NCBI GenBank assembly: GCA_024655945.1
Contig: JANLFK010000018.1
Location: forward strand, 1-59,038
Origin: a candidate division KSB1 bacterium
Lineage (GTDB): Bacteria > Zhuqueibacterota > Zhuqueibacteria > JANLFK01 > Oleimicrobiaceae
Length of the DNA: 59,038 nucleotides
Reading direction: 5' to 3'
Below the pieces are notes generated by a model. That model made no database searches. It saw only the letters and a program-made list of their open reading frames with translations, and had not been told where the DNA came from. Shown in pieces: positions 1 through 59,038 of this stretch (position 1 is its first letter; every line of letters begins with the position of its first letter). Position numbers and translations under genes: made by a program.

Positions 1-221
1 CTCTGGGTGCTGCGAAACGGCCCAAAAGTTACGAATATCTCTCATGCCTTTCAAGCATTTACTTCAAGGATATCCTGCACAAATTCTGGCGAGGAGCCTA
101 TTTCTGTTTTGAGCCCTGTTAGAGTTGGTAAATGCAGTGCGCAGAAGCCCCACAACCGCTCAAACGTGCTTTCGCCCGTTGTCAGGCAGAGAAGCTGTGA
201 ATAGCGATAAGGAGGTGCCAA
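1..221. other. Left edge, no gene recognised
   Basis: No convincing coding sequence is visible. A 65-codon open frame at 7-204 has no recognisable motif and unnatural composition. The last bases carry the ribosome-binding site of the next gene. Confidence 0.5.
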
Positions 222-668
222 ATGAGCGACCTAAAGTACGGAGGCTTTTGGCGACGCTTTGCCGCCACTGTAATCGATGGAGCCGTAATAGCCTTTGCCC
301 TTAACCTGTTCGCCGGTCAATTGCGGACGCAACTGTATGCCCTTATCACTGAGTACCATGGTTACCATAGCGTAGAGCAGTACGTTGCAATCTCTACGTT
401 ACTGATGTCCATCGTGGTTACGTGGGCTTACTTCAGTGGTATGGAGAGTTCACCGCTCCAGGCCACTATAGGCAAACTGGCAGTAGGGCTATTATATGTC
501 TCCGACCTGCAAGGCCAAAGGATATCCTTGGCACGGGCTACCGCTCGCTTCTTTGGGAAATTTCTGTCAGGGGCGATTCTATCAATAGGATACCTTTTGG
601 CAGGTTTCACTGAAAAGAAGCAAGCCTTACACGATGAGCTATCTGATTGCCTGGTTTTGTCCAGGTAG
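222..668 (+). CDS. RDD family integral membrane protein
   Basis: A 148-residue RDD-family membrane protein. The N-terminal GFWRRFAATVIDG carries the family's conserved Arg and Asp at the start of the first helix. Three hydrophobic segments lie at about residues 16-33, 55-73 and 113-132, the usual RDD topology. The polar link after the second helix, with SPLQATIGKLAVGL, matches the family's conserved QATIGK box. The start is ATG 222, preceded by AAGGAGGTGCCAA. RDD proteins have no single known function; some have been tied to ion transport. It stands alone, with about 1.5 kb of apparently non-coding DNA downstream. Family assignment is firm; function is unknown. Confidence 0.85.
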   Translation: MSDLKYGGFWRRFAATVIDGAVIAFALNLFAGQLRTQLYALITEYHGYHSVEQYVAISTLLMSIVVTWAYFSGMESSPLQATIGKLAVGLLYVSDLQGQRISLARATARFFGKFLSGAILSIGYLLAGFTEKKQALHDELSDCLVLSR

Positions 669-1589
669 CGACTGTGTTTCTATGTCAAGGACGCCGAGCC
701 AATAATCTGTTAAGATCCCATGAATGACAGCGCGCGCCCCAACTGTTCTTGCATAACCTGGCCCAACATTGTTTGGCCCCTCACGCGAACTTGTCTACAA
801 ACGTGGGCATCTTGAGGCGGCCAGCACAGTGGAGCAACAGGGTAGAATAGACCACTGGGGACCTCTAGCCCCGTGCCCTCATGCTCGTCGCCTTGGCACT
901 GGCATTCATTGCCTCCGCAAGGCCGTTGTCGATGGGAAGCGCAAGGGAGGCTATCATCTTCTCGCGATGCTGCCCAGGGGACGCGGCGAACTGCCGGGTC
1001 GGCCGTACTTCTAACGTCATGGCCGAGACCACCCGATGCTCCGGGGGCGCGGCCCCTTCCTTCCGACCGCGCTGCTCCCTCAGATTGCATGCCGCTTCTT
1101 AAGAAAAGACGTGGGACTGATTTGCTGATGCGATTGCGGCGGGTGGGCTAACCGGCGTCGCAGGCCTCGACTGCTTTGCCAGTGGTTTGCCGGGTGGGGA
1201 GGGCCGCAACACAGGGTTTCACGGTGGCCGCCCGCGACAGGTTCCAGGCAATGGCCATACCCCGGCAGGTGACTGCTCGCCCCCGCCGTAGGGCCGCAAT
1301 TGGCTCAAACTTCCCACCTCCGTTCTCCCGATGCGCGTGGAGGGCCCGTTCGCAACTTCCCTTTGTGCGCAGCCCAAAGAGTTGTCAAGCGTCGTTACGT
1401 TTTTCAAGCAATTTGCTCAGCGCGACTGCGCACGGGCTCTTTAGACAAGCCAGCGGGTCAGCCTCCTGGGTCGTGCCACGCTAATGTTTCCCCAACTCAC
1501 GGCCCATCGGCCTCTCCGAATCCCTATTCTGTCTATTCGAGCCTGTCACGGTCATCCCTTGCACCGGGGTCTCTTCGACCTTTGCTCCA

Positions 1590-1633
1590 CTCTAATTCGA
1601 CTTTAACTCCGCTTTAACTTCGCTTCTCCCTTA
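1590..1633 (+). repeat. 11-bp tandem repeat resembling a Pho-box array
   Basis: Units of 11 bp start at 1590, 1601, 1612 and, degenerately, 1623. The two best are CTTTAACTCCG and CTTTAACTTCG. TTTAAC units repeating every 11 bp are the architecture of PhoB/PhoP-type response-regulator sites. No Pho regulator lies in the window and the next gene starts over 500 bp away, so the role is speculative. Confidence 0.35.
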
Positions 1634-2028
1634 CCGCTCCTCGAGCGAAGCTGGCGGTCGCACCCCACTCCGGAGCACGGTGGGTTTGCCGGTTCTTGCA
1701 CCGGTTCCAATCCCGACCGCAAGGGTGACCCCGGTGCGGCTGGCTGGGGCGGAGAAGCAAGAAAACAGGAGGGGGCAACCTGCGGGTGGTTCTTACTGGC
1801 GCGCGAAGGCGTGACGTGTCCACGCAGACGTGGTTCCCGAGATTCGAGATTTCCCGAGGGCTAACCTCCGGGAGGCTCTCGCAGGCCCGGGAAGGGAGCA
1901 TGCGGCCAGGGAGACCATGGGGGCCAGCCTTCCCGAGGTGCAGCGGGCCTATCCCCAACGCGGTAGGTTCATGCTCGCCCGAAGGGCGAGTCCCCAAGGT
2001 GGTCCCCTTGGGAGTCGCAAAAAGACTT

Positions 2029-2056
2029 TTGCAGATTCGGAAAATAGTGCTATCTT
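2029..2056 (+). promoter_or_regulatory. Putative sigma-70 promoter for the C25 protease gene
   Basis: TTGCAG (2029-2034), a 16-bp spacer and TATCTT (2051-2056). This would give a leader of about 80 nt to the GTG start at 2145. The match is only moderate. Confidence 0.35.
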
Positions 2057-2144
2057 TTGACGCAATGAAAGACCCGGCGACCGAGAGCACGGTTTGCAGC
2101 GCAACCTATACCTCGGGCAAGGGAAGGGTTCTTGATCGGAAAAG

Positions 2145-5100
2145 GTGACTGCCGTACGCGCACATAGAGCCGCCGTGCTGAGCTTGCTTTGCTTGGCAGC
2201 CGCATTGTCCTCCGCCGGACAGCCTCCGCTGCACATGGTCGAGCGGGGAGCGAACTACTGCGTGCTGGAATGGGCGGCCCCCGCGCTTCGCTTCGAGCGC
2301 TTGCTGGATGGGGGGGAAGAGGCTCATTTGCCTCTGCTCGGCGATCTGCCCATAGACATTGTCCACGGGGCTTTGGCCCTGCCAGTGGCCGGCCTGGCGG
2401 TGGAGGTCCCGCCCGGGGCGAGGGTCACCTTGGTCGTCGCGGACAGCAGTTCCACACCCGTTGCCGGGAACTACCGCCTGCCGTGTGCCGTGCTTGGCCA
2501 AGAGCAGGGCCCCGAGGGCATCAGCCGTGTGAGCCATCGTTTTGTCGCCTCTGCGCCATACAGTCAAGGGGACCCGGTTGCGGGAAGGCCATTTGCCATG
2601 CTCGACGGGATGGCCACGGTGGCCGGTCACCAGCTCGTCCGGGTGGCGGTGCATCCGCTGCGCTATGATGCGGCCACGGGGAGCATGCGCCTTGTCGAGC
2701 GGGCGCGCCTCCGCCTGCAGTGGCAGAGTGCAGAGCAGACCTCCCTGCAGCGGGCGCCTGTGGGGGACGAGGTGAAACGCGTCGCGGCTGACCTCCTGCG
2801 CGGCAGGGAGGTGCCGAGGCCGTTGCCCCGAGGTGCTCCTCAGGACGACTATGGCTGGTACGATCCGACGCGGCCCTACTGCAAGCTGTTGCTGGTGGAA
2901 CAAGGGCTCTACGTGGTCTACGGCCGCGATCTACAGCGGTTGGGCATTCCTGCCGGCGGGGTGGCAGCCAGCACGCTGCGCCTGTACCACAGGGGCGAGG
3001 AGATAGCTCTGCACGTGGCCGATGGCGGCGATGGCCTGTTCGACGCGGACGATTGGCTGCTCTTTCCTGCCGAGCGCCGTTGTGGCGACACTAGCTATTT
3101 TGCGGCGCAGTCGGACACCAATGTCTACTGGCTGAGCTGGGGAGGATCGATAGGGAGGCGGCTGGCCGCAGCCGTGGCAGCGCCTGCCGGGCAGGATTTC
3201 CTCTACTGGTTCACCGACACCCTGCACCTTGAACAAGACCGACATTACTACCAGGGTGACAGCGATGCCGAGGTGCACAACACCTTTGCCACGCCCGGCG
3301 AAGGGTGGGTGTGGCACTTCTTTAACCCGGGGGATTCGCTGAGCGTACAGGTGCCGCTGCCGGATTTGGCCTTTGAAGGGGATGCCCTGCGGTTGATGGT
3401 GCGCCTGCGCGGCACCACGCTGGACCAGGCGAACCCAGACCACCATGCGCGCCTCTGGTTCAATGGTCGCTTGGCCGCCGATGTTTGGTTTGATAATCGG
3501 CAGCTCATCCTTCTCGAGGCGACCGTCCCCACCGCTGGGGCGCGCACCCTGAACGACCTCGCTATTGCCTCGGTCGGCAATACCGGTGCGGTGATCGACC
3601 AATTCTACCTCGACTGGATTGAGCTCGTGTACCCGCGTCGGCCCCAGGCGTTGGCAGGGCGGTTCGCTGGCTACCTCCCTGGCAGCGGAGCGCCGCGAAA
3701 CATCGCCATCCAGGGCTTTTCTTCTGACAGCATCCTCATCGTCGACGTGGGCAAGGGGCGTGTGCTCACGGATGTCCGCCGTTCGACGAGCTGGTGGGCG
3801 CGTTTTGTTGTGCTCTCTGCCGGCTACCACGATGGCAACCGCGCCGAGTTTTGGCAGGACGACCAGCCCCTGTGGAGCGGTGGCCGCGGGCACAATCTGC
3901 TCGTGCTGGACGGCCAGAGCGGGCAAGTCCTGGACAAGAAGAATTTCGACACCTATGCTTCTCAGGCGAATGCCGATAGCATGGCGACCTACGTGGAGCG
4001 TCTGCCCAGCGGTACGGTGGTACTGGTGGCCATCCGCGATGAGGGGAGCGTGGCCATGACGCCGCGAGCGCACACTGCCTTGGAGAGCTTGGGCAGCGCC
4101 CTCACGCGGCAGGTGGGCGCGCGCGACTCCTGGGCCCTGATCGGGCGAAAAGGCGCGGCTCCAGGCTCCGTGCCCGAGGCCTTAGCCCCCGCACGCACGG
4201 GGCCTGTGCGCCTGGCCGAGGTAGTCTCTTTTCCCTCAGGCGGCAGAGGAGTGACTGCGGTATTCCGCGATTCCTCGGGTGCTGCCCTCCACCTCGTGGC
4301 AGCCGACCTGAACGCCCTGAGAAGGCCGGCGCGCATTGTGCTGGATCAGCCCTCGCACCTGCGCTCGCCGCAGAACGCTGCCGACTATCTGCTCATCACC
4401 CACCCGCGCTTTGCGGCTGCCGCAGAAGAGCTGGCCGCATTCCGGCGGGCGCACAACGGCTTCGCCGTCGCGACTGTGTTCATCGAGGATGTGTACGACG
4501 AGTTTACCTATGGTCTGGCCGAGCCCGCTGCCATCCGACTGCTCATCGAGCACGCCACGGCCCACTGGCAGCGGCCCCCACGCTTCCTCCTCCTGCTTGG
4601 CGATGCGTGCTGGGACCCAAAGGGTTTGCTTGCGCAGACGGTGAAGAAGGACTATGTGCCGACCTTCGGAAATCCGGTGAGCGATGCCTGGTTCGCCTGC
4701 ACCGATGGCCCAGAGGACTTTATGCCGGACCTTTTTGTGGGACGGATTCCTGCGGAGAGCGCGGAGCAGGCCGAGCGCATCGTGCGCAAGATCATCGCCT
4801 ACGAAGCGGACAGCACACCCGCAGCGTGGAAAAAGCACGTGTTGCTCATCAACGGCGGCTTCGACACTTGGGAGCAACAGCAGTTCGCCCAGCAGTCGCG
4901 GCTGCTCGTCGACTCGATCATCGCTAAGCCGCCGGCCTCCTGCCGACCCGTGGTGATAAGCAAGACCTCCCAAGGGTACTTCCAGGGGGAGCATCGCGAC
5001 GACATCCTGGCGGCTCTCAACAGCGGGGTGCTGTGGGCGAATTTCGTGGGACACGCAGGCACCGGCACCTGGGACCTGGTGTTCAGCTCCACCGACTTGC

Positions 5101-7934
5101 AGGAGCTGCACAACCAGGGGCGCTATCCATTCGTGACCAGCCTGACCTGCCACACGGCCCGCTTTGCCAATCCCTACACCAACTGCTTCGGGGAGGAGTT
5201 CCTCGCACTGCCGCAGAGCGGAGCCGTCGCCTTCTGGGGCACGACCGGATGGAGCTACCTCTTCCACGACCAGGTGCTGGTAACCAATCTGTTCCGCGCC
5301 GCGCTCGTCGATACCGTGCACCTCTTGGGCGCCGCCACCACTCTGGCAAAGCTGCGCCTGTGGGAAAGCCTCGGCAATAGTCAGTTCACCAGGAACGTGA
5401 TTCTACAGTATTCGCTCCTTGGCGACCCGGCTACAGACTTGGCGTTGCCCTCGCTGCCGGACCTGGTAGTCGAGCCTGCTGATTTCTCTCTGACTCCTGC
5501 CACGCCCACTGAAGAGGACTCTTTGGTGCAGGTGGCAGTCAGCGTGCACAACTTTGGGCTGGCCACACCTGGCCCTGTGCAGGTGGGGCTCTGGGCACGG
5601 TCACCGGGAACCGGCGCATTTCCCGTGGACACCCCAAAGCTCCTGCCTGCCTTGGGGTGGCAGGACTGTGCTTTGTTTGCCTGGCGCCTGGGGGGACGCG
5701 GGGGGAGCTTTGATCTGGAGGCCGTGGTCGATCCGGACGACAGCATCCGCGAGGCGCTGGAGACGAACAACCGCGCCACCATCCGCGTGCCTGTGCGCGC
5801 CGTGGAGGTGGTGCTGCTCAAGCCTTTCCCCCATGCGCTCCTCGGCGCTCCCCCGACGCTGGAGGTCCTCACGCCGCTGTCCGCCTCAGGGGCGCCTCAC
5901 TACGTGCAATTCGAACTGGATACGACGGCGGAGTTTTCGTCTGGGGCTTTGCAGCCCTCCCCGGATATTCCGCCTGGCCCACTTTCCACGCGATGGACGC
6001 CTGCGCCGCTTGCTGCCGGACGGCGCTACTGCTGGAGGGCAAGGGCCGTCTATGCAAGCGGGCCTGGGCCTTGGCGAGCAACATCCTTCACTCTTGCCGA
6101 TGGGGGCAGAGAGATGCGCTGGCAGCAGTACTTTCCCGTGCAGGTAGATGCGGGCGCTTTTCAGGGGGCAGAACAGACGGCCACAGGGGTGCGGCTGGCG
6201 CAGGGAAAGGTGGTTCTGCGGGTCGAATCGGCAGGGTACAACGACGGGCAGTACGCGCGGCTCTTGGTTGGCGGCAGCCCGGCGCTGGCCCAAGGACGTG
6301 GCCACAACGTGGCCGTCGTGCATCCAGGTAACGGGCAGGTGATCCAGGCCATGGCCTTCGACACCTACGAGTCGCCTGCTGAGGCGCAGCGGCTGGCCGG
6401 GTTTGTGGCGCAGATACCGGAAGGCATGCTTGTCCTGGCAGCCATTGCCGATGAGGGCAGCCGCAGCATGAACGAGGCGGCATACCAGGCGCTGGAATCG
6501 ATAGGGAGCGCGCTCTGTCGACAGGTGGGGGCCCGCGACTCCTGGGCCATCATCGGCACGAAGGGCGCGGCGCCCGGGAGTGTACCCGAGAAGCTGGTGA
6601 AGCGCGGCCAGGGTGTGGCGGTGTTACAGGACAGCCTATTCTTCCACATTGCCCAAGGGACTCTGCAGTCGCCACTCATCGGCCCGGCTACCCGCTGGCA
6701 GAAAGTGCAATGGCAGGCAGAGGAGCCGGCTCCCTGCACGGCGGTGGCGGTAGCCGTGGAGGCCTACGACCGGACCTCAGGTACCTGGCTGACCGTGCAA
6801 GAGGGCAGTGGCGCACAGGGAACCCTTGACCTCAGCCAGCTTGATGCGCAACGCTTCAGGTTGCTGAGGGTGCGCGCCGAGCTATCCACCAGCGACGGCC
6901 GCTGGTCGCCTACTCTGCAGTGGTGGGCCACCTCCTTTACCCCCGCAGCGGAGCTGGCGGCGCTTCCCCTCCGGGTGGCGCCGAGCGGCAGTGTGGTGGC
7001 TGGCGACCCTGTGCAGCTCGAGCTCGAATTGCACAACCTCGGCTACGCTCCTGCGGAAAAGGTGGTGGTTTGGTGGAGCCAGGTCAGCCAGGCCAAGGAG
7101 GAGCTGTTCGGCGCCGACACGCTGCGACGTCCCCTTGCTCCGGACAGCGCCGCAGTCGTGCGGCGCGTGTGGCCCACTGCGCGGCTGGCAGGCAGTTACG
7201 AGCTCCGCGCCAAGGTCGATCCAGCCGACCAGATCGGCGAGCCGGTTGAATTCAACAACAATCAGTCCTGCCTCGTGGAGGTGCTAAGGGATTCGCTCGC
7301 GCCGGCCATCGAGCTGCTCGCGGACGGTCGTGCCATTGCCGCGGGTGAGTTCGTCAGTGCTCGCCCGCAGATTCTGGTGCGCCTGTACGACAATACCGGA
7401 GGGGCCCTCACCGACACTTCTGGCCTGCACCTTCTCCTGGACGGGAATCGCCTCTCCTTCGCAGGTGTCGAGCCCCGTTTGCAGCTTCTGCCGCCCGACC
7501 CTGCCGGCGACCAGCGCCTGAAAGGCTCCGTTGTGTGCCAGCCGACCTTGAACACGGGCCGCCACGAGATAGAGGTGCTGTTCACCGACCCGAACGGCAA
7601 TACCTCCCACCTTCGCGTGGACTTTCAGGTGGCTGAGCGCCTGGAACTGCGCGAGGTGGTGAACTTCCCGAACCCGTTCCGCGCGGGCACAGATTTCTGC
7701 TATGTACTCACCGCGCCGGCAGACGAGGTGAACATTCGCGTCTACACCCTGGCCGGCAGGCTGATCAAGACGCTGCGCGACGCGCCAGGCGCAGCCGGCT
7801 TCAACCGCGTGCATTGGGACGGTCGGGACGAGGACGGCGACGAACTGGCCAACGGCGTGTACCTCTACAAAGTCACTGCGACGCAGGAGGGAAAACAGGT
7901 GGCGGTGATTGGCAAGGCCGTGGTGGCGCGATAG
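2145..7934 (+). CDS. Secreted C25 (gingipain-family) cysteine peptidase with two ILEI domains
   Basis: A 1,929-residue exported protease. A signal peptide (about residues 1-25) precedes a propeptide-like beta region. The C25 catalytic domain spans about 745-1100; His970 (FVGHAGTG) and Cys1002 (SLTCHTARF) have nearly the gingipain spacing. Two copies of an ILEI/FAM3-like module lie at about 549-680 and 1352-1485, both with GRGHN, FDTY, DEGS and GARDSWA(L/I)IG motifs. CARDB-like beta domains follow each half (about 1105-1215 and 1602-1715). A FlgD-like/T9SS-type tail with FPNPF and GVYLYKV ends the protein. That tail suggests type IX secretion and surface attachment. GTG 2145 is chosen because it gives a complete signal peptide. 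Substrate is unknown. Confidence 0.85.
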   Translation: MTAVRAHRAAVLSLLCLAAALSSAGQPPLHMVERGANYCVLEWAAPALRFERLLDGGEEAHLPLLGDLPIDIVHGALALPVAGLAVEVPPGARVTLVVADSSSTPVAGNYRLPCAVLGQEQGPEGISRVSHRFVASAPYSQGDPVAGRPFAMLDGMATVAGHQLVRVAVHPLRYDAATGSMRLVERARLRLQWQSAEQTSLQRAPVGDEVKRVAADLLRGREVPRPLPRGAPQDDYGWYDPTRPYCKLLLVEQGLYVVYGRDLQRLGIPAGGVAASTLRLYHRGEEIALHVADGGDGLFDADDWLLFPAERRCGDTSYFAAQSDTNVYWLSWGGSIGRRLAAAVAAPAGQDFLYWFTDTLHLEQDRHYYQGDSDAEVHNTFATPGEGWVWHFFNPGDSLSVQVPLPDLAFEGDALRLMVRLRGTTLDQANPDHHARLWFNGRLAADVWFDNRQLILLEATVPTAGARTLNDLAIASVGNTGAVIDQFYLDWIELVYPRRPQALAGRFAGYLPGSGAPRNIAIQGFSSDSILIVDVGKGRVLTDVRRSTSWWARFVVLSAGYHDGNRAEFWQDDQPLWSGGRGHNLLVLDGQSGQVLDKKNFDTYASQANADSMATYVERLPSGTVVLVAIRDEGSVAMTPRAHTALESLGSALTRQVGARDSWALIGRKGAAPGSVPEALAPARTGPVRLAEVVSFPSGGRGVTAVFRDSSGAALHLVAADLNALRRPARIVLDQPSHLRSPQNAADYLLITHPRFAAAAEELAAFRRAHNGFAVATVFIEDVYDEFTYGLAEPAAIRLLIEHATAHWQRPPRFLLLLGDACWDPKGLLAQTVKKDYVPTFGNPVSDAWFACTDGPEDFMPDLFVGRIPAESAEQAERIVRKIIAYEADSTPAAWKKHVLLINGGFDTWEQQQFAQQSRLLVDSIIAKPPASCRPVVISKTSQGYFQGEHRDDILAALNSGVLWANFVGHAGTGTWDLVFSSTDLQELHNQGRYPFVTSLTCHTARFANPYTNCFGEEFLALPQSGAVAFWGTTGWSYLFHDQVLVTNLFRAALVDTVHLLGAATTLAKLRLWESLGNSQFTRNVILQYSLLGDPATDLALPSLPDLVVEPADFSLTPATPTEEDSLVQVAVSVHNFGLATPGPVQVGLWARSPGTGAFPVDTPKLLPALGWQDCALFAWRLGGRGGSFDLEAVVDPDDSIREALETNNRATIRVPVRAVEVVLLKPFPHALLGAPPTLEVLTPLSASGAPHYVQFELDTTAEFSSGALQPSPDIPPGPLSTRWTPAPLAAGRRYCWRARAVYASGPGPWRATSFTLADGGREMRWQQYFPVQVDAGAFQGAEQTATGVRLAQGKVVLRVESAGYNDGQYARLLVGGSPALAQGRGHNVAVVHPGNGQVIQAMAFDTYESPAEAQRLAGFVAQIPEGMLVLAAIADEGSRSMNEAAYQALESIGSALCRQVGARDSWAIIGTKGAAPGSVPEKLVKRGQGVAVLQDSLFFHIAQGTLQSPLIGPATRWQKVQWQAEEPAPCTAVAVAVEAYDRTSGTWLTVQEGSGAQGTLDLSQLDAQRFRLLRVRAELSTSDGRWSPTLQWWATSFTPAAELAALPLRVAPSGSVVAGDPVQLELELHNLGYAPAEKVVVWWSQVSQAKEELFGADTLRRPLAPDSAAVVRRVWPTARLAGSYELRAKVDPADQIGEPVEFNNNQSCLVEVLRDSLAPAIELLADGRAIAAGEFVSARPQILVRLYDNTGGALTDTSGLHLLLDGNRLSFAGVEPRLQLLPPDPAGDQRLKGSVVCQPTLNTGRHEIEVLFTDPNGNTSHLRVDFQVAERLELREVVNFPNPFRAGTDFCYVLTAPADEVNIRVYTLAGRLIKTLRDAPGAAGFNRVHWDGRDEDGDELANGVYLYKVTATQEGKQVAVIGKAVVAR

Positions 7935-7996
7935 CATGGGCCAGTGTTCTGAGAGAAAGAAGCTTCTGCGGCATCGAGGAATCTACCTGGGCTGAC

Positions 7997-9214
7997 GTGA
8001 ACGTCCTCTATCTTTCGCAATACTTCCCCCCGGAGGTGGGGGCCACGCAGAATCGCGCCTACGAGATGGCGACGAACTTGGTGCGCATGGGGCACAAGGT
8101 GACGGTCCTGACCGAGGTGCCGAACCACCCGAAGGGGGTCATTCACGCGGGCTACCGGGGCAAATTAGCGGTGCGCGAAAAGCTTGAGGGCGTAGAGGTC
8201 TTGCGCGTCTGGGTGATGACTTCGCCGCACAAGACCTTTGCCACGCGCCTGGCGTTCTACTTGTCGTTTGCCGTGATGGCCTCGCTGGCAGGCATGCTTG
8301 AGCGCAAGCGTTACGACGTGGTCTTTGCCACCTCGCCGCCTCTCTTCGCCGGGGCAGCGGGCCTGATCATCGCGCGTACTCGCCGCACGCGGTTTGTCTT
8401 CGAGGTGCGGGATGTGTGGCCACTCTCGGCAGTGGAGCTGGGCGAGATACGCAGCCGTGCCTATGCCCGCTTGGCCGAAAAGTTGGAGATGGCCCTTTAC
8501 CGGAACGCGCTGGCTGTGCCGGTGGTGACCAGAGGCATCCTCGACGTGCTCCGTGCCCGAGGCGTTGCTGAGGAGAAGCTGGTCTTCATCCCTAACGGCA
8601 CGAACACCGAACTGTTTTATGACCGTGGCCAGCGGGTGCGCACCGAGTGGGGCCTGAGGGACGAATTCGTGGTCATGTATGCCGGCATCTTCGGCATTGC
8701 CCAGGGGATGGAAGTGCTATGTCAAGCGGCCCGTCTCTTGAAGCAGCAGTCCCACATCCGCTTTGTCCTTGTCGGCGAGGGACCGATCAAGGAGCGCGTG
8801 CGCGCCTTGGCGCAGCAGTGGCGGCTTGCCAATCTGCTTCTCCTGGACGAGGTGCCCCGTGAGCGCATTCCGGAGTTCATCTCGGCAGCAGATGCCTGCA
8901 TCGTGCCGCTGAAGAAGAAGCCACTCTTCACGGGCGCCTTGCCCTCCAAGATGTTCGACGCCTGGGCCTGCAGCAGGCCGGTGCTCTTGGCGGTGGACGG
9001 GGAAGCACGCCGCGTGCTGGAAGAGGCTCAGGGGGGAGTCTTTGTGGAACCCGAGGATGCCGAGGCCCTTGCGCGGGCGATCGTGCGCCTGGCAAAAGAC
9101 CGTAGTCTGGCGCGCCGCTTGGGGGCTAACGGCAGGCGCTACGCGGAGCGGCATTTTTCGCGCCGCGCCCAGGCCGAGAGGCTGGCACACCTTTTGGAGG
9201 CGCTTGTGCGATGA
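7997..9214 (+). CDS. GT4-family glycosyltransferase (WbuB-like)
   Basis: A 405-residue retaining glycosyltransferase of the GT-B fold, family GT4, like the WbuB enzymes of O-antigen and capsule synthesis. The N-terminal domain begins YLSQYFPPEVGATQNR, the usual WbuB opening, and has FEVRDVWPLS near residue 135. The C-terminal nucleotide-sugar domain has LPSKMFDAWACSRPVL followed by the family's conserved acidic segment. The frame is open upstream, but GTG 7997 places the conserved opening at the start and avoids overlap with the protease gene. Its last four bases overlap the next gene's ATG, so it is probably co-translated with the phosphoglycosyltransferase. Sugar specificity cannot be read. 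Confidence 0.85.
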   Translation: MNVLYLSQYFPPEVGATQNRAYEMATNLVRMGHKVTVLTEVPNHPKGVIHAGYRGKLAVREKLEGVEVLRVWVMTSPHKTFATRLAFYLSFAVMASLAGMLERKRYDVVFATSPPLFAGAAGLIIARTRRTRFVFEVRDVWPLSAVELGEIRSRAYARLAEKLEMALYRNALAVPVVTRGILDVLRARGVAEEKLVFIPNGTNTELFYDRGQRVRTEWGLRDEFVVMYAGIFGIAQGMEVLCQAARLLKQQSHIRFVLVGEGPIKERVRALAQQWRLANLLLLDEVPRERIPEFISAADACIVPLKKKPLFTGALPSKMFDAWACSRPVLLAVDGEARRVLEEAQGGVFVEPEDAEALARAIVRLAKDRSLARRLGANGRRYAERHFSRRAQAERLAHLLEALVR

Positions 9215-10332
9215 CTTGGCAGTTCAAAGCCTTGCTCTATGCTTACGTGCTGCTCAGCTCGCTGGGGCTGGCACTGCTGCTGGTGCCGTGCTGCCGGCGT
9301 GTTGCCTTGCACTTGGGAGTACTCGACCGGCCCATCTCGCGCAAGGCGCACGCGCGACCTATGCCGCTCTTGGGCGGCGTTGCCATGTACGCGACCTTTG
9401 TCCTTGTCGTGCTGGCGAACATCGGCCTTTTCTTCTTGCTGGGCTCCCATCCGCTGGTGGCGGAGCATCTGGCGCCGCTCATGGCGCAGAGCTCCCGCTT
9501 GCGCCATGTCTTGCCCAAGGTGCTTGGCATTCTCCTGGGCGCCACTGTGGTCACGGGCGTCGGCACGGCCGACGACCTGACCGGCATCCACTTTTCACCG
9601 CGGGTGAAACTTGCCGGGCAGACCGTGGCTGCCCTCGTGGCCAATGCCGTGGGCATACGCACCAGCTTTATGCCGGGCGTGGCTTTGGACTGTCTCATAT
9701 CGCTCCTTTGGATCGTGGGCATAACCAACTCCTTCAACCTCTTGGACAACACCGACGGTGCGGCCGCCGGGATTGCTGCGATCGCCGCCAGCGTGCTCTT
9801 TGCCGTGGTGGCGCTGCAAGGTCAGGTCTTCACCGCGCTGATGCTTGCCACCCTGGTAGGCACGGTGTTGGGCTTCCTGCGCTACAACTTTTACCCGGCC
9901 AGCATCTTCATGGGCGACGCGGGCAGCCTGTTCATGGGCTATGTGGTTGCCTGTCTGACCCTGGTGGGCTCGTACGTGGTGCCAGGCAGTCCGGGCCTAT
10001 TGCCGGTCATCTTGCCGCTGTTGGTGCTTGGGGTGCCTCTCTTCGACACGTTTTCCGTGGTGTTTATCCGTCTTCGCGAAGGGCGCCCGATCTGGGTCGG
10101 CGACCGCTGCCACTTCTCCCACCGGCTGATGGACATGGGTATGACGCCCAGGCAGGCAGTGCTCTTCTTGTACCTGGTGACCTTTGGCGTGGGCGTGGGG
10201 GCCGCGCTCTTGCCCAGCCTCAACGTCTGGCAGAGCGTGCTGGTGCTCCTGAATGAGCTCGTCATCTTTGCCATTATCGTTTCCCTGATGCACATCCGGC
10301 AGCAGAGAAGGGTATCCAAGGAAGAGGACTGA
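9211..10332 (+). CDS. WecA/MraY-family undecaprenyl-phosphate sugar-1-phosphate transferase
   Basis: A 373-residue polytopic inner-membrane enzyme. It should transfer a sugar-1-phosphate, probably an N-acetylhexosamine, from UDP-sugar to undecaprenyl phosphate, starting a surface glycan. Conserved cytoplasmic loops are visible: RKAHARPMPLLGG, ADDLTGIHF, NSFNLLDNTDG, FYPASIFMGDAGSLFMGY and the histidine loop CHFSHRL. Roughly ten or eleven helices alternate with these loops. The ATG overlaps the preceding stop (ATGA), showing an operon with the GT4 enzyme and the epimerase. The histidine loop favours WecA/TagO-type over MraY, and no peptidoglycan genes are nearby. Exact substrate is inference. 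Confidence 0.88.
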   Translation: MTWQFKALLYAYVLLSSLGLALLLVPCCRRVALHLGVLDRPISRKAHARPMPLLGGVAMYATFVLVVLANIGLFFLLGSHPLVAEHLAPLMAQSSRLRHVLPKVLGILLGATVVTGVGTADDLTGIHFSPRVKLAGQTVAALVANAVGIRTSFMPGVALDCLISLLWIVGITNSFNLLDNTDGAAAGIAAIAASVLFAVVALQGQVFTALMLATLVGTVLGFLRYNFYPASIFMGDAGSLFMGYVVACLTLVGSYVVPGSPGLLPVILPLLVLGVPLFDTFSVVFIRLREGRPIWVGDRCHFSHRLMDMGMTPRQAVLFLYLVTFGVGVGAALLPSLNVWQSVLVLLNELVIFAIIVSLMHIRQQRRVSKEED

Positions 10333-10349
10333 ACAGGAGAGGAGTGCGT

Positions 10350-11333
10350 ATGCGCATATTAGTGACGGGCGGCGCAGGGTTTATCGGCTCGCACCTCTGC
10401 GAGGAGCTGCTGCGCCGCGGCTACGAGGTGTGGGCCATCGACGACCTGTCCACGGGCACGCTCAAGAATATCCAGCACTTGCGGGACAATCCGCGCTTCC
10501 ACGTGGCCGTGGAGACCATCCTCAACGAGACGGTGATGGACCGGCTGGTGTCGGAGTGCAACATCATCTACCATCTGGCTGCGGCGGTGGGGGTCGAACT
10601 CATCGTCAGCAAGCCGGTGGAGGTCATCGAGACGAACATCTTAGGCACGCATGTGGTGCTGCGCTTGGCTAACCGCTACCTGCGGAAGGTGCTCATCACC
10701 TCGACCTCGGAGATCTACGGCAAGAGCGAAGCGGTGCCGTTCAAGGAAGACGACGACCGGTTGTTGGGGCCCACCACCAAGAGCCGTTGGAGCTACTCGG
10801 CCTCCAAGGGCATCGACGAGTTCCTTGCCCTCGCCTACCACAAGCAGAAGGGGTTGCGCACGGTCATTGCGCGGCTGTTCAACACCGTGGGCCCGCGGCA
10901 GACCGGACGCTACGGCATGGTGATCCCGCGCATGGTAGGCCAGGCCCTGCGCGGCGAGCCCATCACCGTGTACGGCGACGGCTCGCAGGTGCGCTGCTTC
11001 ACCTATGTCGCCGACGTGGTGGAGGCGCTCATTGCCTTGGCAGAGCATCCGGCCGCAGAGGGGCAGATCTACAATGTCGGCAACAACCAGGCGATCACCA
11101 TTGCCGAGTTGGCAGAGCGCATCAAACGACTGTCAGGCTCCAGCTCGGAGATTGTCTACATCCCCTACGAGAAGGCTTATGAGGCCGGGTTTGAGGACAT
11201 GCGCGTGCGTGTGCCGGACTTGACCAAGATCCGGCAACTCATCGGCTACCAGCCCAAGTTTGGCCTCGACGAGATCCTGCAACAGGTCATCGACTACACA
11301 CGGGAGCAGATGAGGCAGCAAGGGGCCTGCTGA
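10350..11333 (+). CDS. NAD-dependent NDP-sugar epimerase/dehydratase
   Basis: A 327-residue extended short-chain dehydrogenase/reductase. The Rossmann motif TGGAGFIGSH is at residues 6-15, followed by DDLSTG, typical of UDP-glucose 4-epimerase and UDP-glucuronate decarboxylase relatives. The catalytic Tyr-x-x-x-Lys is in YSASKG, with a TSTSEIYG strand before it, and RLFNTVGPRQTGRYGMV is the usual substrate loop. ATG 10350 is preferred over GTG 10344 because AGGAG lies six bases upstream of it. It closes the envelope-glycan operon and probably makes the sugar used by the two preceding enzymes. Whether it epimerises or decarboxylates cannot be decided. Confidence 0.85.
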   Translation: MRILVTGGAGFIGSHLCEELLRRGYEVWAIDDLSTGTLKNIQHLRDNPRFHVAVETILNETVMDRLVSECNIIYHLAAAVGVELIVSKPVEVIETNILGTHVVLRLANRYLRKVLITSTSEIYGKSEAVPFKEDDDRLLGPTTKSRWSYSASKGIDEFLALAYHKQKGLRTVIARLFNTVGPRQTGRYGMVIPRMVGQALRGEPITVYGDGSQVRCFTYVADVVEALIALAEHPAAEGQIYNVGNNQAITIAELAERIKRLSGSSSEIVYIPYEKAYEAGFEDMRVRVPDLTKIRQLIGYQPKFGLDEILQQVIDYTREQMRQQGAC

Positions 11334-11808
11334 ACAGGGGAGGCGCCTATTTCGAAGCCGCACGGGCTCAAGGAGGGAACCAAGCCCTGGCCAGGCTTTC
11401 CGAGGACTTTGGCGCAACGGCCAGAGGGAGAAAAGCCCACCTTCTCCACGATTAGCGCCAAGTCTCCCGTGAAGGCCCATATCTTTGGCTTTCCGGCTCC
11501 GGGGGAGTCGCCACAGTGGGCCTGCGCAGGCTGAGGGCGCGGCGTCGGTCGCTACCGCCCCCGTGTTCGTTATGCACGCCAGCGTGTCGTGACCTTCGAA
11601 GCCTGCAAGTGCCCGCTGATTTTGCCAGCGAGGCGCTTCGTTTGTGATCCGCTCCAGCGCGAGGGAACGGCACACAGGCGGACAGGCTCGCGCCGGCGAC
11701 ATGGCGCAGCCGACCTGTGCGCCGAGAGCGCCTGTTTCCCCACGTTTGGGTTCTCCCCAGCTCAGAAAAGGCCTGGGCCAGGCAGGTGGCGAGAATTGGC
11801 AAGGCGCT
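11334..11808. other. Intergenic region, no gene recognised
   Basis: About 475 bp between the converging glycan operon and the minus-strand repeat protein. Open frames here lack motifs and natural composition. I see no terminator with a clear U-tract. Confidence 0.5.
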
Positions 11809-12201
11809 TCAGCGCAGGAAGCCGAACAGAGTGCGCACGCTGCGCCCGATGGCCACCACGCCGAGGGCGCGCATGCCCACCGCCAACACGCCGATCGCCA
11901 CGTAGCCGATGGCCAGAGCGGATACGCTGACCCCGCCTATGCCGAACACACTCACCGTAAGCAGGCCCGCGCCGGCGATGCTTACTCCTGCCACTCCGAG
12001 GGTGAGAAAGCCCAGCGCCAAGACCCCGGTTGCCGAGAAGATGCCGATCGCCACCACGCCCGTGGCCTTGGTGCCGATGGCGATGATGCCCCGCGCATGG
12101 CGGAGCTGTCCGTCAGGAGTCTCCGGCCCGAGGTTGATGCTCAGAAGGGGCAGACTACCGAGCCGCCGCCGGGATTGATACTCGTGCGGCTGCAGAGCCA
12201 A
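11809..12201 (-). CDS. Hydrophobic AIG-repeat membrane protein
   Basis: A protein of at least 130 residues made largely of short hydrophobic, glycine-rich units such as GIIAIGTKATGVVAIG and GGVSVSALAIGYVAIGVLAVG. This pattern occurs in uncharacterised membrane proteins with an N-terminal SLPLLSINLGPE-type segment followed by ARGIIAIG repeats. The call rests on the repeat regularity and natural composition. The frame stays open for about 36 further codons upstream (to about 12310) and the sequence there also looks coding, so the true start may lie before the TTG at 12201. It follows another small minus-strand membrane protein and may share its transcript. Function is unknown. Confidence 0.6.
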   Translation of the reverse strand: MALQPHEYQSRRRLGSLPLLSINLGPETPDGQLRHARGIIAIGTKATGVVAIGIFSATGVLALGFLTLGVAGVSIAGAGLLTVSVFGIGGVSVSALAIGYVAIGVLAVGMRALGVVAIGRSVRTLFGFLR

Positions 12202-12426
12202 AGAGGCGGCAAGGTGTCGCAGGCCATCGATGAACCTGTGGAGCGCCGAACCCGACTCCGCCGCAGACCCGGAGCCCTTCGCCCTTGTTCGTGCCCTCTT
12301 TTCCCTCCCTCAGTGCAGGTAAACTTCCTGAACCTGGCGATTTGCTCGTGTATACGGCCTATGGGTGACAATGTTCGCCTCTATCTGCAGCACAAAGAGC
12401 ACGAGCATGACTAGGCCCTGCGTGGG

Positions 12427-12747
12427 TCAGGTTTCCCAGCTCATGACCACGAAGCCAAAGCTCATGGCAAAGTACACCATGAGATACGGCGCCAACAGGC
12501 TCCACTCCTGGCCGAAGGGAAGGCGCGGCACAAGCCAAACAGATCCTCGAAAGCCAAACGCCAAGAGCATGCTCAGGAAAACGGTGTATTGCACTCCCAG
12601 CGGCTGACCGCGCGCGAGAAGCAGGGCACAGGCCGCAGGCATGGCCAAGAGAAGATGCGTCCAGCCGAGGTGCTCCAGCAGCACCATGTGCCGTGCGCGA
12701 AGGATGAAAACCGCAATGAGCAGCACATTGTGCGCAACAGCCAGCAC
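12427..12747 (-). CDS. Small hypothetical membrane protein
   Basis: A 106-residue open frame with three or four hydrophobic stretches (AVAHNVLLIAVFIL, HLLLAMPAACALLLA, YTVFLSMLLAFGF, APYLMVYFAMSFGFVVM). The residue mix is typical of an inner-membrane protein. No family is recognised. The GTG at 12747 has no strong ribosome site and the frame stays open upstream, so the N-terminus is uncertain and the gene could be longer or a fragment. It lies upstream of the AIG-repeat gene on the same strand. Confidence 0.45.
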   Translation of the reverse strand: MLAVAHNVLLIAVFILRARHMVLLEHLGWTHLLLAMPAACALLLARGQPLGVQYTVFLSMLLAFGFRGSVWLVPRLPFGQEWSLLAPYLMVYFAMSFGFVVMSWET

Positions 12748-13201
12748 AGAGTCGTTGCACCCTGCTCCCTCCCCTGTGGTGCGCGAGTTGGCTCGGGCAG
12801 GTCTTCTCGTCTCGTGCCAATGCGTAGCCGATCCAGGGGCTTGGCCCGGCTTGAAGGAGCCATGCCGCGTGTACCCGAGGGGAAGGCACCACGCAGCGAG
12901 CGGCCGAGTTAGCCTGCCGCATGTGCGGGGCGTACAGCACCGGTTCGAGGTTTGGACACGAGCTTCCTCTCCAGGTTCGTGCCGTCCTCGCCTTGCTGCC
13001 GGGCCGTGCGCAAATGCACGGTGGCCGAGCCATTGTCAAGACATTTTTCCGGGCTGCCAACAGTGGCGATGGCTCCGAGCGCAGCCGCAACGGCACACAT
13101 TTCTGCTTGATTTTCCTGCGCGATTTTGCTACTTTGCAGTGACCGTGAACACGTCCCCGCGCTGCGCCGCGGGGTTTCCCTATCTTTTCGAGGTGCAAGC
13201 A
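12748..13201. other. Divergent intergenic region upstream of the PAS kinase
   Basis: About 450 bp between a minus-strand membrane protein and the plus-strand kinase. The open frame of the kinase extends through it without coding character. It contains the promoter-like pair at 13107-13135; nothing else was recognised. Confidence 0.45.
13107..13135 (+). promoter_or_regulatory. Sigma-70-type promoter for the PAS histidine kinase
   Basis: TTGATT (13107-13112), exactly 17 bp, then TACTTT (13130-13135). It lies about 65 bp before the chosen start at 13202. The extended -35 CTTGATTTTC recurs in the rpsT promoter. Confidence 0.5.
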
Positions 13202-14398
13202 GTGGTGACATCCGCAAGTAAGGCACAGAAGTATGAGCGAGAGCTGGCCGAATATGCTGCCCGGCTCCGCGACCTTTTTGCCGAAATGACCGCCGACCTG
13301 CGCAAGTCCGAGCACCTGTACCGCTCCATCGTGGACGGCGCAACGGACGCCATCATGACCGTGGACCGCAACCTGCGTGTGCTCTCCTGGAACAAGGGCG
13401 CCGAGGAGGTGTTCGGCTACACCGAACAGGAGGCGTTGGGCAAGACCCTGGATGACCTGATCATCCGGCCGGACGTCGGCCCTTCCAGTGACTATGTCAA
13501 CAGCCAGATTCGCGCCGGCAAGGCGGTGCGCGTCTACGAGGCGGTGCGCTACACCAAGGACGGCCAGCCGCGCAGCGTCCTCATCTCGGCCACACCCATC
13601 CTCGGCGACGACGGCACGGTGCAGTTCGTCTCGCTCATCTACAAGGACATTACCGAGCAGAAGAGGGCGCAGGAGCAGCTCATCCAGTCAGAGAAGCAGG
13701 CCACCCTCGGTGTGATCGCCGGCAGCATCGGCCACGAGCTCAACAACTTGGTCAGCGGCCTGCTGGTGGAAACGCAGCTCCTGCTGCGCCGCGCCGACAA
13801 CCCAGAAGAAGGGCGAAAGATAGGCCAGCGCCTGCTTACCCACCTGGAGAAGGTGGCGCTCCACGGCCGCAACCTGCTGTCGTTGAGCAAGCCGGCTCGG
13901 CCCCAACTGCAGAGCATGGACCTGACCGAGGTACTGGCGGACACCACCGACACACTGGTGCTCAGCGGGGTGCTGAAGCGCTTCCGCATTGAGAAGCACT
14001 TTGCGCCAAATCTGCCGGCGGTGTGCGGCGACCGCAACCAGATCGAGCAAGTGATCCGCAACTTGGAGATCAACGCTGCCCACGCCATGAAGAGCGATGG
14101 CGCGCTCACCGTCTCCACCTCTTTGACGGAAGACGGCAACTTTGTGCGCATGGTGATCGAGGACAATGGCCAGGGGATTCCCGACGAGATCAAGGACAAG
14201 ATCTTCGAGCCCTTTTTCACCACGAAGGCAGAGGGGGAGGGGACCGGCCTCGGTTTGCCCATCGTCAAGCAGATTGTCGAGTCCCATGGAGGCCGCTTCT
14301 ATCTGGAAAGCCAGGTGGGGGTGGGCACACGCGCCATCGTGGAAATCCCTGTGGCCAAGCAGGAAGCCCGCCGCGTGAGCAACGGGAGGGGTGCTTGA
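13202..14398 (+). CDS. Cytoplasmic PAS-domain sensor histidine kinase
   Basis: A histidine kinase of about 398 residues with no membrane segment. A short coiled coil (about 8-35) leads into a PAS domain (about 37-155) with VDGATDAIMTVD and LSWNKGAEEVFGY. The phosphoacceptor is His178 in GSIGHELNN, followed by a dimerisation helix. The ATPase domain shows the N box, DNGQGIP (G1), FEPFFTT (F) and GTGLGLPIV (G2). All catalytic motifs are intact. GTG 13202 lies eight bases after GAGG and just before coding character begins; GTG 13205 is equally possible. No response regulator is adjacent, so its partner may be elsewhere, including the signalling cluster 26 kb downstream. Confidence 0.85.
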   Translation: MVTSASKAQKYERELAEYAARLRDLFAEMTADLRKSEHLYRSIVDGATDAIMTVDRNLRVLSWNKGAEEVFGYTEQEALGKTLDDLIIRPDVGPSSDYVNSQIRAGKAVRVYEAVRYTKDGQPRSVLISATPILGDDGTVQFVSLIYKDITEQKRAQEQLIQSEKQATLGVIAGSIGHELNNLVSGLLVETQLLLRRADNPEEGRKIGQRLLTHLEKVALHGRNLLSLSKPARPQLQSMDLTEVLADTTDTLVLSGVLKRFRIEKHFAPNLPAVCGDRNQIEQVIRNLEINAAHAMKSDGALTVSTSLTEDGNFVRMVIEDNGQGIPDEIKDKIFEPFFTTKAEGEGTGLGLPIVKQIVESHGGRFYLESQVGVGTRAIVEIPVAKQEARRVSNGRGA

Positions 14399-14445
14399 GC
14401 ACAGCTGGCAACCTCAAGGGCGAGCGCAGAGGGAAGGCATAGCAC

Positions 14446-15330
14446 GTGGGCGAATTGGCTGCGCTGGCTACTGCCGCCTGTTGGGCGCTGGGAACGACCC
14501 TGTTTGGCGAGGCGAGCAAGCGGGTCGGTGCCTTCGCCACCAACTTGCTGCGCATTCCCATGGGGGCGTTCTTCCTTGTCTCCACCCTTTTCCTGAGCCG
14601 TGGCGTGCTTTGGCCCACCTGGGCCACGTCGCGCCAAGTGGCGCTGCTTACCGCCAGCTCCTTTCTCGGCCTGGCCATGGGCGACGCGCTGTTCTTTCGC
14701 TCAGTGGTGCTCTTAGGGCCGCGCCTTGCCACTTTGCTGAGCACGCTGGCGCCGCCGGTGGCGGCAGTCGCGGCGCGAATGGTGCTCCAGGAACGCCTCA
14801 GCGCGCTTGCCGTGGCCGGCATGGTGGTCACTCTGGCCGGAGTGGTGTGGGTGGTGTCCGAGCGGAACTCCGCTGCCCGGACCGCCAAGGGGGTGAATGT
14901 CGAAGGTGTGGCAGCAGGTGTCGGAGCGGCCGCTGCCCAAGGGGTGGGGCTGGTGTTGTCCAAGATGGCCATGGGTAACAGCCTGGATGCGCTCTCTGCC
15001 ACGGTGATTCGCGTGACCACCGCAGTGGTGGGCGTGTGGGCCTTGGCGCTGGTTGCCGGACGCGCCCAGGCCGGCGTGCGTGCCCTGCGCAACCGCCAGG
15101 CGCTCGCCTTCATGACCGGCGGCGGCGTTGTCGGGCCGTTTCTGGGCAGCTGGCTGATGTTGACCTCCGTGAAGCTGACCGCCACCGGCATCGCCTCCAC
15201 GCTCATGGCGACCACGCCCATCCTCATCATCCCGGTGGTGCGGGTGGTCTACAAGGAAAGGGCGTCGTCACGCGCCTGGCTCGGCGCCTTAGTCGCCGTG
15301 GCGGGCGTCGGACTCCTTTTTGCCGGCTGA
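14446..15330 (+). CDS. EamA/DMT-superfamily transporter
   Basis: A 294-residue inner-membrane protein with about ten helices arranged as two EamA repeats. The first repeat runs from GELAALATAACWALGTTLFGEA to about residue 140, with the typical SFLGLAMGDALFF. The second begins at GVNVEGVAAGVGAAAAQGVG. Both end with the usual TPILIIPVVR...ERASSRAWLGALV-type motif. Such proteins export or import small metabolites; the substrate is not readable. The start is GTG 14446. It follows the histidine kinase by 47 bp and precedes the DUF6512 gene by 24 bp, so it could be co-transcribed with either. Confidence 0.82.
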   Translation: MGELAALATAACWALGTTLFGEASKRVGAFATNLLRIPMGAFFLVSTLFLSRGVLWPTWATSRQVALLTASSFLGLAMGDALFFRSVVLLGPRLATLLSTLAPPVAAVAARMVLQERLSALAVAGMVVTLAGVVWVVSERNSAARTAKGVNVEGVAAGVGAAAAQGVGLVLSKMAMGNSLDALSATVIRVTTAVVGVWALALVAGRAQAGVRALRNRQALAFMTGGGVVGPFLGSWLMLTSVKLTATGIASTLMATTPILIIPVVRVVYKERASSRAWLGALVAVAGVGLLFAG

Positions 15331-15354
15331 CAGCGAGGGCAGGAGGTGACCGAG

Positions 15355-15870
15355 ATGAACAGCTCCTTGAAGGCGCTCATCTACCTGGTTCTGTTCTCTG
15401 TGCTGCATTTCCTCTACGACTTGACGCACTGGGCCGTCCTCATCCCCTTCTGTGGCACCAATGAATCGGTGTTTCAGCACCTGAAGATGGCGTTTTGGTC
15501 TTATCTTGGGGCCAGCGCCATCGAGTATGCCGCCAGCAAGAGGCGAATACGCGAAATGGAGGCCTTTTGGTATTCACGATTGCTGGCAACGGTTGTCGTG
15601 CCCTGGCTGGTCTTTCTGATTTGGTATCTGGGCCCGGCTCTTTGTGGGAAGCTCGAGCGTCTGCCCGTGGAGCTCCTCTGGGCGCTGGCAGTTACCTACA
15701 TCTCCGGCGTCATGGGTGGGGTGTTGGAGAACCGGCTCGTGGGAGATAAGCCCACGGTCTCTTTCAAGGTGCTGGTGGTCGTTTTGGCGGTCGTGTCCGC
15801 CTTGCTCTATGTGCGCTTCACCTACAAGTTACCGTGCATAGACCTCTTTGTCGACCCGGCGGGGTTGTGA
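15355..15870 (+). CDS. DUF6512 family membrane protein
   Basis: A 171-residue membrane protein with about five hydrophobic segments. The N-terminal HFLYDLTHW and CGTNESVFQHLKMAFWSY are characteristic of DUF6512, whose function is unknown. ATG 15355 is preferred because AGGAGG lies eight bases upstream; an upstream GTG (15346) overlaps that ribosome site. It follows the EamA transporter in the same direction, and the defence island starts about 130 bp downstream. Confidence 0.7.
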   Translation: MNSSLKALIYLVLFSVLHFLYDLTHWAVLIPFCGTNESVFQHLKMAFWSYLGASAIEYAASKRRIREMEAFWYSRLLATVVVPWLVFLIWYLGPALCGKLERLPVELLWALAVTYISGVMGGVLENRLVGDKPTVSFKVLVVVLAVVSALLYVRFTYKLPCIDLFVDPAGL

Positions 15871-16002
15871 AAAACGCGATCCCCTTGGGGGCGCCAGGCC
15901 AGGGGCGAGGCCTTGGGATGAGCTGCCCGCCTCCTCGGCCGATAGAACCTGCCCTGACCTGGGTCAAGTGGCGAGCCGGGCGATTGTCGTGGAGACTGGT
16001 GC

Positions 16003-18795
16003 ATGAATCCGGGAACGATTGTGCGCTGCCGCAATCGCGATTGGGTGCTGCTACCCAGCGATGGGGAGGTGATTCGCTTGCGACCGCTTGCGGGGGCCAC
16101 CGAGGAGGTGGTGGCCATTCATCGCGCCTTGAGCAACGAGGTTGCCTCCGCCATACCGGAAGAGCGAGTTGAGCCGTCGCTCTTCCCGCCGCCGACCCAG
16201 GCAGACCTGAGCGACGCCGCAAGCGCCCACCTGCTCTGACAGGCTACCCGCCTGGCGCTGCGCGAGGGGGCCACCCCCTTGCGCTCCTTGGGCCGCATCT
16301 CCATTCGGCCGCGTGTCTATCAGTTCGTGCCGCTGCTCATGGCCCTGCGCCTGGACCCGGTGCGCTTTTTCATCGCCGATGACGTAGGCGTGGGCAAAAC
16401 CATCGAGGCCTTGCTCGTGGCCCGCGCACTGCGCGACCGCGGCGCAATTGGCAGTTTCTGTGTGCTTTGCCGGCCGTATTTGTGTGAGCACTGGGAGGCG
16501 GAACTGCGCACGAAATTCAACCTCGAGGCAGCAGTCGTTCGTTCCGGGACGGTGGGGAGCCTGGAGCGGCGCGTGCCACGGGGCAGGACTATCTACGAGC
16601 ACTTCCCAATTCTCGTCATCAGCCTCGATTGGGTGAAGAGCGACCGCAACAAGCACCTCTTCCTGCGCTTCTGCCCAGACCTGGTTATCGTCGACGAGGT
16701 GCACGGTGCCGCCGAGGCCGCCGGACGCAGCCGCAACCAGCAGGAGCGCCACCGCCTCCTGTGTGAAATTGCCGAAGATCCCCGGCGCCACCTTATCCTG
16801 CTGACCGCCACACCGCACAGCGGCATCGAAGAGGCGTTCCGCTCGCTCCTCGGCCTGCTGAGACCGGAGTTTCGCCACTGGAACCTGTCCGAGCTCTCCG
16901 AACCGCAGCGCAGCGAGCTTGCTAAGCACTTTGTGCAGCGCACCCGCAAGGACATTGAACAAGGCTGGGACGGTCAGCGCTGCTTCCCAGGGCGCGATTC
17001 CTCGGACTTGACCTACCAGCTTTCGGCCCCTTATCGCCAGCTTTTTACCCAGACGTACCACTTCTGTTCCGAGATCGTGCGCAGCGGTGCGAACTTGGAA
17101 CAGCTTAGGCGCAGGGTACGGTATTGGGCGGCGTTGGCCCTTCTCCGTTGCGTGATGTCCAGCCCGGCGGCAGCGCTGGCCGCTCTGGAGGCGCGTGCCA
17201 AGAGACAGGGGGAGAGGGAACCAGACAGCGAAGAAGAGGGCGAATTCAGCCCATCGGTGTTCGAATCCGACGTCGACCGCACCGACGATGAGGTTCCGAT
17301 CCCGCCAGTGGCGGCAGCGGAACAGACGCTCCAGGAGGATGAACGTCGCAAACTGCGCGAGCTTAGCCGCCTTGCCCAGGCTCTGCACAGCTCGCAAGAG
17401 GACACCAAGCTCGCCCGCTGCCAGGAGGCTGTAGGCCGCCTCGTCGCCGAAGGTTTTCACCCCATCGTCTGGTGCCGTTATGTGGCCACCGCCGAGTATG
17501 TGGGCGAGCACCTGCGCAAGGTCCTGCCTGAGGAAGTGCAGGTGGTGACCATCACCGGCCGCATCGGCGACGACGAGCGCGAGGCACGCATTAGGGAAAT
17601 CGAGCCCGATCGCCCGCGCGTTCTGGTAGCCACAGACTGCCTGAGTGAAGGGATCAACCTCCAAGACAAGTTCAGCGCGGTGATGCACTATGATTTGCCC
17701 TGGAACCCCAACCGGCTGGAACAGCGAGAGGGCCGGGTGGACCGCTATGGCCAGACCTGCCCGCGGGTGAAAGCCATCCGCTTCTACGGCCAGGACAATC
17801 CGGTTGACGGCGTCCTTATCGACGTGCTGCTGAACAAGGCGCGCCAAATCCGCCAGACCCTCGGCACGCACGTCCCGGTGCCGGAGGAGAGCGAGAGCGT
17901 CATCGAGGCAGTGCTGAATGCCCTCTTTTTCCGGCGAAGGGCACTGGACAAGCCCGCGCAACTGCGGCTTTTCGAGCTCGAGGACGTAACCGCCCTGCAC
18001 CATACATGGGACCAGGAGGCCGAACGAGAGCGCATCAATCGCACGCGCTTTGCTCAGCGGGCGCTGAAGCCGCAGGAGGTGCAAAGGGAACTGGAGGCCA
18101 CCGATAGCGTCCTGGGTGACCCCGAAGCGGTGCGTACCTTCGTGCTCGCCGCTGCCCAGCGCCTCGGTCTGGCCATTGCCGAGGACAAGAGGGTGCCTGA
18201 CGTGTTCCGCATCAGCATTGCCCCAGAGAGCACGCAGAGATTGCCGGACGCCATCCGTTTTGCCCTGCCCGAGCCGCCCAAAGGCAGCACCCGCTCCAGA
18301 CCGCAATAGGTGGTGAGCTTCACCTCGCCGACACCCGAAGGCGCCGAATACCTTGGCGGCAACCACCCCTTTGTGGCAGCATTGGCCCGCTACTTAGTGG
18401 AAGAGGCCCTGGGCAGACAGGGCGCCGCCGCCGCTGCCCGCTGCGGCGTAATGCGTGCAGGGGCAGTCTCTCACCTGACGAACCTCTTGCTCCTCCGCGC
18501 GCGCTACCTCCTTGAACAGACCGACAGAGCGCCGCTGTTGTCGGAAGAAGTCCTGGTTCTCGGCTATCGTGCGGGCGGCACCAAAGAGCCGCAATGGCGG
18601 GACAACAACGACGCGCTGCGGCTGTTGGTCGAGGCCAGGCCCGATGCCAACGTGCCCATGGCGGAGAAGCGCGAGCTGGTGCGTGCTGCTCTGGCCCAGA
18701 TAGGCGAGTGGCCAAAAGAAGGTGCCGATCTGGAGCAAGCCAGCGCAATCCAGCAGCATGTGGGCCAGGTGCTCACCCTGCGCGCCCAGGCATGA
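16003..18795 (+). pseudogene. drmD: DrmD-like SNF2 helicase of a DISARM-type system, two in-frame stops
   Basis: Three consecutive segments in one reading frame form a single SNF2 helicase of about 930 codons. Residues 1-78 (IVRCRNRDWVLLPSD, VVAIHRAL) match the DrmD N-terminus. TGA at 16237-16239 interrupts it; reading resumes as RLALREGATPLRSLGRI. Walker A DDVGVGKT starts at codon 127, DEVH at 231, and motif VI QREGRVDRYGQT at 574. A second stop, TAG at 18307-18309, precedes VSFTSPTPEGAEYLGGNHPFVAALARYL at the normal C-terminus. The first is consistent with a CGA-to-TGA transition at a conserved Arg. Known DrmD proteins remodel DNA in class 1 DISARM. Programmed readthrough is possible but unsupported by any visible signal. 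Confidence 0.82.
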
Positions 18796-20536
18796 GCAGA
18801 AAGCCACAAGCGTATTCTACACGCCGCAGGGCAACCGTGCGCCGCGCGTTCGTCGTGAAGCCGTTTTTGCCACCGGACCTTCTGGGACTGTTGGTCTTGC
18901 AACCCTTGGTGAGGTCATGAGAGCATTTCCTGCCATTCGCATCGAGGGTGGACTCTTCGGCCCGGACGTCTTGGAGCAGCTCCTGGCCGGCGAGCTGCCC
19001 GGCCAGCGCCCTACTGATTTTGCCATTGGCCGACGCCACCTCACCGATGAGATCGCCGCGGTGTTTGCCGATGCTCGCTCCCTGTGGGGCGTGTTCCAGC
19101 ACCGCCTGGAGCGGTTACCTTCGTCCGACTTGGGCACTTCTGTGACCCGCGACGCCTGGGTCATCCCCTTTCTGGGGCTCCTTGGCTACGAGCTCCGCTA
19201 CAACGCTCGCGCCTATGACGTGGACGGCCTCACCTTTGCCATTTCGCATCGGGCTGGCGAAAGCGAGGAGTCGCCGCCGGTGCACATCGTCGGCGCGCGC
19301 CAGGAATTGGGCCGGCTGGCCCCCGCCGGCCGCCCGCGCCTGGCGCCGCACTCCCTGGTGCAGGAGTTCCTCAACCGCACCGACCACCTGTGGGGCATCG
19401 TCACCAACGGCCTGACCCTGCGCCTGCTGCGCGACAGCACTTATGTGCGCCGCCAGGCCTACATCGAGTTCGACATGGCCGCCATTCTGGAGGAGCAGCA
19501 CTTTCAAGATTTTGTGGCCCTCTACCGGCTGCTCCACCGCTCCAGGCTGCCCGAGAGTTTTGCCGATACCGACCAGTGCCTGCTCGAGCAGTACTACCGC
19601 TACTCCGTTGAACAGGGCGGTCGGGTGCGCGAGCGTCTCCGCGACGGCGTGGAGCAGTGCCTCACACGTCTAGCCGAGGGCTTTTTGAGGCACCCCCGCA
19701 GTGCGCGGCTCAGGGAACTGCTGTCGCCAGAGTACCATGGTAGCAACAAACTCCTCCCGCAGGACCTGTACCGGCAACTGCTCCGCCTCGTCTATCGCTT
19801 CCTCTTTCTCCTGGTTTCCGAAGACCGGGGCCTGATCAGCTCTGACCCCCTCTACTGCGAGCACTATGGCGTGGCCCGGCTCCGCCAACTGGTGGATCGA
19901 CGAAGCTGATACACGGAAGACGACGACCTCTGGTGCTGCCTGCGCGTGCTCTGGAAGGTCCTCTCCGACGAGAAGTTGGCCGGTCTCCTCGGTGCTGCCC
20001 CTCTCAACGGGGAGTTGTTCGCCGAGCTGGACCTCGACGCCGCAACCATCAGCAATCGCGACCTGCTGGAGGCCTTCCGCTTCCTGGCCTACTACCAGGA
20101 GAGCGCATCGAGCCCACCGCGCCGCGTCAACTATGGCGCGCTGGATACCGAAGAACTCGGCTCGGTCTATGAGAGTTTGCTCGATTACTACCCGGCCGTG
20201 ACCTCCGATGCCGCCGGGCGGCCGAGCTTCGAACTGAGGCCCGGCTCGGAGCGTAAATCCACCGGCTCCTACTACACGGCGCCAGAACTGGTGGCAGAAC
20301 TCGTCCGTTCGGCGCTGGAACCGGTGCTGGCAGAGCGATTGAAGCAGGCCAAGACTCGTGACGACAAAGAAGAAGCCGTTCTCTCCCTGCGGGTGCTCGA
20401 TCCTGCGTGTGGCTCTGGCCACTTTCTGCTGGCCGCCGCCCGCCGCTTAGGGAAGGAACTGGCGCGCATCCGCACCGGCGAGCAGGAGCCGACGCCGGAA
20501 CAGGTGCGGCCTGCCACCCGCGACGTCATCGCCCGC

Positions 20537-20568
<32 letters not shown>

Positions 20569-21165
20569 CGTAGAGCTCTGCCGCTTGGCCCTCTGGTTAG
20601 AAGCCATTGCCCGGGTATGCCGCTCACCTTCCTCGGCCACCGCATTCGCTGTGGCGACTCACTTGTGGGTATGATCGACTTGGCACGCCTCAAAGAAGGG
20701 GTGCCGGACGAGGCGTATAGGCCGCTCTCCGGCGATGACCGCCAGGTGGCGCGCCAGGCGGCGCGGAGCAACCGCAACGCGCGGCAGGTGCATGAGCAGC
20801 AACTCGAGACGGCCTTGGACGACGGCCTGGGCCAGGAGCTGCAGGCCTATGCGATGGAGAGTAGCGAGCTGGCCAAGGTGAGCCAGGACTCGCTGGCGCG
20901 GGTACAGAGCGTCGAACAAATCTACCAGAATATGCGCGGCGGGGGCTCGTCGTACGAACGCCTGAAAAAGGCTGCCGACCTGTGGACGGCCGCGTTCTTC
21001 ACGCCGCTGACCAAAGAAAACGTGACGCGTATCGCCATCACGCGTTACGTTCGCCAATGCATGGAGAACCCGCAGACGCCGGACGGCCGGGTGACTGGTG
21101 GGGCTGAGGGGCTGGCCACCGAACACGCCTTCTTCCACTGGCCGCTGGAGTTTCCGGAGGTCTTT

Positions 21166-21206
21166 CTCCCCTCTCCCTCTGGCAGAGCGCCCCGGGGTGA
21201 GGGGGC
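21166..21206. repeat. Dispersed palindromic repeat, copy 1, in the methylase gene
   Basis: Begins CTCCCCTCTCCCTCTGGC and ends CGGGGTGAGGGGG. It inserts a Pro/Ser/Arg/Gly-rich stretch (PSPSGRAPRGEG) directly before the FDVILGNPPF motif without changing frame. It aligns over about 36 bp with copy 2. Confidence 0.6.
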
Positions 21207-21542
21207 CGGCTTCGATGTCATCCTCGGCAACCCGCCCTTCATGGGCGGGCTGCGCATCAGCGGCAACTTCGGCGAACCCTACCGCAAGTGGCTGGAATAT
21301 GCCTTTGCGCCCTTCGGCGGCACCGCCGACCTGTGCGCCGCCTTCTTCCGCCGCGCCTTCAGCCTGCTGCGCCGCGGCGGACGGCTGGGCATGATTGCCA
21401 CCAACACCCTCGGCCAGGGCGACACCCGCGAAAGCGGCCTGGCGGTCATCCTCCAACAGGGCGGGCAGATACACTTTGCCCAGCGCTTCGTCAAATGGCC
21501 CGGCCAGGCCAGCGTCGAAGTCAACCTCGTCGCCCTGAGTCG

Positions 21543-21581
21543 CCCCCCTCTCCCTTTGGGAGAGGGGCTGGGGGTGAGGGC
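21543..21581. repeat. Dispersed palindromic repeat, copy 2, with frameshift
   Basis: Contains CCCCTCTCCCTTTGGGAGAG, an almost perfect inverted repeat, followed by GGGGGTGAGGG. The methylase reading frame changes across this element: LVALSR on the left and APVLDCRLDD on the right are in different frames. Confidence 0.65.
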
Positions 21582-22618
21582 GCTCCCGTTCTCGACTGCC
21601 GCCTCGATGACCAGCCCGAACGCGAACCCGCCCGCCTGAAGCGCAACGAAGGCAAGGTATTTCAAGAGAGCATCGTATTGGGAATGGGTTTTGTGTTACA
21701 GCCTGAGGAAGCCGAACGATTACTTGCCCATAACCCGCGCCATGCCGACTGCCTCTTCCCCTACCTGAACGGCGAAGACCTCAACAGCCACCCGCAGCAG
21801 CAACCTTCGCGCTGGGTGATTAATTTTTTCGATTGGGATTTGGAACGCGCCCGCCAATACCCCGACCTGCTGCGCAGTGTGGAAGAGCGCGTGAAGCCAG
21901 AGCGCGAAAAACTGCGCGATTCCATTCCTACCCAAGCCAGACGCAAAAAATTCTGGTGGGAATATGGCTCTGCCGCAACACAACTCTATCAAGCCATCGC
22001 CCCCCTGCAGCGGGTACTGGTGCGAAGTCTTACGGGCGACAAACACGGAATGATATTTTTACCCAAGGGGCTTGTATATGACCAAACAATAATCGTTTTT
22101 GGTTTTGGCGATGATTACCACTTTGGATTATTGCAATCCAGTTTACACGAAACCTGGGTGTGGAAATACGGACCCACACTACGAACTGATAAACGTTATA
22201 CCGTAAGTGCCTGCTTCGAGACCTTCCCCTTCCCGCCTGCCGAATACGCCGCGCCCCATTTAGCCGCCCTGCTAGCGCGGCCGCCCTTCGCCCGCGCCGC
22301 GCAGGTTGGGGGCGCCTATCACGAACACCGCCGCCAGGTCATGCTGGCGCGGGGCTTGGGCCTCACCAAAACCTACAACCTGTTCCACAACCCCGCCTGC
22401 CAGGATGACGACATCCGCCGCCTGCGCGAACTGCACGCCGAAATGGACAACGCCATCCTTGCCTGCTACGGCTGGGAAGATTTAAACTTGCAGCACGACT
22501 TCTACCAGAACGAACGCGGGCAGGTGCGCTTCATGCCCTCGGCAGAGGCAAGGCGGGAGAGCATTGTGCCGTTGATCGAATTGAATCAGCAAATTGCAGC
22601 GCGTAGTAGGAGGCAACC

Positions 22619-24295
22619 ATGACTTGGCAAGACAACCTTACACCAGAACAACAACAGGCAGTGTCTTCAACTGGAGTGCATGCAAGACTTCTCGCCGGTC
22701 CAGGAACAGGCAAAACTCTCGTACTTACTCGCAGGATTCTCTATCTCGTGCATGACATAGGCGTAACTGCTAGCGACATTCTAACACTGACATTTACACG
22801 AGCTGCGGCTGCTGAGCTAAGACGGCGAATTACTAACGAGTTTGGTAATGGGGCAATGCCTCACATTTCTACATTGCACTCTTATGCCCTTAGTCTCATA
22901 CTACAGCGGGGAGCGCGCGGAAAGCTTCCTACCCCGATTCGCATCGCCGATGATTTCGAGGAACGTTTCATTATCGAAGAGGATTTAAAACACATCATGG
23001 GTCTTTCGCGTGTAACTGAGGCGCGTGAACTTCTAAACCAACTTTCTGCTGATTGGGAAAGGTTGATTGCGGATGCAGATGGTTACCGCGCTCCCAATCC
23101 ACAGTTCCATGGCGCATGGCAGGAACATAGGCAGATTTTTGGATATACCTTACGCGCAGAGCTGGTTTATCAGCTTAAGCACGCTCTTGAAGAAGGGATT
23201 GTCGGTATAGAGCAAAAACCCAAACACATTGTCGTTGATGAGTATCAGGATCTTGATCCATGTGACTTGGCAGTTAGCAAAGGCTTGACCGAACATGGTG
23301 CAGAGCTGTATGTAGCAGGAGATGATGACCAGAGCATATACGGATTTCGATATGCTGATCCAGAAGGCATTCGACGCTTTGACAAGGATTACACGCCCTC
23401 TGTCTCACTTGACCTCAAGGAATGCAAGCGGTGCGGCTCACAAATACTAGCTCTCGCTAATTACGTCGCTAATCAGGACCCCCGTCGTCTTCCCAAGACT
23501 ATTGCTCCAGCCGCCGAGGTGCCTTCAGGTGAAGTTCACATTCTCAATTTTGCTAACCAGAGTAGAGAAGCTGACGCGATCGCGCATATATGCCAATGGC
23601 TTGTGACAGAGCAGAATATTCAACCTGAGCAGATTCTGATTTAGCTCAGGAGTGACCGAAACCGCGTTTTCTCCGATCCTATCCGTAAAAAACTCGAACA
23701 GCTTGGAGTACCTGTAAGCATAGCAGTTGACCCACTTGAGCCCGTAAACAGCAAAGAAGGACGTCAGTTCCTGAGTGTTTTGCGTCTGACAGCCAACGAT
23801 AACGACCATCCCGCTTGGCGCACCCTGCTTATGTTACGAAGGAATAGCATAGGTGAAGAGAAGCTAAACACTCTCTATGCCTTACCTCGCAAGCAAGGTA
23901 AGAGATTTGCTGAGGCTATTTCTGCTGTAGTTTCCAATCCTGGTCTTCTGCCAGGATTTGGTCAATCATTTGTGCGAGAAGTGGAGAGCATACGACAAGC
24001 CGTCGCTGATGCCAAGACAACTGTCCAGTCTACCACTGGCCTGACAGATGCTATCAAGGAGATTGCTAACAAACACATTGCCAGCCAAGATGTGCGGCAA
24101 AAAGTGATAGCACTGTTTGAGCATGTTATCAATGCATATTCTGTCCGAGACATTATTGAACTTCTTCGCTCAATCAGTGTGTCCCTTGGTGATGCTGAGC
24201 AGGAACAACAAAGCAACGCTGTCAACATTATGACTATGCATCAAGCGAAGGGATTAACAGCTCAGGTAGTAATAGTTGTTGGTGCAGAGGAGGCC
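22619..24295 (+). pseudogene. UvrD/PcrA-superfamily helicase, in-frame stop and 3' truncation
   Basis: An SF1 helicase related to UvrD/Rep. Walker A GPGTGKT is at residues 27-33, LTFTRAAAAELRRR follows, then motif II DEYQD at 207-211 and motif III GDDDQSIYGFR. TAG at 23642-23644 replaces what should be a Leu in ILI-x-LRSDRN; the same frame continues for 200 codons to motif V TMHQAKGLTAQVVIVVGAEE. After about 24293 all similarity ends, so motif VI is missing. The start ATG 22619 has AGGAGG six bases upstream and overlaps the methylase stop. Base composition is visibly more AT-rich than the flanks, pointing to separate acquisition. It is probably a defence-system helicase rather than a repair enzyme. 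Confidence 0.82.
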
Positions 24296-25130
24296 CAGGA
24301 CGCCGCGCGCCTGGCGCTCTATCTCCGCCTTGCCGAGCCGAAACCGTTGCTTAGCATACTTCTGCTGCGTCCCGGATGTGCTTCCCATGAAGCTAAGCGG
24401 CAGGCGCTAGGCCCAGAGCGGCGGAGGCAGTCGCAAGACTCCTCGAGGACCAAAAGGGACAAGATCACGACCTTGCACTCAGAGCTGCTCAGCCTTTCGC
24501 ATGTGCTCAACCCGCTCCTCCGGCAAGAGCAAGGGCGGCAAAACCTACGATTCACCCCCCGCAGAGGAGCCGAGGGGGCCACCAGGGGCCCCGAGTGGCT
24601 GTACAACTGTGTGGCCCCTCCAGTGGGGGTCATGCACGGTGGCCTGGACGTGGGGGTACTTTGCCGACGGAAGGTGGAATCGCTGGCGGCAGGAGTAGCT
24701 GAAGTGGTGCCGCCGGCGGGCAGCACGCGGTTGTGCCCGGCTCCGTGCGCCTATTCTGCCGCCCGAATGTTGTTGCTCGCGGGGCTCTCACCAGGCGAAA
24801 ACCAGCCGCGGGCAATGCAAGGATCACGGCTCTTGGGAGGCGCGCGGCGGTACAGGTGGCCCTTGCTGGTCGGCACGACCTGGCAGGTTGCAGTGCCCGG
24901 CGGTCTTTTCGCGGCAGTTGGTTGGTGTTGGGCACAGGGCAGCTGCGGACAGTTGCCCTGTGGCTGACATCGGCAAGGCCCGGGGGACTGCGGGTGGTAC
25001 CCCCCTGCTGCGCCCTATGAGCGGGAAGGGCCGAGCGGTGAGCCACCCTTGCGGGCCTCCTGCTGATCTGGGACGGCTGACCAAAACGCCCGGGGAAGCA
25101 TCCAGGCGAGGGAGGTTCGCAGGCGGCAGA
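24296..25130. other. Region of lost helicase 3' end, no gene recognised
   Basis: GC-rich DNA following the truncated helicase. The frame stays open to 24967 but the translation no longer resembles any helicase and looks like a shadow frame. It may be the scar of a deletion or rearrangement. Confidence 0.5.
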
Positions 25131-25135
25131 TTTCT

Positions 25136-25181
25136 CCTTCCCAGAAGGAGAAAAGTGCTTGATATTCGCCTTCCAAGAAGG
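25136..25181. promoter_or_regulatory. Two 13-bp palindromes, likely operator pair
   Basis: CCTTCCCAGAAGG at 25136-25148 and CCTTCCAAGAAGG at 25169-25181 differ at one base and are 33 bp apart, about three helical turns. The first lies in a longer perfect inverted repeat with 10-bp arms (25131-25140 and 25144-25153) that includes an AAGGAG. They sit just before the DUF4143 ATPase. Repressor binding or an mRNA hairpin are both possible. Confidence 0.5.
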
Positions 25182-25194
25182 TAAATTTAGACCG

Positions 25195-26535
25195 ATGCGC
25201 TGGCAAGACACATCCTCCATCAGGGCGCGCCTGGCGCAAATGCTGAGCGATTCGTTGGTGGCGCCTTTGCCGGCGGCTACTCCGCGCCGGGTGCACACGC
25301 GGGTCTGGTTGCCCGGCAAGGCCACGGCGGTCATCGGCATGCGTCGGGCGGGCAAGACGACCTTTCTCCATCAGTTGCGGCGCGAACGCATGGAGCAAGG
25401 AGTGCCCCGCGAGCGCCTGCCCTACATCAACTTCGAGGACGAGCGGCTGGCCGGTATCGAAGCCAGCCGCCTGCACACGCTGGTTGAGGAGTACTATCGG
25501 CTGTTCCCCGCCTTCCGCGGCAGAGAGACGGTGAGTTGGTTCCTTGACGAGATCCACACGGTGCCTGGCTGGGAGCGTTTCGTGCGCCGACTCATCGATA
25601 CCGAAAAGGTGGAAATCTGTGTGAGCGGTTCATCGGCGGCACTGCTGAGTCGGGAAGTGGCCACAAGCATGCGCGGCCGCGGCTGGGAGGTGGTCATCTA
25701 TCCGTTCAGCTTCGCCGAGTACCTTTGTCACCATCAGCGCCCCGTGCCCAGTCGGTTGGACCTGTTGAGCTCTGTCGAGCGCTCTGAGCTTGACCATGCC
25801 TTGCGCGACTACCTGCGCGTTGGTGGTTTCCCCGAGGCGCAGGGGTTAGACGAGCCTGAGCGCTTTGCCCTGTTGCAGCAGTATGTGGACCTGGCCGTGC
25901 TCCGCGGCGTGATGGAGCGCCGTGGTCTGACGCAGGTGGTGGCCTTGCGCTGGCTGGTGCGGCACCTCTTGGGGAATCCGGGCGGGTCGTTCAGCGCGGA
26001 AAAGTTCTACCGCGACTTGAAATCACAAGGCATAGCGGTGTCGCGGGACACGCTGCACCAAATGGTCTCGTCGCTTGAGGATTGCTTTCTGGTGCGCATC
26101 TGCTGGCTGGACACCGCATCCGAGCGCCGGCGTATGGTGAACCCGCGCAAGGTCTATCCGGTGGACATGGGCCTGATTCCGGTCTTTGACCGCATGGGCA
26201 AAGCCAATGTCGGCCATGCACTGGAGACGGCAGTGAGAATTGAGTTGGAGCGCTGGGGGATGGAAGTGAGCTATGTGCGCACTGCCACTGGCGAGGAGGT
26301 AGATTTTGTGGCGCGCCGCCCCGGCGCCAAGCCCCATTTGATTCAGGTGTGCGCCGAACTGGCCAGTGCGGACACGGTGCAACGCGAGGTACAGGCATTG
26401 CAGGCTGCGGCCGCAGAGTACCCCGGGGCCAGTCTGCATCTGGTCACCCTTACCACCGACGCGCTGCCGGAGTTGCCTGCCCATGTTCAGGTTCATTCGG
26501 CAGCGCTGTGGTTGCTGGGCGAAATGCTTGGCTAA
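25195..26535 (+). CDS. AAA_14/DUF4143 family ATPase
   Basis: A 446-residue P-loop ATPase with C-terminal DUF4143 domain. Walker A is GMRRAGKT at residues 48-55; the Walker B-like segment is WFLDEIHTVPGWERFVRRL; SGSSAALLSREVATSMRGR is the family's sensor region. The DUF4143 part ends with a nuclease-like TGEEVDFVARR and LIQVCAELA, resembling a PD-(D/E)XK strand. ATG 25195 is chosen because upstream TTG 25159 would place a second palindrome inside the coding region; TTG 25159 does have AAGGAG eight bases upstream and remains possible. It is the only undamaged gene of the island. The helicase gene starts 9 bp downstream. Family function is unknown. Confidence 0.8.
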   Translation: MRWQDTSSIRARLAQMLSDSLVAPLPAATPRRVHTRVWLPGKATAVIGMRRAGKTTFLHQLRRERMEQGVPRERLPYINFEDERLAGIEASRLHTLVEEYYRLFPAFRGRETVSWFLDEIHTVPGWERFVRRLIDTEKVEICVSGSSAALLSREVATSMRGRGWEVVIYPFSFAEYLCHHQRPVPSRLDLLSSVERSELDHALRDYLRVGGFPEAQGLDEPERFALLQQYVDLAVLRGVMERRGLTQVVALRWLVRHLLGNPGGSFSAEKFYRDLKSQGIAVSRDTLHQMVSSLEDCFLVRICWLDTASERRRMVNPRKVYPVDMGLIPVFDRMGKANVGHALETAVRIELERWGMEVSYVRTATGEEVDFVARRPGAKPHLIQVCAELASADTVQREVQALQAAAAEYPGASLHLVTLTTDALPELPAHVQVHSAALWLLGEMLG

Positions 26536-26544
26536 GGAGAACTC

Positions 26545-29500
26545 ATGAACATCTTCGACCTTCATGAGGCGGTCCTGAGGGATTATCGTGACTTTGTCCG
26601 CTCGTTTCTGCTCATTGCGGACGCGCGGGCGCGCGCCTTTGTCGACGAGGCCTTTGACCGGGAAACGACCTTTTGGCCGGATCCGCTCGTGCAGGTGAGC
26701 CCGGCATACGCATCTGGGCCCACGGTGGACGAACTGCTGGCCGAGGGGTTGCTTGTGGCGGAAACCGCCCGCATCTTTCGCAACAAGGATGGTGCGCCAT
26801 TCCTGCTCTACCGCCATCAGGAGATGGCCATCCGCAAAGTACAACGGGGTGAAAGCATCGTGGTCACCAGCGGCACCGGTTCGGGCAAGACACTCTGCTA
26901 CTTCCTGCCGATCTTTGACAACCTGCTGCGGCAGGCGACTCGAGCTCCAGGAACGCCGGCGTTGGTCGTCTATCCCATGAACGCGTTGGTGAACTCCCAG
27001 CACGCCTCGCTGGAACGCCTCAAGGCCAAGTACGAAGAGCGCACTGGCCGGCGCTTTCCCCTCACCTTTGCCAAGTACACCGGCGAGACCCCCGATGACC
27101 AGCGCGAACAGATGCGCACGCAGCCGCCGCAAATTGTGCTCACCAACTATGTGATGGCAGAGCTGATGCTGGTGCGCCCAGAGGACGAGAGCTTGCTCCC
27201 TCGCGGAGGCGGTGCCCTGCGCTTCTTAGTGTTTGACGAATTGCACACTTATCGTGGCCGGCAAGGGGCGGATGTGGCCATGCTCATCCGACGCCTCAAG
27301 GAGCGTTGTGCAAGCACAAACCTGGTGCACGTAGGCACCAGCGCGACGATGGCAGCCCACCCGCAGGCCAGCCCCGAGGAGCGAAGGCAGGCCGTTGCTG
27401 ACTTTGCGACGCGATTCTTCGGGCATCCGTTCACTGCGGACAACATCGTGGAGGAGACGCTGGAGCCCTTTACGCCGGGTGGCCCACCTTCCGCAGAAGA
27501 GCTGAAGCGGCGCCTGGCCCAGGGCCAAGGCCTGACAGAAGACCTGGAGGCATTTCGCCGGGACCCGCTGGTCCGCTGGGTGGAATACGAGATGGGGTTG
27601 GAACCCCTGGTGGAGGGTGGCCTGCGGCGGCGCATGCCGAGCTCCTTGAAGCAGACCGCGGCGCGACTCGCCGCGCTCGTGGACGCGCCTCAGCAGATCT
27701 GCGAGCAGCAGTTGCGCCAGGTGTTCGCGCGTGGCGGCGACCTGGTGCGCAAAGGAGGGGGGCGAGCATTGGCTTTCAAGTTGCACCAGTTCCTCGGACA
27801 GGGGCGAACCGTGTACGCGACACTGCAGGGCGCTGACCGCCGCGCATTCTCCCTTGAGGGACAGATTCAGGCAAGCCAGGGCCGCCTCTTTGTGCCCATC
27901 AAGTTCTGTCGCCACTGCGGGCAGGACTACTACCATGTGCTGCGCACCGCGGACAGCTTCTTCCCTCACCCGGTGGGGATCGCCAGCGAGGACCAGGAGG
28001 GGAAGCCTGGTTTCTTGATGCTCGCGCCACAGGAAGACTGGAGCGAGGATCTGCTCCCCGAAGAGTGGCGTTACCCGAACGGCAGGCTGCGCCCCACCTG
28101 GAAGGAGCGAGTGCCAACCCCACTGTGGGTCTTCCCGGGTGGGTCCTTTTCCGTCACCGCGGTCCCTGGGGCCCAGAAGATGTGGTGGCAGGGGGGTGGT
28201 TTTTACCTCTGTCTGAGTTGCGGCGAGTTTTACACCGACCGAGAACGGGAGTTTACCAAGTTAGCAACCCTTTCCAGCGAGGCGCGCTCCAGCGCAACGA
28301 CGGTACTTGCCACTTCTCTGTTGCGCCATGCCGCACGCACAAAGGCCGCGCAGCAGAAGCTTCTCACCTTTACCGACAATCGGCAAGATGCCTCTCTGCA
28401 GGCGGGCCACTTCAACGATTTCGTGCAGGTAGGGCTCTTACAGGCCGCCTTGTACGCGCGCTGCGCAAGAGGAGCCCGCTGCGCTCCGACGAAGTAGCCG
28501 CGGCCGGGGTCCAGTGCTCCGGGCTGAGCATTCGCGACATTGCGCGCACACCGCAGTTGGAACCAGGGTCGCCGGCAGCGCGTGACGTCTGGGAGGTGTT
28601 TACTGATCTGACTGAATATCGCCTGTACGATGACCTGCGCCGTGGCTGGCGCGTGGTCCACCCGAATCTGGAGCAAGTGGGTCTGTTGCGCATCGAGTAT
28701 CGCGGGTTGCAAGAGCTGTGCAGAAGGCCGGAGCTGTGGGAGTTCAGTCTGGCAATGGCCGCGTCTACCCCGGAAGAGCGTGAGGCAGTGCTCCGACCGG
28801 TGCTGGATCAGTTGCGCCGCAAGTTGGCAATCAGGGCCAGTGTGCTGGACAGAGACCGCCAGCGGCGGCTGCGTACCCGTGCGGAACAGCACCTCAATGA
28901 GTTTTGGGGCCTGGACCCAGAGCTCGACGAATTGCAGCAGGCGAGGCGTTTTGTGCTGCCGGGCTCCTCAAAACGGCAGGTGGAGGGTTTTTGGCTGGGG
29001 GTGCGCAGCACAATCGGCCGTTTCTTGCGCGCCCAATTGCACCTCGACGGGCAGGCGTACGCCGACTTTATCGCCAAGCTCCTTGACCTGCTCGTTGCCC
29101 ATGGTCTGCTGGTCCGCTTGGACCCGGTGGACGACCACCAGTTCTTTCAGCTTGACGCGGCCTGCCTCATCTGGTGCTTGGGGGACGGCACACCGCCACC
29201 GCCGGATCCTATCTACGCCCGCCGTGCTCAAGGCGACTACTATCGTGAGGCGCGCTCCTTGGTTAACACCTTCTTCCAGCAGTTCTACCAACAAGAGGCG
29301 GCAGCGCTGGCTATGCTCCAGGCGAGGGAGCACACCGCGCAGGTGGTCAGGCCCGGCGAGCGAGAACGTCGAGAACGAAGGTTTCGCTGGGCAGAAGAGG
29401 ACAGGAAAGAAGCGCCCACGCTGGGCCGTCGTCTCCCCTACCTGGTCTGCTCGCCGACCATGGAGCTGGGCGTAGACATCGCCGACCTGGAGATTGTGCA

Positions 29501-31619
29501 TCTCAGAAACGTGCCGCCAACTCCCGCTAATTACGCGCAGCGCAGTGGTCGGGCCCGCAGACAGGGACAACCAGGCCTAATCCTCAGCTACTGCGGGGCC
29601 TTTAACACGCACGACCAGTACTTTTTCCACAGGCAGGCGGAAATGGTGGCCGGAAGCGTGCGGGCGCCCCGCCTGGACATCGCCAACGAAGCGCTGCTGA
29701 GATCTCACATCCACGCCCTCTGGCTTGGCTGCATCGGTCTGTCGCTGGGGAAATCCATCGAGTGCGTGATCGACATAGAGCAGCCGAACCTCCCGCTGGC
29801 GGAGAAGAAGGCGGCGCGGATCCGGCTCAGTATTACCGCTCGCGCCGATATCGCCGAACGAGTGCGTCGTATGGTCAGTGCCGACAGAGGGCTGTTAGCC
29901 ACATCCGGATGGTTTGATGACTCATGGATAGACAGGGTTCTTGAACAGGCGCCTGAAGCTTTCAACAGGGCATTCGACCGCTGGCGCGAGCTGTACAGAG
30001 CGGCCAGGTGCCAGCTTGAGGCCGCACGCATTGACGAAGACCGCGCCCGGACCGCAGAGGGCCAGGCACAGGCTCGCAGAAGGCAGGACGAGGCACGTCA
30101 CCAGCTGAATCTCCTTCTGCAGCGGGTGGTGGCGCGGGAAGAAGGAGACTTTTACCCCTACCGGTACCTGGCAAGCGAGGGCTTTCTGCCCGGCTACAAC
30201 TTCCCTGCCCTACCGGTGCGGGCCTGGGTGCCACGAGGGGAAGGGGAATTCATCGCGCGCCCGCGCTTTCTGGCCATCCGTGAGTTTGCCCCGAACAATG
30301 TGCTCTTTCATGAAGGCGCAAAATGGGAGGTGGTGGCCTTCCAGAGCCCGCCGGGAGGCATGGACGAGCGCAGGAGCCAGAAGCGCTTCTGCTACACCTG
30401 CGGCGCCTACTGTGATGACGACCTTGACCTCTGCCCCGTGTGCCACTCCAGGTTCGATGCACAGAACAGTCTGGTGGCCACCGTGCTGGAAATGCCCAAT
30501 GTGCGCACGCGTCGCCGCGAACGCATTACATCCGAAGAGGAGGAGCGACGTCGCCGCGGGTACAAACTGGAGGTTTTCTACCAGTTACCCATGCTCCCAG
30601 AGGGTTTGCGTTTCCTGCAGGCCGATGTAATAGCGGAGAACGAGACGTTGCTCCAACTCCTCTACGCGCCCGCAGCCACCCTCATGCGTATCAACCACGG
30701 GTGGTACGGTTCGGATCAACCTGGTTTTCTTGTAGACTTTGAGCCGGGCGAGGTGGTGTCAGCAAAGCCGGAGGAGAACGGGCAGCCGGCTCGTGTCCAC
30801 CGCGTGGAAAATGTTCGCCTGGGTGTGGTAACTACCCAAAATGCCTTGCTTGTGAAGCTGGTGCGCCCAGACCTCCAGGGCGACCCAGCACTGGAAGCAA
30901 CCCTCCAGTATGCGTTGGAACGAGGCATTGAACACGCTTATCAGTTGGAGGAGACGGAGCTCGGCGCGGAACGCATCGGACAGGGCGAGCACCGTTCCAT
31001 CCTACTCTACGAGGCCACAGAGGGGGGATGCGGAGTCCTGAGGCGCCTCGTGGAGGAGCAAACGGCCTTAGCGGAAGTGGCAGAAGAGGCGCTCGCACGC
31101 TGCCATTTCGGCCCAGATGGAAGCGACCAAAAGCCAGACTGCGTGGCCGCATGCTACCAATGCCTGCTCAGTTTCGACAATCAGCACGAGGCACTGCTGC
31201 TCGATCGACGGCGCATTCGAGAATTGCTTGTCCAATTGGCGGCCAGTCGCACGTTAGTGCGTGCCGGCGAGCGCTCGCGCGAGGAACAACTCGCCTGGCT
31301 TCGTTCCGTGACCGACGCGCGCTCAGACCTCGAACGCCGGTTCTTGGATGTACTGGCCTCCGAACGCCTGCGACTGCCGGACGAGGCGCAAAAGAGCATC
31401 GCCGCGCCACGTTGCATCGCGGATTTCTTCTTTCGACCCAACATCTGCGTGTTCGCTGACGGTTCCGTGCACGACGATCCGGTGCAAAGGGACCGGGATG
31501 ATGCGCTCCGAGCAGAGCTGCGGGCGCGGGGCTACCGGGTGGTGGTCATCCGCTACGATCGCGAAATCCGCGAGCAGATTAGCGAATACCCCGAAGTGTT
31601 CGGGCAGATTAGCCCTTAA
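26545..31619 (+). pseudogene. Giant DEAD helicase-DUF1998-endonuclease, frameshifted
   Basis: About 1,690 codons in two frames. Frame one: YRHQEMAI (Q-like), Walker A SGTGSGKT at 109-116, DELH at 231-234, GTSATM, and a cysteine pair region [11 protein letters not shown] one-base deletion in a GC repeat near 28457 moves the reading to the second frame ([12 protein letters not shown]). That continues with [16 protein letters not shown], a zinc ribbon CYTCGAYC...CPVCHSRF, and DUF1998 features ([22 protein letters not shown]). The last 100 residues ([33 protein letters not shown]) look like a Vsr/DUF559-type nuclease. Size and order resemble DruE of Druantia, and DrmA plus DrmB fused. AAGGAG precedes ATG 26545. 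Confidence 0.82.
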
Positions 31620-31628
31620 GGAGTGCCC

Positions 31629-32006
31629 ATGAAGCAAACCCCCTTCTCCCTCCGACAGAGGGGACGGAGTTTTCGCTTCGCCTTTCGCGGCCTGGCCCTT
31701 CTGCTGCGCGAAGAGCACAACGCGCGCATTCACTTGGCCGCTGCAGTAGGGGTCATCGTGGCGGGGTTCCTTTTCCGCATCTCGGCCGGCGAATGGCTGG
31801 CAGTCACCTTTGCCATCGGGTTGGTTTTTGCACTGGAGCTGCTGAACTCAGCAGTGGAGCGCCTCGCCGACCTGGTGAGCCCGCAACGCAGTGAGGCCAT
31901 TGCCAAGGTCAAGGACCTCTCTGCCGGCGGCGTGCTGGTGGGGGCCATGACTGCCCTGGTCATCGGCCTGTGCGTCTTTGTGCCGAAAATCGTGGCCCTG
32001 CGGTGA
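31629..32006 (+). CDS. dgkA: Diacylglycerol/undecaprenol kinase family protein
   Basis: A 125-residue membrane kinase of the DgkA fold. FSLRQRGRSFRFAFRGL and REEHNARIHL form the N-terminal amphipathic helix, followed by three membrane helices. The catalytic region is LELLNSAVERLADL, with the conserved Glu and Asn of the family. Gram-positive-type members phosphorylate undecaprenol and Gram-negative ones diacylglycerol; this sequence resembles the undecaprenol-kinase group, but that is inference. ATG 31629 has AAGGAG five bases upstream and starts nine bases after the defence island. It heads a tight run of plus-strand genes. Confidence 0.88.
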   Translation: MKQTPFSLRQRGRSFRFAFRGLALLLREEHNARIHLAAAVGVIVAGFLFRISAGEWLAVTFAIGLVFALELLNSAVERLADLVSPQRSEAIAKVKDLSAGGVLVGAMTALVIGLCVFVPKIVALR

Positions 32007-32102
32007 GCAACTGGGAGGAAAGATTTGTGGCTTGCTCCTTGTGCAAAGCACGGCGGCGCACTCGAGGCGTGCGGCTGTACCGTGCGAAGGTGGAGAACCA
32101 GC

Positions 32103-33227
32103 ATGCGTGGGATTGAGCTGCTGCGGGAAAAGAGGCGCTTTGTCATCTTGACCGAAGGGAATACCCACCCCACGCCGGGCAAGACGGCTGCAGGAGTGGT
32201 CCGTTACCGCGGCGATGAGGTCGTAGCCCTGATCGATTCCACTCAGGCCGGGGGCGATACGGAAAAGCTCCTGGGGGTGGGCAAAGGGATTCCGATTCTG
32301 GCCTCTCTCGCGGAGGCGCTTGCCCTGCGGCCCGACACGCTGCTCATCGGCATTTCGCCGGCAGGGGGGCAGTTGCCGCCAAGCTGGCGGGCCATTATCC
32401 TCCAGGCCATCGATGCGGGACTCGATGTGGTGGCGGGTTTGCATGTCTTTCTCGGCGATGACCCGGAGTTTGCCGTGCGGGCCAAGGAGCGCGGCGTGTC
32501 GCTGGTGGACGTGCGCCGCGTGCCCGACGAGCTGACCGTGAACAACTGTCGCGCGCAGGAACTGCCGTGTTTCCGCGTGCACACCGTGGGGAGCGACTGC
32601 AACATCGGCAAGAAGATCGTCGCGCTGGAGGTCGCTAAGGTTCTGCAAGCCCAGGGGCGGGACGCAGTCTTTGTCGCCACCGGACAGACGGGCATCATGA
32701 TTTCCGGGCGCGGCATGGCCTTGGACCGGGTCATCGCCGATTTTGTGGCGGGGGCTGCCGAGCGACTGGTGCTGGAGAACGCCGCGCACGACTACCTGCT
32801 CATCGAGGGTCAGGGCGCCCTCACGCATCCGCTCTACTCCGGTGTGATGTTGAGCATGCTGCACGGCTTTGCGCCGCACGCGCTCATCCTTTGCCACGAG
32901 TACGGGCGCACCATCATGCGCGGCTCCAAGAACACGCCCGTGCCGTCCATAGCCAAGGCCATTGCCCTGTACGAGGCCATGGCCGAGCCGGTTTTTCCTG
33001 CCAAGGTGGTGGGCATCGCCCTTAACCTGCGCATCTTAGCGGATGAGGAGGCGGAGCGCGAGGTGGCACGCGTGGAGCAGGAGACAGGACTGCCGACCAC
33101 TGACGTGGTCAAGTTCGGCGCCGACAAGTTGGTGCAAGCCATTTTGGCCTATGAAAAGGAGTGGCGCGCAGGGGAGGCTGGGCGCGCCGTTGCCTCAGCG
33201 CAACCCAATGCGAGGACATTGCCATGA
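32103..33227 (+). CDS. DUF1611 family protein (DgcN-like)
   Basis: A 374-residue DUF1611 protein with an N-terminal Rossmann-like domain (RRFVILTEGNTHPTPGKTA, GGQLPPSW) and a C-terminal P-loop domain (HTVGSDCNIGKK, ATGQTGIMISGRG, LLIEGQGALTHP). One member of the family, DgcN, has been described as a D-glutamate N-acetyltransferase acting with an epimerase; no epimerase lies here. ATG 32103 is chosen because the upstream part of the frame (from 32025) has no family similarity. Its stop overlaps the DinB ATG. Family assignment is firm; the reaction is only a suggestion. Confidence 0.82.
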   Translation: MRGIELLREKRRFVILTEGNTHPTPGKTAAGVVRYRGDEVVALIDSTQAGGDTEKLLGVGKGIPILASLAEALALRPDTLLIGISPAGGQLPPSWRAIILQAIDAGLDVVAGLHVFLGDDPEFAVRAKERGVSLVDVRRVPDELTVNNCRAQELPCFRVHTVGSDCNIGKKIVALEVAKVLQAQGRDAVFVATGQTGIMISGRGMALDRVIADFVAGAAERLVLENAAHDYLLIEGQGALTHPLYSGVMLSMLHGFAPHALILCHEYGRTIMRGSKNTPVPSIAKAIALYEAMAEPVFPAKVVGIALNLRILADEEAEREVARVEQETGLPTTDVVKFGADKLVQAILAYEKEWRAGEAGRAVASAQPNARTLP

Positions 33228-33727
33228 AAAAGTGGAAAGAGGTGTTGCTCTTCATGTACGGGCGCGGCTCCTGGTACGGCGACCCATTGGCCGAGGTGGA
33301 GGGCCTCACCGAAGACCAGCTCTTCTGGGTGCCGGCCGACAACTGCCTGCCCATCATCTGGCACGTGGGACACATCGCTCACCGGGAGCGGGTGCACATT
33401 GGCAAGTTCCTGCAGGCGCTGCCCGAGCCGGTGGTGCCGCCGGCCTTCCGGGTGTTCGGCGGCGAGTGGACCGGCATAGAGCAGATCAAGAGTGCACTCT
33501 CTTCGGTGCAGGAGCTCTTTGCCTGGGTGCGGCAGGTTCGCCAGGAGAGCATCAGCTACATCAGCGGGCTGGGCGAGGAAGATTTTCACTCCGCAGCACC
33601 CACGCTGCAGGATGAGATGACCGTGGCCCACTGGCTCCTCAATACTGCCTCGCATACCGCCCTGCACATCGGGCGCATCCAGCTGCTGCGCGCGATGTTG
33701 GAGGGGAGACAGGAGCCGCCATGTTAG
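33224..33727 (+). CDS. DinB-like metal-binding protein
   Basis: A 167-residue DinB/YfiT-type four-helix bundle. The histidines expected to hold a divalent metal are seen in WHVGHIAHRERVH (about residues 45-57) and SHTALHIGRIQ (about 145-155). DinB-superfamily members include thiol-dependent transferases and stress proteins; the specific activity is not known. ATG 33224 overlaps the DUF1611 stop by four bases, and its own end overlaps the next gene by seven, so it belongs to one transcript. The name reflects fold only, not DNA polymerase IV. Confidence 0.8.
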   Translation: MKKWKEVLLFMYGRGSWYGDPLAEVEGLTEDQLFWVPADNCLPIIWHVGHIAHRERVHIGKFLQALPEPVVPPAFRVFGGEWTGIEQIKSALSSVQELFAWVRQVRQESISYISGLGEEDFHSAAPTLQDEMTVAHWLLNTASHTALHIGRIQLLRAMLEGRQEPPC

Positions 33728-34461
33728 CCGGCAGAGGGGAGTCTGGGGCACGAGCCCGGTGTCAAGACGAGGGCGCCGAGGAGAGGGCAGAGGCACTCCA
33801 CGAAGCGAGTGGCACCGACCTTGAGGCGGGCCAAGCCGCGCAGCCCTCTGCACCCGCCCTGGCGCATGGCTTTCGCCGGGCACTGAAGTTGGAGTACTTG
33901 ACCGTGGGCTACAATGTGGCCGAGGCTGCCGCTTCGATTGCCGCAGGCACGGTTGCGGGCAGCATTTCGCTGGTCGGCTTCGGCCTGGACAGCGTGGTGG
34001 AATCCCTTTCCGGCCTGGTGCTTATCTGGCGCCTGCGGCAGCATGGCCGGAGTGACGCGGCAGGAGAGGAGCGCATCGAACGGCGCGCCACCAAATTCGT
34101 GGGCCTCACATTTCTGGCGCTGGGGCTGTATGTGCTGGTGGAATCGGTGCGCAAGCTGATTGGGCAGGAGCGGCCTGAGCCCTCGCCCTTCGGCATCGCC
34201 ATCGCAGCCCTTTCCTCGGTGGTGATGCCCATCCTTGCCAGGCAAAAGCTGCGCCTGGGCCAGCGACTCGGCCTGCGCTCGCTGGTGGCGGACTCCAAGG
34301 AGACGTTCGTCTGCATGTGGCTCTCGCTGGCGCTGCTTTTAGGCTTGCTGACGAACTCTCTGTTCGGCTTCTGGCTTTCAGACCCGCTGGTAGGCCTGCT
34401 CATTGTGGCTTATCTGGCAAGAGAAGGCGTGGAACTGCTGCGCAATGAGGAGAAAGAGTGA
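33721..34461 (+). CDS. Cation-efflux (CDF-type) membrane protein
   Basis: A 246-residue membrane protein with about five or six helices after a polar, probably disordered 45-residue N-terminus. GFGLDSVVESLSGLVLIWRL matches the second transmembrane helix of cation diffusion facilitators, where Asp and Ser/Glu bind metal; a related ADSKETF lies in the fifth helix. The long cytoplasmic C-terminal domain of classical CDF transporters is absent, giving a short form. Its ATG overlaps the DinB gene. Metal specificity is unknown. Confidence 0.75.
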   Translation: MLAGRGESGARARCQDEGAEERAEALHEASGTDLEAGQAAQPSAPALAHGFRRALKLEYLTVGYNVAEAAASIAAGTVAGSISLVGFGLDSVVESLSGLVLIWRLRQHGRSDAAGEERIERRATKFVGLTFLALGLYVLVESVRKLIGQERPEPSPFGIAIAALSSVVMPILARQKLRLGQRLGLRSLVADSKETFVCMWLSLALLLGLLTNSLFGFWLSDPLVGLLIVAYLAREGVELLRNEEKE

Positions 34462-34484
34462 ATTTCCAGAATAGGAGGACCGGT

Positions 34485-35321
34485 ATGACGACATCGAGCA
34501 ACAGGGTGGTGGGCCACATGCGCTCCTCAGCCCGCGTTGGCGAATGGGTGCGGGCACAGGGAGGGCGTGGCAGGGGATCGAGTGCGGTATGGCTTCTGGC
34601 GGCCTTGCTGCTGGGGTGGGCCCTTTCGGCGCGGGCGCAAGTCAGCATTGGCCTGGAGTCGGGCGTTGTGATGAGCGGCTACAACGACGTGCGCGTCCCG
34701 AAGACCGCGGGAGCCGTCCTTTCGCTCTCCCAGGACCTCAGCACGACGAGCAAGCTCTTTGTCCGTCTGCGGCTGAGCTACGGCTTTGCGCAGCGCCATG
34801 TGCTGAGTCTGCTCGTGGCACCGCTCCGCCTGCAGGCGAGCGGCGCGGTGGACAGGCCTGTGCACTTTGCCGGGACGGATTTTCATGCGCAGGTGCCGTT
34901 GTCCGCCTCCTACCGCTTTGACTCCTATCGGTTGACTTACCGCTACCTCCTCGACAACGCGGGCGCTGTGCGGCTTGCCGTGGGCTTGACGGCGAAGGTG
35001 CGCGACGCGGCCATTCGCCTCCAGGCCCGCGGCCTGAGCGGAGAGACGACGAACACGGGTTTTGTGCCGCTGCTCAGCGGCCGCCTGCAGTGGCAGCCAG
35101 GCAGGCGCCTGGGGCTGGTCGTGGATGCCGATGCCTTGGCAGCGCCCCAGGGCCGCGCGGAGGATGTGCTCGTGGCCCTGACGTGGGCAGCAAGCCGACA
35201 CCTGCAGGCGTACGGCGGCTACCGCCTCCTTGAAGGCGGCGCCGACGTGGAGCAGGTCTACAATTTCGCCTTGCTCCACTACCTCTCCCTTGGCGCCGTC
35301 TGGACGTTTTGCGCGCGGTGA
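34485..35321 (+). CDS. Predicted outer-membrane beta-barrel protein
   Basis: A 278-residue exported protein. A long basic N-terminus leads into a signal sequence, SAVWLLAALLLGWALSARAQ, with likely cleavage after ARA. The mature part has alternating hydrophobic/polar strands with aromatic girdles (KLFVRLRLSYGFAQ, YRLTYRYLLDNAGAVRLAVGL, LHYLSLGAVWTF) typical of small barrels. ATG 34485 has AGGAGG six bases upstream; GTG 34458 in the same frame lacks one. Its stop overlaps the next start (GTGA). No named family recognised. Confidence 0.68.
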   Translation: MTTSSNRVVGHMRSSARVGEWVRAQGGRGRGSSAVWLLAALLLGWALSARAQVSIGLESGVVMSGYNDVRVPKTAGAVLSLSQDLSTTSKLFVRLRLSYGFAQRHVLSLLVAPLRLQASGAVDRPVHFAGTDFHAQVPLSASYRFDSYRLTYRYLLDNAGAVRLAVGLTAKVRDAAIRLQARGLSGETTNTGFVPLLSGRLQWQPGRRLGLVVDADALAAPQGRAEDVLVALTWAASRHLQAYGGYRLLEGGADVEQVYNFALLHYLSLGAVWTFCAR

Positions 35322-36235
35322 GTGAAGACTCATTGCCGCCCGCGTTTCCGACATTCAAACCGCTCGAGCTCCGGGACCGCAGCTTCGTCGAAGAACTGCT
35401 TTGGCGGAGCCAGCCACAGGCCTCGGAGTACACGTTTACCAATCTCTTTATCTGGCGGTGGAGGTACCAGGTGAGCTGGGCGTGCCTTGGCGAGTGGCTC
35501 CTGTTCTTGTGCCGCGACCACGACGGCACACCATATGGTCTGCAGCCCATCGGGCCGCACCCGGAAGCCGCGGTCGTGCGGGAGTTCATGAACTGGCTCG
35601 GTCCGCAGGTCGGCCCGGCGATGGCTCGCCTGGAGCGCGTGGAAGAAAGGTGGGCGCAAGTGGTGGAGGAGGATGGTGGCCTCGTAGTGGAGCCCGATCG
35701 CGAGCAGTTCGACTATGTCTACCGCACGCAGGATCTCATTCAACTGGCCGGGCGGAAGTATCACAGCAAGCGCAACCACGTCAATCGTGCGTTCCGCGAG
35801 CTTAGTCCCACCTACGAGCCGCTAACGGAGCGCCACGTGCAGGCGTGCTTGGAGGTAGCAAGCAGATGGTGTGCTGCCCGCCGCTGCTGCGACGATCTGA
35901 CCCTGGTGGACGAGTGGGATGCGGTGCGCGAGGCGCTGCGCCATTTCCCCGACCTCCACGCTGAGGGCGGCGTGGTGCTCATCGACGGCAAGGTGCAGGC
36001 GTTTGCCCTTGGCGAGCTGCTCAATGCCGACACGGCTGTGGTCCACCTGGAGAAGGCCAATCCCGACATCCCCCCGCTCTTTGCTCTTATCAACCAACAA
36101 ACCTGTGCCCATCTCTGGCCGGAGGTGCCGTTTGTCAACCGCGAGCAGGACCTCGGCGACCCTGGGCTGCGCAGGGCGAAGGAGTCGTACCACCCCCATC
36201 ACATGGTGCGCAAGTTCCGCGTGCGGTATCGCTGA
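35318..36235 (+). CDS. DUF2156 (GNAT-fold, LPG-synthase C-terminal-like) protein
   Basis: A 305-residue protein of the DUF2156 group, which is related to the soluble aminoacyl-transferase domain of lysyl-phosphatidylglycerol synthase. FKPLELRDRSFVEELLW, SEYTFTNLFIWR and KYHSKRNHVNRF-like KYHSKRNHVNRAF are signature segments, followed by a second GNAT half with VLIDGKVQAFALGELL and VHLEKANPDIPPLFALINQQ. No membrane part is present, so lipid modification is uncertain. Start GTG 35318 overlaps the preceding stop. It ends the plus-strand operon that begins at dgkA. Confidence 0.8.
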   Translation: MSEDSLPPAFPTFKPLELRDRSFVEELLWRSQPQASEYTFTNLFIWRWRYQVSWACLGEWLLFLCRDHDGTPYGLQPIGPHPEAAVVREFMNWLGPQVGPAMARLERVEERWAQVVEEDGGLVVEPDREQFDYVYRTQDLIQLAGRKYHSKRNHVNRAFRELSPTYEPLTERHVQACLEVASRWCAARRCCDDLTLVDEWDAVREALRHFPDLHAEGGVVLIDGKVQAFALGELLNADTAVVHLEKANPDIPPLFALINQQTCAHLWPEVPFVNREQDLGDPGLRRAKESYHPHHMVRKFRVRYR

Positions 36236-36383
36236 GGGTGCGCGCGGCTCGCCCGATGCTCTCGCCCGAGCTATGCCAGCTTATGCTGGGCGCCCCTGGT
36301 GTGCCGGCGGGTTGGCCGATGCTGGGGAGTTCAAGGGAGAGGTCCTATCCACCGGCAGAGGTCAGGCAAAAGGTCTCCATTCC

Positions 36384-36410
36384 CTGTCGCAATCCGTACG
36401 ATTGCGACAG
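36384..36410. repeat. Perfect inverted repeat, 11-bp arms
   Basis: CTGTCGCAATC (36384-36394), five-base loop, GATTGCGACAG (36400-36410). No U-tract follows, so it is more likely a REP-like element than a terminator. Confidence 0.6.
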
Positions 36411-36491
36411 TTCGGTTTGAATGCCGTTGCCTCCGTGCCCGCCTGTGCCGCCCTGTCCGGCAGAGCGTAGCGCAAGCCTGCGGTTTGGGCT

Positions 36492-36512
36492 GGGCAAATC
36501 GGAGATTTGCCC
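36492..36512. repeat. Perfect inverted repeat, 9-bp arms
   Basis: GGGCAAATC, loop GGA, GATTTGCCC. The core resembles the neighbouring palindrome (AATC...GATT), suggesting one repeat family. Confidence 0.6.
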
Positions 36513-36945
36513 CACCGGGAAGGGGTAGATACCTCCGGCGAGTGAGCGGGCCATAAAGAAGGAGCCGGAGTGGGTTGTGCCTTCCAGAACCTTTGGCCTC
36601 CTCCTCCCTCGCCTCCTGGCGAGACGGCAATCAGCCAGCGGAAGCGGCTTCCAGGCCAGTTGCCGGGTCTTGTGGGCAAAGTCTGGCGGAGCCGTGCTGC
36701 GTGCGCGACTCGGCTCTGCAAGGGTGGGGGCCGGAAATGTCGATCGGGGGAGGCACGGCCAAGTGCTGCTGGCCACGTGGGCACCTCTGACAACCGACCA
36801 GGAGAGGCGACGAGCCGCATTGCCAGGGCCATAGGCATCAGGGCACGGGGTGTCGATCGCCACCGGTGCTTTCTAACGTCTTGTTCCACTGTCTCCGCGG
36901 CCTGAAGAGGGGCGTTCGCGCACAATTTGCCGAAGAACGCCAAGA

Positions 36946-37548
36946 TTATTTCTTTTTCCTGGGCACGTAAACCTTATTGCCTTTTGCATTGATGTGGTAC
37001 CTCCCGCCACGTGGCCCCATGTGGATCGCCGTATCTGACAAAGTCGACCTTCTTGAAGCGCCACAGGTCTCCGCACCGGTAGGCTGGGTGGCTCCTGCCT
37101 TCACAGGTCGTTTCCATTCACCGTATCGTGCCATCCCGCTCAGCAATGGGCTCTTGGGCAGGAACATTTCGTTGATATAGCCAATTTCATTGCCGACGAC
37201 GACCCTGCAATATCCAGAGGAATAACCCACCACGAGTACTTCAGTGTCCTTGGCCAAATGTCTTACAACATCGCCCAGTGGATCCGGCCTATTTCTCATG
37301 TTGGCATCAGCGGTTAACCTAAGGAGGACACCGCTGGTCGTGTCATTGTCACTCCGCACTCTTAGCTTGATTGCATCAAGTTCGCCTATCTTGTGGTTCA
37401 CGGAATCTAAGGCCGATTCCAACCTCGTCTTGACAGCCAGGAGGCTATCAAGCTGAAGCTGGATCTCCATTAGTTCTTGGGTATGACCACAACCAGGCAG
37501 AACTAAGAGGGCGATCAAGGTGAGAACAATAGCTCTTTCCTTATGCAT
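36946..37548 (-). CDS. SH3-domain lipoprotein
   Basis: A 200-residue predicted lipoprotein. The N-terminus MHKERAIVLTLIALLVLPGC ends in a lipobox, so Cys20 should be lipidated. A coiled-coil stretch (about 25-60, LQLDSLLAVKTRLESALDSV) leads into a bacterial SH3 type 3 domain (about 70-130; TADANMRNRPDPLGDVVRHL, EVLVVGYSSGYCRVVVGNEIGYI). The tail ends GPRGGRYHINAKGNKVYVPR, a short motif seen at the C-termini of other small exported proteins. ATG 37548 is chosen for AGGAGG eight bases upstream. SH3b domains usually bind peptidoglycan. It points away from gcvPB. Confidence 0.78.
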   Translation of the reverse strand: MHKERAIVLTLIALLVLPGCGHTQELMEIQLQLDSLLAVKTRLESALDSVNHKIGELDAIKLRVRSDNDTTSGVLLRLTADANMRNRPDPLGDVVRHLAKDTEVLVVGYSSGYCRVVVGNEIGYINEMFLPKSPLLSGMARYGEWKRPVKAGATQPTGAETCGASRRSTLSDTAIHMGPRGGRYHINAKGNKVYVPRKKK

Positions 37549-37803
37549 GGCCAACCTCCTCCCATGGCTTGACGAGCCCGCCTCGGCGCGTCCATGTGCC
37601 ACTTACCGCAGCGGCTACGGGAGCCCCATTCAAAGACCGCCCTTCGGTTTGACAAAGAGCAGCAGTCCCGTGAGGCAATGAGGTACGTTTGTCGTCCACC
37701 CGATCTGTCCCGCGTCGGCGCTCACAGCGCGGGGGTGGTTCGACAGGTTCCAAGGTGGTTGCTGTGCCTGTATTGTTCGTTTCAACCGAATTGACATCTC
37801 GAG

Positions 37804-37842
37804 GAAGGTCAAGAACAAAGTTAAGAATCGCTGCGCGAGACC
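37804..37842 (-). repeat. Element shared with 58953-58990, possible minus-strand promoter
   Basis: On the minus strand it reads AACTTTGTTCTTGACCTTCC. About 24 of 30 aligned bases match the copy at 58953. It includes a TTGAC -35-like hexamer and lies about 255 bp before the lipoprotein start. Confidence 0.4.
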
Positions 37843-37864
37843 GGGGAGGCCCCCGCTCCCCGGT
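37840..37864. repeat. Perfect hairpin, 9-bp arms
   Basis: ACCGGGGAG (37840-37848), seven-base loop, CTCCCCGGT (37856-37864). No U-tract follows on either strand. Confidence 0.5.
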
Positions 37865-37933
37865 GGGACGAGCCGCTGCCACCTGCGAAGGTCCCCTCTT
37901 GCCTGAGGTCTCCAGACTCCGCCCAAAAAGGCC

Positions 37934-37962
37934 TTGACATTTTAGGCATTAAGTTGTACCTT
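37934..37962 (+). promoter_or_regulatory. Sigma-70-type promoter for gcvPB
   Basis: Consensus -35 TTGACA (37934-37939), 17 bp, then a weaker -10 TACCTT (37957-37962). Initiation would be near 37969, leaving a leader of about 50 nt to ATG 38018. Confidence 0.5.
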
Positions 37963-38017
37963 AATCGGCGTTCGAATGCACAAGGTGCTCAGCCATCATC
38001 GTCAGGAACAGGTGGAT

Positions 38018-39472
38018 ATGCCCGTACCGTTGATTTTCGAACAGAGTCGCGAAGGACAGATGGGGGTTTCGCTGCCGGCCCTGGATGTGCCGGAAAAGGC
38101 TTTGCCTGACTTGGTGCCAGCGCAGTTCATCCGGAAGCGGGCTCCGCAGTTGCCAGAGTTGAGCGAAGTGGAGGTGGTCCGCCACTTTGTCGCCTTGTCG
38201 GTGATGAACTACCACGTGGACAAGGGCTTTTACCCTCTTGGCTCGTGCACCATGAAGTACAACCCCAAGGTGAACGAGAACGTGGCGCGGCTGGCTGGCT
38301 TCGTGGACGTTCACCCGTTGCAACCTGCGGCGAGCGTGCAGGGGGCCCTGCGCCTCATGCACGAACTGGCAGGCTACCTGTGCGAGATCGGCGGCTTCCA
38401 GGGGGTGACGCTGCAGCCATCGGCAGGCGCACATGGGGAGCTCACCGGCCTCATGGTCATCAGGGCCTACCATGAGCGCCAGGGAAATCCGCGCGCCACC
38501 GTGGTGATCCCCGATTCGGCGCACGGCACCAACCCGGCGAGCGTGACCATCTCCGGCTACAGGCCGGTACAGGTCTGCTCGGGGCTGGACGGACGGGTGG
38601 ACCTGCAGTCCTTGCGCGCGGTGCTGGACGAAAACACCGCGGCGTTGATGCTCACCAATCCCAATACCCTCGGCCTGTTCGAGTCGCAGGTGGAGGAGAT
38701 GGCCCGCATGGTGCACGACGTCGGCGGCCTGATGTACATGGACGGGGCAAACCTGAACGCCCTGTTGGGCATCGTGCGGCCCGGCGACATGGGCATCGAC
38801 GTGATGCACTTTAACCTGCACAAGACCTTTTCCACCCCTCACGGTGGCGGTGGGCCTGGCGCGGGTCCGGTCGGCGTGAAGGAGTTCTTGTTGCCTTTCC
38901 TTCCGCGGCCCTGGGTTGGGGTGCGAGAGGGGCGTTACTACCTGGAGGAGGACTGTCCGGAGAGCATTGGCCGGGTGCACGCCTTCTACGGCAACTTTGG
39001 CGTGATGGTCAAGGCGTACACGTACATTCGCATGTTGGGCGCGGCTGGCCTGCGCCGGGTGAGCCAAGGGGCCGTTATCAACGCCAACTACCTCTTGGCG
39101 AAGTTGCGCGAGGCTTACGAGTTGCCTTACCCTGGGCCGGCCATGCACGAGTTTGTGCTGTCCGGGGATCGGCAGAAGGCCAAAGGGGTGAAGACCTTAG
39201 ACATTGCCAAGCGGCTTCTGGATCTGGGCTTCCATGCGCCCACGGTGTATTTTCCTCTCATTGTGCACGAGGCGTTGATGATCGAGCCCACGGAGACCGA
39301 GTCGAAGCAGACCTTGGATGCCTTTGCGCAGGCGATGCTGCAGATTGCCCAGGAGGCGGAGCAGAATCCGGACCTGCCCAGGCGGGCACCGCAGAGGACG
39401 CCGGTCAGTCGCTTAGATGAAGCGCGTGCGGCGCGCATGGGGAACATCTGCTACCGACCAGGGGCAGCATAG
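38018..39472 (+). CDS. gcvPB: Glycine dehydrogenase (decarboxylating) subunit 2
   Basis: The PLP-binding half of a two-subunit P-protein of the glycine cleavage system, about 484 residues. It decarboxylates glycine and passes the aminomethyl group to lipoyl-GcvH. The PLP lysine is Lys269 in [41 protein letters not shown] and [10 protein letters not shown] are family signatures. ATG 38018 is preferred since GcvPB proteins begin near [19 protein letters not shown] 37976 would add 14 residues and sit only about 14 bp after the -10. Its partner gcvPA and gcvT/gcvH are not in the window. It is unusual to find gcvPB separate from gcvPA. Confidence 0.92.
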
Positions 39473-39527
39473 CGCTCACCGTCATCTCACTGCACCTCCG
39501 CGCACAGGACACCGCAGGTGTTCTCTG

Positions 39528-40478
39528 GTGAAGGACCGAGTTCACAAGCCACGCATTCTCGTCGTCGACGACGTGGCCGCCAACGTCGAGTTGCTCAAGA
39601 GCCACCTCTCAACTCAGGGGTATGAGGTGCTGGTGGCGCACAGCGGCCCCGAGGCGCTCGACATTGTCGACCAGGAGGCCCCCGACCTGGTGCTCCTCGA
39701 CGTGGTGATGCCGGACATGGACGGCTTCGAGGTCTGCCGCCGGCTGAAGGCCAGCACGGCCACCGACTTTGTGCCGGTGATTATGGTGACCGCGCTCGAC
39801 GAGGTGGAATACAAGGTGCGGGGGATGGAAGCCGGCGCGGACGACTTTGTCACCAAGCCCTTCAACAGACTGGAGCTGCTGGTGCGAGTCAAGTCGTTGC
39901 TGCGTATCAAGCAGCTCCACGACCAGCTCGAGCACAAGGTGCGCCAGCTTCAGGCCATGGAGGCACAGCTCCGCGAGATGGCCATCACCGATGGCCTCAC
40001 TGGTCTTTACAACTATCGCTACTTCAAGGAGCAGCTCACCCACGAGGTGGACCGGGCGGCGCGCCACAAAGAGTGCTTTTCGCTCATCATGTTGGATATC
40101 GACCATTTCAAACTTTACAATGACACGCACGGCCATTTGGCCGGGGACAAGGTGCTGAAAGACCTCGCGCGCCTGCTGCGCGACAACGTGCGCAAGATCG
40201 ATGTGGCGGCCCGCTACGGCGGCGAGGAGTTCGCTTTGATTCTGGTGCAGACGCCAAGGCCGGCAAGCGGCGTGGTGGCACGGAAGCTGCAGGCGCTGGT
40301 CGAAGAGTTTCCTTTTGCCCATGGCGAACAGCAGCCACAGGGGAAGTTGACCATCAGCATGGGCGTGGCCACTTATCCCGAGGACGGACACACGGCGGAA
40401 GAGCTCATCGCTGCGGCCGACCGTCGGCTGTATCGGGCAAAGGCAGAGGGACGCAACCGCGTGGTCATGCACGACTGA
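39528..40478 (+). CDS. PleD-like response regulator, receiver-GGDEF diguanylate cyclase
   Basis: A 316-residue receiver-GGDEF protein. The receiver domain (about 5-125) has phosphoacceptor Asp58 in LVLLDVVMPD and KPF for the conserved Lys. A coiled coil (KQLHDQLEHKVRQLQAMEAQL) connects to the GGDEF domain. The active loop is GGEEF at 231-235, and RKID five residues before it is an RxxD inhibitory site, so c-di-GMP product inhibition is expected. GTG 39528 starts just before the receiver; the upstream frame overlaps gcvPB without similarity. It heads the signalling cluster, with the next kinase 17 bp downstream, which is probably its cognate partner. Confidence 0.88.
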   Translation: MKDRVHKPRILVVDDVAANVELLKSHLSTQGYEVLVAHSGPEALDIVDQEAPDLVLLDVVMPDMDGFEVCRRLKASTATDFVPVIMVTALDEVEYKVRGMEAGADDFVTKPFNRLELLVRVKSLLRIKQLHDQLEHKVRQLQAMEAQLREMAITDGLTGLYNYRYFKEQLTHEVDRAARHKECFSLIMLDIDHFKLYNDTHGHLAGDKVLKDLARLLRDNVRKIDVAARYGGEEFALILVQTPRPASGVVARKLQALVEEFPFAHGEQQPQGKLTISMGVATYPEDGHTAEELIAAADRRLYRAKAEGRNRVVMHD

Positions 40479-40495
40479 GTGAATCGCCCGCGAAT

Positions 40496-41965
40496 ATGGT
40501 TCCACGACGCAGGACAAATGGCACGCTCTTCCGTTGGCTCTATCTGGCCTTGCTGGCGGCAGGGGTAGTGCCCATTCTCTTAGTCCTGGTGGTGGTGCTC
40601 TGGCGCCCTGGCGCGGTGAGCGCGGGCGTGGTGCTGGCTGCGGCCATGGCTGGTCTGCTGCTTGTAGCGGGTGCCAGCTTGCTGGCTGCTCGCCGTCTGA
40701 CGCTGGCCGTGACCCAGCCCTTGGCGCGGCTTGCTGAGGGCGCCACGGAGATTGCTCGCGGCAACTTCTCCCACCGCATCGAGGTCGACTCGGGCGGCGA
40801 AATCGGGCGGTTGGCCAAGCTGTTCAACTACATGACCACCGAGCTTCGCCGACTCAACGAGATGAACCTGAGCCAGATTATCGCCGAGCGGAGCAAGACC
40901 AGCACCATCATCCGCAACATCGCCGATGGGGTCATTGTCACCGACCCGCAAGAGCGGGTGCTGGTATTCAATAACGCCGCCGAGCGGTGGTTTGGGGTCA
41001 AAGAGGAAGAGTTGTTGGAACAGCCCATTGGACGCCTTATCAAGAACCGCAGGCTGCTCAACCTGCTCAGGAAAGCAGGAGACGGCGCGCAGGGGGAGAG
41101 CCCGCCGGTGGAAATCACCGTCAAGCCCCCTGGCGAGTGGAAGGAGCGCACCCTTGCGGCCAAGGCGGCTCGTGTTTTCCAGGAGGACCGCACGCCCATC
41201 GGCACGGTGACCATCCTGCGGGACATCTCGCGGGAAAAGGAGATCGACCGCATGAAGACGGAGCTGGTCTCCATGGTGGCCCACGAGCTGCGCTCACCCT
41301 TGACCTCCATCTCGGGCTTTAGCGAGCTGCTCCTCGACCGGAGTACCACCAAGGCCCAGGCGGCGGAGTACGCGGGCATCATCCTCAAAGAGTCCAATCG
41401 TCTCAGCGACCTGATCAACAAGTTCTTGGACATTTCACGCATCGAGTCCGGGAAGGTGCAGCCGAAGAAGGTGCCGCTGCACTTAGGCGACGCGGCGCGG
41501 ACCGCAGCGGTAACCAATGCTCCGGTGGCGCAGCGCAAGGGCATAAACCTGCGCGCGACGGTGGCGGAGGAGTTGCCGGAGGTGCTGGCCGATCCGGGGA
41601 TGATCGACCAGGTGTTGCTCAATCTCATTTCCAACGCCATCAAGTACAGTCCGCCGAACACGGAGGTGGAGGTGCGCGTGACCGACACCCCGTGCGGCGT
41701 GCAGGTGGCGGTGGTCGACCAGGGCTATGGCATTCCGGAGAAGGCCTTGCCCCATATCTTTGACAAGTTCTACCGGGTGACCGAAGACCAACGGGTGCGC
41801 GAGGTCACCGGCTCGGGCTTAGGTCTTTCGCTGGTAAAGCAGATTGTCGAAGTGCATGGGGGCACAATCAGTGTGAGCAGCAAGGTGGGGGAAGGGACCA
41901 CGTTTGTGATTACCTTCCCCGTGGCAGGAGTAAAAGAGCTGACGGCTGTCGAGCAGAAAGAGTGA
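40496..41965 (+). CDS. Membrane sensor histidine kinase (HAMP-PAS-HisKA-HATPase)
   Basis: A 489-residue kinase. Two membrane helices (about 13-37 and 41-65) are joined by only a few residues, so there is no periplasmic sensor domain. HAMP follows (66-120), then PAS (about 130-240; IIRNIADGVIVTD, FNNAAERWFGV). His263 in VAHELRSPLTSISGF is the phosphoacceptor. The ATPase part has NLISNAIKYSP, DQGYGIPE, FDKFYRV and GSGLGLSLVKQIVE. All catalytic motifs are intact. Signal sensing must be in the membrane or through PAS. It lies between two response regulators (39528 and 42031), either of which could be its substrate. Confidence 0.9.
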   Translation: MVPRRRTNGTLFRWLYLALLAAGVVPILLVLVVVLWRPGAVSAGVVLAAAMAGLLLVAGASLLAARRLTLAVTQPLARLAEGATEIARGNFSHRIEVDSGGEIGRLAKLFNYMTTELRRLNEMNLSQIIAERSKTSTIIRNIADGVIVTDPQERVLVFNNAAERWFGVKEEELLEQPIGRLIKNRRLLNLLRKAGDGAQGESPPVEITVKPPGEWKERTLAAKAARVFQEDRTPIGTVTILRDISREKEIDRMKTELVSMVAHELRSPLTSISGFSELLLDRSTTKAQAAEYAGIILKESNRLSDLINKFLDISRIESGKVQPKKVPLHLGDAARTAAVTNAPVAQRKGINLRATVAEELPEVLADPGMIDQVLLNLISNAIKYSPPNTEVEVRVTDTPCGVQVAVVDQGYGIPEKALPHIFDKFYRVTEDQRVREVTGSGLGLSLVKQIVEVHGGTISVSSKVGEGTTFVITFPVAGVKELTAVEQKE

Positions 41966-42030
41966 GACGGATTGGGTGACGGGCGCGGGAGGACCTCTTT
42001 CTGGCATCTCTACCAGGGAGAGAGGCGCAC

Positions 42031-42696
42031 ATGGGAAAAGATGTTATCCTCCTCATTGACGACGACCCGGAAATGCAACGGTTGGCAAAGAGGGTATTTG
42101 GCGACCCCGTCTATGACCTGCGCATTGCCGAGACTGCCGAAGAGGGGCTGCGGAAGCTGCGCGAAGTGAACCCCGACATCATCATCTTGGACTTTGCATT
42201 GCCCGACTTTGACGGCGAAGAGTTTGTGGAAATTATCCGCTACGACCCCAACTATGCGAAATGGAGCGCGGTGCCGATCCTCATGCTGACCGCTCGGGCG
42301 GAATTCTACGGGCGGGCTGAGCGTTTCTTCGGCATGGGGGTCCTGGCCTTTCTAGTGAAACCCTTCGGCCGCCACGAACTCCTCAACATCGTCGATAACC
42401 TGATTCGCCGCAGTCGCTATGAGCAACGCTTCGGGCGGGGGACGCAGGCGGCAGCCAAGCCGGTGTCGCCGGTGCCCCCGGAGGAATTGGAGGAGTCCAT
42501 CAGCACCATTGCTGGCTTGACCAAAGCGGTGCTTGAGCGGCAACCGTGCGGCCTTTCCGAAGACCAGCGGCTCGACCTTTCCGCAATCTACAATCGCTGC
42601 CGCAGTCTGTTGCGCATGATGGCTGCCGCCCAAGGTGGCAACGGCGGACCAGGTAAGAACCCGTTTGGCTTCGGCATGGCAGGTCAGACACCATGA
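42031..42696 (+). CDS. Response regulator with helical C-terminal tail
   Basis: A 221-residue protein with one receiver domain (about 4-125). Acidic DDD near residue 11, phosphoacceptor Asp54 in IIILDFALPD, and Lys in LVKPFG are all present. The C-terminal 90 residues (linker rich in Pro and Ala, then LEESISTIAGLTKAVLERQP and LSAIYNRCRSLLRMM) are helical and match no DNA-binding domain I know, so it probably acts by protein contact. ATG 42031 is well placed after GAGAGAGG. The next kinase gene begins about 65 bp downstream. Confidence 0.82.
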   Translation: MGKDVILLIDDDPEMQRLAKRVFGDPVYDLRIAETAEEGLRKLREVNPDIIILDFALPDFDGEEFVEIIRYDPNYAKWSAVPILMLTARAEFYGRAERFFGMGVLAFLVKPFGRHELLNIVDNLIRRSRYEQRFGRGTQAAAKPVSPVPPEELEESISTIAGLTKAVLERQPCGLSEDQRLDLSAIYNRCRSLLRMMAAAQGGNGGPGKNPFGFGMAGQTP

Positions 42697-42763
42697 GTTT
42701 GGGCGCTCCGGCCTTGGTGGAAAGACTTCTGGGCACAGCAAGGGTTCTCCGCGTGAGGTGGCT

Positions 42764-44704
42764 GTGAAGGAAGGGGATGCGCCTGCACATTTGACTGCAG
42801 CGACGGCAAGTGGGCACAGAGACGAGCTGCCCTTGCTTGCTGAGGACCGGGTCATCGTCATTTCGCCGCGACCGGACCGTTGCCAGCTATCAGCGGTGCT
42901 CGGGGGAGAAGTGGAGTGCTTCGCTGACCTGGGCGGGGCGCTGCAGGCAGTGGCGCGTGAGGTGCCGACGGTGGTCCTGGTGGAATCGGCGACCGCTGGC
43001 GGGGCAATGGAGGTGCTGCGCGCGCTGCATGCGCATGGCCAGGCGAGCCCGCCTGTGATTGTTCTTTCCGACCCATTGCTGCCAGCCGCAGAGCGAGAAT
43101 CGCTTTTTGCCATGGGCGTCGAGGCGCTGTTGCCCCAAGAGGCCGGCCCGCAAGAGTTGCGCACGGTGGTGGAGGCGGTAGTGCAGGCCCGTCGGGCCGA
43201 ATCGCGCGCCCAGGGGATGCGGCGGAGGCTGCGCCGCACGCAGTACGAGTATCAGGAGCTCATCGAGAGCGTCAACGACCTGATCTTCACGCTGGATGCC
43301 GAGGGGCGCTTCCGCTTCCTGAACCGCCAGGTCACTGCGCTCACCGGCTTCCATCGCGAGGACTGGCTTGGGCAGCGCCTGGTGGACCTGGTCATCGCTG
43401 ACGACCGGGCCGACACAGCCCACAATCTGGAAGAGACGCTCCAGGGGCGAGCGAAGATTTTCGAGATGCGCATCCAGTGCGCCGATGGCCAGGTGCGCTA
43501 TTTCTCGGCAAACATCAACCCCATTTTCGAGCGGGGACAGATTGCAGGGGTGGCCGGCATTGCTCGCGACACCACGCAGCGCAAGCAACTGGAACAGGAG
43601 ATCGTCGAGCTCAAGAACTTTAACGAGAGCATCATCCAAAGCATGCAGGCCGGGCTCATCACGCTCGACTTGGAGAATCGCATCACCTCCTTCAATCCGG
43701 CGGCCGAAGAGATCCTCGGCTACAAGGCGCGGGAAGTCACTGGCCGGCCGCTGGAGGAAGTGTTGCCCAAGGAAGATTGCCTGAAGATCCTGCCCAACAT
43801 TGTCGGACCCGGGCATTCGCTGTGGAACCGTGAGCTCATCGTGCCCACCAAGAGTGGCAAACCGGTGCACATTGGCTTTTCGGTGGCGCCTCGGCTGGAT
43901 GACCACAATCAGCGAGTGGGCACCATCATTTCTTTTCGCGATATCTCCGAGATCAAGCGCCTGCAGGCGGAGATGATCAAGATGGACCGGCTGGCCTCCC
44001 TGGGGGTGCTGGCCTCGGGCATCGCCCATGAAATCAAGAACCCGCTGGCCGGCATCAAGACCATGGCCCAGTCGCTGCAGGAGGAGAGCGACGCCGACGA
44101 CCACCGCCGGGAGTACCTGGAACGCATCGTCCGCCAGGTGGACCGCCTCGATGCGCTCTTGAGGACCTTCTTCTCGTTTGCTCGTCCGCAGCCGCCTGTG
44201 CGGCGGCCGCACCGCCTGCCAGACATCATGCAGGAGGTGGTCGCTTTGGTGGGGCAGAAGATGCGCAGCAAGGGCATTGAGCTGGTCACCTCGTACGCCG
44301 ATGATTTGCCCCTTGTCTTCGTCGACTTTGACCAGATCCAGCAGGTCTTTCTCAATCTGCTGCTGAACGCCGTGGACGCCATCGAGGAGCGCGGGACTGT
44401 CCACATCGCGGCCAGGCCGGTGTGGACCACCCTGAAGGCCATCGACCGCCGCCGCGGCGTCTTGCCCACCCTGCTCCAGGAAAGCCTGTTCGTGGAGGTC
44501 ACCGTGACCGATAGCGGCTGCGGCATTGCCCCAGAGGACCTGGGCCGGGTCTTTGACCCGTTTTTCACCACCAAGCCCGATGGAACCGGCCTGGGTCTTT
44601 CTATCGTCTACCGCATCATGAACGAACACGGCGGAGAGATTCGCGTGGAAAGCGAGAAGGGCAAAGGTACCACGTTTACTCTGCTAATCCCCACAGAGGG
44701 TTGA
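42764..44704 (+). CDS. PAS-PAS histidine kinase with N-terminal pseudo-receiver
   Basis: About 646 residues, soluble. Residues about 25-145 look like a receiver fold (VIVISPRPDRCQLSAVL, VVLVESATAGGAMEVLRAL, PPVIVLSD), but Glu replaces the phosphoacceptor Asp and the conserved Lys is not clear. Two PAS domains follow (about 163-280 and 286-400). His422 in GIAHEIKNPLAGIKTMAQSL is the phosphorylation site, NtrB-like in sequence. The ATPase motifs NLLLNAVDAIE, DSGCGIAPED, FDPFFTTK and GTGLGLSIV are intact. Start GTG 42764 has GAGG five bases upstream; the frame is open farther upstream, so the start is uncertain. The NtrC-type regulator follows by 6 bp and is its likely partner. Confidence 0.85.
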   Translation: MKEGDAPAHLTAATASGHRDELPLLAEDRVIVISPRPDRCQLSAVLGGEVECFADLGGALQAVAREVPTVVLVESATAGGAMEVLRALHAHGQASPPVIVLSDPLLPAAERESLFAMGVEALLPQEAGPQELRTVVEAVVQARRAESRAQGMRRRLRRTQYEYQELIESVNDLIFTLDAEGRFRFLNRQVTALTGFHREDWLGQRLVDLVIADDRADTAHNLEETLQGRAKIFEMRIQCADGQVRYFSANINPIFERGQIAGVAGIARDTTQRKQLEQEIVELKNFNESIIQSMQAGLITLDLENRITSFNPAAEEILGYKAREVTGRPLEEVLPKEDCLKILPNIVGPGHSLWNRELIVPTKSGKPVHIGFSVAPRLDDHNQRVGTIISFRDISEIKRLQAEMIKMDRLASLGVLASGIAHEIKNPLAGIKTMAQSLQEESDADDHRREYLERIVRQVDRLDALLRTFFSFARPQPPVRRPHRLPDIMQEVVALVGQKMRSKGIELVTSYADDLPLVFVDFDQIQQVFLNLLLNAVDAIEERGTVHIAARPVWTTLKAIDRRRGVLPTLLQESLFVEVTVTDSGCGIAPEDLGRVFDPFFTTKPDGTGLGLSIVYRIMNEHGGEIRVESEKGKGTTFTLLIPTEG

Positions 44705-44710
44705 CGAGCG

Positions 44711-46072
<1,362 letters not shown>

Positions 46073-46260
46073 GCAGTCAGTACCGTCCTCCTGCCTCTGC
46101 GAGGCCGCGTGAGCCCTCGCGCTGGGGCCCTCACCCTGCGCCTTTCTGACCTGCTGTCTCGTTTCCGCCCACCGCATCCCCATGTGTGGCATTTTTGGGA
46201 CAATTTCGGCCACTCCCCAGACACCACCACGGCTGTGACGAAATTGCAACCTGAGGCATA

Positions 46261-46298
46261 AGTGTCCAGCACTATAAGGTGCGCAATAATAGGACACT
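46261..46298. promoter_or_regulatory. Inverted repeat, candidate activator site
   Basis: AGTGTCC (46261-46267) and GGACACT (46292-46298) form 7-bp arms around an inner GCAC...GTGC dyad. It is 55-92 bp upstream of the sigma-54 promoter, plausible for an NtrC-family binding site although on the near side. Confidence 0.4.
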
Positions 46299-46352
46299 AC
46301 GCGGCGACCCCGGATGCTACGAAGGGACACCTCTACAGGCACAAGAACCTTG

Positions 46353-46368
46353 TGGCATAATAGTTGCA
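46353..46368 (+). promoter_or_regulatory. Sigma-54 promoter (-24/-12)
   Basis: TGGCATAATAGTTGCA has the invariant GG and GC at the exact spacing of the TGGCAYR-N4-TTGCW consensus. Initiation near 46379 would give a leader of about 20 nt before ATG 46399. An NtrC-type activator is encoded immediately upstream. Confidence 0.72.
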
Positions 46369-46398
46369 GCTTGCTGGTCGGCAACGGAAGGAAAAGAG

Positions 46399-46866
46399 AT
46401 GATGCAACGACTTGTGAACATTCTGGTTGTGGAAGACGAAGAAGATATCGCTGTGGCACTGGCGGGCTCCCTGCGCACACTGGACGGGGTGGGTCAAGTG
46501 ACGACCACCGCTTCGGCAGAATGGGCCTTGGCAGAGATGGCGAGGCGGGCTTACGGGCTCGTGCTGTGCGACGTGCGCCTCAAGGGGATGGACGGGCTTG
46601 AGCTGCTGTCGCGCATTCGCCAGAGCCATCCGCATACCCGGGTGTTGCTGATGACCGCCTTCCCCAGCGACCACATCCAGCTCCATGCCCTGCGGCTCGG
46701 CTCGGACGGGCTCGTCGAAAAGCCCTTCGACCTCGGGCAGCTGCGGCACGAGGTGAGCCGTCTGCTGAGGGCGGCACGTCGCGAGCTGGCAAAGGAGCCA
46801 CCACCTGGAACCGGGACTCCGGTCGCCGCGGGCACGTCGGATGAACCTGCTGTCATGAGGAAGTGA
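46399..46866 (+). CDS. Single-domain response regulator
   Basis: A 155-residue receiver protein without an effector domain. Acidic DEED near residue 13, phosphoacceptor Asp58 in LVLCDVRLKG, Thr in LLMTAF and Lys in VEKPFD are all present; a 30-residue disordered Pro/Gly/Ala tail follows. ATG 46399 has GGAAGGAAAAGAG upstream. It is the first gene behind the sigma-54 promoter and is followed 11 bp later by the lytic transglycosylase gene, so it may control the downstream enzymes or FtsZ-like protein by direct contact. Confidence 0.85.
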   Translation: MMQRLVNILVVEDEEDIAVALAGSLRTLDGVGQVTTTASAEWALAEMARRAYGLVLCDVRLKGMDGLELLSRIRQSHPHTRVLLMTAFPSDHIQLHALRLGSDGLVEKPFDLGQLRHEVSRLLRAARRELAKEPPPGTGTPVAAGTSDEPAVMRK

Positions 46867-46877
46867 GGTGTGAGGAT

Positions 46878-47600
46878 ATGGGAACAAGAAGCAATAGACC
46901 GGAAAAGAAAGGCACAATGCCGCACAAAGCGCGTGTAATCCTGGCCGTGTCGGGCATTCTGTGTGCGTCGCTTTCCCTAGTAGGCTACACGTTTCACATA
47001 TACAGCCCGGCAAGGAAACCTAATGTAGGGGTCGCGACGCGGGTGGCGCAGGCGCACAGGCTTGCCGAAGTGAATGACAAGTACGAAGCCAACGTGCAAA
47101 AGATCGCCGCCATAGTGCGGCGGTACAACCCGAAGCTTTCGCCGGAGCGCGTGCGCGCGATCGGTCGTGAGATCTATGACATGAGCATCAAGTACGACAA
47201 CCTCGATCCGGATCTCATCTGCGCCACCATCACCCACGAGAGTGCCCGCACGTGGGACTCCACGGTGGTCTCTGCGGCAGGGGCCATGGGCCTCATGCAG
47301 ATCATGCCTGCCACCGGAGCCTATCTTGCGGCACTGGAGGGCATCCAGTGGACGACGGCTGAGGAGATCCTGTTCAACCCCATCTACAACATTCGCCTCG
47401 GGTGCCGCTACCTGTCCATGCTCATCGACGCCTATGAAGTGGACGGCGGGCTTGCCGCCTACAACAGCGGCCCAAAGCGGGCGGAAAGGTGGCTGGCCAG
47501 CAACCGCAACAATCAGGTTCTTTACCGTGAAACCCGCGGCTACATCCCCGCGGTGCTCCGCCTCTACGACCAGTTCAGGAACTCTGAGGGTCTGCTGTGA
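46878..47600 (+). CDS. Membrane-anchored lytic transglycosylase (SLT family)
   Basis: A 240-residue protein with one N-terminal membrane segment (about 23-43, ILAVSGILCASLSLVGYTF) and a periplasmic SLT/goose-lysozyme-like domain. Catalytic Glu121 is in ITHESARTWDSTVVSAAGAMGLMQIMP, with AYNSGPKRAERWL and ETRGYIPAV as further signatures. It should cleave peptidoglycan glycan strands with 1,6-anhydro-MurNAc formation. ATG 46878 is preferred to upstream in-frame codons because it lies beyond the preceding stop. The FtsZ-like gene begins 3 bp downstream, so the two are almost certainly co-translated. Confidence 0.88.
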   Translation: MGTRSNRPEKKGTMPHKARVILAVSGILCASLSLVGYTFHIYSPARKPNVGVATRVAQAHRLAEVNDKYEANVQKIAAIVRRYNPKLSPERVRAIGREIYDMSIKYDNLDPDLICATITHESARTWDSTVVSAAGAMGLMQIMPATGAYLAALEGIQWTTAEEILFNPIYNIRLGCRYLSMLIDAYEVDGGLAAYNSGPKRAERWLASNRNNQVLYRETRGYIPAVLRLYDQFRNSEGLL

Positions 47601-47603
47601 ACC

Positions 47604-49166
47604 ATGGTCAGCAATGAGCAAAACAGCCGCCTCCCCTCCTTGTGGGAAAGCCTCGACGCGAACGGCGGCGAAGCTGAAGCATCTGAGTTCAGCTCCTTTC
47701 TCTCCTCCTTGGGGGAGCCGCGCCTGATAGTGGTCGGCGTGGGCGGCAGAGGCTGCCATTGGGTCTCGCAGCTGGCCTCGGGCAGTCCGCATGAGGTGGA
47801 ACTGGTCGCTGCCGACACCGATTTGACGGACTTGCACAACTCTTTGGCGCACCGCAAGGTACTGCTCGGCGAGCAAGTGGCCGGTGGCCAAGGATGCGGT
47901 GGCGAGCTGCTCATCGGCAAGGCGGCGGCCATGGAGAGTAGCGAGGAGCTGCGCAGCTTGTGCCAAAAAGTGGAGGTGATGGTCATCGCCTGCGCGCCAG
48001 GGGGTGGGACAGGTAGTGGCGCCGCGCCAGTGCTGGCCGGGATCGCTCACCAAGAGGGCCTCACCACCATCGCCGTGGTGCCAGCCCAGCCACCTCGGGA
48101 TGCGAGTGCGGAACGGTGCGCTGCCGACGGGGTTGCCCGTTTGCGCGACGAGGCAGATATCCTGTTGAGCATCGCCGATCCTTGGCCGCAGCAGCAAAGC
48201 GAAGAAGCTGAGAGGAGGGGCAGCCACCCGGTCGTAGCCGTGCTCCGTCACCTGCAGCCACGCCTCGGGGAGGAGAGCCCGCTGTTGGCCGCCATTCGCC
48301 AGGAGGCTGCAGGGCAAAAGCTGACGGGCCACGTGGCAGTGAGCGAAGGTTTCAATGTCGGCGACCTGCAAGCCGCCCTTCACAAAGGCCTTCGGGCTGG
48401 GGAGGAGTGTCGCTTTTCTGGCCCGGCGAGGCACCTGTTCTGTCACATCGAGGGCGAGGCGCACCAGGCCGCCGCAGCGGCTGCTGAGCTGGCCGAGCAG
48501 CCGCGCAAAAGGGTAATGGCAGGTGTCGAGGTCAGCGTGACTTTTCGCCCGGACGAGCACGCGGGGAACAGGCTTTCGCTGATTGCCTGCGTCATGGAGC
48601 CTGCCGCGGCCGAGGCGTCCCAGGCTGAGGCCGTTGCGGAAGAGGTTTCACCCCCTGAGCCGGAGCCATGGTTCGACGTGCGACAGCCCCAGTTCGCCTT
48701 GGCGTGTGAGGAACTCCTGGCCCCGGAAGCCACGGAACCTGAGGCCGCTGCCGCACCACTGGAGGATTTTCTCAGGCGCCTGCGCAGTGCCATCGACGGC
48801 GTTCTCCGCGACCAAGGGGGCAGTTCCTTTGCCGAGTTGGCCCACTTGTGCCAGGAGGCAGATCTTCCGGCGCCATTGCGGCAGGAAGTGGTGGCTGAAA
48901 TCCTCAAGACGCTGGGCGCCCTGGCCGATAGGTGGTCAGAGGGGACGCATTCGCTCGCCCCACAGGAAAGGGCGCTGCTTGGTCGTGTGCCCTCCCTTGT
49001 GGCGTCGCTCTGCTTGGGGGCGGAAACCGCCGTGGTTCCTGCACGCACCTTGGCGGCCGAGCTTGGGGGGCTGCTCCACAATGATGAGGGCACGGATGCT
49101 TCTCTCGAAGAAGCCCCAAGCGAGCTTTTTGCCGAGGGCTCGGCCCTTGATCTGCTGGCGGTGTAA
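47604..49166 (+). CDS. Divergent FtsZ-like tubulin-family protein with long C-terminal extension
   Basis: A 520-residue FtsZ relative. Residues about 40-160 follow the FtsZ nucleotide domain: LIVVGVGGRGCHWV, ELVAADTDLTDL, KVLLGEQVAGGQGCGGELLIG, and tubulin signature GGGTGSGAAPVLAGIA at 133-148. Residues about 240-335 match the C-terminal domain (HLFCHIEGEAH, VEVSVTFRPDEHAGNRLSLIA). The synergy loop is altered: where FtsZ has NxDFxD, this has FNVGDL, keeping one acidic residue. A 185-residue acidic extension follows, with a helical region (LEDFLRRLRSAIDGVLRD, LRQEVVAEILKTLGALADRW). It is unlikely to be the cell's main FtsZ. The three-base gap ties it to the lytic transglycosylase. Function is inferred only. 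Confidence 0.8.
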   Translation: MVSNEQNSRLPSLWESLDANGGEAEASEFSSFLSSLGEPRLIVVGVGGRGCHWVSQLASGSPHEVELVAADTDLTDLHNSLAHRKVLLGEQVAGGQGCGGELLIGKAAAMESSEELRSLCQKVEVMVIACAPGGGTGSGAAPVLAGIAHQEGLTTIAVVPAQPPRDASAERCAADGVARLRDEADILLSIADPWPQQQSEEAERRGSHPVVAVLRHLQPRLGEESPLLAAIRQEAAGQKLTGHVAVSEGFNVGDLQAALHKGLRAGEECRFSGPARHLFCHIEGEAHQAAAAAAELAEQPRKRVMAGVEVSVTFRPDEHAGNRLSLIACVMEPAAAEASQAEAVAEEVSPPEPEPWFDVRQPQFALACEELLAPEATEPEAAAAPLEDFLRRLRSAIDGVLRDQGGSSFAELAHLCQEADLPAPLRQEVVAEILKTLGALADRWSEGTHSLAPQERALLGRVPSLVASLCLGAETAVVPARTLAAELGGLLHNDEGTDASLEEAPSELFAEGSALDLLAV

Positions 49167-49225
49167 CGCCCTTCTTGTTCCCCCACAAATCTGCCCCGCG
49201 TCCTCCCACATTGGCAAAAAACAAG

Positions 49226-49254
49226 TTGATTATTTGGCAAATATTCCCTACTAT
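49226..49254 (+). promoter_or_regulatory. Putative sigma-70 promoter for hutH
   Basis: TTGATT (49226-49231), 17 bp, TACTAT (49249-49254), in a locally AT-rich stretch just before the ammonia-lyase gene. Confidence 0.45.
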
Positions 49255-49299
49255 TTGCCCACGAATGCGGAAAGACACCCAATACAGCCAACCACTTGT

Positions 49300-52325
<3,026 letters not shown>

Positions 52326-52350
52326 CCCTTCCTGGCCAGGGACAAAATGA

Positions 52351-52414
52351 TAACGGGCGCCTCAGACCACGTCGGGATTAGGGGGGTTACCGGCAATGGC
52401 ATCGGCGCCCGTTA
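52351..52414. terminator. Long stem-loop between guaB and rpsT
   Basis: TAACGGGCGCC (52351-52361) and GGCGCCCGTTA (52404-52414) are perfect 11-bp arms separated by 42 bases. It sits between converging genes and could stop both transcripts, although neither side has a clear U-tract. Confidence 0.4.
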
Positions 52415-52431
52415 GAGGCTCATGAGTGCTC

Positions 52432-52686
52432 TCAGGCTAAGGCGTTGACCCTCCGCGCCAAGCGCGACTTGGCATTTGCCGCCTTGTTCTTGTAGATGAT
52501 GCCCCGCAGGGCCAGCTTGTCCAATAGCGAGCACGCCTGCCGATATGCTTGCTCGGCTGAGGCTTTATCTGCTGCTGCCCGTACCTTTTTGATGGCCGTG
52601 CGCATCATGGAGCGGTAATGTCGGTTTGCGGCCGCAGCCTTTGCACTGGTGCGAATACGTTTGAATGCTGAACGATGATGTGCCAT
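52432..52686 (-). CDS. rpsT: 30S ribosomal protein S20
   Basis: An 84-residue, strongly basic helical protein matching S20 throughout: AHHRSAFKRIRTSAKAAAANRH at the start, RTAIKKVRAA in the middle and GIIYKNKAANAKSRLARRVNAL at the end. It binds 16S rRNA early in 30S assembly. ATG 52686 has AGGAAGT just upstream, and a strong promoter lies 40-70 bp before it. It stands alone, as rpsT usually does. Confidence 0.96.
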   Translation of the reverse strand: MAHHRSAFKRIRTSAKAAAANRHYRSMMRTAIKKVRAAADKASAEQAYRQACSLLDKLALRGIIYKNKAANAKSRLARRVNALA

Positions 52687-52724
52687 ACTTCCTGCCTGTC
52701 AACTCCTTCCAATTTTGCAGGCCA

Positions 52725-52753
52725 AATATATAAGAATCTCTGACGAAAATCAA
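52725..52753 (-). promoter_or_regulatory. Strong sigma-70-type promoter for rpsT
   Basis: Reading the minus strand: TTGATT (52753-52748), 17 bp, TATATT (52730-52725). The extended -35 CTTGATTTTC is the same as that before the PAS kinase at 13107. Confidence 0.65.
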
Positions 52754-53535
52754 GCGATTAATTTCTCGATGCTGCGTGCATATTTTGGCCTGAGCTCCTT
52801 GACTGCAGGCGGCCGTACGGAGCGGAGGCGCTAAGCTCAGAGGCTCCCGGCACAGCCTGTCCCCAAAGGGGGCCGGGGGGGTTCGCCATGGCGGTCCGCG
52901 AGATCGTCAGCGCCGGCGTTGCGAGTTGCTCGACCCCGCAAGCGCCGTTTTTCGGCACGATGGCGCACAGGAACTGGCGTTGGCCCTTCGTTATCCGCCT
53001 GCACACACCCGCTCCTGCCCGACGTCATTTTGGCGCCACAAACTGGCGTCGCTATCCCTCGCAGGGCTACCGGAAATGGGCCGGCGAGTTCGCTTCGGCG
53101 TTGACGGCCGCAAGGTCGGTGGTGCTCTTGAGATCCGGCGTGAGGGCCCCACTCAGAGGCGCCGGAGTTCTTGCCTTGGTGCCCCCGTCGATTCAGTGTG
53201 GCTCTCGTGCTTTTCGCAGCTTGTTAGAACCAGCCTCATAGGAAGAGCCTCGTTCTATTTCTCAACTTCGTTACAGGCACATCCCCAGTGTCCTTCACCA
53301 TCCCGGTCCAAATGCATCAACAAGACCGCACTTCGCTTCGGTCATAGGAATGCCCGTCTGCAGCTCACAGAGTATCCCACCCGCCGGGCTTATCCCATAG
53401 AAAGGTCTGGAGCGGGGACGAGATTCTGCTGCATTCACCGCATTGAGACGCGCGCGTGTCCTCAGTAAAAGGCATCGCAACAAAGGCCGCGGCGTGGCAA
53501 GAAAGCGAGCCTCAAGTCGGCCCCGCTCCCAGCTT
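52754..53535. other. Intergenic region, no gene recognised
   Basis: About 780 bp between two minus-strand genes. Open frames here give unnatural translations rich in Arg, Pro and Ser, and no ribosome sites or structured RNA were recognised. Confidence 0.5.
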
Positions 53536-55508
53536 CTACGTCACCAGCAGCATTTTCTGCACCGCCTGAAAGTCTCTCATGCGGATTTGATAGAAATAGA
53601 CCCCCGATGGTAGGCCGTGGGCCTGGAAGCGGAGGCGGTAGACGCCCGGCTCGTGCAGCGCATCCGTCAGGCGTGCGACCGTCGTCCCGCGCAGGTCAAT
53701 GACATCCAGGACAACACGGCAGCGGTCCTTCACATGATACTCGATGGTGGTTTCCGGGTTGAAGGGGTTTGGGTGGTTGTGCCGCAAGTCGAATGATGCC
53801 GGCACGACGGTTCTTTCCCCTTGGACTGAGGAAGGACCGGCATGCACCGTTGCGGTACCGGACACGCCGGAGCTCTGATCATTGCACGTGACGACAAAAC
53901 TGCCTTCCTGCGTCGCGGTGAAGAGTCCGGTGGAGTCGATTACCCCGCCTGTCGCCGTCCATACGGCGGGAAAATTGAGGGTATCCTCATCCGCGTTCAT
54001 GCCCACCGCCGTAAACTGTTGTTGCTGGCCGGCGGTGGTGGCGCCGACAAAGGAACCGTCGATTGTCAGGGTCACGCTGACGGTGTCCGTTGTACCGCGC
54101 GCCGTATTGGGTGGAATGGTGAACGGAACGTCGAGGCTGTCGACGCCAAAAGGCGCCAGCTTTTCCGTGCTGTCGGAAAAAGCCGCGGCCCAACCGAATT
54201 TGGAAGCCACAGAGTAATGAATGCGTTTTGCAGCCAGGCTGACATTCCACAGGCGTAACGGCAGGGAATGGTTCGTACCGGAAAAACCGCTGCCGTCGGG
54301 CAGGAAGGCACGCGCCCCTCGAATAGTCGTGTCCGCCGGAAAGACGGCGACCGGCCCGAAAAAGATGCCCTGCAATTTCCACTGCTCGGATGGGATGACA
54401 CGGTTACTGAAAATCCGCTTGCTGAAGCCCCCGGAAATCGGCTGAAAGGCGGTGGTGCGGGTGAAATCGAGGGTGCCGTCGGCCGTGGTATTGAAATCAA
54501 CTCCGCTGAACAGGCCGATGCCGACGCCTTGTGTGATGGCGACGTCGATCAGCCGGCCATAGACCCGCAGCGTGTCGGCCACGATCATTGTGCCTGATTC
54601 GGGCGCAATGAGAATGGTATCTGCGCGGAGGGTGACGCTGTTAAGGTTGTGCTGCTGCAAAGAGTGCTTACCTAAGCCGCTCGTCTGCCCGATATTGCCG
54701 TGGTTGGTCACTTTTTGGCCATTGATTTCCACGCTCCCATTGCTCAGAGTACCGGTTCCGGCCGCAATAGTCCTTCGGTTGATGAAGTTTTTTGTGGAAA
54801 CAATCACATTACCGCCGACGGAACTAGGCCCCAAACCCATGCCGCCTATGACCCCACAGAGCGGGTGAATCATCCCCGCATCGGCATAAATCGCTATCGA
54901 GCTAACAAAAGGCGACTCAGCGCCCTTGATGGTACTCATATCCGCCATTTGGAAACTGTAGGTTGATATGGTTATATTTACCCCGCTCATTACTCCGCCA
55001 AATAGGTTGCATTGCCCTACGCAAAACTGGAAATGGCCCTGCAAAATCTGGCCGCCTTGGTTATTCAAGATAATGCCATTACGGTCGGCCGAATCATTGT
55101 TGGGGCAATACTAAAGCTACACTCAAAATTGGAGGCTCCACGAATCTCGCCTTCGTTGCTTATACCTAGCTGCTCAGTTGTTTGAGACAATGGTCTGATG
55201 CAAAAGTCGCCGCTATAGTAGATGCTGCCTGACTTTCTTACAGTTAGTTCTTCTACATTGAGTTTATTGTCTTTTTCGGCCATCAATCTTCCTACGACCG
55301 TAATCGCCTTAACCGCAACATTAGTTGGAAGAACGCACGTTTTGTCCACCGGAATAATGACGTGATCTGATTTCGCCGGCACATTGCCATTACTCCAATT
55401 AGCCGGATTGTTCCACTTACCGTGGCCGCCGGCGTTGGTAAAGTAGATGTCGGCCTTTACGAGAGATGCAAAGAAAAGAGCCGAAAGAACAATGCACCGC
55501 TTGCTCAT
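53536..55508 (-). pseudogene. T9SS-sorted surface protein, frameshifted
   Basis: An exported protein of about 657 codons in two frames. The N-terminal part starts MSKRCIVLSALFFASLVKA, a signal peptide with AAGGAGG eight bases before ATG 55508, then GGHGKWNNPANWSNGNVPAKSD, the opening of a G8-like or repeat-rich beta-helix domain. A one-base deletion in the G run at 55102-55105 (plus strand) ends it early; the next frame continues NGIILNNQGGQILQGHFQF with more beta-helix repeats. A Big-type domain and a classical T9SS tail (NHPNPFNPETTIEYHV, LPSGVYFYQIRM) end it. Without the shift it would be a type IX-secreted surface protein. Sequencing error cannot be excluded. Confidence 0.72.
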
Positions 55509-55887
55509 GACATGCCCTCCTTGGTTGGGATATTCGAGACTATGATCATGAACTCCCAGAAATGTTCGTTGCGAGTGTCCGACCTGCCGGCGCCCAGGAT
55601 AAAGGCTTTTGCGGTCATGGTCAGCAGACCCGGCGCACCGCCAGTGATCACCTTTACCGGCAGAGAAAGCAAGTCGGCGCGCGAGCATGCTTGTTGCACC
55701 GGATGGCGCGCGCACGGATCCCTCCTCTCATGGTTCCCTCCATCAGTCCGTGGTCACAGCCAATGGTCTAATTCCATGGCCTTCCTTGGGTATGACCAAG
55801 CGTTGAAGAACGCGCGTCACTTGCGGCAGCAGGAGCATGTTCTTTACCGGCACGCTCGTGCCACCACCGACACGATTCTTACTTTTC

Positions 55888-58681
55888 TCAAGGTCGACCT
55901 CCATGGAAGTACTGCATTGCTCGCCCGCCTGCTGCGGCGACATAGGAACTGGGCTCGGGAATCGTCGAGGTCCCGTGGTAAAGAGAGGCAAATATGTCGT
56001 ACTGTTCGGCCTCGGCGCCGTATCGAGGCAAGCAGGAATTGGTTCTGCTGAGCTGCATAGGCGATAGCCGGGTAGAACCTCATCCCTTCACTTGGCTCGG
56101 AACAGGCAATGGGGGTGTTGACAACCTGCGAGGCGAGCGGCCCGGCGCTCTCATCGATCAGCGCAAGAAGCCAGTCCTCCGGCAAATTACGCAGGCGCTG
56201 GCCGAAGACATCCGACTGCGGGACCTGCCAACTGGGATCGGCGCCCCAGGACTCGTCCCATGGGGTGGGGCGCCAGTCGTTCCAAGCGACGAGTAAGGTG
56301 CCGTCCAGTTGATTACAGCCGATTTGGTTGAACTCCTGATTGCAAGGACCGGTGTAGATCGGAGAGTCCTCCCAGGTCTTCCACGCTGCCGGATCTCGGG
56401 GAGGGTCTCCTTGCTCATCCAGCAGGGCGACGGCATGGAGCGAGTCCGCTTCGCGTTCAGGCTTCAACCCCATGCGGAAGGCGGTGGCATCCGGAAAAGA
56501 GCCGAGGCGCTGCCCAAGATCTCCGGAATAGCCATGATGTTCCGTCCACACGACCAGGCACTCAGGCAGGGGATTGCTATGGCGACGCGGGTGGAGTTCT
56601 GGCATCTCACACGTGTCGTCGTTGGCGGCGACAAGCGGCGAGCCGCAAAAAGAGCTCATTGCCCCTTTGGCTTGGGTTGCGATGAAAGTGCCGCCCCTAT
56701 CGCGAACGCTCATGGGGAACTCGGGCAGCCATGGGGTACCCGCGTGAACGTAGCCTTTCGCACAGCACCAGCGCACGCCAGCCTTCCCCAAGTGCCCAGG
56801 CGAACCGCTGTGCGGCCGTCGAGGCACTCCCGGCATTTCCGACGTGGAGTTTAAGAAAAAGCAGCGGCCAAAGACCACCGGCCACTCGTGGCTCTCCGGC
56901 GTGTGCAGGCCAAGGCAGGATGCGTCCGGCGTCAGTTCACCCGCCTCCCCGGAAAAGGCAAAGGGCGTGGAGGACCGGGTGTGGGCGAAATCACCAGGGG
57001 GGAACAGCGCAGCATCTTCGTTGAGCAGCCTCCCGTACACGTTCCAGTTGACGCTCCAACTCCACTGGTCTACGGTTGCTCTGCGCTCCTCGTCCCACAC
57101 GCAACAGATGGTCCCCCTGGTTCTGTTGGAGGACAGACGTGGATGGAACTGACCGCTTTCGTGATTACCGATACCCAACTCTCCCCTGGCCAGCGATCGC
57201 GGAGTGGCAATCTTATTGCCCTGCGCGTCGAGCAATAGGCCGGAGATATCTGTTTTGCTCGCGCGCTCATCCTCCAAGGCGGTTATGAACCTCTTGCTCT
57301 TGGCAAGGCACCCCGCGTCGGGAAAGAAGAGGGCGTTGCTTCCGTCATTGACGACCTGGCAAGGCTCCGCGGAAGCGCCATTCTCGTCGACGAATCGGCC
57401 CAACACCGAGTAACCCCCACTAATCGCACGCCAGACCACCAGCCATCGCGGCTGGAGGACATCGTATGCTGTGGTCGGCTGGTCCTGCCTGTTCTGGTCC
57501 GAGACCACCGGCACTTGCTTGACCAGCTGGATGTTGGTCTGCCGGTCGAAATGTGCCATGGGCGCTTTTCGCCGCTTGCCGACAAGCGAGGATTGCCGGG
57601 GTTGTGCCTCCCCGATGCATTCACCCTTGGTGCTCCGCAGTCGGCTGAGGCGATCGGCAAATGTGTTGTCAATATGGATGGGGGCAAGGCCGAACGATCC
57701 TTCCCAAATGCCAGGCAAGGCAGAGGGTTGCCAGGGTTCACGGACCGCTCCTGCGGGTAGCTCAGGGTCCACGGCCACCTGATCGCCCCTCCGGAGATCG
57801 AAACCGCCCAGCTGGGTTTGCGCCGTCGCAGAGAGAGAAAGGGTCCGGGGATCGGGCAACGGGCGTTTAGCGGCATGGGTGGAGGCTAATTGCGTCTTGG
57901 AGTCCCAGCTACGCAGAACCAGGATGCTATCGCCTTGCACCTGGACGAGGATGAGAGACTTCTGCGCCGCGGGGGGCACGCCGTACCCGACTGCGCTTTG
58001 GCCAGCCTGGCGCCAGAGTTGTTCGGTGCAATCAAGGAAATAGTCGCAGATGAACCTGGGGGTCCAATGCCCACAGCCGCCAGAGGTAGAGGTAATGTCG
58101 GTAGGGAGCTCTGAGTACTGCGTGTCGTTGTGCGCCGCGACCGTCTACAGCGCTTTGGCATGCTCCTTCTTAAAGGTCCGCGTGAAGTCGGCTTCGTAGT
58201 ATTCCCCGTCGAGGATCGTAAAGGCGGTGTCGAATCCTTCAGCGGCCCTGCCTGTGTAGAGTGTTTCGCAGTACCACTTTCCTATGCGGAGTCGCGCCGG
58301 CAAAGTGCGCAACCGCGTGCCGACGTGGAGCGCGGTGGTTTTCAGGGTTTCCTCCACTGGACAGGGTCTGGCGACCGTTCCTTGCCCGATTGCACTTCTT
58401 GTTTCGCTAAACCCAGGCAGTGAAAAGCCCTCTTGCCGCACCACCGCATAAGTGCAAGATAACCCAAGCACGCCCGGCTTCGTGGTAGCCCTGGCAACAG
58501 TTTCGGGATAATTGCCGTTTGCTTGAGCGGGGACATGGAAGCGCCGTAGCGCGGTGTAGAAAGTCACCACAGATGGCGACATCTTCATCTCGGGGCGAGC
58601 ACCCAGGAAGAAGGGCCGACAACTGTACTGCCCGCGCCATGGAGGTACTGCTTTGATGAGCGAGCGAAAAGACATGGCCAA
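55888..58681 (-). pseudogene. Large exported beta-repeat protein, interrupted
   Basis: A minus-strand coding region of about 930 codons without a recognised family. Repeated segments such as WLVVWRAISGGYSVLGRFV, CLVVWTEHHGYSGDLGQRL and TLLVAWNDWRPT suggest a beta-propeller-like extracellular protein. TAG at 58145-58147 interrupts one continuous frame: the sequence before it (DGEYYEADFTRTFKKEHAKAL) and after it (TVAAHNDTQYSELPTDITST) both look coding. Near 56030 the frame probably shifts again, since EQYDIFASLYHGTSTIPEP in another frame continues the pattern to TGA at 55888-55890. No signal peptide is evident at TTG 58681, so the start is uncertain. Function unknown. Confidence 0.55.
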
Positions 58682-59038
58682 AAGTGGCTATCGTCTTCCT
58701 GCCGGCAATAGGCGATCGCCGGGCGCTAACACCACACGTGCCTCGGTCAGCTGTTTCGTCCTGGGGAAACGGTGAATGACTTGAGGTGGTCCGGCTACGC
58801 CTTCTCCTTTCTCATGGCGTAGCGCAAGGTGCGAAGCAGGCCACAAAGAGGTCGGAGATCCCTGGCGCCCTCAGTGGAGGGATTGTCGCTACACTGCCCC
58901 AGCTGCCTGCTCGGTGCCCTGAGGCTTGTTAGTGCAAATTTAACCCACAAGCGAAAGTCAAGGACAAAGTTTGCAATTGCTGCAGGGACCAGGCAAAACC
59001 TTCCCACCTTGGTGAGGTGATCCGTGAGGTGATCAGGG
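58682..59038. other. Right edge, no gene recognised
   Basis: No coding character. It contains the element at 58953-58990 and short direct-repeat traces at 58637-58730 that resemble the end of the preceding coding region (55911-56080). Confidence 0.45.
58953..58990 (-). repeat. Second copy of the shared upstream element
   Basis: On the minus strand it reads AACTTTGTCCTTGACTTTCG, matching the copy at 37804-37842 at about 24 of 30 aligned positions. It lies about 270 bp upstream of the minus-strand surface-protein region. Confidence 0.4.

What the first reader, a model, noticed from the sequence alone, without database searches (positions are those of the whole stretch)
16003..31619. Hybrid DISARM/Druantia-like defence island with an unusual membership
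DrmD-like and DrmMI-like genes define class 1 DISARM, but the separate drmA, drmB and drmC genes are absent. In their place are a UvrD-like helicase, a DUF4143 ATPase and one giant DEAD-DUF1998 protein carrying a nuclease-like tail, of a size and order recalling DruE. The ATGA overlap of methylase and UvrD gene and the 9-bp ATPase-helicase gap suggest organised operons rather than chance neighbours.
Basis: partly seen in the sequence, partly recalled or inferred. Interest (0 to 1): 0.66.

Follow-up and report, generated by a model that had tools for sequence, protein, structure and literature searches.

The report
Decayed ARMADA antiviral system with cargo
This stretch is the broken remains of a recently described bacterial antivirus system (ARMADA Type I), with two extra genes lodged between its second and third core genes; that gap turns out to be a swap-in slot for extra defence genes in relatives from many phyla.

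Summary
In detail: five co-directional genes at 16003-31619, four of them broken. The "hybrid of DISARM and Druantia" is a class already named. ARMADA (Bell et al. 2025, PMC12458937) is defined as a YprA/DruE-like helicase-nuclease plus the DrmD-like helicase and DrmMI/PglX-like methylase, a "missing link" between DISARM and Druantia. All three core genes are here. The ArmC tree places it in Type I (SH-aLRT 100), not Type II, and the Type II ArmD (RelE-UvrD) is absent. The other two genes are cargo, not core. The UvrD-like gene is low in G+C (48% against 63%), so probably foreign, and was not found in this position elsewhere. The DUF4143 ATPase sits directly upstream of armC in three other lineages too. 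New here: in 25 of 28 Type I loci with A-B-C order the armB-armC gap exceeds 500 bp and holds varied genes, several matching "embedded" defence candidates. Also new: a pair of palindromes about 33 bp apart lies upstream of many of the ATPase genes, including all four armC-linked ones. The window copy is dead or nearly so. Two congeneric genomes keep only deletion scars of the island at the same site.

The parts
16003..18795 (+). armA pseudogene: DrmD/BrxHII/DpdE-like SNF2 helicase, two in-frame stops (about 16237 and 18307)
   Evidence: G010 ArmA aligns 16003-18825 in one frame at 60% identity; translation shows the stops; PADLOC DpdE E 4.5e-143, DrmD E 1e-83
18905..22622 (+). armB pseudogene: DrmMI/PglX-like N6-adenine methylase with MmeI-type target recognition domain; one in-frame stop (about 19907), two frame changes (about 20.6 kb and 21.55-21.6 kb, the second at an inserted GC-rich palindromic repeat)
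   Evidence: Three frames matched by G010 ArmB, translation, DNA, PADLOC DrmMI E 9e-107, Pfam MmeI_Mtase/Eco57I/MmeI_TRD
22619..24298 (+). embedded cargo 1: GajB-like UvrD helicase, low G+C (48%, GC3 41%), one in-frame stop (about 23642), 3' end lost at a junction near 24290; no N-terminal RelE domain
   Evidence: PADLOC GajB 162 bits; composition and comparison with ArmD; sequence
25132..25187 (+). tandem palindromes (centres about 33 bp apart) overlapping a sigma70-like promoter (TTGATA-17-TAAATT), just upstream of the ATPase start
   Evidence: same layout upstream of related ATPase genes
25195..26535 (+). embedded cargo 2: AAA_14-DUF4143 ATPase (PADLOC PDC-S01), open reading frame intact
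   Evidence: PADLOC PDC-S01 E 2.7e-90; Pfam AAA_14 and DUF4143; 69% identical to the ATPase at the same place in G010
26545..31619 (+). armC pseudogene: YprA-family DruE-like helicase (DEAD, Helicase_C, MZB/DUF1998) with C-terminal Vsr/DUF559-like nuclease; one frame change near 28.46 kb
   Evidence: G010 ArmC (1704 aa, one open frame) aligns 60% over 26527-28458 in one frame and 59% over 28359-31604 in another; Pfam; tree; nuclease tail

Best explanation
The island is a decayed ARMADA Type I anti-phage locus in armA-armB-[cargo]-armC order. When intact it would act like a restriction-modification system. ArmB marks self DNA by adenine methylation. ArmA (SNF2/RapA-like) and ArmC (YprA-family helicase with a Vsr-like nuclease tail) find and unwind unmarked invading DNA, and the ArmC tail cuts it, without killing the cell. 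The gap between armB and armC holds interchangeable extra defence genes, probably backups against phages that block the core. Here the cargo was a foreign UvrD helicase, now truncated, and a DUF4143 ATPase under its own tandem-palindrome promoter, which probably also drives armC. Shown: gene content, order, kinship, lesions, deletion scars, variable slot, operator-like palindromes. Inferred: the modification and cutting roles, the backup role of the cargo, and regulation by the ATPase.
For: Core trio found together in Thermus, cyanobacteria, Nocardioides, Deinococcus and tens of MAGs of many phyla. ArmC tree: window inside a Type I clade of 23 rows, SH-aLRT 100, apart from E. coli/Thermus/Allomeiothermus Type II and from DruE III; 66% identity to the nearest Type I ArmC, at most 30% to Type II and 26% to DruE III. 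ArmC ends after one Vsr-like domain, as described for Type I (PMC12458937). Type II ARMADA protects E. coli without cell death, and all four genes are needed (PMC12458937). Slot: armB-armC gap over 500 bp in 25 of 28 A-B-C loci, median 2150 bp, against 72 bp for armA-armB (Wilcoxon p 7e-8), and 38 bp for armC-armA in C-A-B loci. Contents: OLD/GajA-like, HEC-01A/B, GmrSD/HEC-05, DUF3644/PDC-S19, PD-(D/E)XK, Mrr_N, DUF3800, PDC-S01. ATPase directly before armC in the window, G010, L039 and L078. Decay: lesions in four genes; G001 keeps about 50 bp of the armA start and the armC tail, G002 the ATPase operator and the armC tail, at the same chromosomal site.
Against: Activity of Type I ARMADA is not tested in the paper read here; only Type II was. 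The slot statistics come from relatives picked by similarity to one ArmC and are not phylogenetically independent. UvrD in the slot was seen only in the window. A sequencing-error origin of single lesions cannot be excluded without reads, although flanking genes are open and the congeners carry deletions.
Confidence: 0.88

Rival explanations
1. It is class 1 DISARM with drmA/drmB/drmC fused or replaced.
For: DrmD-like and DrmMI-like genes are the two genes shared with class 1 DISARM.
Against: No DrmA/DrmB/DrmC proteins: the large helicase scores best with DruE (E 1e-50) and only weakly with DrmA (E 1e-10), is one polypeptide with a Vsr-like rather than PLD nuclease, and no PADLOC match occurs in ten flanking ORFs. 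The G010 ArmA score with the NCBIfam DrmD model, 334 bits, is below the 610-bit cut-off.
Confidence: 0.04
2. It is a Druantia variant (DruE plus accessory genes).
For: The large helicase matches DruE1-3 profiles best.
Against: No DruH/DruM/DruA-D partner found; only about 26% identity to E. coli DruE III, which falls outside the ARMADA rows in the tree. That outside placement rests on rooting with DruE and on long branches.
Confidence: 0.03
3. All five genes form one co-functional system, a new five-component ARMADA subtype in which the UvrD does the job of ArmD and the ATPase is a required partner.
For: Overlapping ATGA, short gaps, same strand; ATPase-armC pair in four lineages.
Against: UvrD is compositionally foreign, only 24% identical to E. 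coli ArmD, lacks RelE, and recurs in none of the loci examined; in G010 an OLD-family gene sits in its place. Close ArmC relatives lack the ATPase, and G048 has a 63-64% identical ATPase without ARMADA.
Confidence: 0.05

Closest known systems
ARMADA Type I (Bell et al. 2025, PMC12458937)
   Same: ArmA BrxHII/DrmD-like helicase, ArmB PglX-like methylase, ArmC YprA helicase with a single Vsr-type nuclease tail; ArmA-ArmB before ArmC is one of the two orders reported
   Different: Broken copy; UvrD and DUF4143 cargo between armB and armC. DUF4143 has no occurrence in that paper's text and no such slot is mentioned in the sections read
ARMADA Type II
   Same: A-B-C order and a GajB-like UvrD in the locus
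   Different: Type II UvrD (ArmD) follows armC and is fused to RelE; here it precedes armC, has no RelE and is only 24% identical to E. coli ArmD; ArmC lacks the Type II tail extension; the tree separates them
DISARM class 1
   Same: DrmD-like and DrmMI-like proteins
   Different: no drmA, drmB, drmC
Druantia (DruE)
   Same: ArmC is DruE-like in sequence and size
   Different: no other Druantia genes; nuclease type differs from the PLD domains of Druantia III
Hma / BREX-related systems with embedded backup effectors (PMC12839542; PADLOC HEC candidates)
   Same: Same idea, and in part the same families (HEC-01, HEC-05, GmrSD, OLD-TOPRIM), lodged inside a helicase-methylase defence operon
   Different: Core here has the YprA helicase ArmC instead of a DUF499 ATPase; DISARM, YprA and DUF1998 have no occurrence in that paper

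Membership tests
ARMADA | YprA-family helicase (RecA1/RecA2, DUF1998/MZB) in one polypeptide | tested here: met
   Pfam DEAD, Helicase_C, MZB; intact 1704-aa relative
ARMADA | BrxHII/DrmD-like helicase gene in the operon | tested here: met
ARMADA | PglX/DrmMI-like methyltransferase gene in the operon | tested here: met
ARMADA | C-terminal Vsr-type nuclease fused to the helicase | tested here: met
   Invariant E, D, DG and H motif; Pfam DUF559 for 10 of 12 members; PDB match to an endonuclease-like protein is weak, E 0.012
ARMADA | BrxA-like, beta-barrel ZBM and MarR-like inserts in ArmC | not tested
   No ArmC fold was predicted (the intact 1704-aa relative exceeds the 1200-aa limit; no fragment was tried)
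ARMADA Type I | ArmC falls in the Type I clade, apart from Type II | tested here: met
   SH-aLRT 100 for the Type I rows
ARMADA Type I | Anti-phage activity | not testable with these tools
   needs an intact homologue and phages
ARMADA Type II | ArmD: RelE-GajB fusion after armC | tested here: not met
   No such gene after 31619; the window UvrD has no RelE and is 24% identical to E. coli ArmD
DISARM class 1 | drmA, drmB, drmC | tested here: not met
Druantia | DruE with DruH, DruM-F-G or DruA-D | tested here: not met
Gabija | GajA next to GajB | tested here: not met
   No PADLOC GajA hit listed for the window proteins tested; a GajA/OLD-like gene occupies the slot in G010 instead. The 24299-25158 junction was translated but not profile-searched

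The most novel reading that the evidence does not exclude
ARMADA Type I loci carry a dedicated cargo slot between armB and armC that takes up interchangeable backup defence modules. In one set of lineages a DUF4143 ATPase, controlled by its own tandem-palindrome operator, is coupled to armC and regulates it, so that the nuclease is switched on only when the ATPase senses trouble.
Probability: 0.35. Interest if true: 0.62.

Novelty: new variant of a known kind. Interest (0 to 1): 0.42.

Why it matters
It confirms independently, from raw sequence, that the DISARM/Druantia intermediate class exists in another lineage, and shows how such a system dies (stops, frame changes, repeat insertion, then deletion to a scar). 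The armB-armC slot gives a place to look for new defence genes: several of its contents already match embedded candidates listed in PADLOC, and others match no Pfam family. The tandem operator of DUF4143 ATPases is a testable handle on a large family of unknown function.

Tried and rejected
MrfA/YprA repair helicase as identity of the large protein: rejected (DruE and ArmC relatives far closer). UvrD as a displaced ArmD: rejected. Viral contigs: no relative found. First automated operator scans failed or were blurred by a scoring fault and by mixed strand orientation; redone by hand with proper start codons. First 91-row tree joined long branches (DruE with a YprA protein); replaced by the 27-row tree. 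Reading the 24299-25158 junction in six frames gave nothing recognisable by eye; it was not searched against profiles.

Full report
WHAT IS THERE. Five genes lie head to tail on the + strand between 16003 and 31619 of the window (C18 of a 3.94-Mb genome): a DrmD/DpdE/BrxHII-like SNF2 helicase, a DrmMI/PglX-like N6 methylase with an MmeI-type target recognition domain, a GajB-like UvrD helicase, an AAA_14-DUF4143 ATPase (PADLOC PDC-S01), and a giant DEAD-MZB(DUF1998) helicase with a nuclease tail that scores best with DruE profiles. Ten flanking ORFs have no PADLOC match.

BROKEN GENES. Mapping intact homologues onto the window and translating it shows that the helicase gene has two in-frame stops, the methylase one stop and two frame changes (one at an inserted palindromic GC-rich repeat), the UvrD gene one stop and a lost 3' end, and the giant helicase one frame change. 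Only the ATPase is open throughout. Flanking genes have long open frames. In the two congeneric genomes held, the same chromosomal site carries only scars. G001 keeps the flank up to about 15870, about 50 bp around the armA start, and then the armC tail. G002 keeps the flank, 59 bp holding the ATPase operator, and then the armC tail. So the island was most likely present in the ancestor of the genus and is being lost by point lesions in one lineage and by deletion in two others.

WHICH SYSTEM. Intact 1700-aa relatives of the giant helicase lie next to the same helicase and methylase in Thermus, cyanobacteria, Nocardioides and Deinococcus plasmids and in MAGs of many phyla. This is the trio that Bell et al. 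(2025; PMC12458937) named ARMADA: BrxHII-like ArmA, PglX-like ArmB and YprA-like ArmC, ArmC being most similar to Druantia DruE while ArmA and ArmB are shared with class 1 DISARM. In a 27-row tree the window ArmC lies inside Type I (SH-aLRT 100), apart from E. coli, Thermus and Allomeiothermus Type II and from E. coli DruE III. Its tail is one Vsr/DUF559-like domain with invariant E, D, DG and H residues, without the extension seen in E. coli Type II. The PDB profile match for the tail is only weak (E 0.012).

CORE AND CARGO. The UvrD gene has 48% G+C and GC3 41%, against 63% and 66-77% in its neighbours. It starts on the stop of armB, lacks the RelE domain of Type II ArmD, and matches E. coli ArmD at only 24%. 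No other ARMADA locus examined has it. In G010 the same place holds an OLD-family AAA-TOPRIM gene. The DUF4143 ATPase precedes armC in G010 (69% identity), in an Acidobacteria MAG (L039) and in a Kapabacteria MAG (L078), with a different gene between armB and the ATPase each time (OLD, an unidentified 285-aa ORF, DUF3644). It is not an obligate partner: G048 has a 63-64% identical copy without ARMADA. Across 28 Type I loci of A-B-C order the armB-armC gap exceeds 500 bp in 25, with median 2150 bp against 72 bp for armA-armB (Wilcoxon p 7e-8); leaving out cyanobacteria gives p 9e-5; in 21 loci of C-A-B order the armC-armA gap is 38 bp. These loci were chosen by similarity and share ancestry, so the p values are descriptive. 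The gap contents include families already listed as candidates embedded in Hma or other systems: HEC-01A/B (E 6e-152 and 5e-59), GmrSD/HEC-05, PDC-S19, PDC-S01 and OLD/GajA. The reading of HEC as Hma-embedded candidates is from my own knowledge. A similar layer of backup effectors is described for BREX and BREX-related (Hma) systems (PMC12839542), where DISARM, YprA and DUF1998 are not mentioned.

THE OPERATOR. Just upstream of the ATPase start (25195) two palindromes with centres about 33 bp apart, TTCTCCTTCCCAGAAGGAGAA and TTCGCCTTCCAAGAAGGTAAA, overlap a promoter-like TTGATA-17-TAAATT. The same spacing, with differing sequence, precedes the ATPases of G010, L039, L078 and G048 (33 bp), L143 and L145 (34 bp) and the distant L025 (32 bp). 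The window and seven of nine relatives beat 95% or more of shuffles; L142 and L144 do not, and the G002 scar keeps only a weakened form. This suggests self-regulation by the ATPase. Because the ATPase and armC are 9 bp apart in the window, the operator probably also controls armC. This is inferred, not shown.

MECHANISM. Best reading: ArmB methylates self DNA; ArmA and ArmC act on unmarked DNA; the ArmC tail cuts. Type II ARMADA acts without cell death and needs all four genes (PMC12458937). For Type I this is inferred by kinship. In the window the system cannot work as read.

VERDICT. Observation confirmed; interpretation partly supported; a broken member of ARMADA Type I with unusual cargo. 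The new parts are the variable armB-armC slot and the tandem operator of the DUF4143 ATPases.

Noticed in passing
window 25132-25187: Tandem palindromes with centres about 33 bp apart, overlapping a promoter upstream of the DUF4143 ATPase; the same spacing with other sequences precedes several related ATPase genes (L023, L039, L078, L141, L143, L145, L025), including ones unrelated to ARMADA.
   Followed up: partly
L031 (G002) about 6400-8200 and L033/L034 (G001): Deletion scars of the same island in two congeneric genomes at the same chromosomal site, with different breakpoints.
   Followed up: yes
window 21540-21585: GC-rich palindromic repeat (CCCCTCTCCCTTTGGGAGAGGGGCTGGGGGTGAGGG type) inserted in armB at a frame change; a similar stretch near 21180.
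   Followed up: partly
L023 9136-9300 (G010): After the OLD gene and before the ATPase lies a short stretch that reads like the C-terminal end of a second, different ArmB methylase, a sign of past gene exchange in the slot.
   Followed up: no
window 24299-25158: GC-rich stretch of unknown origin between the truncated UvrD gene and the ATPase operator; no recognisable protein by eye in six frames.
   Followed up: partly
L021 1645-27942 (Nocardioides plasmid pNOCA01): DISARM drmA/drmB, an ARMADA Type I trio in C-A-B order and an McrBC-like pair lie side by side on one conjugative plasmid.
   Followed up: no
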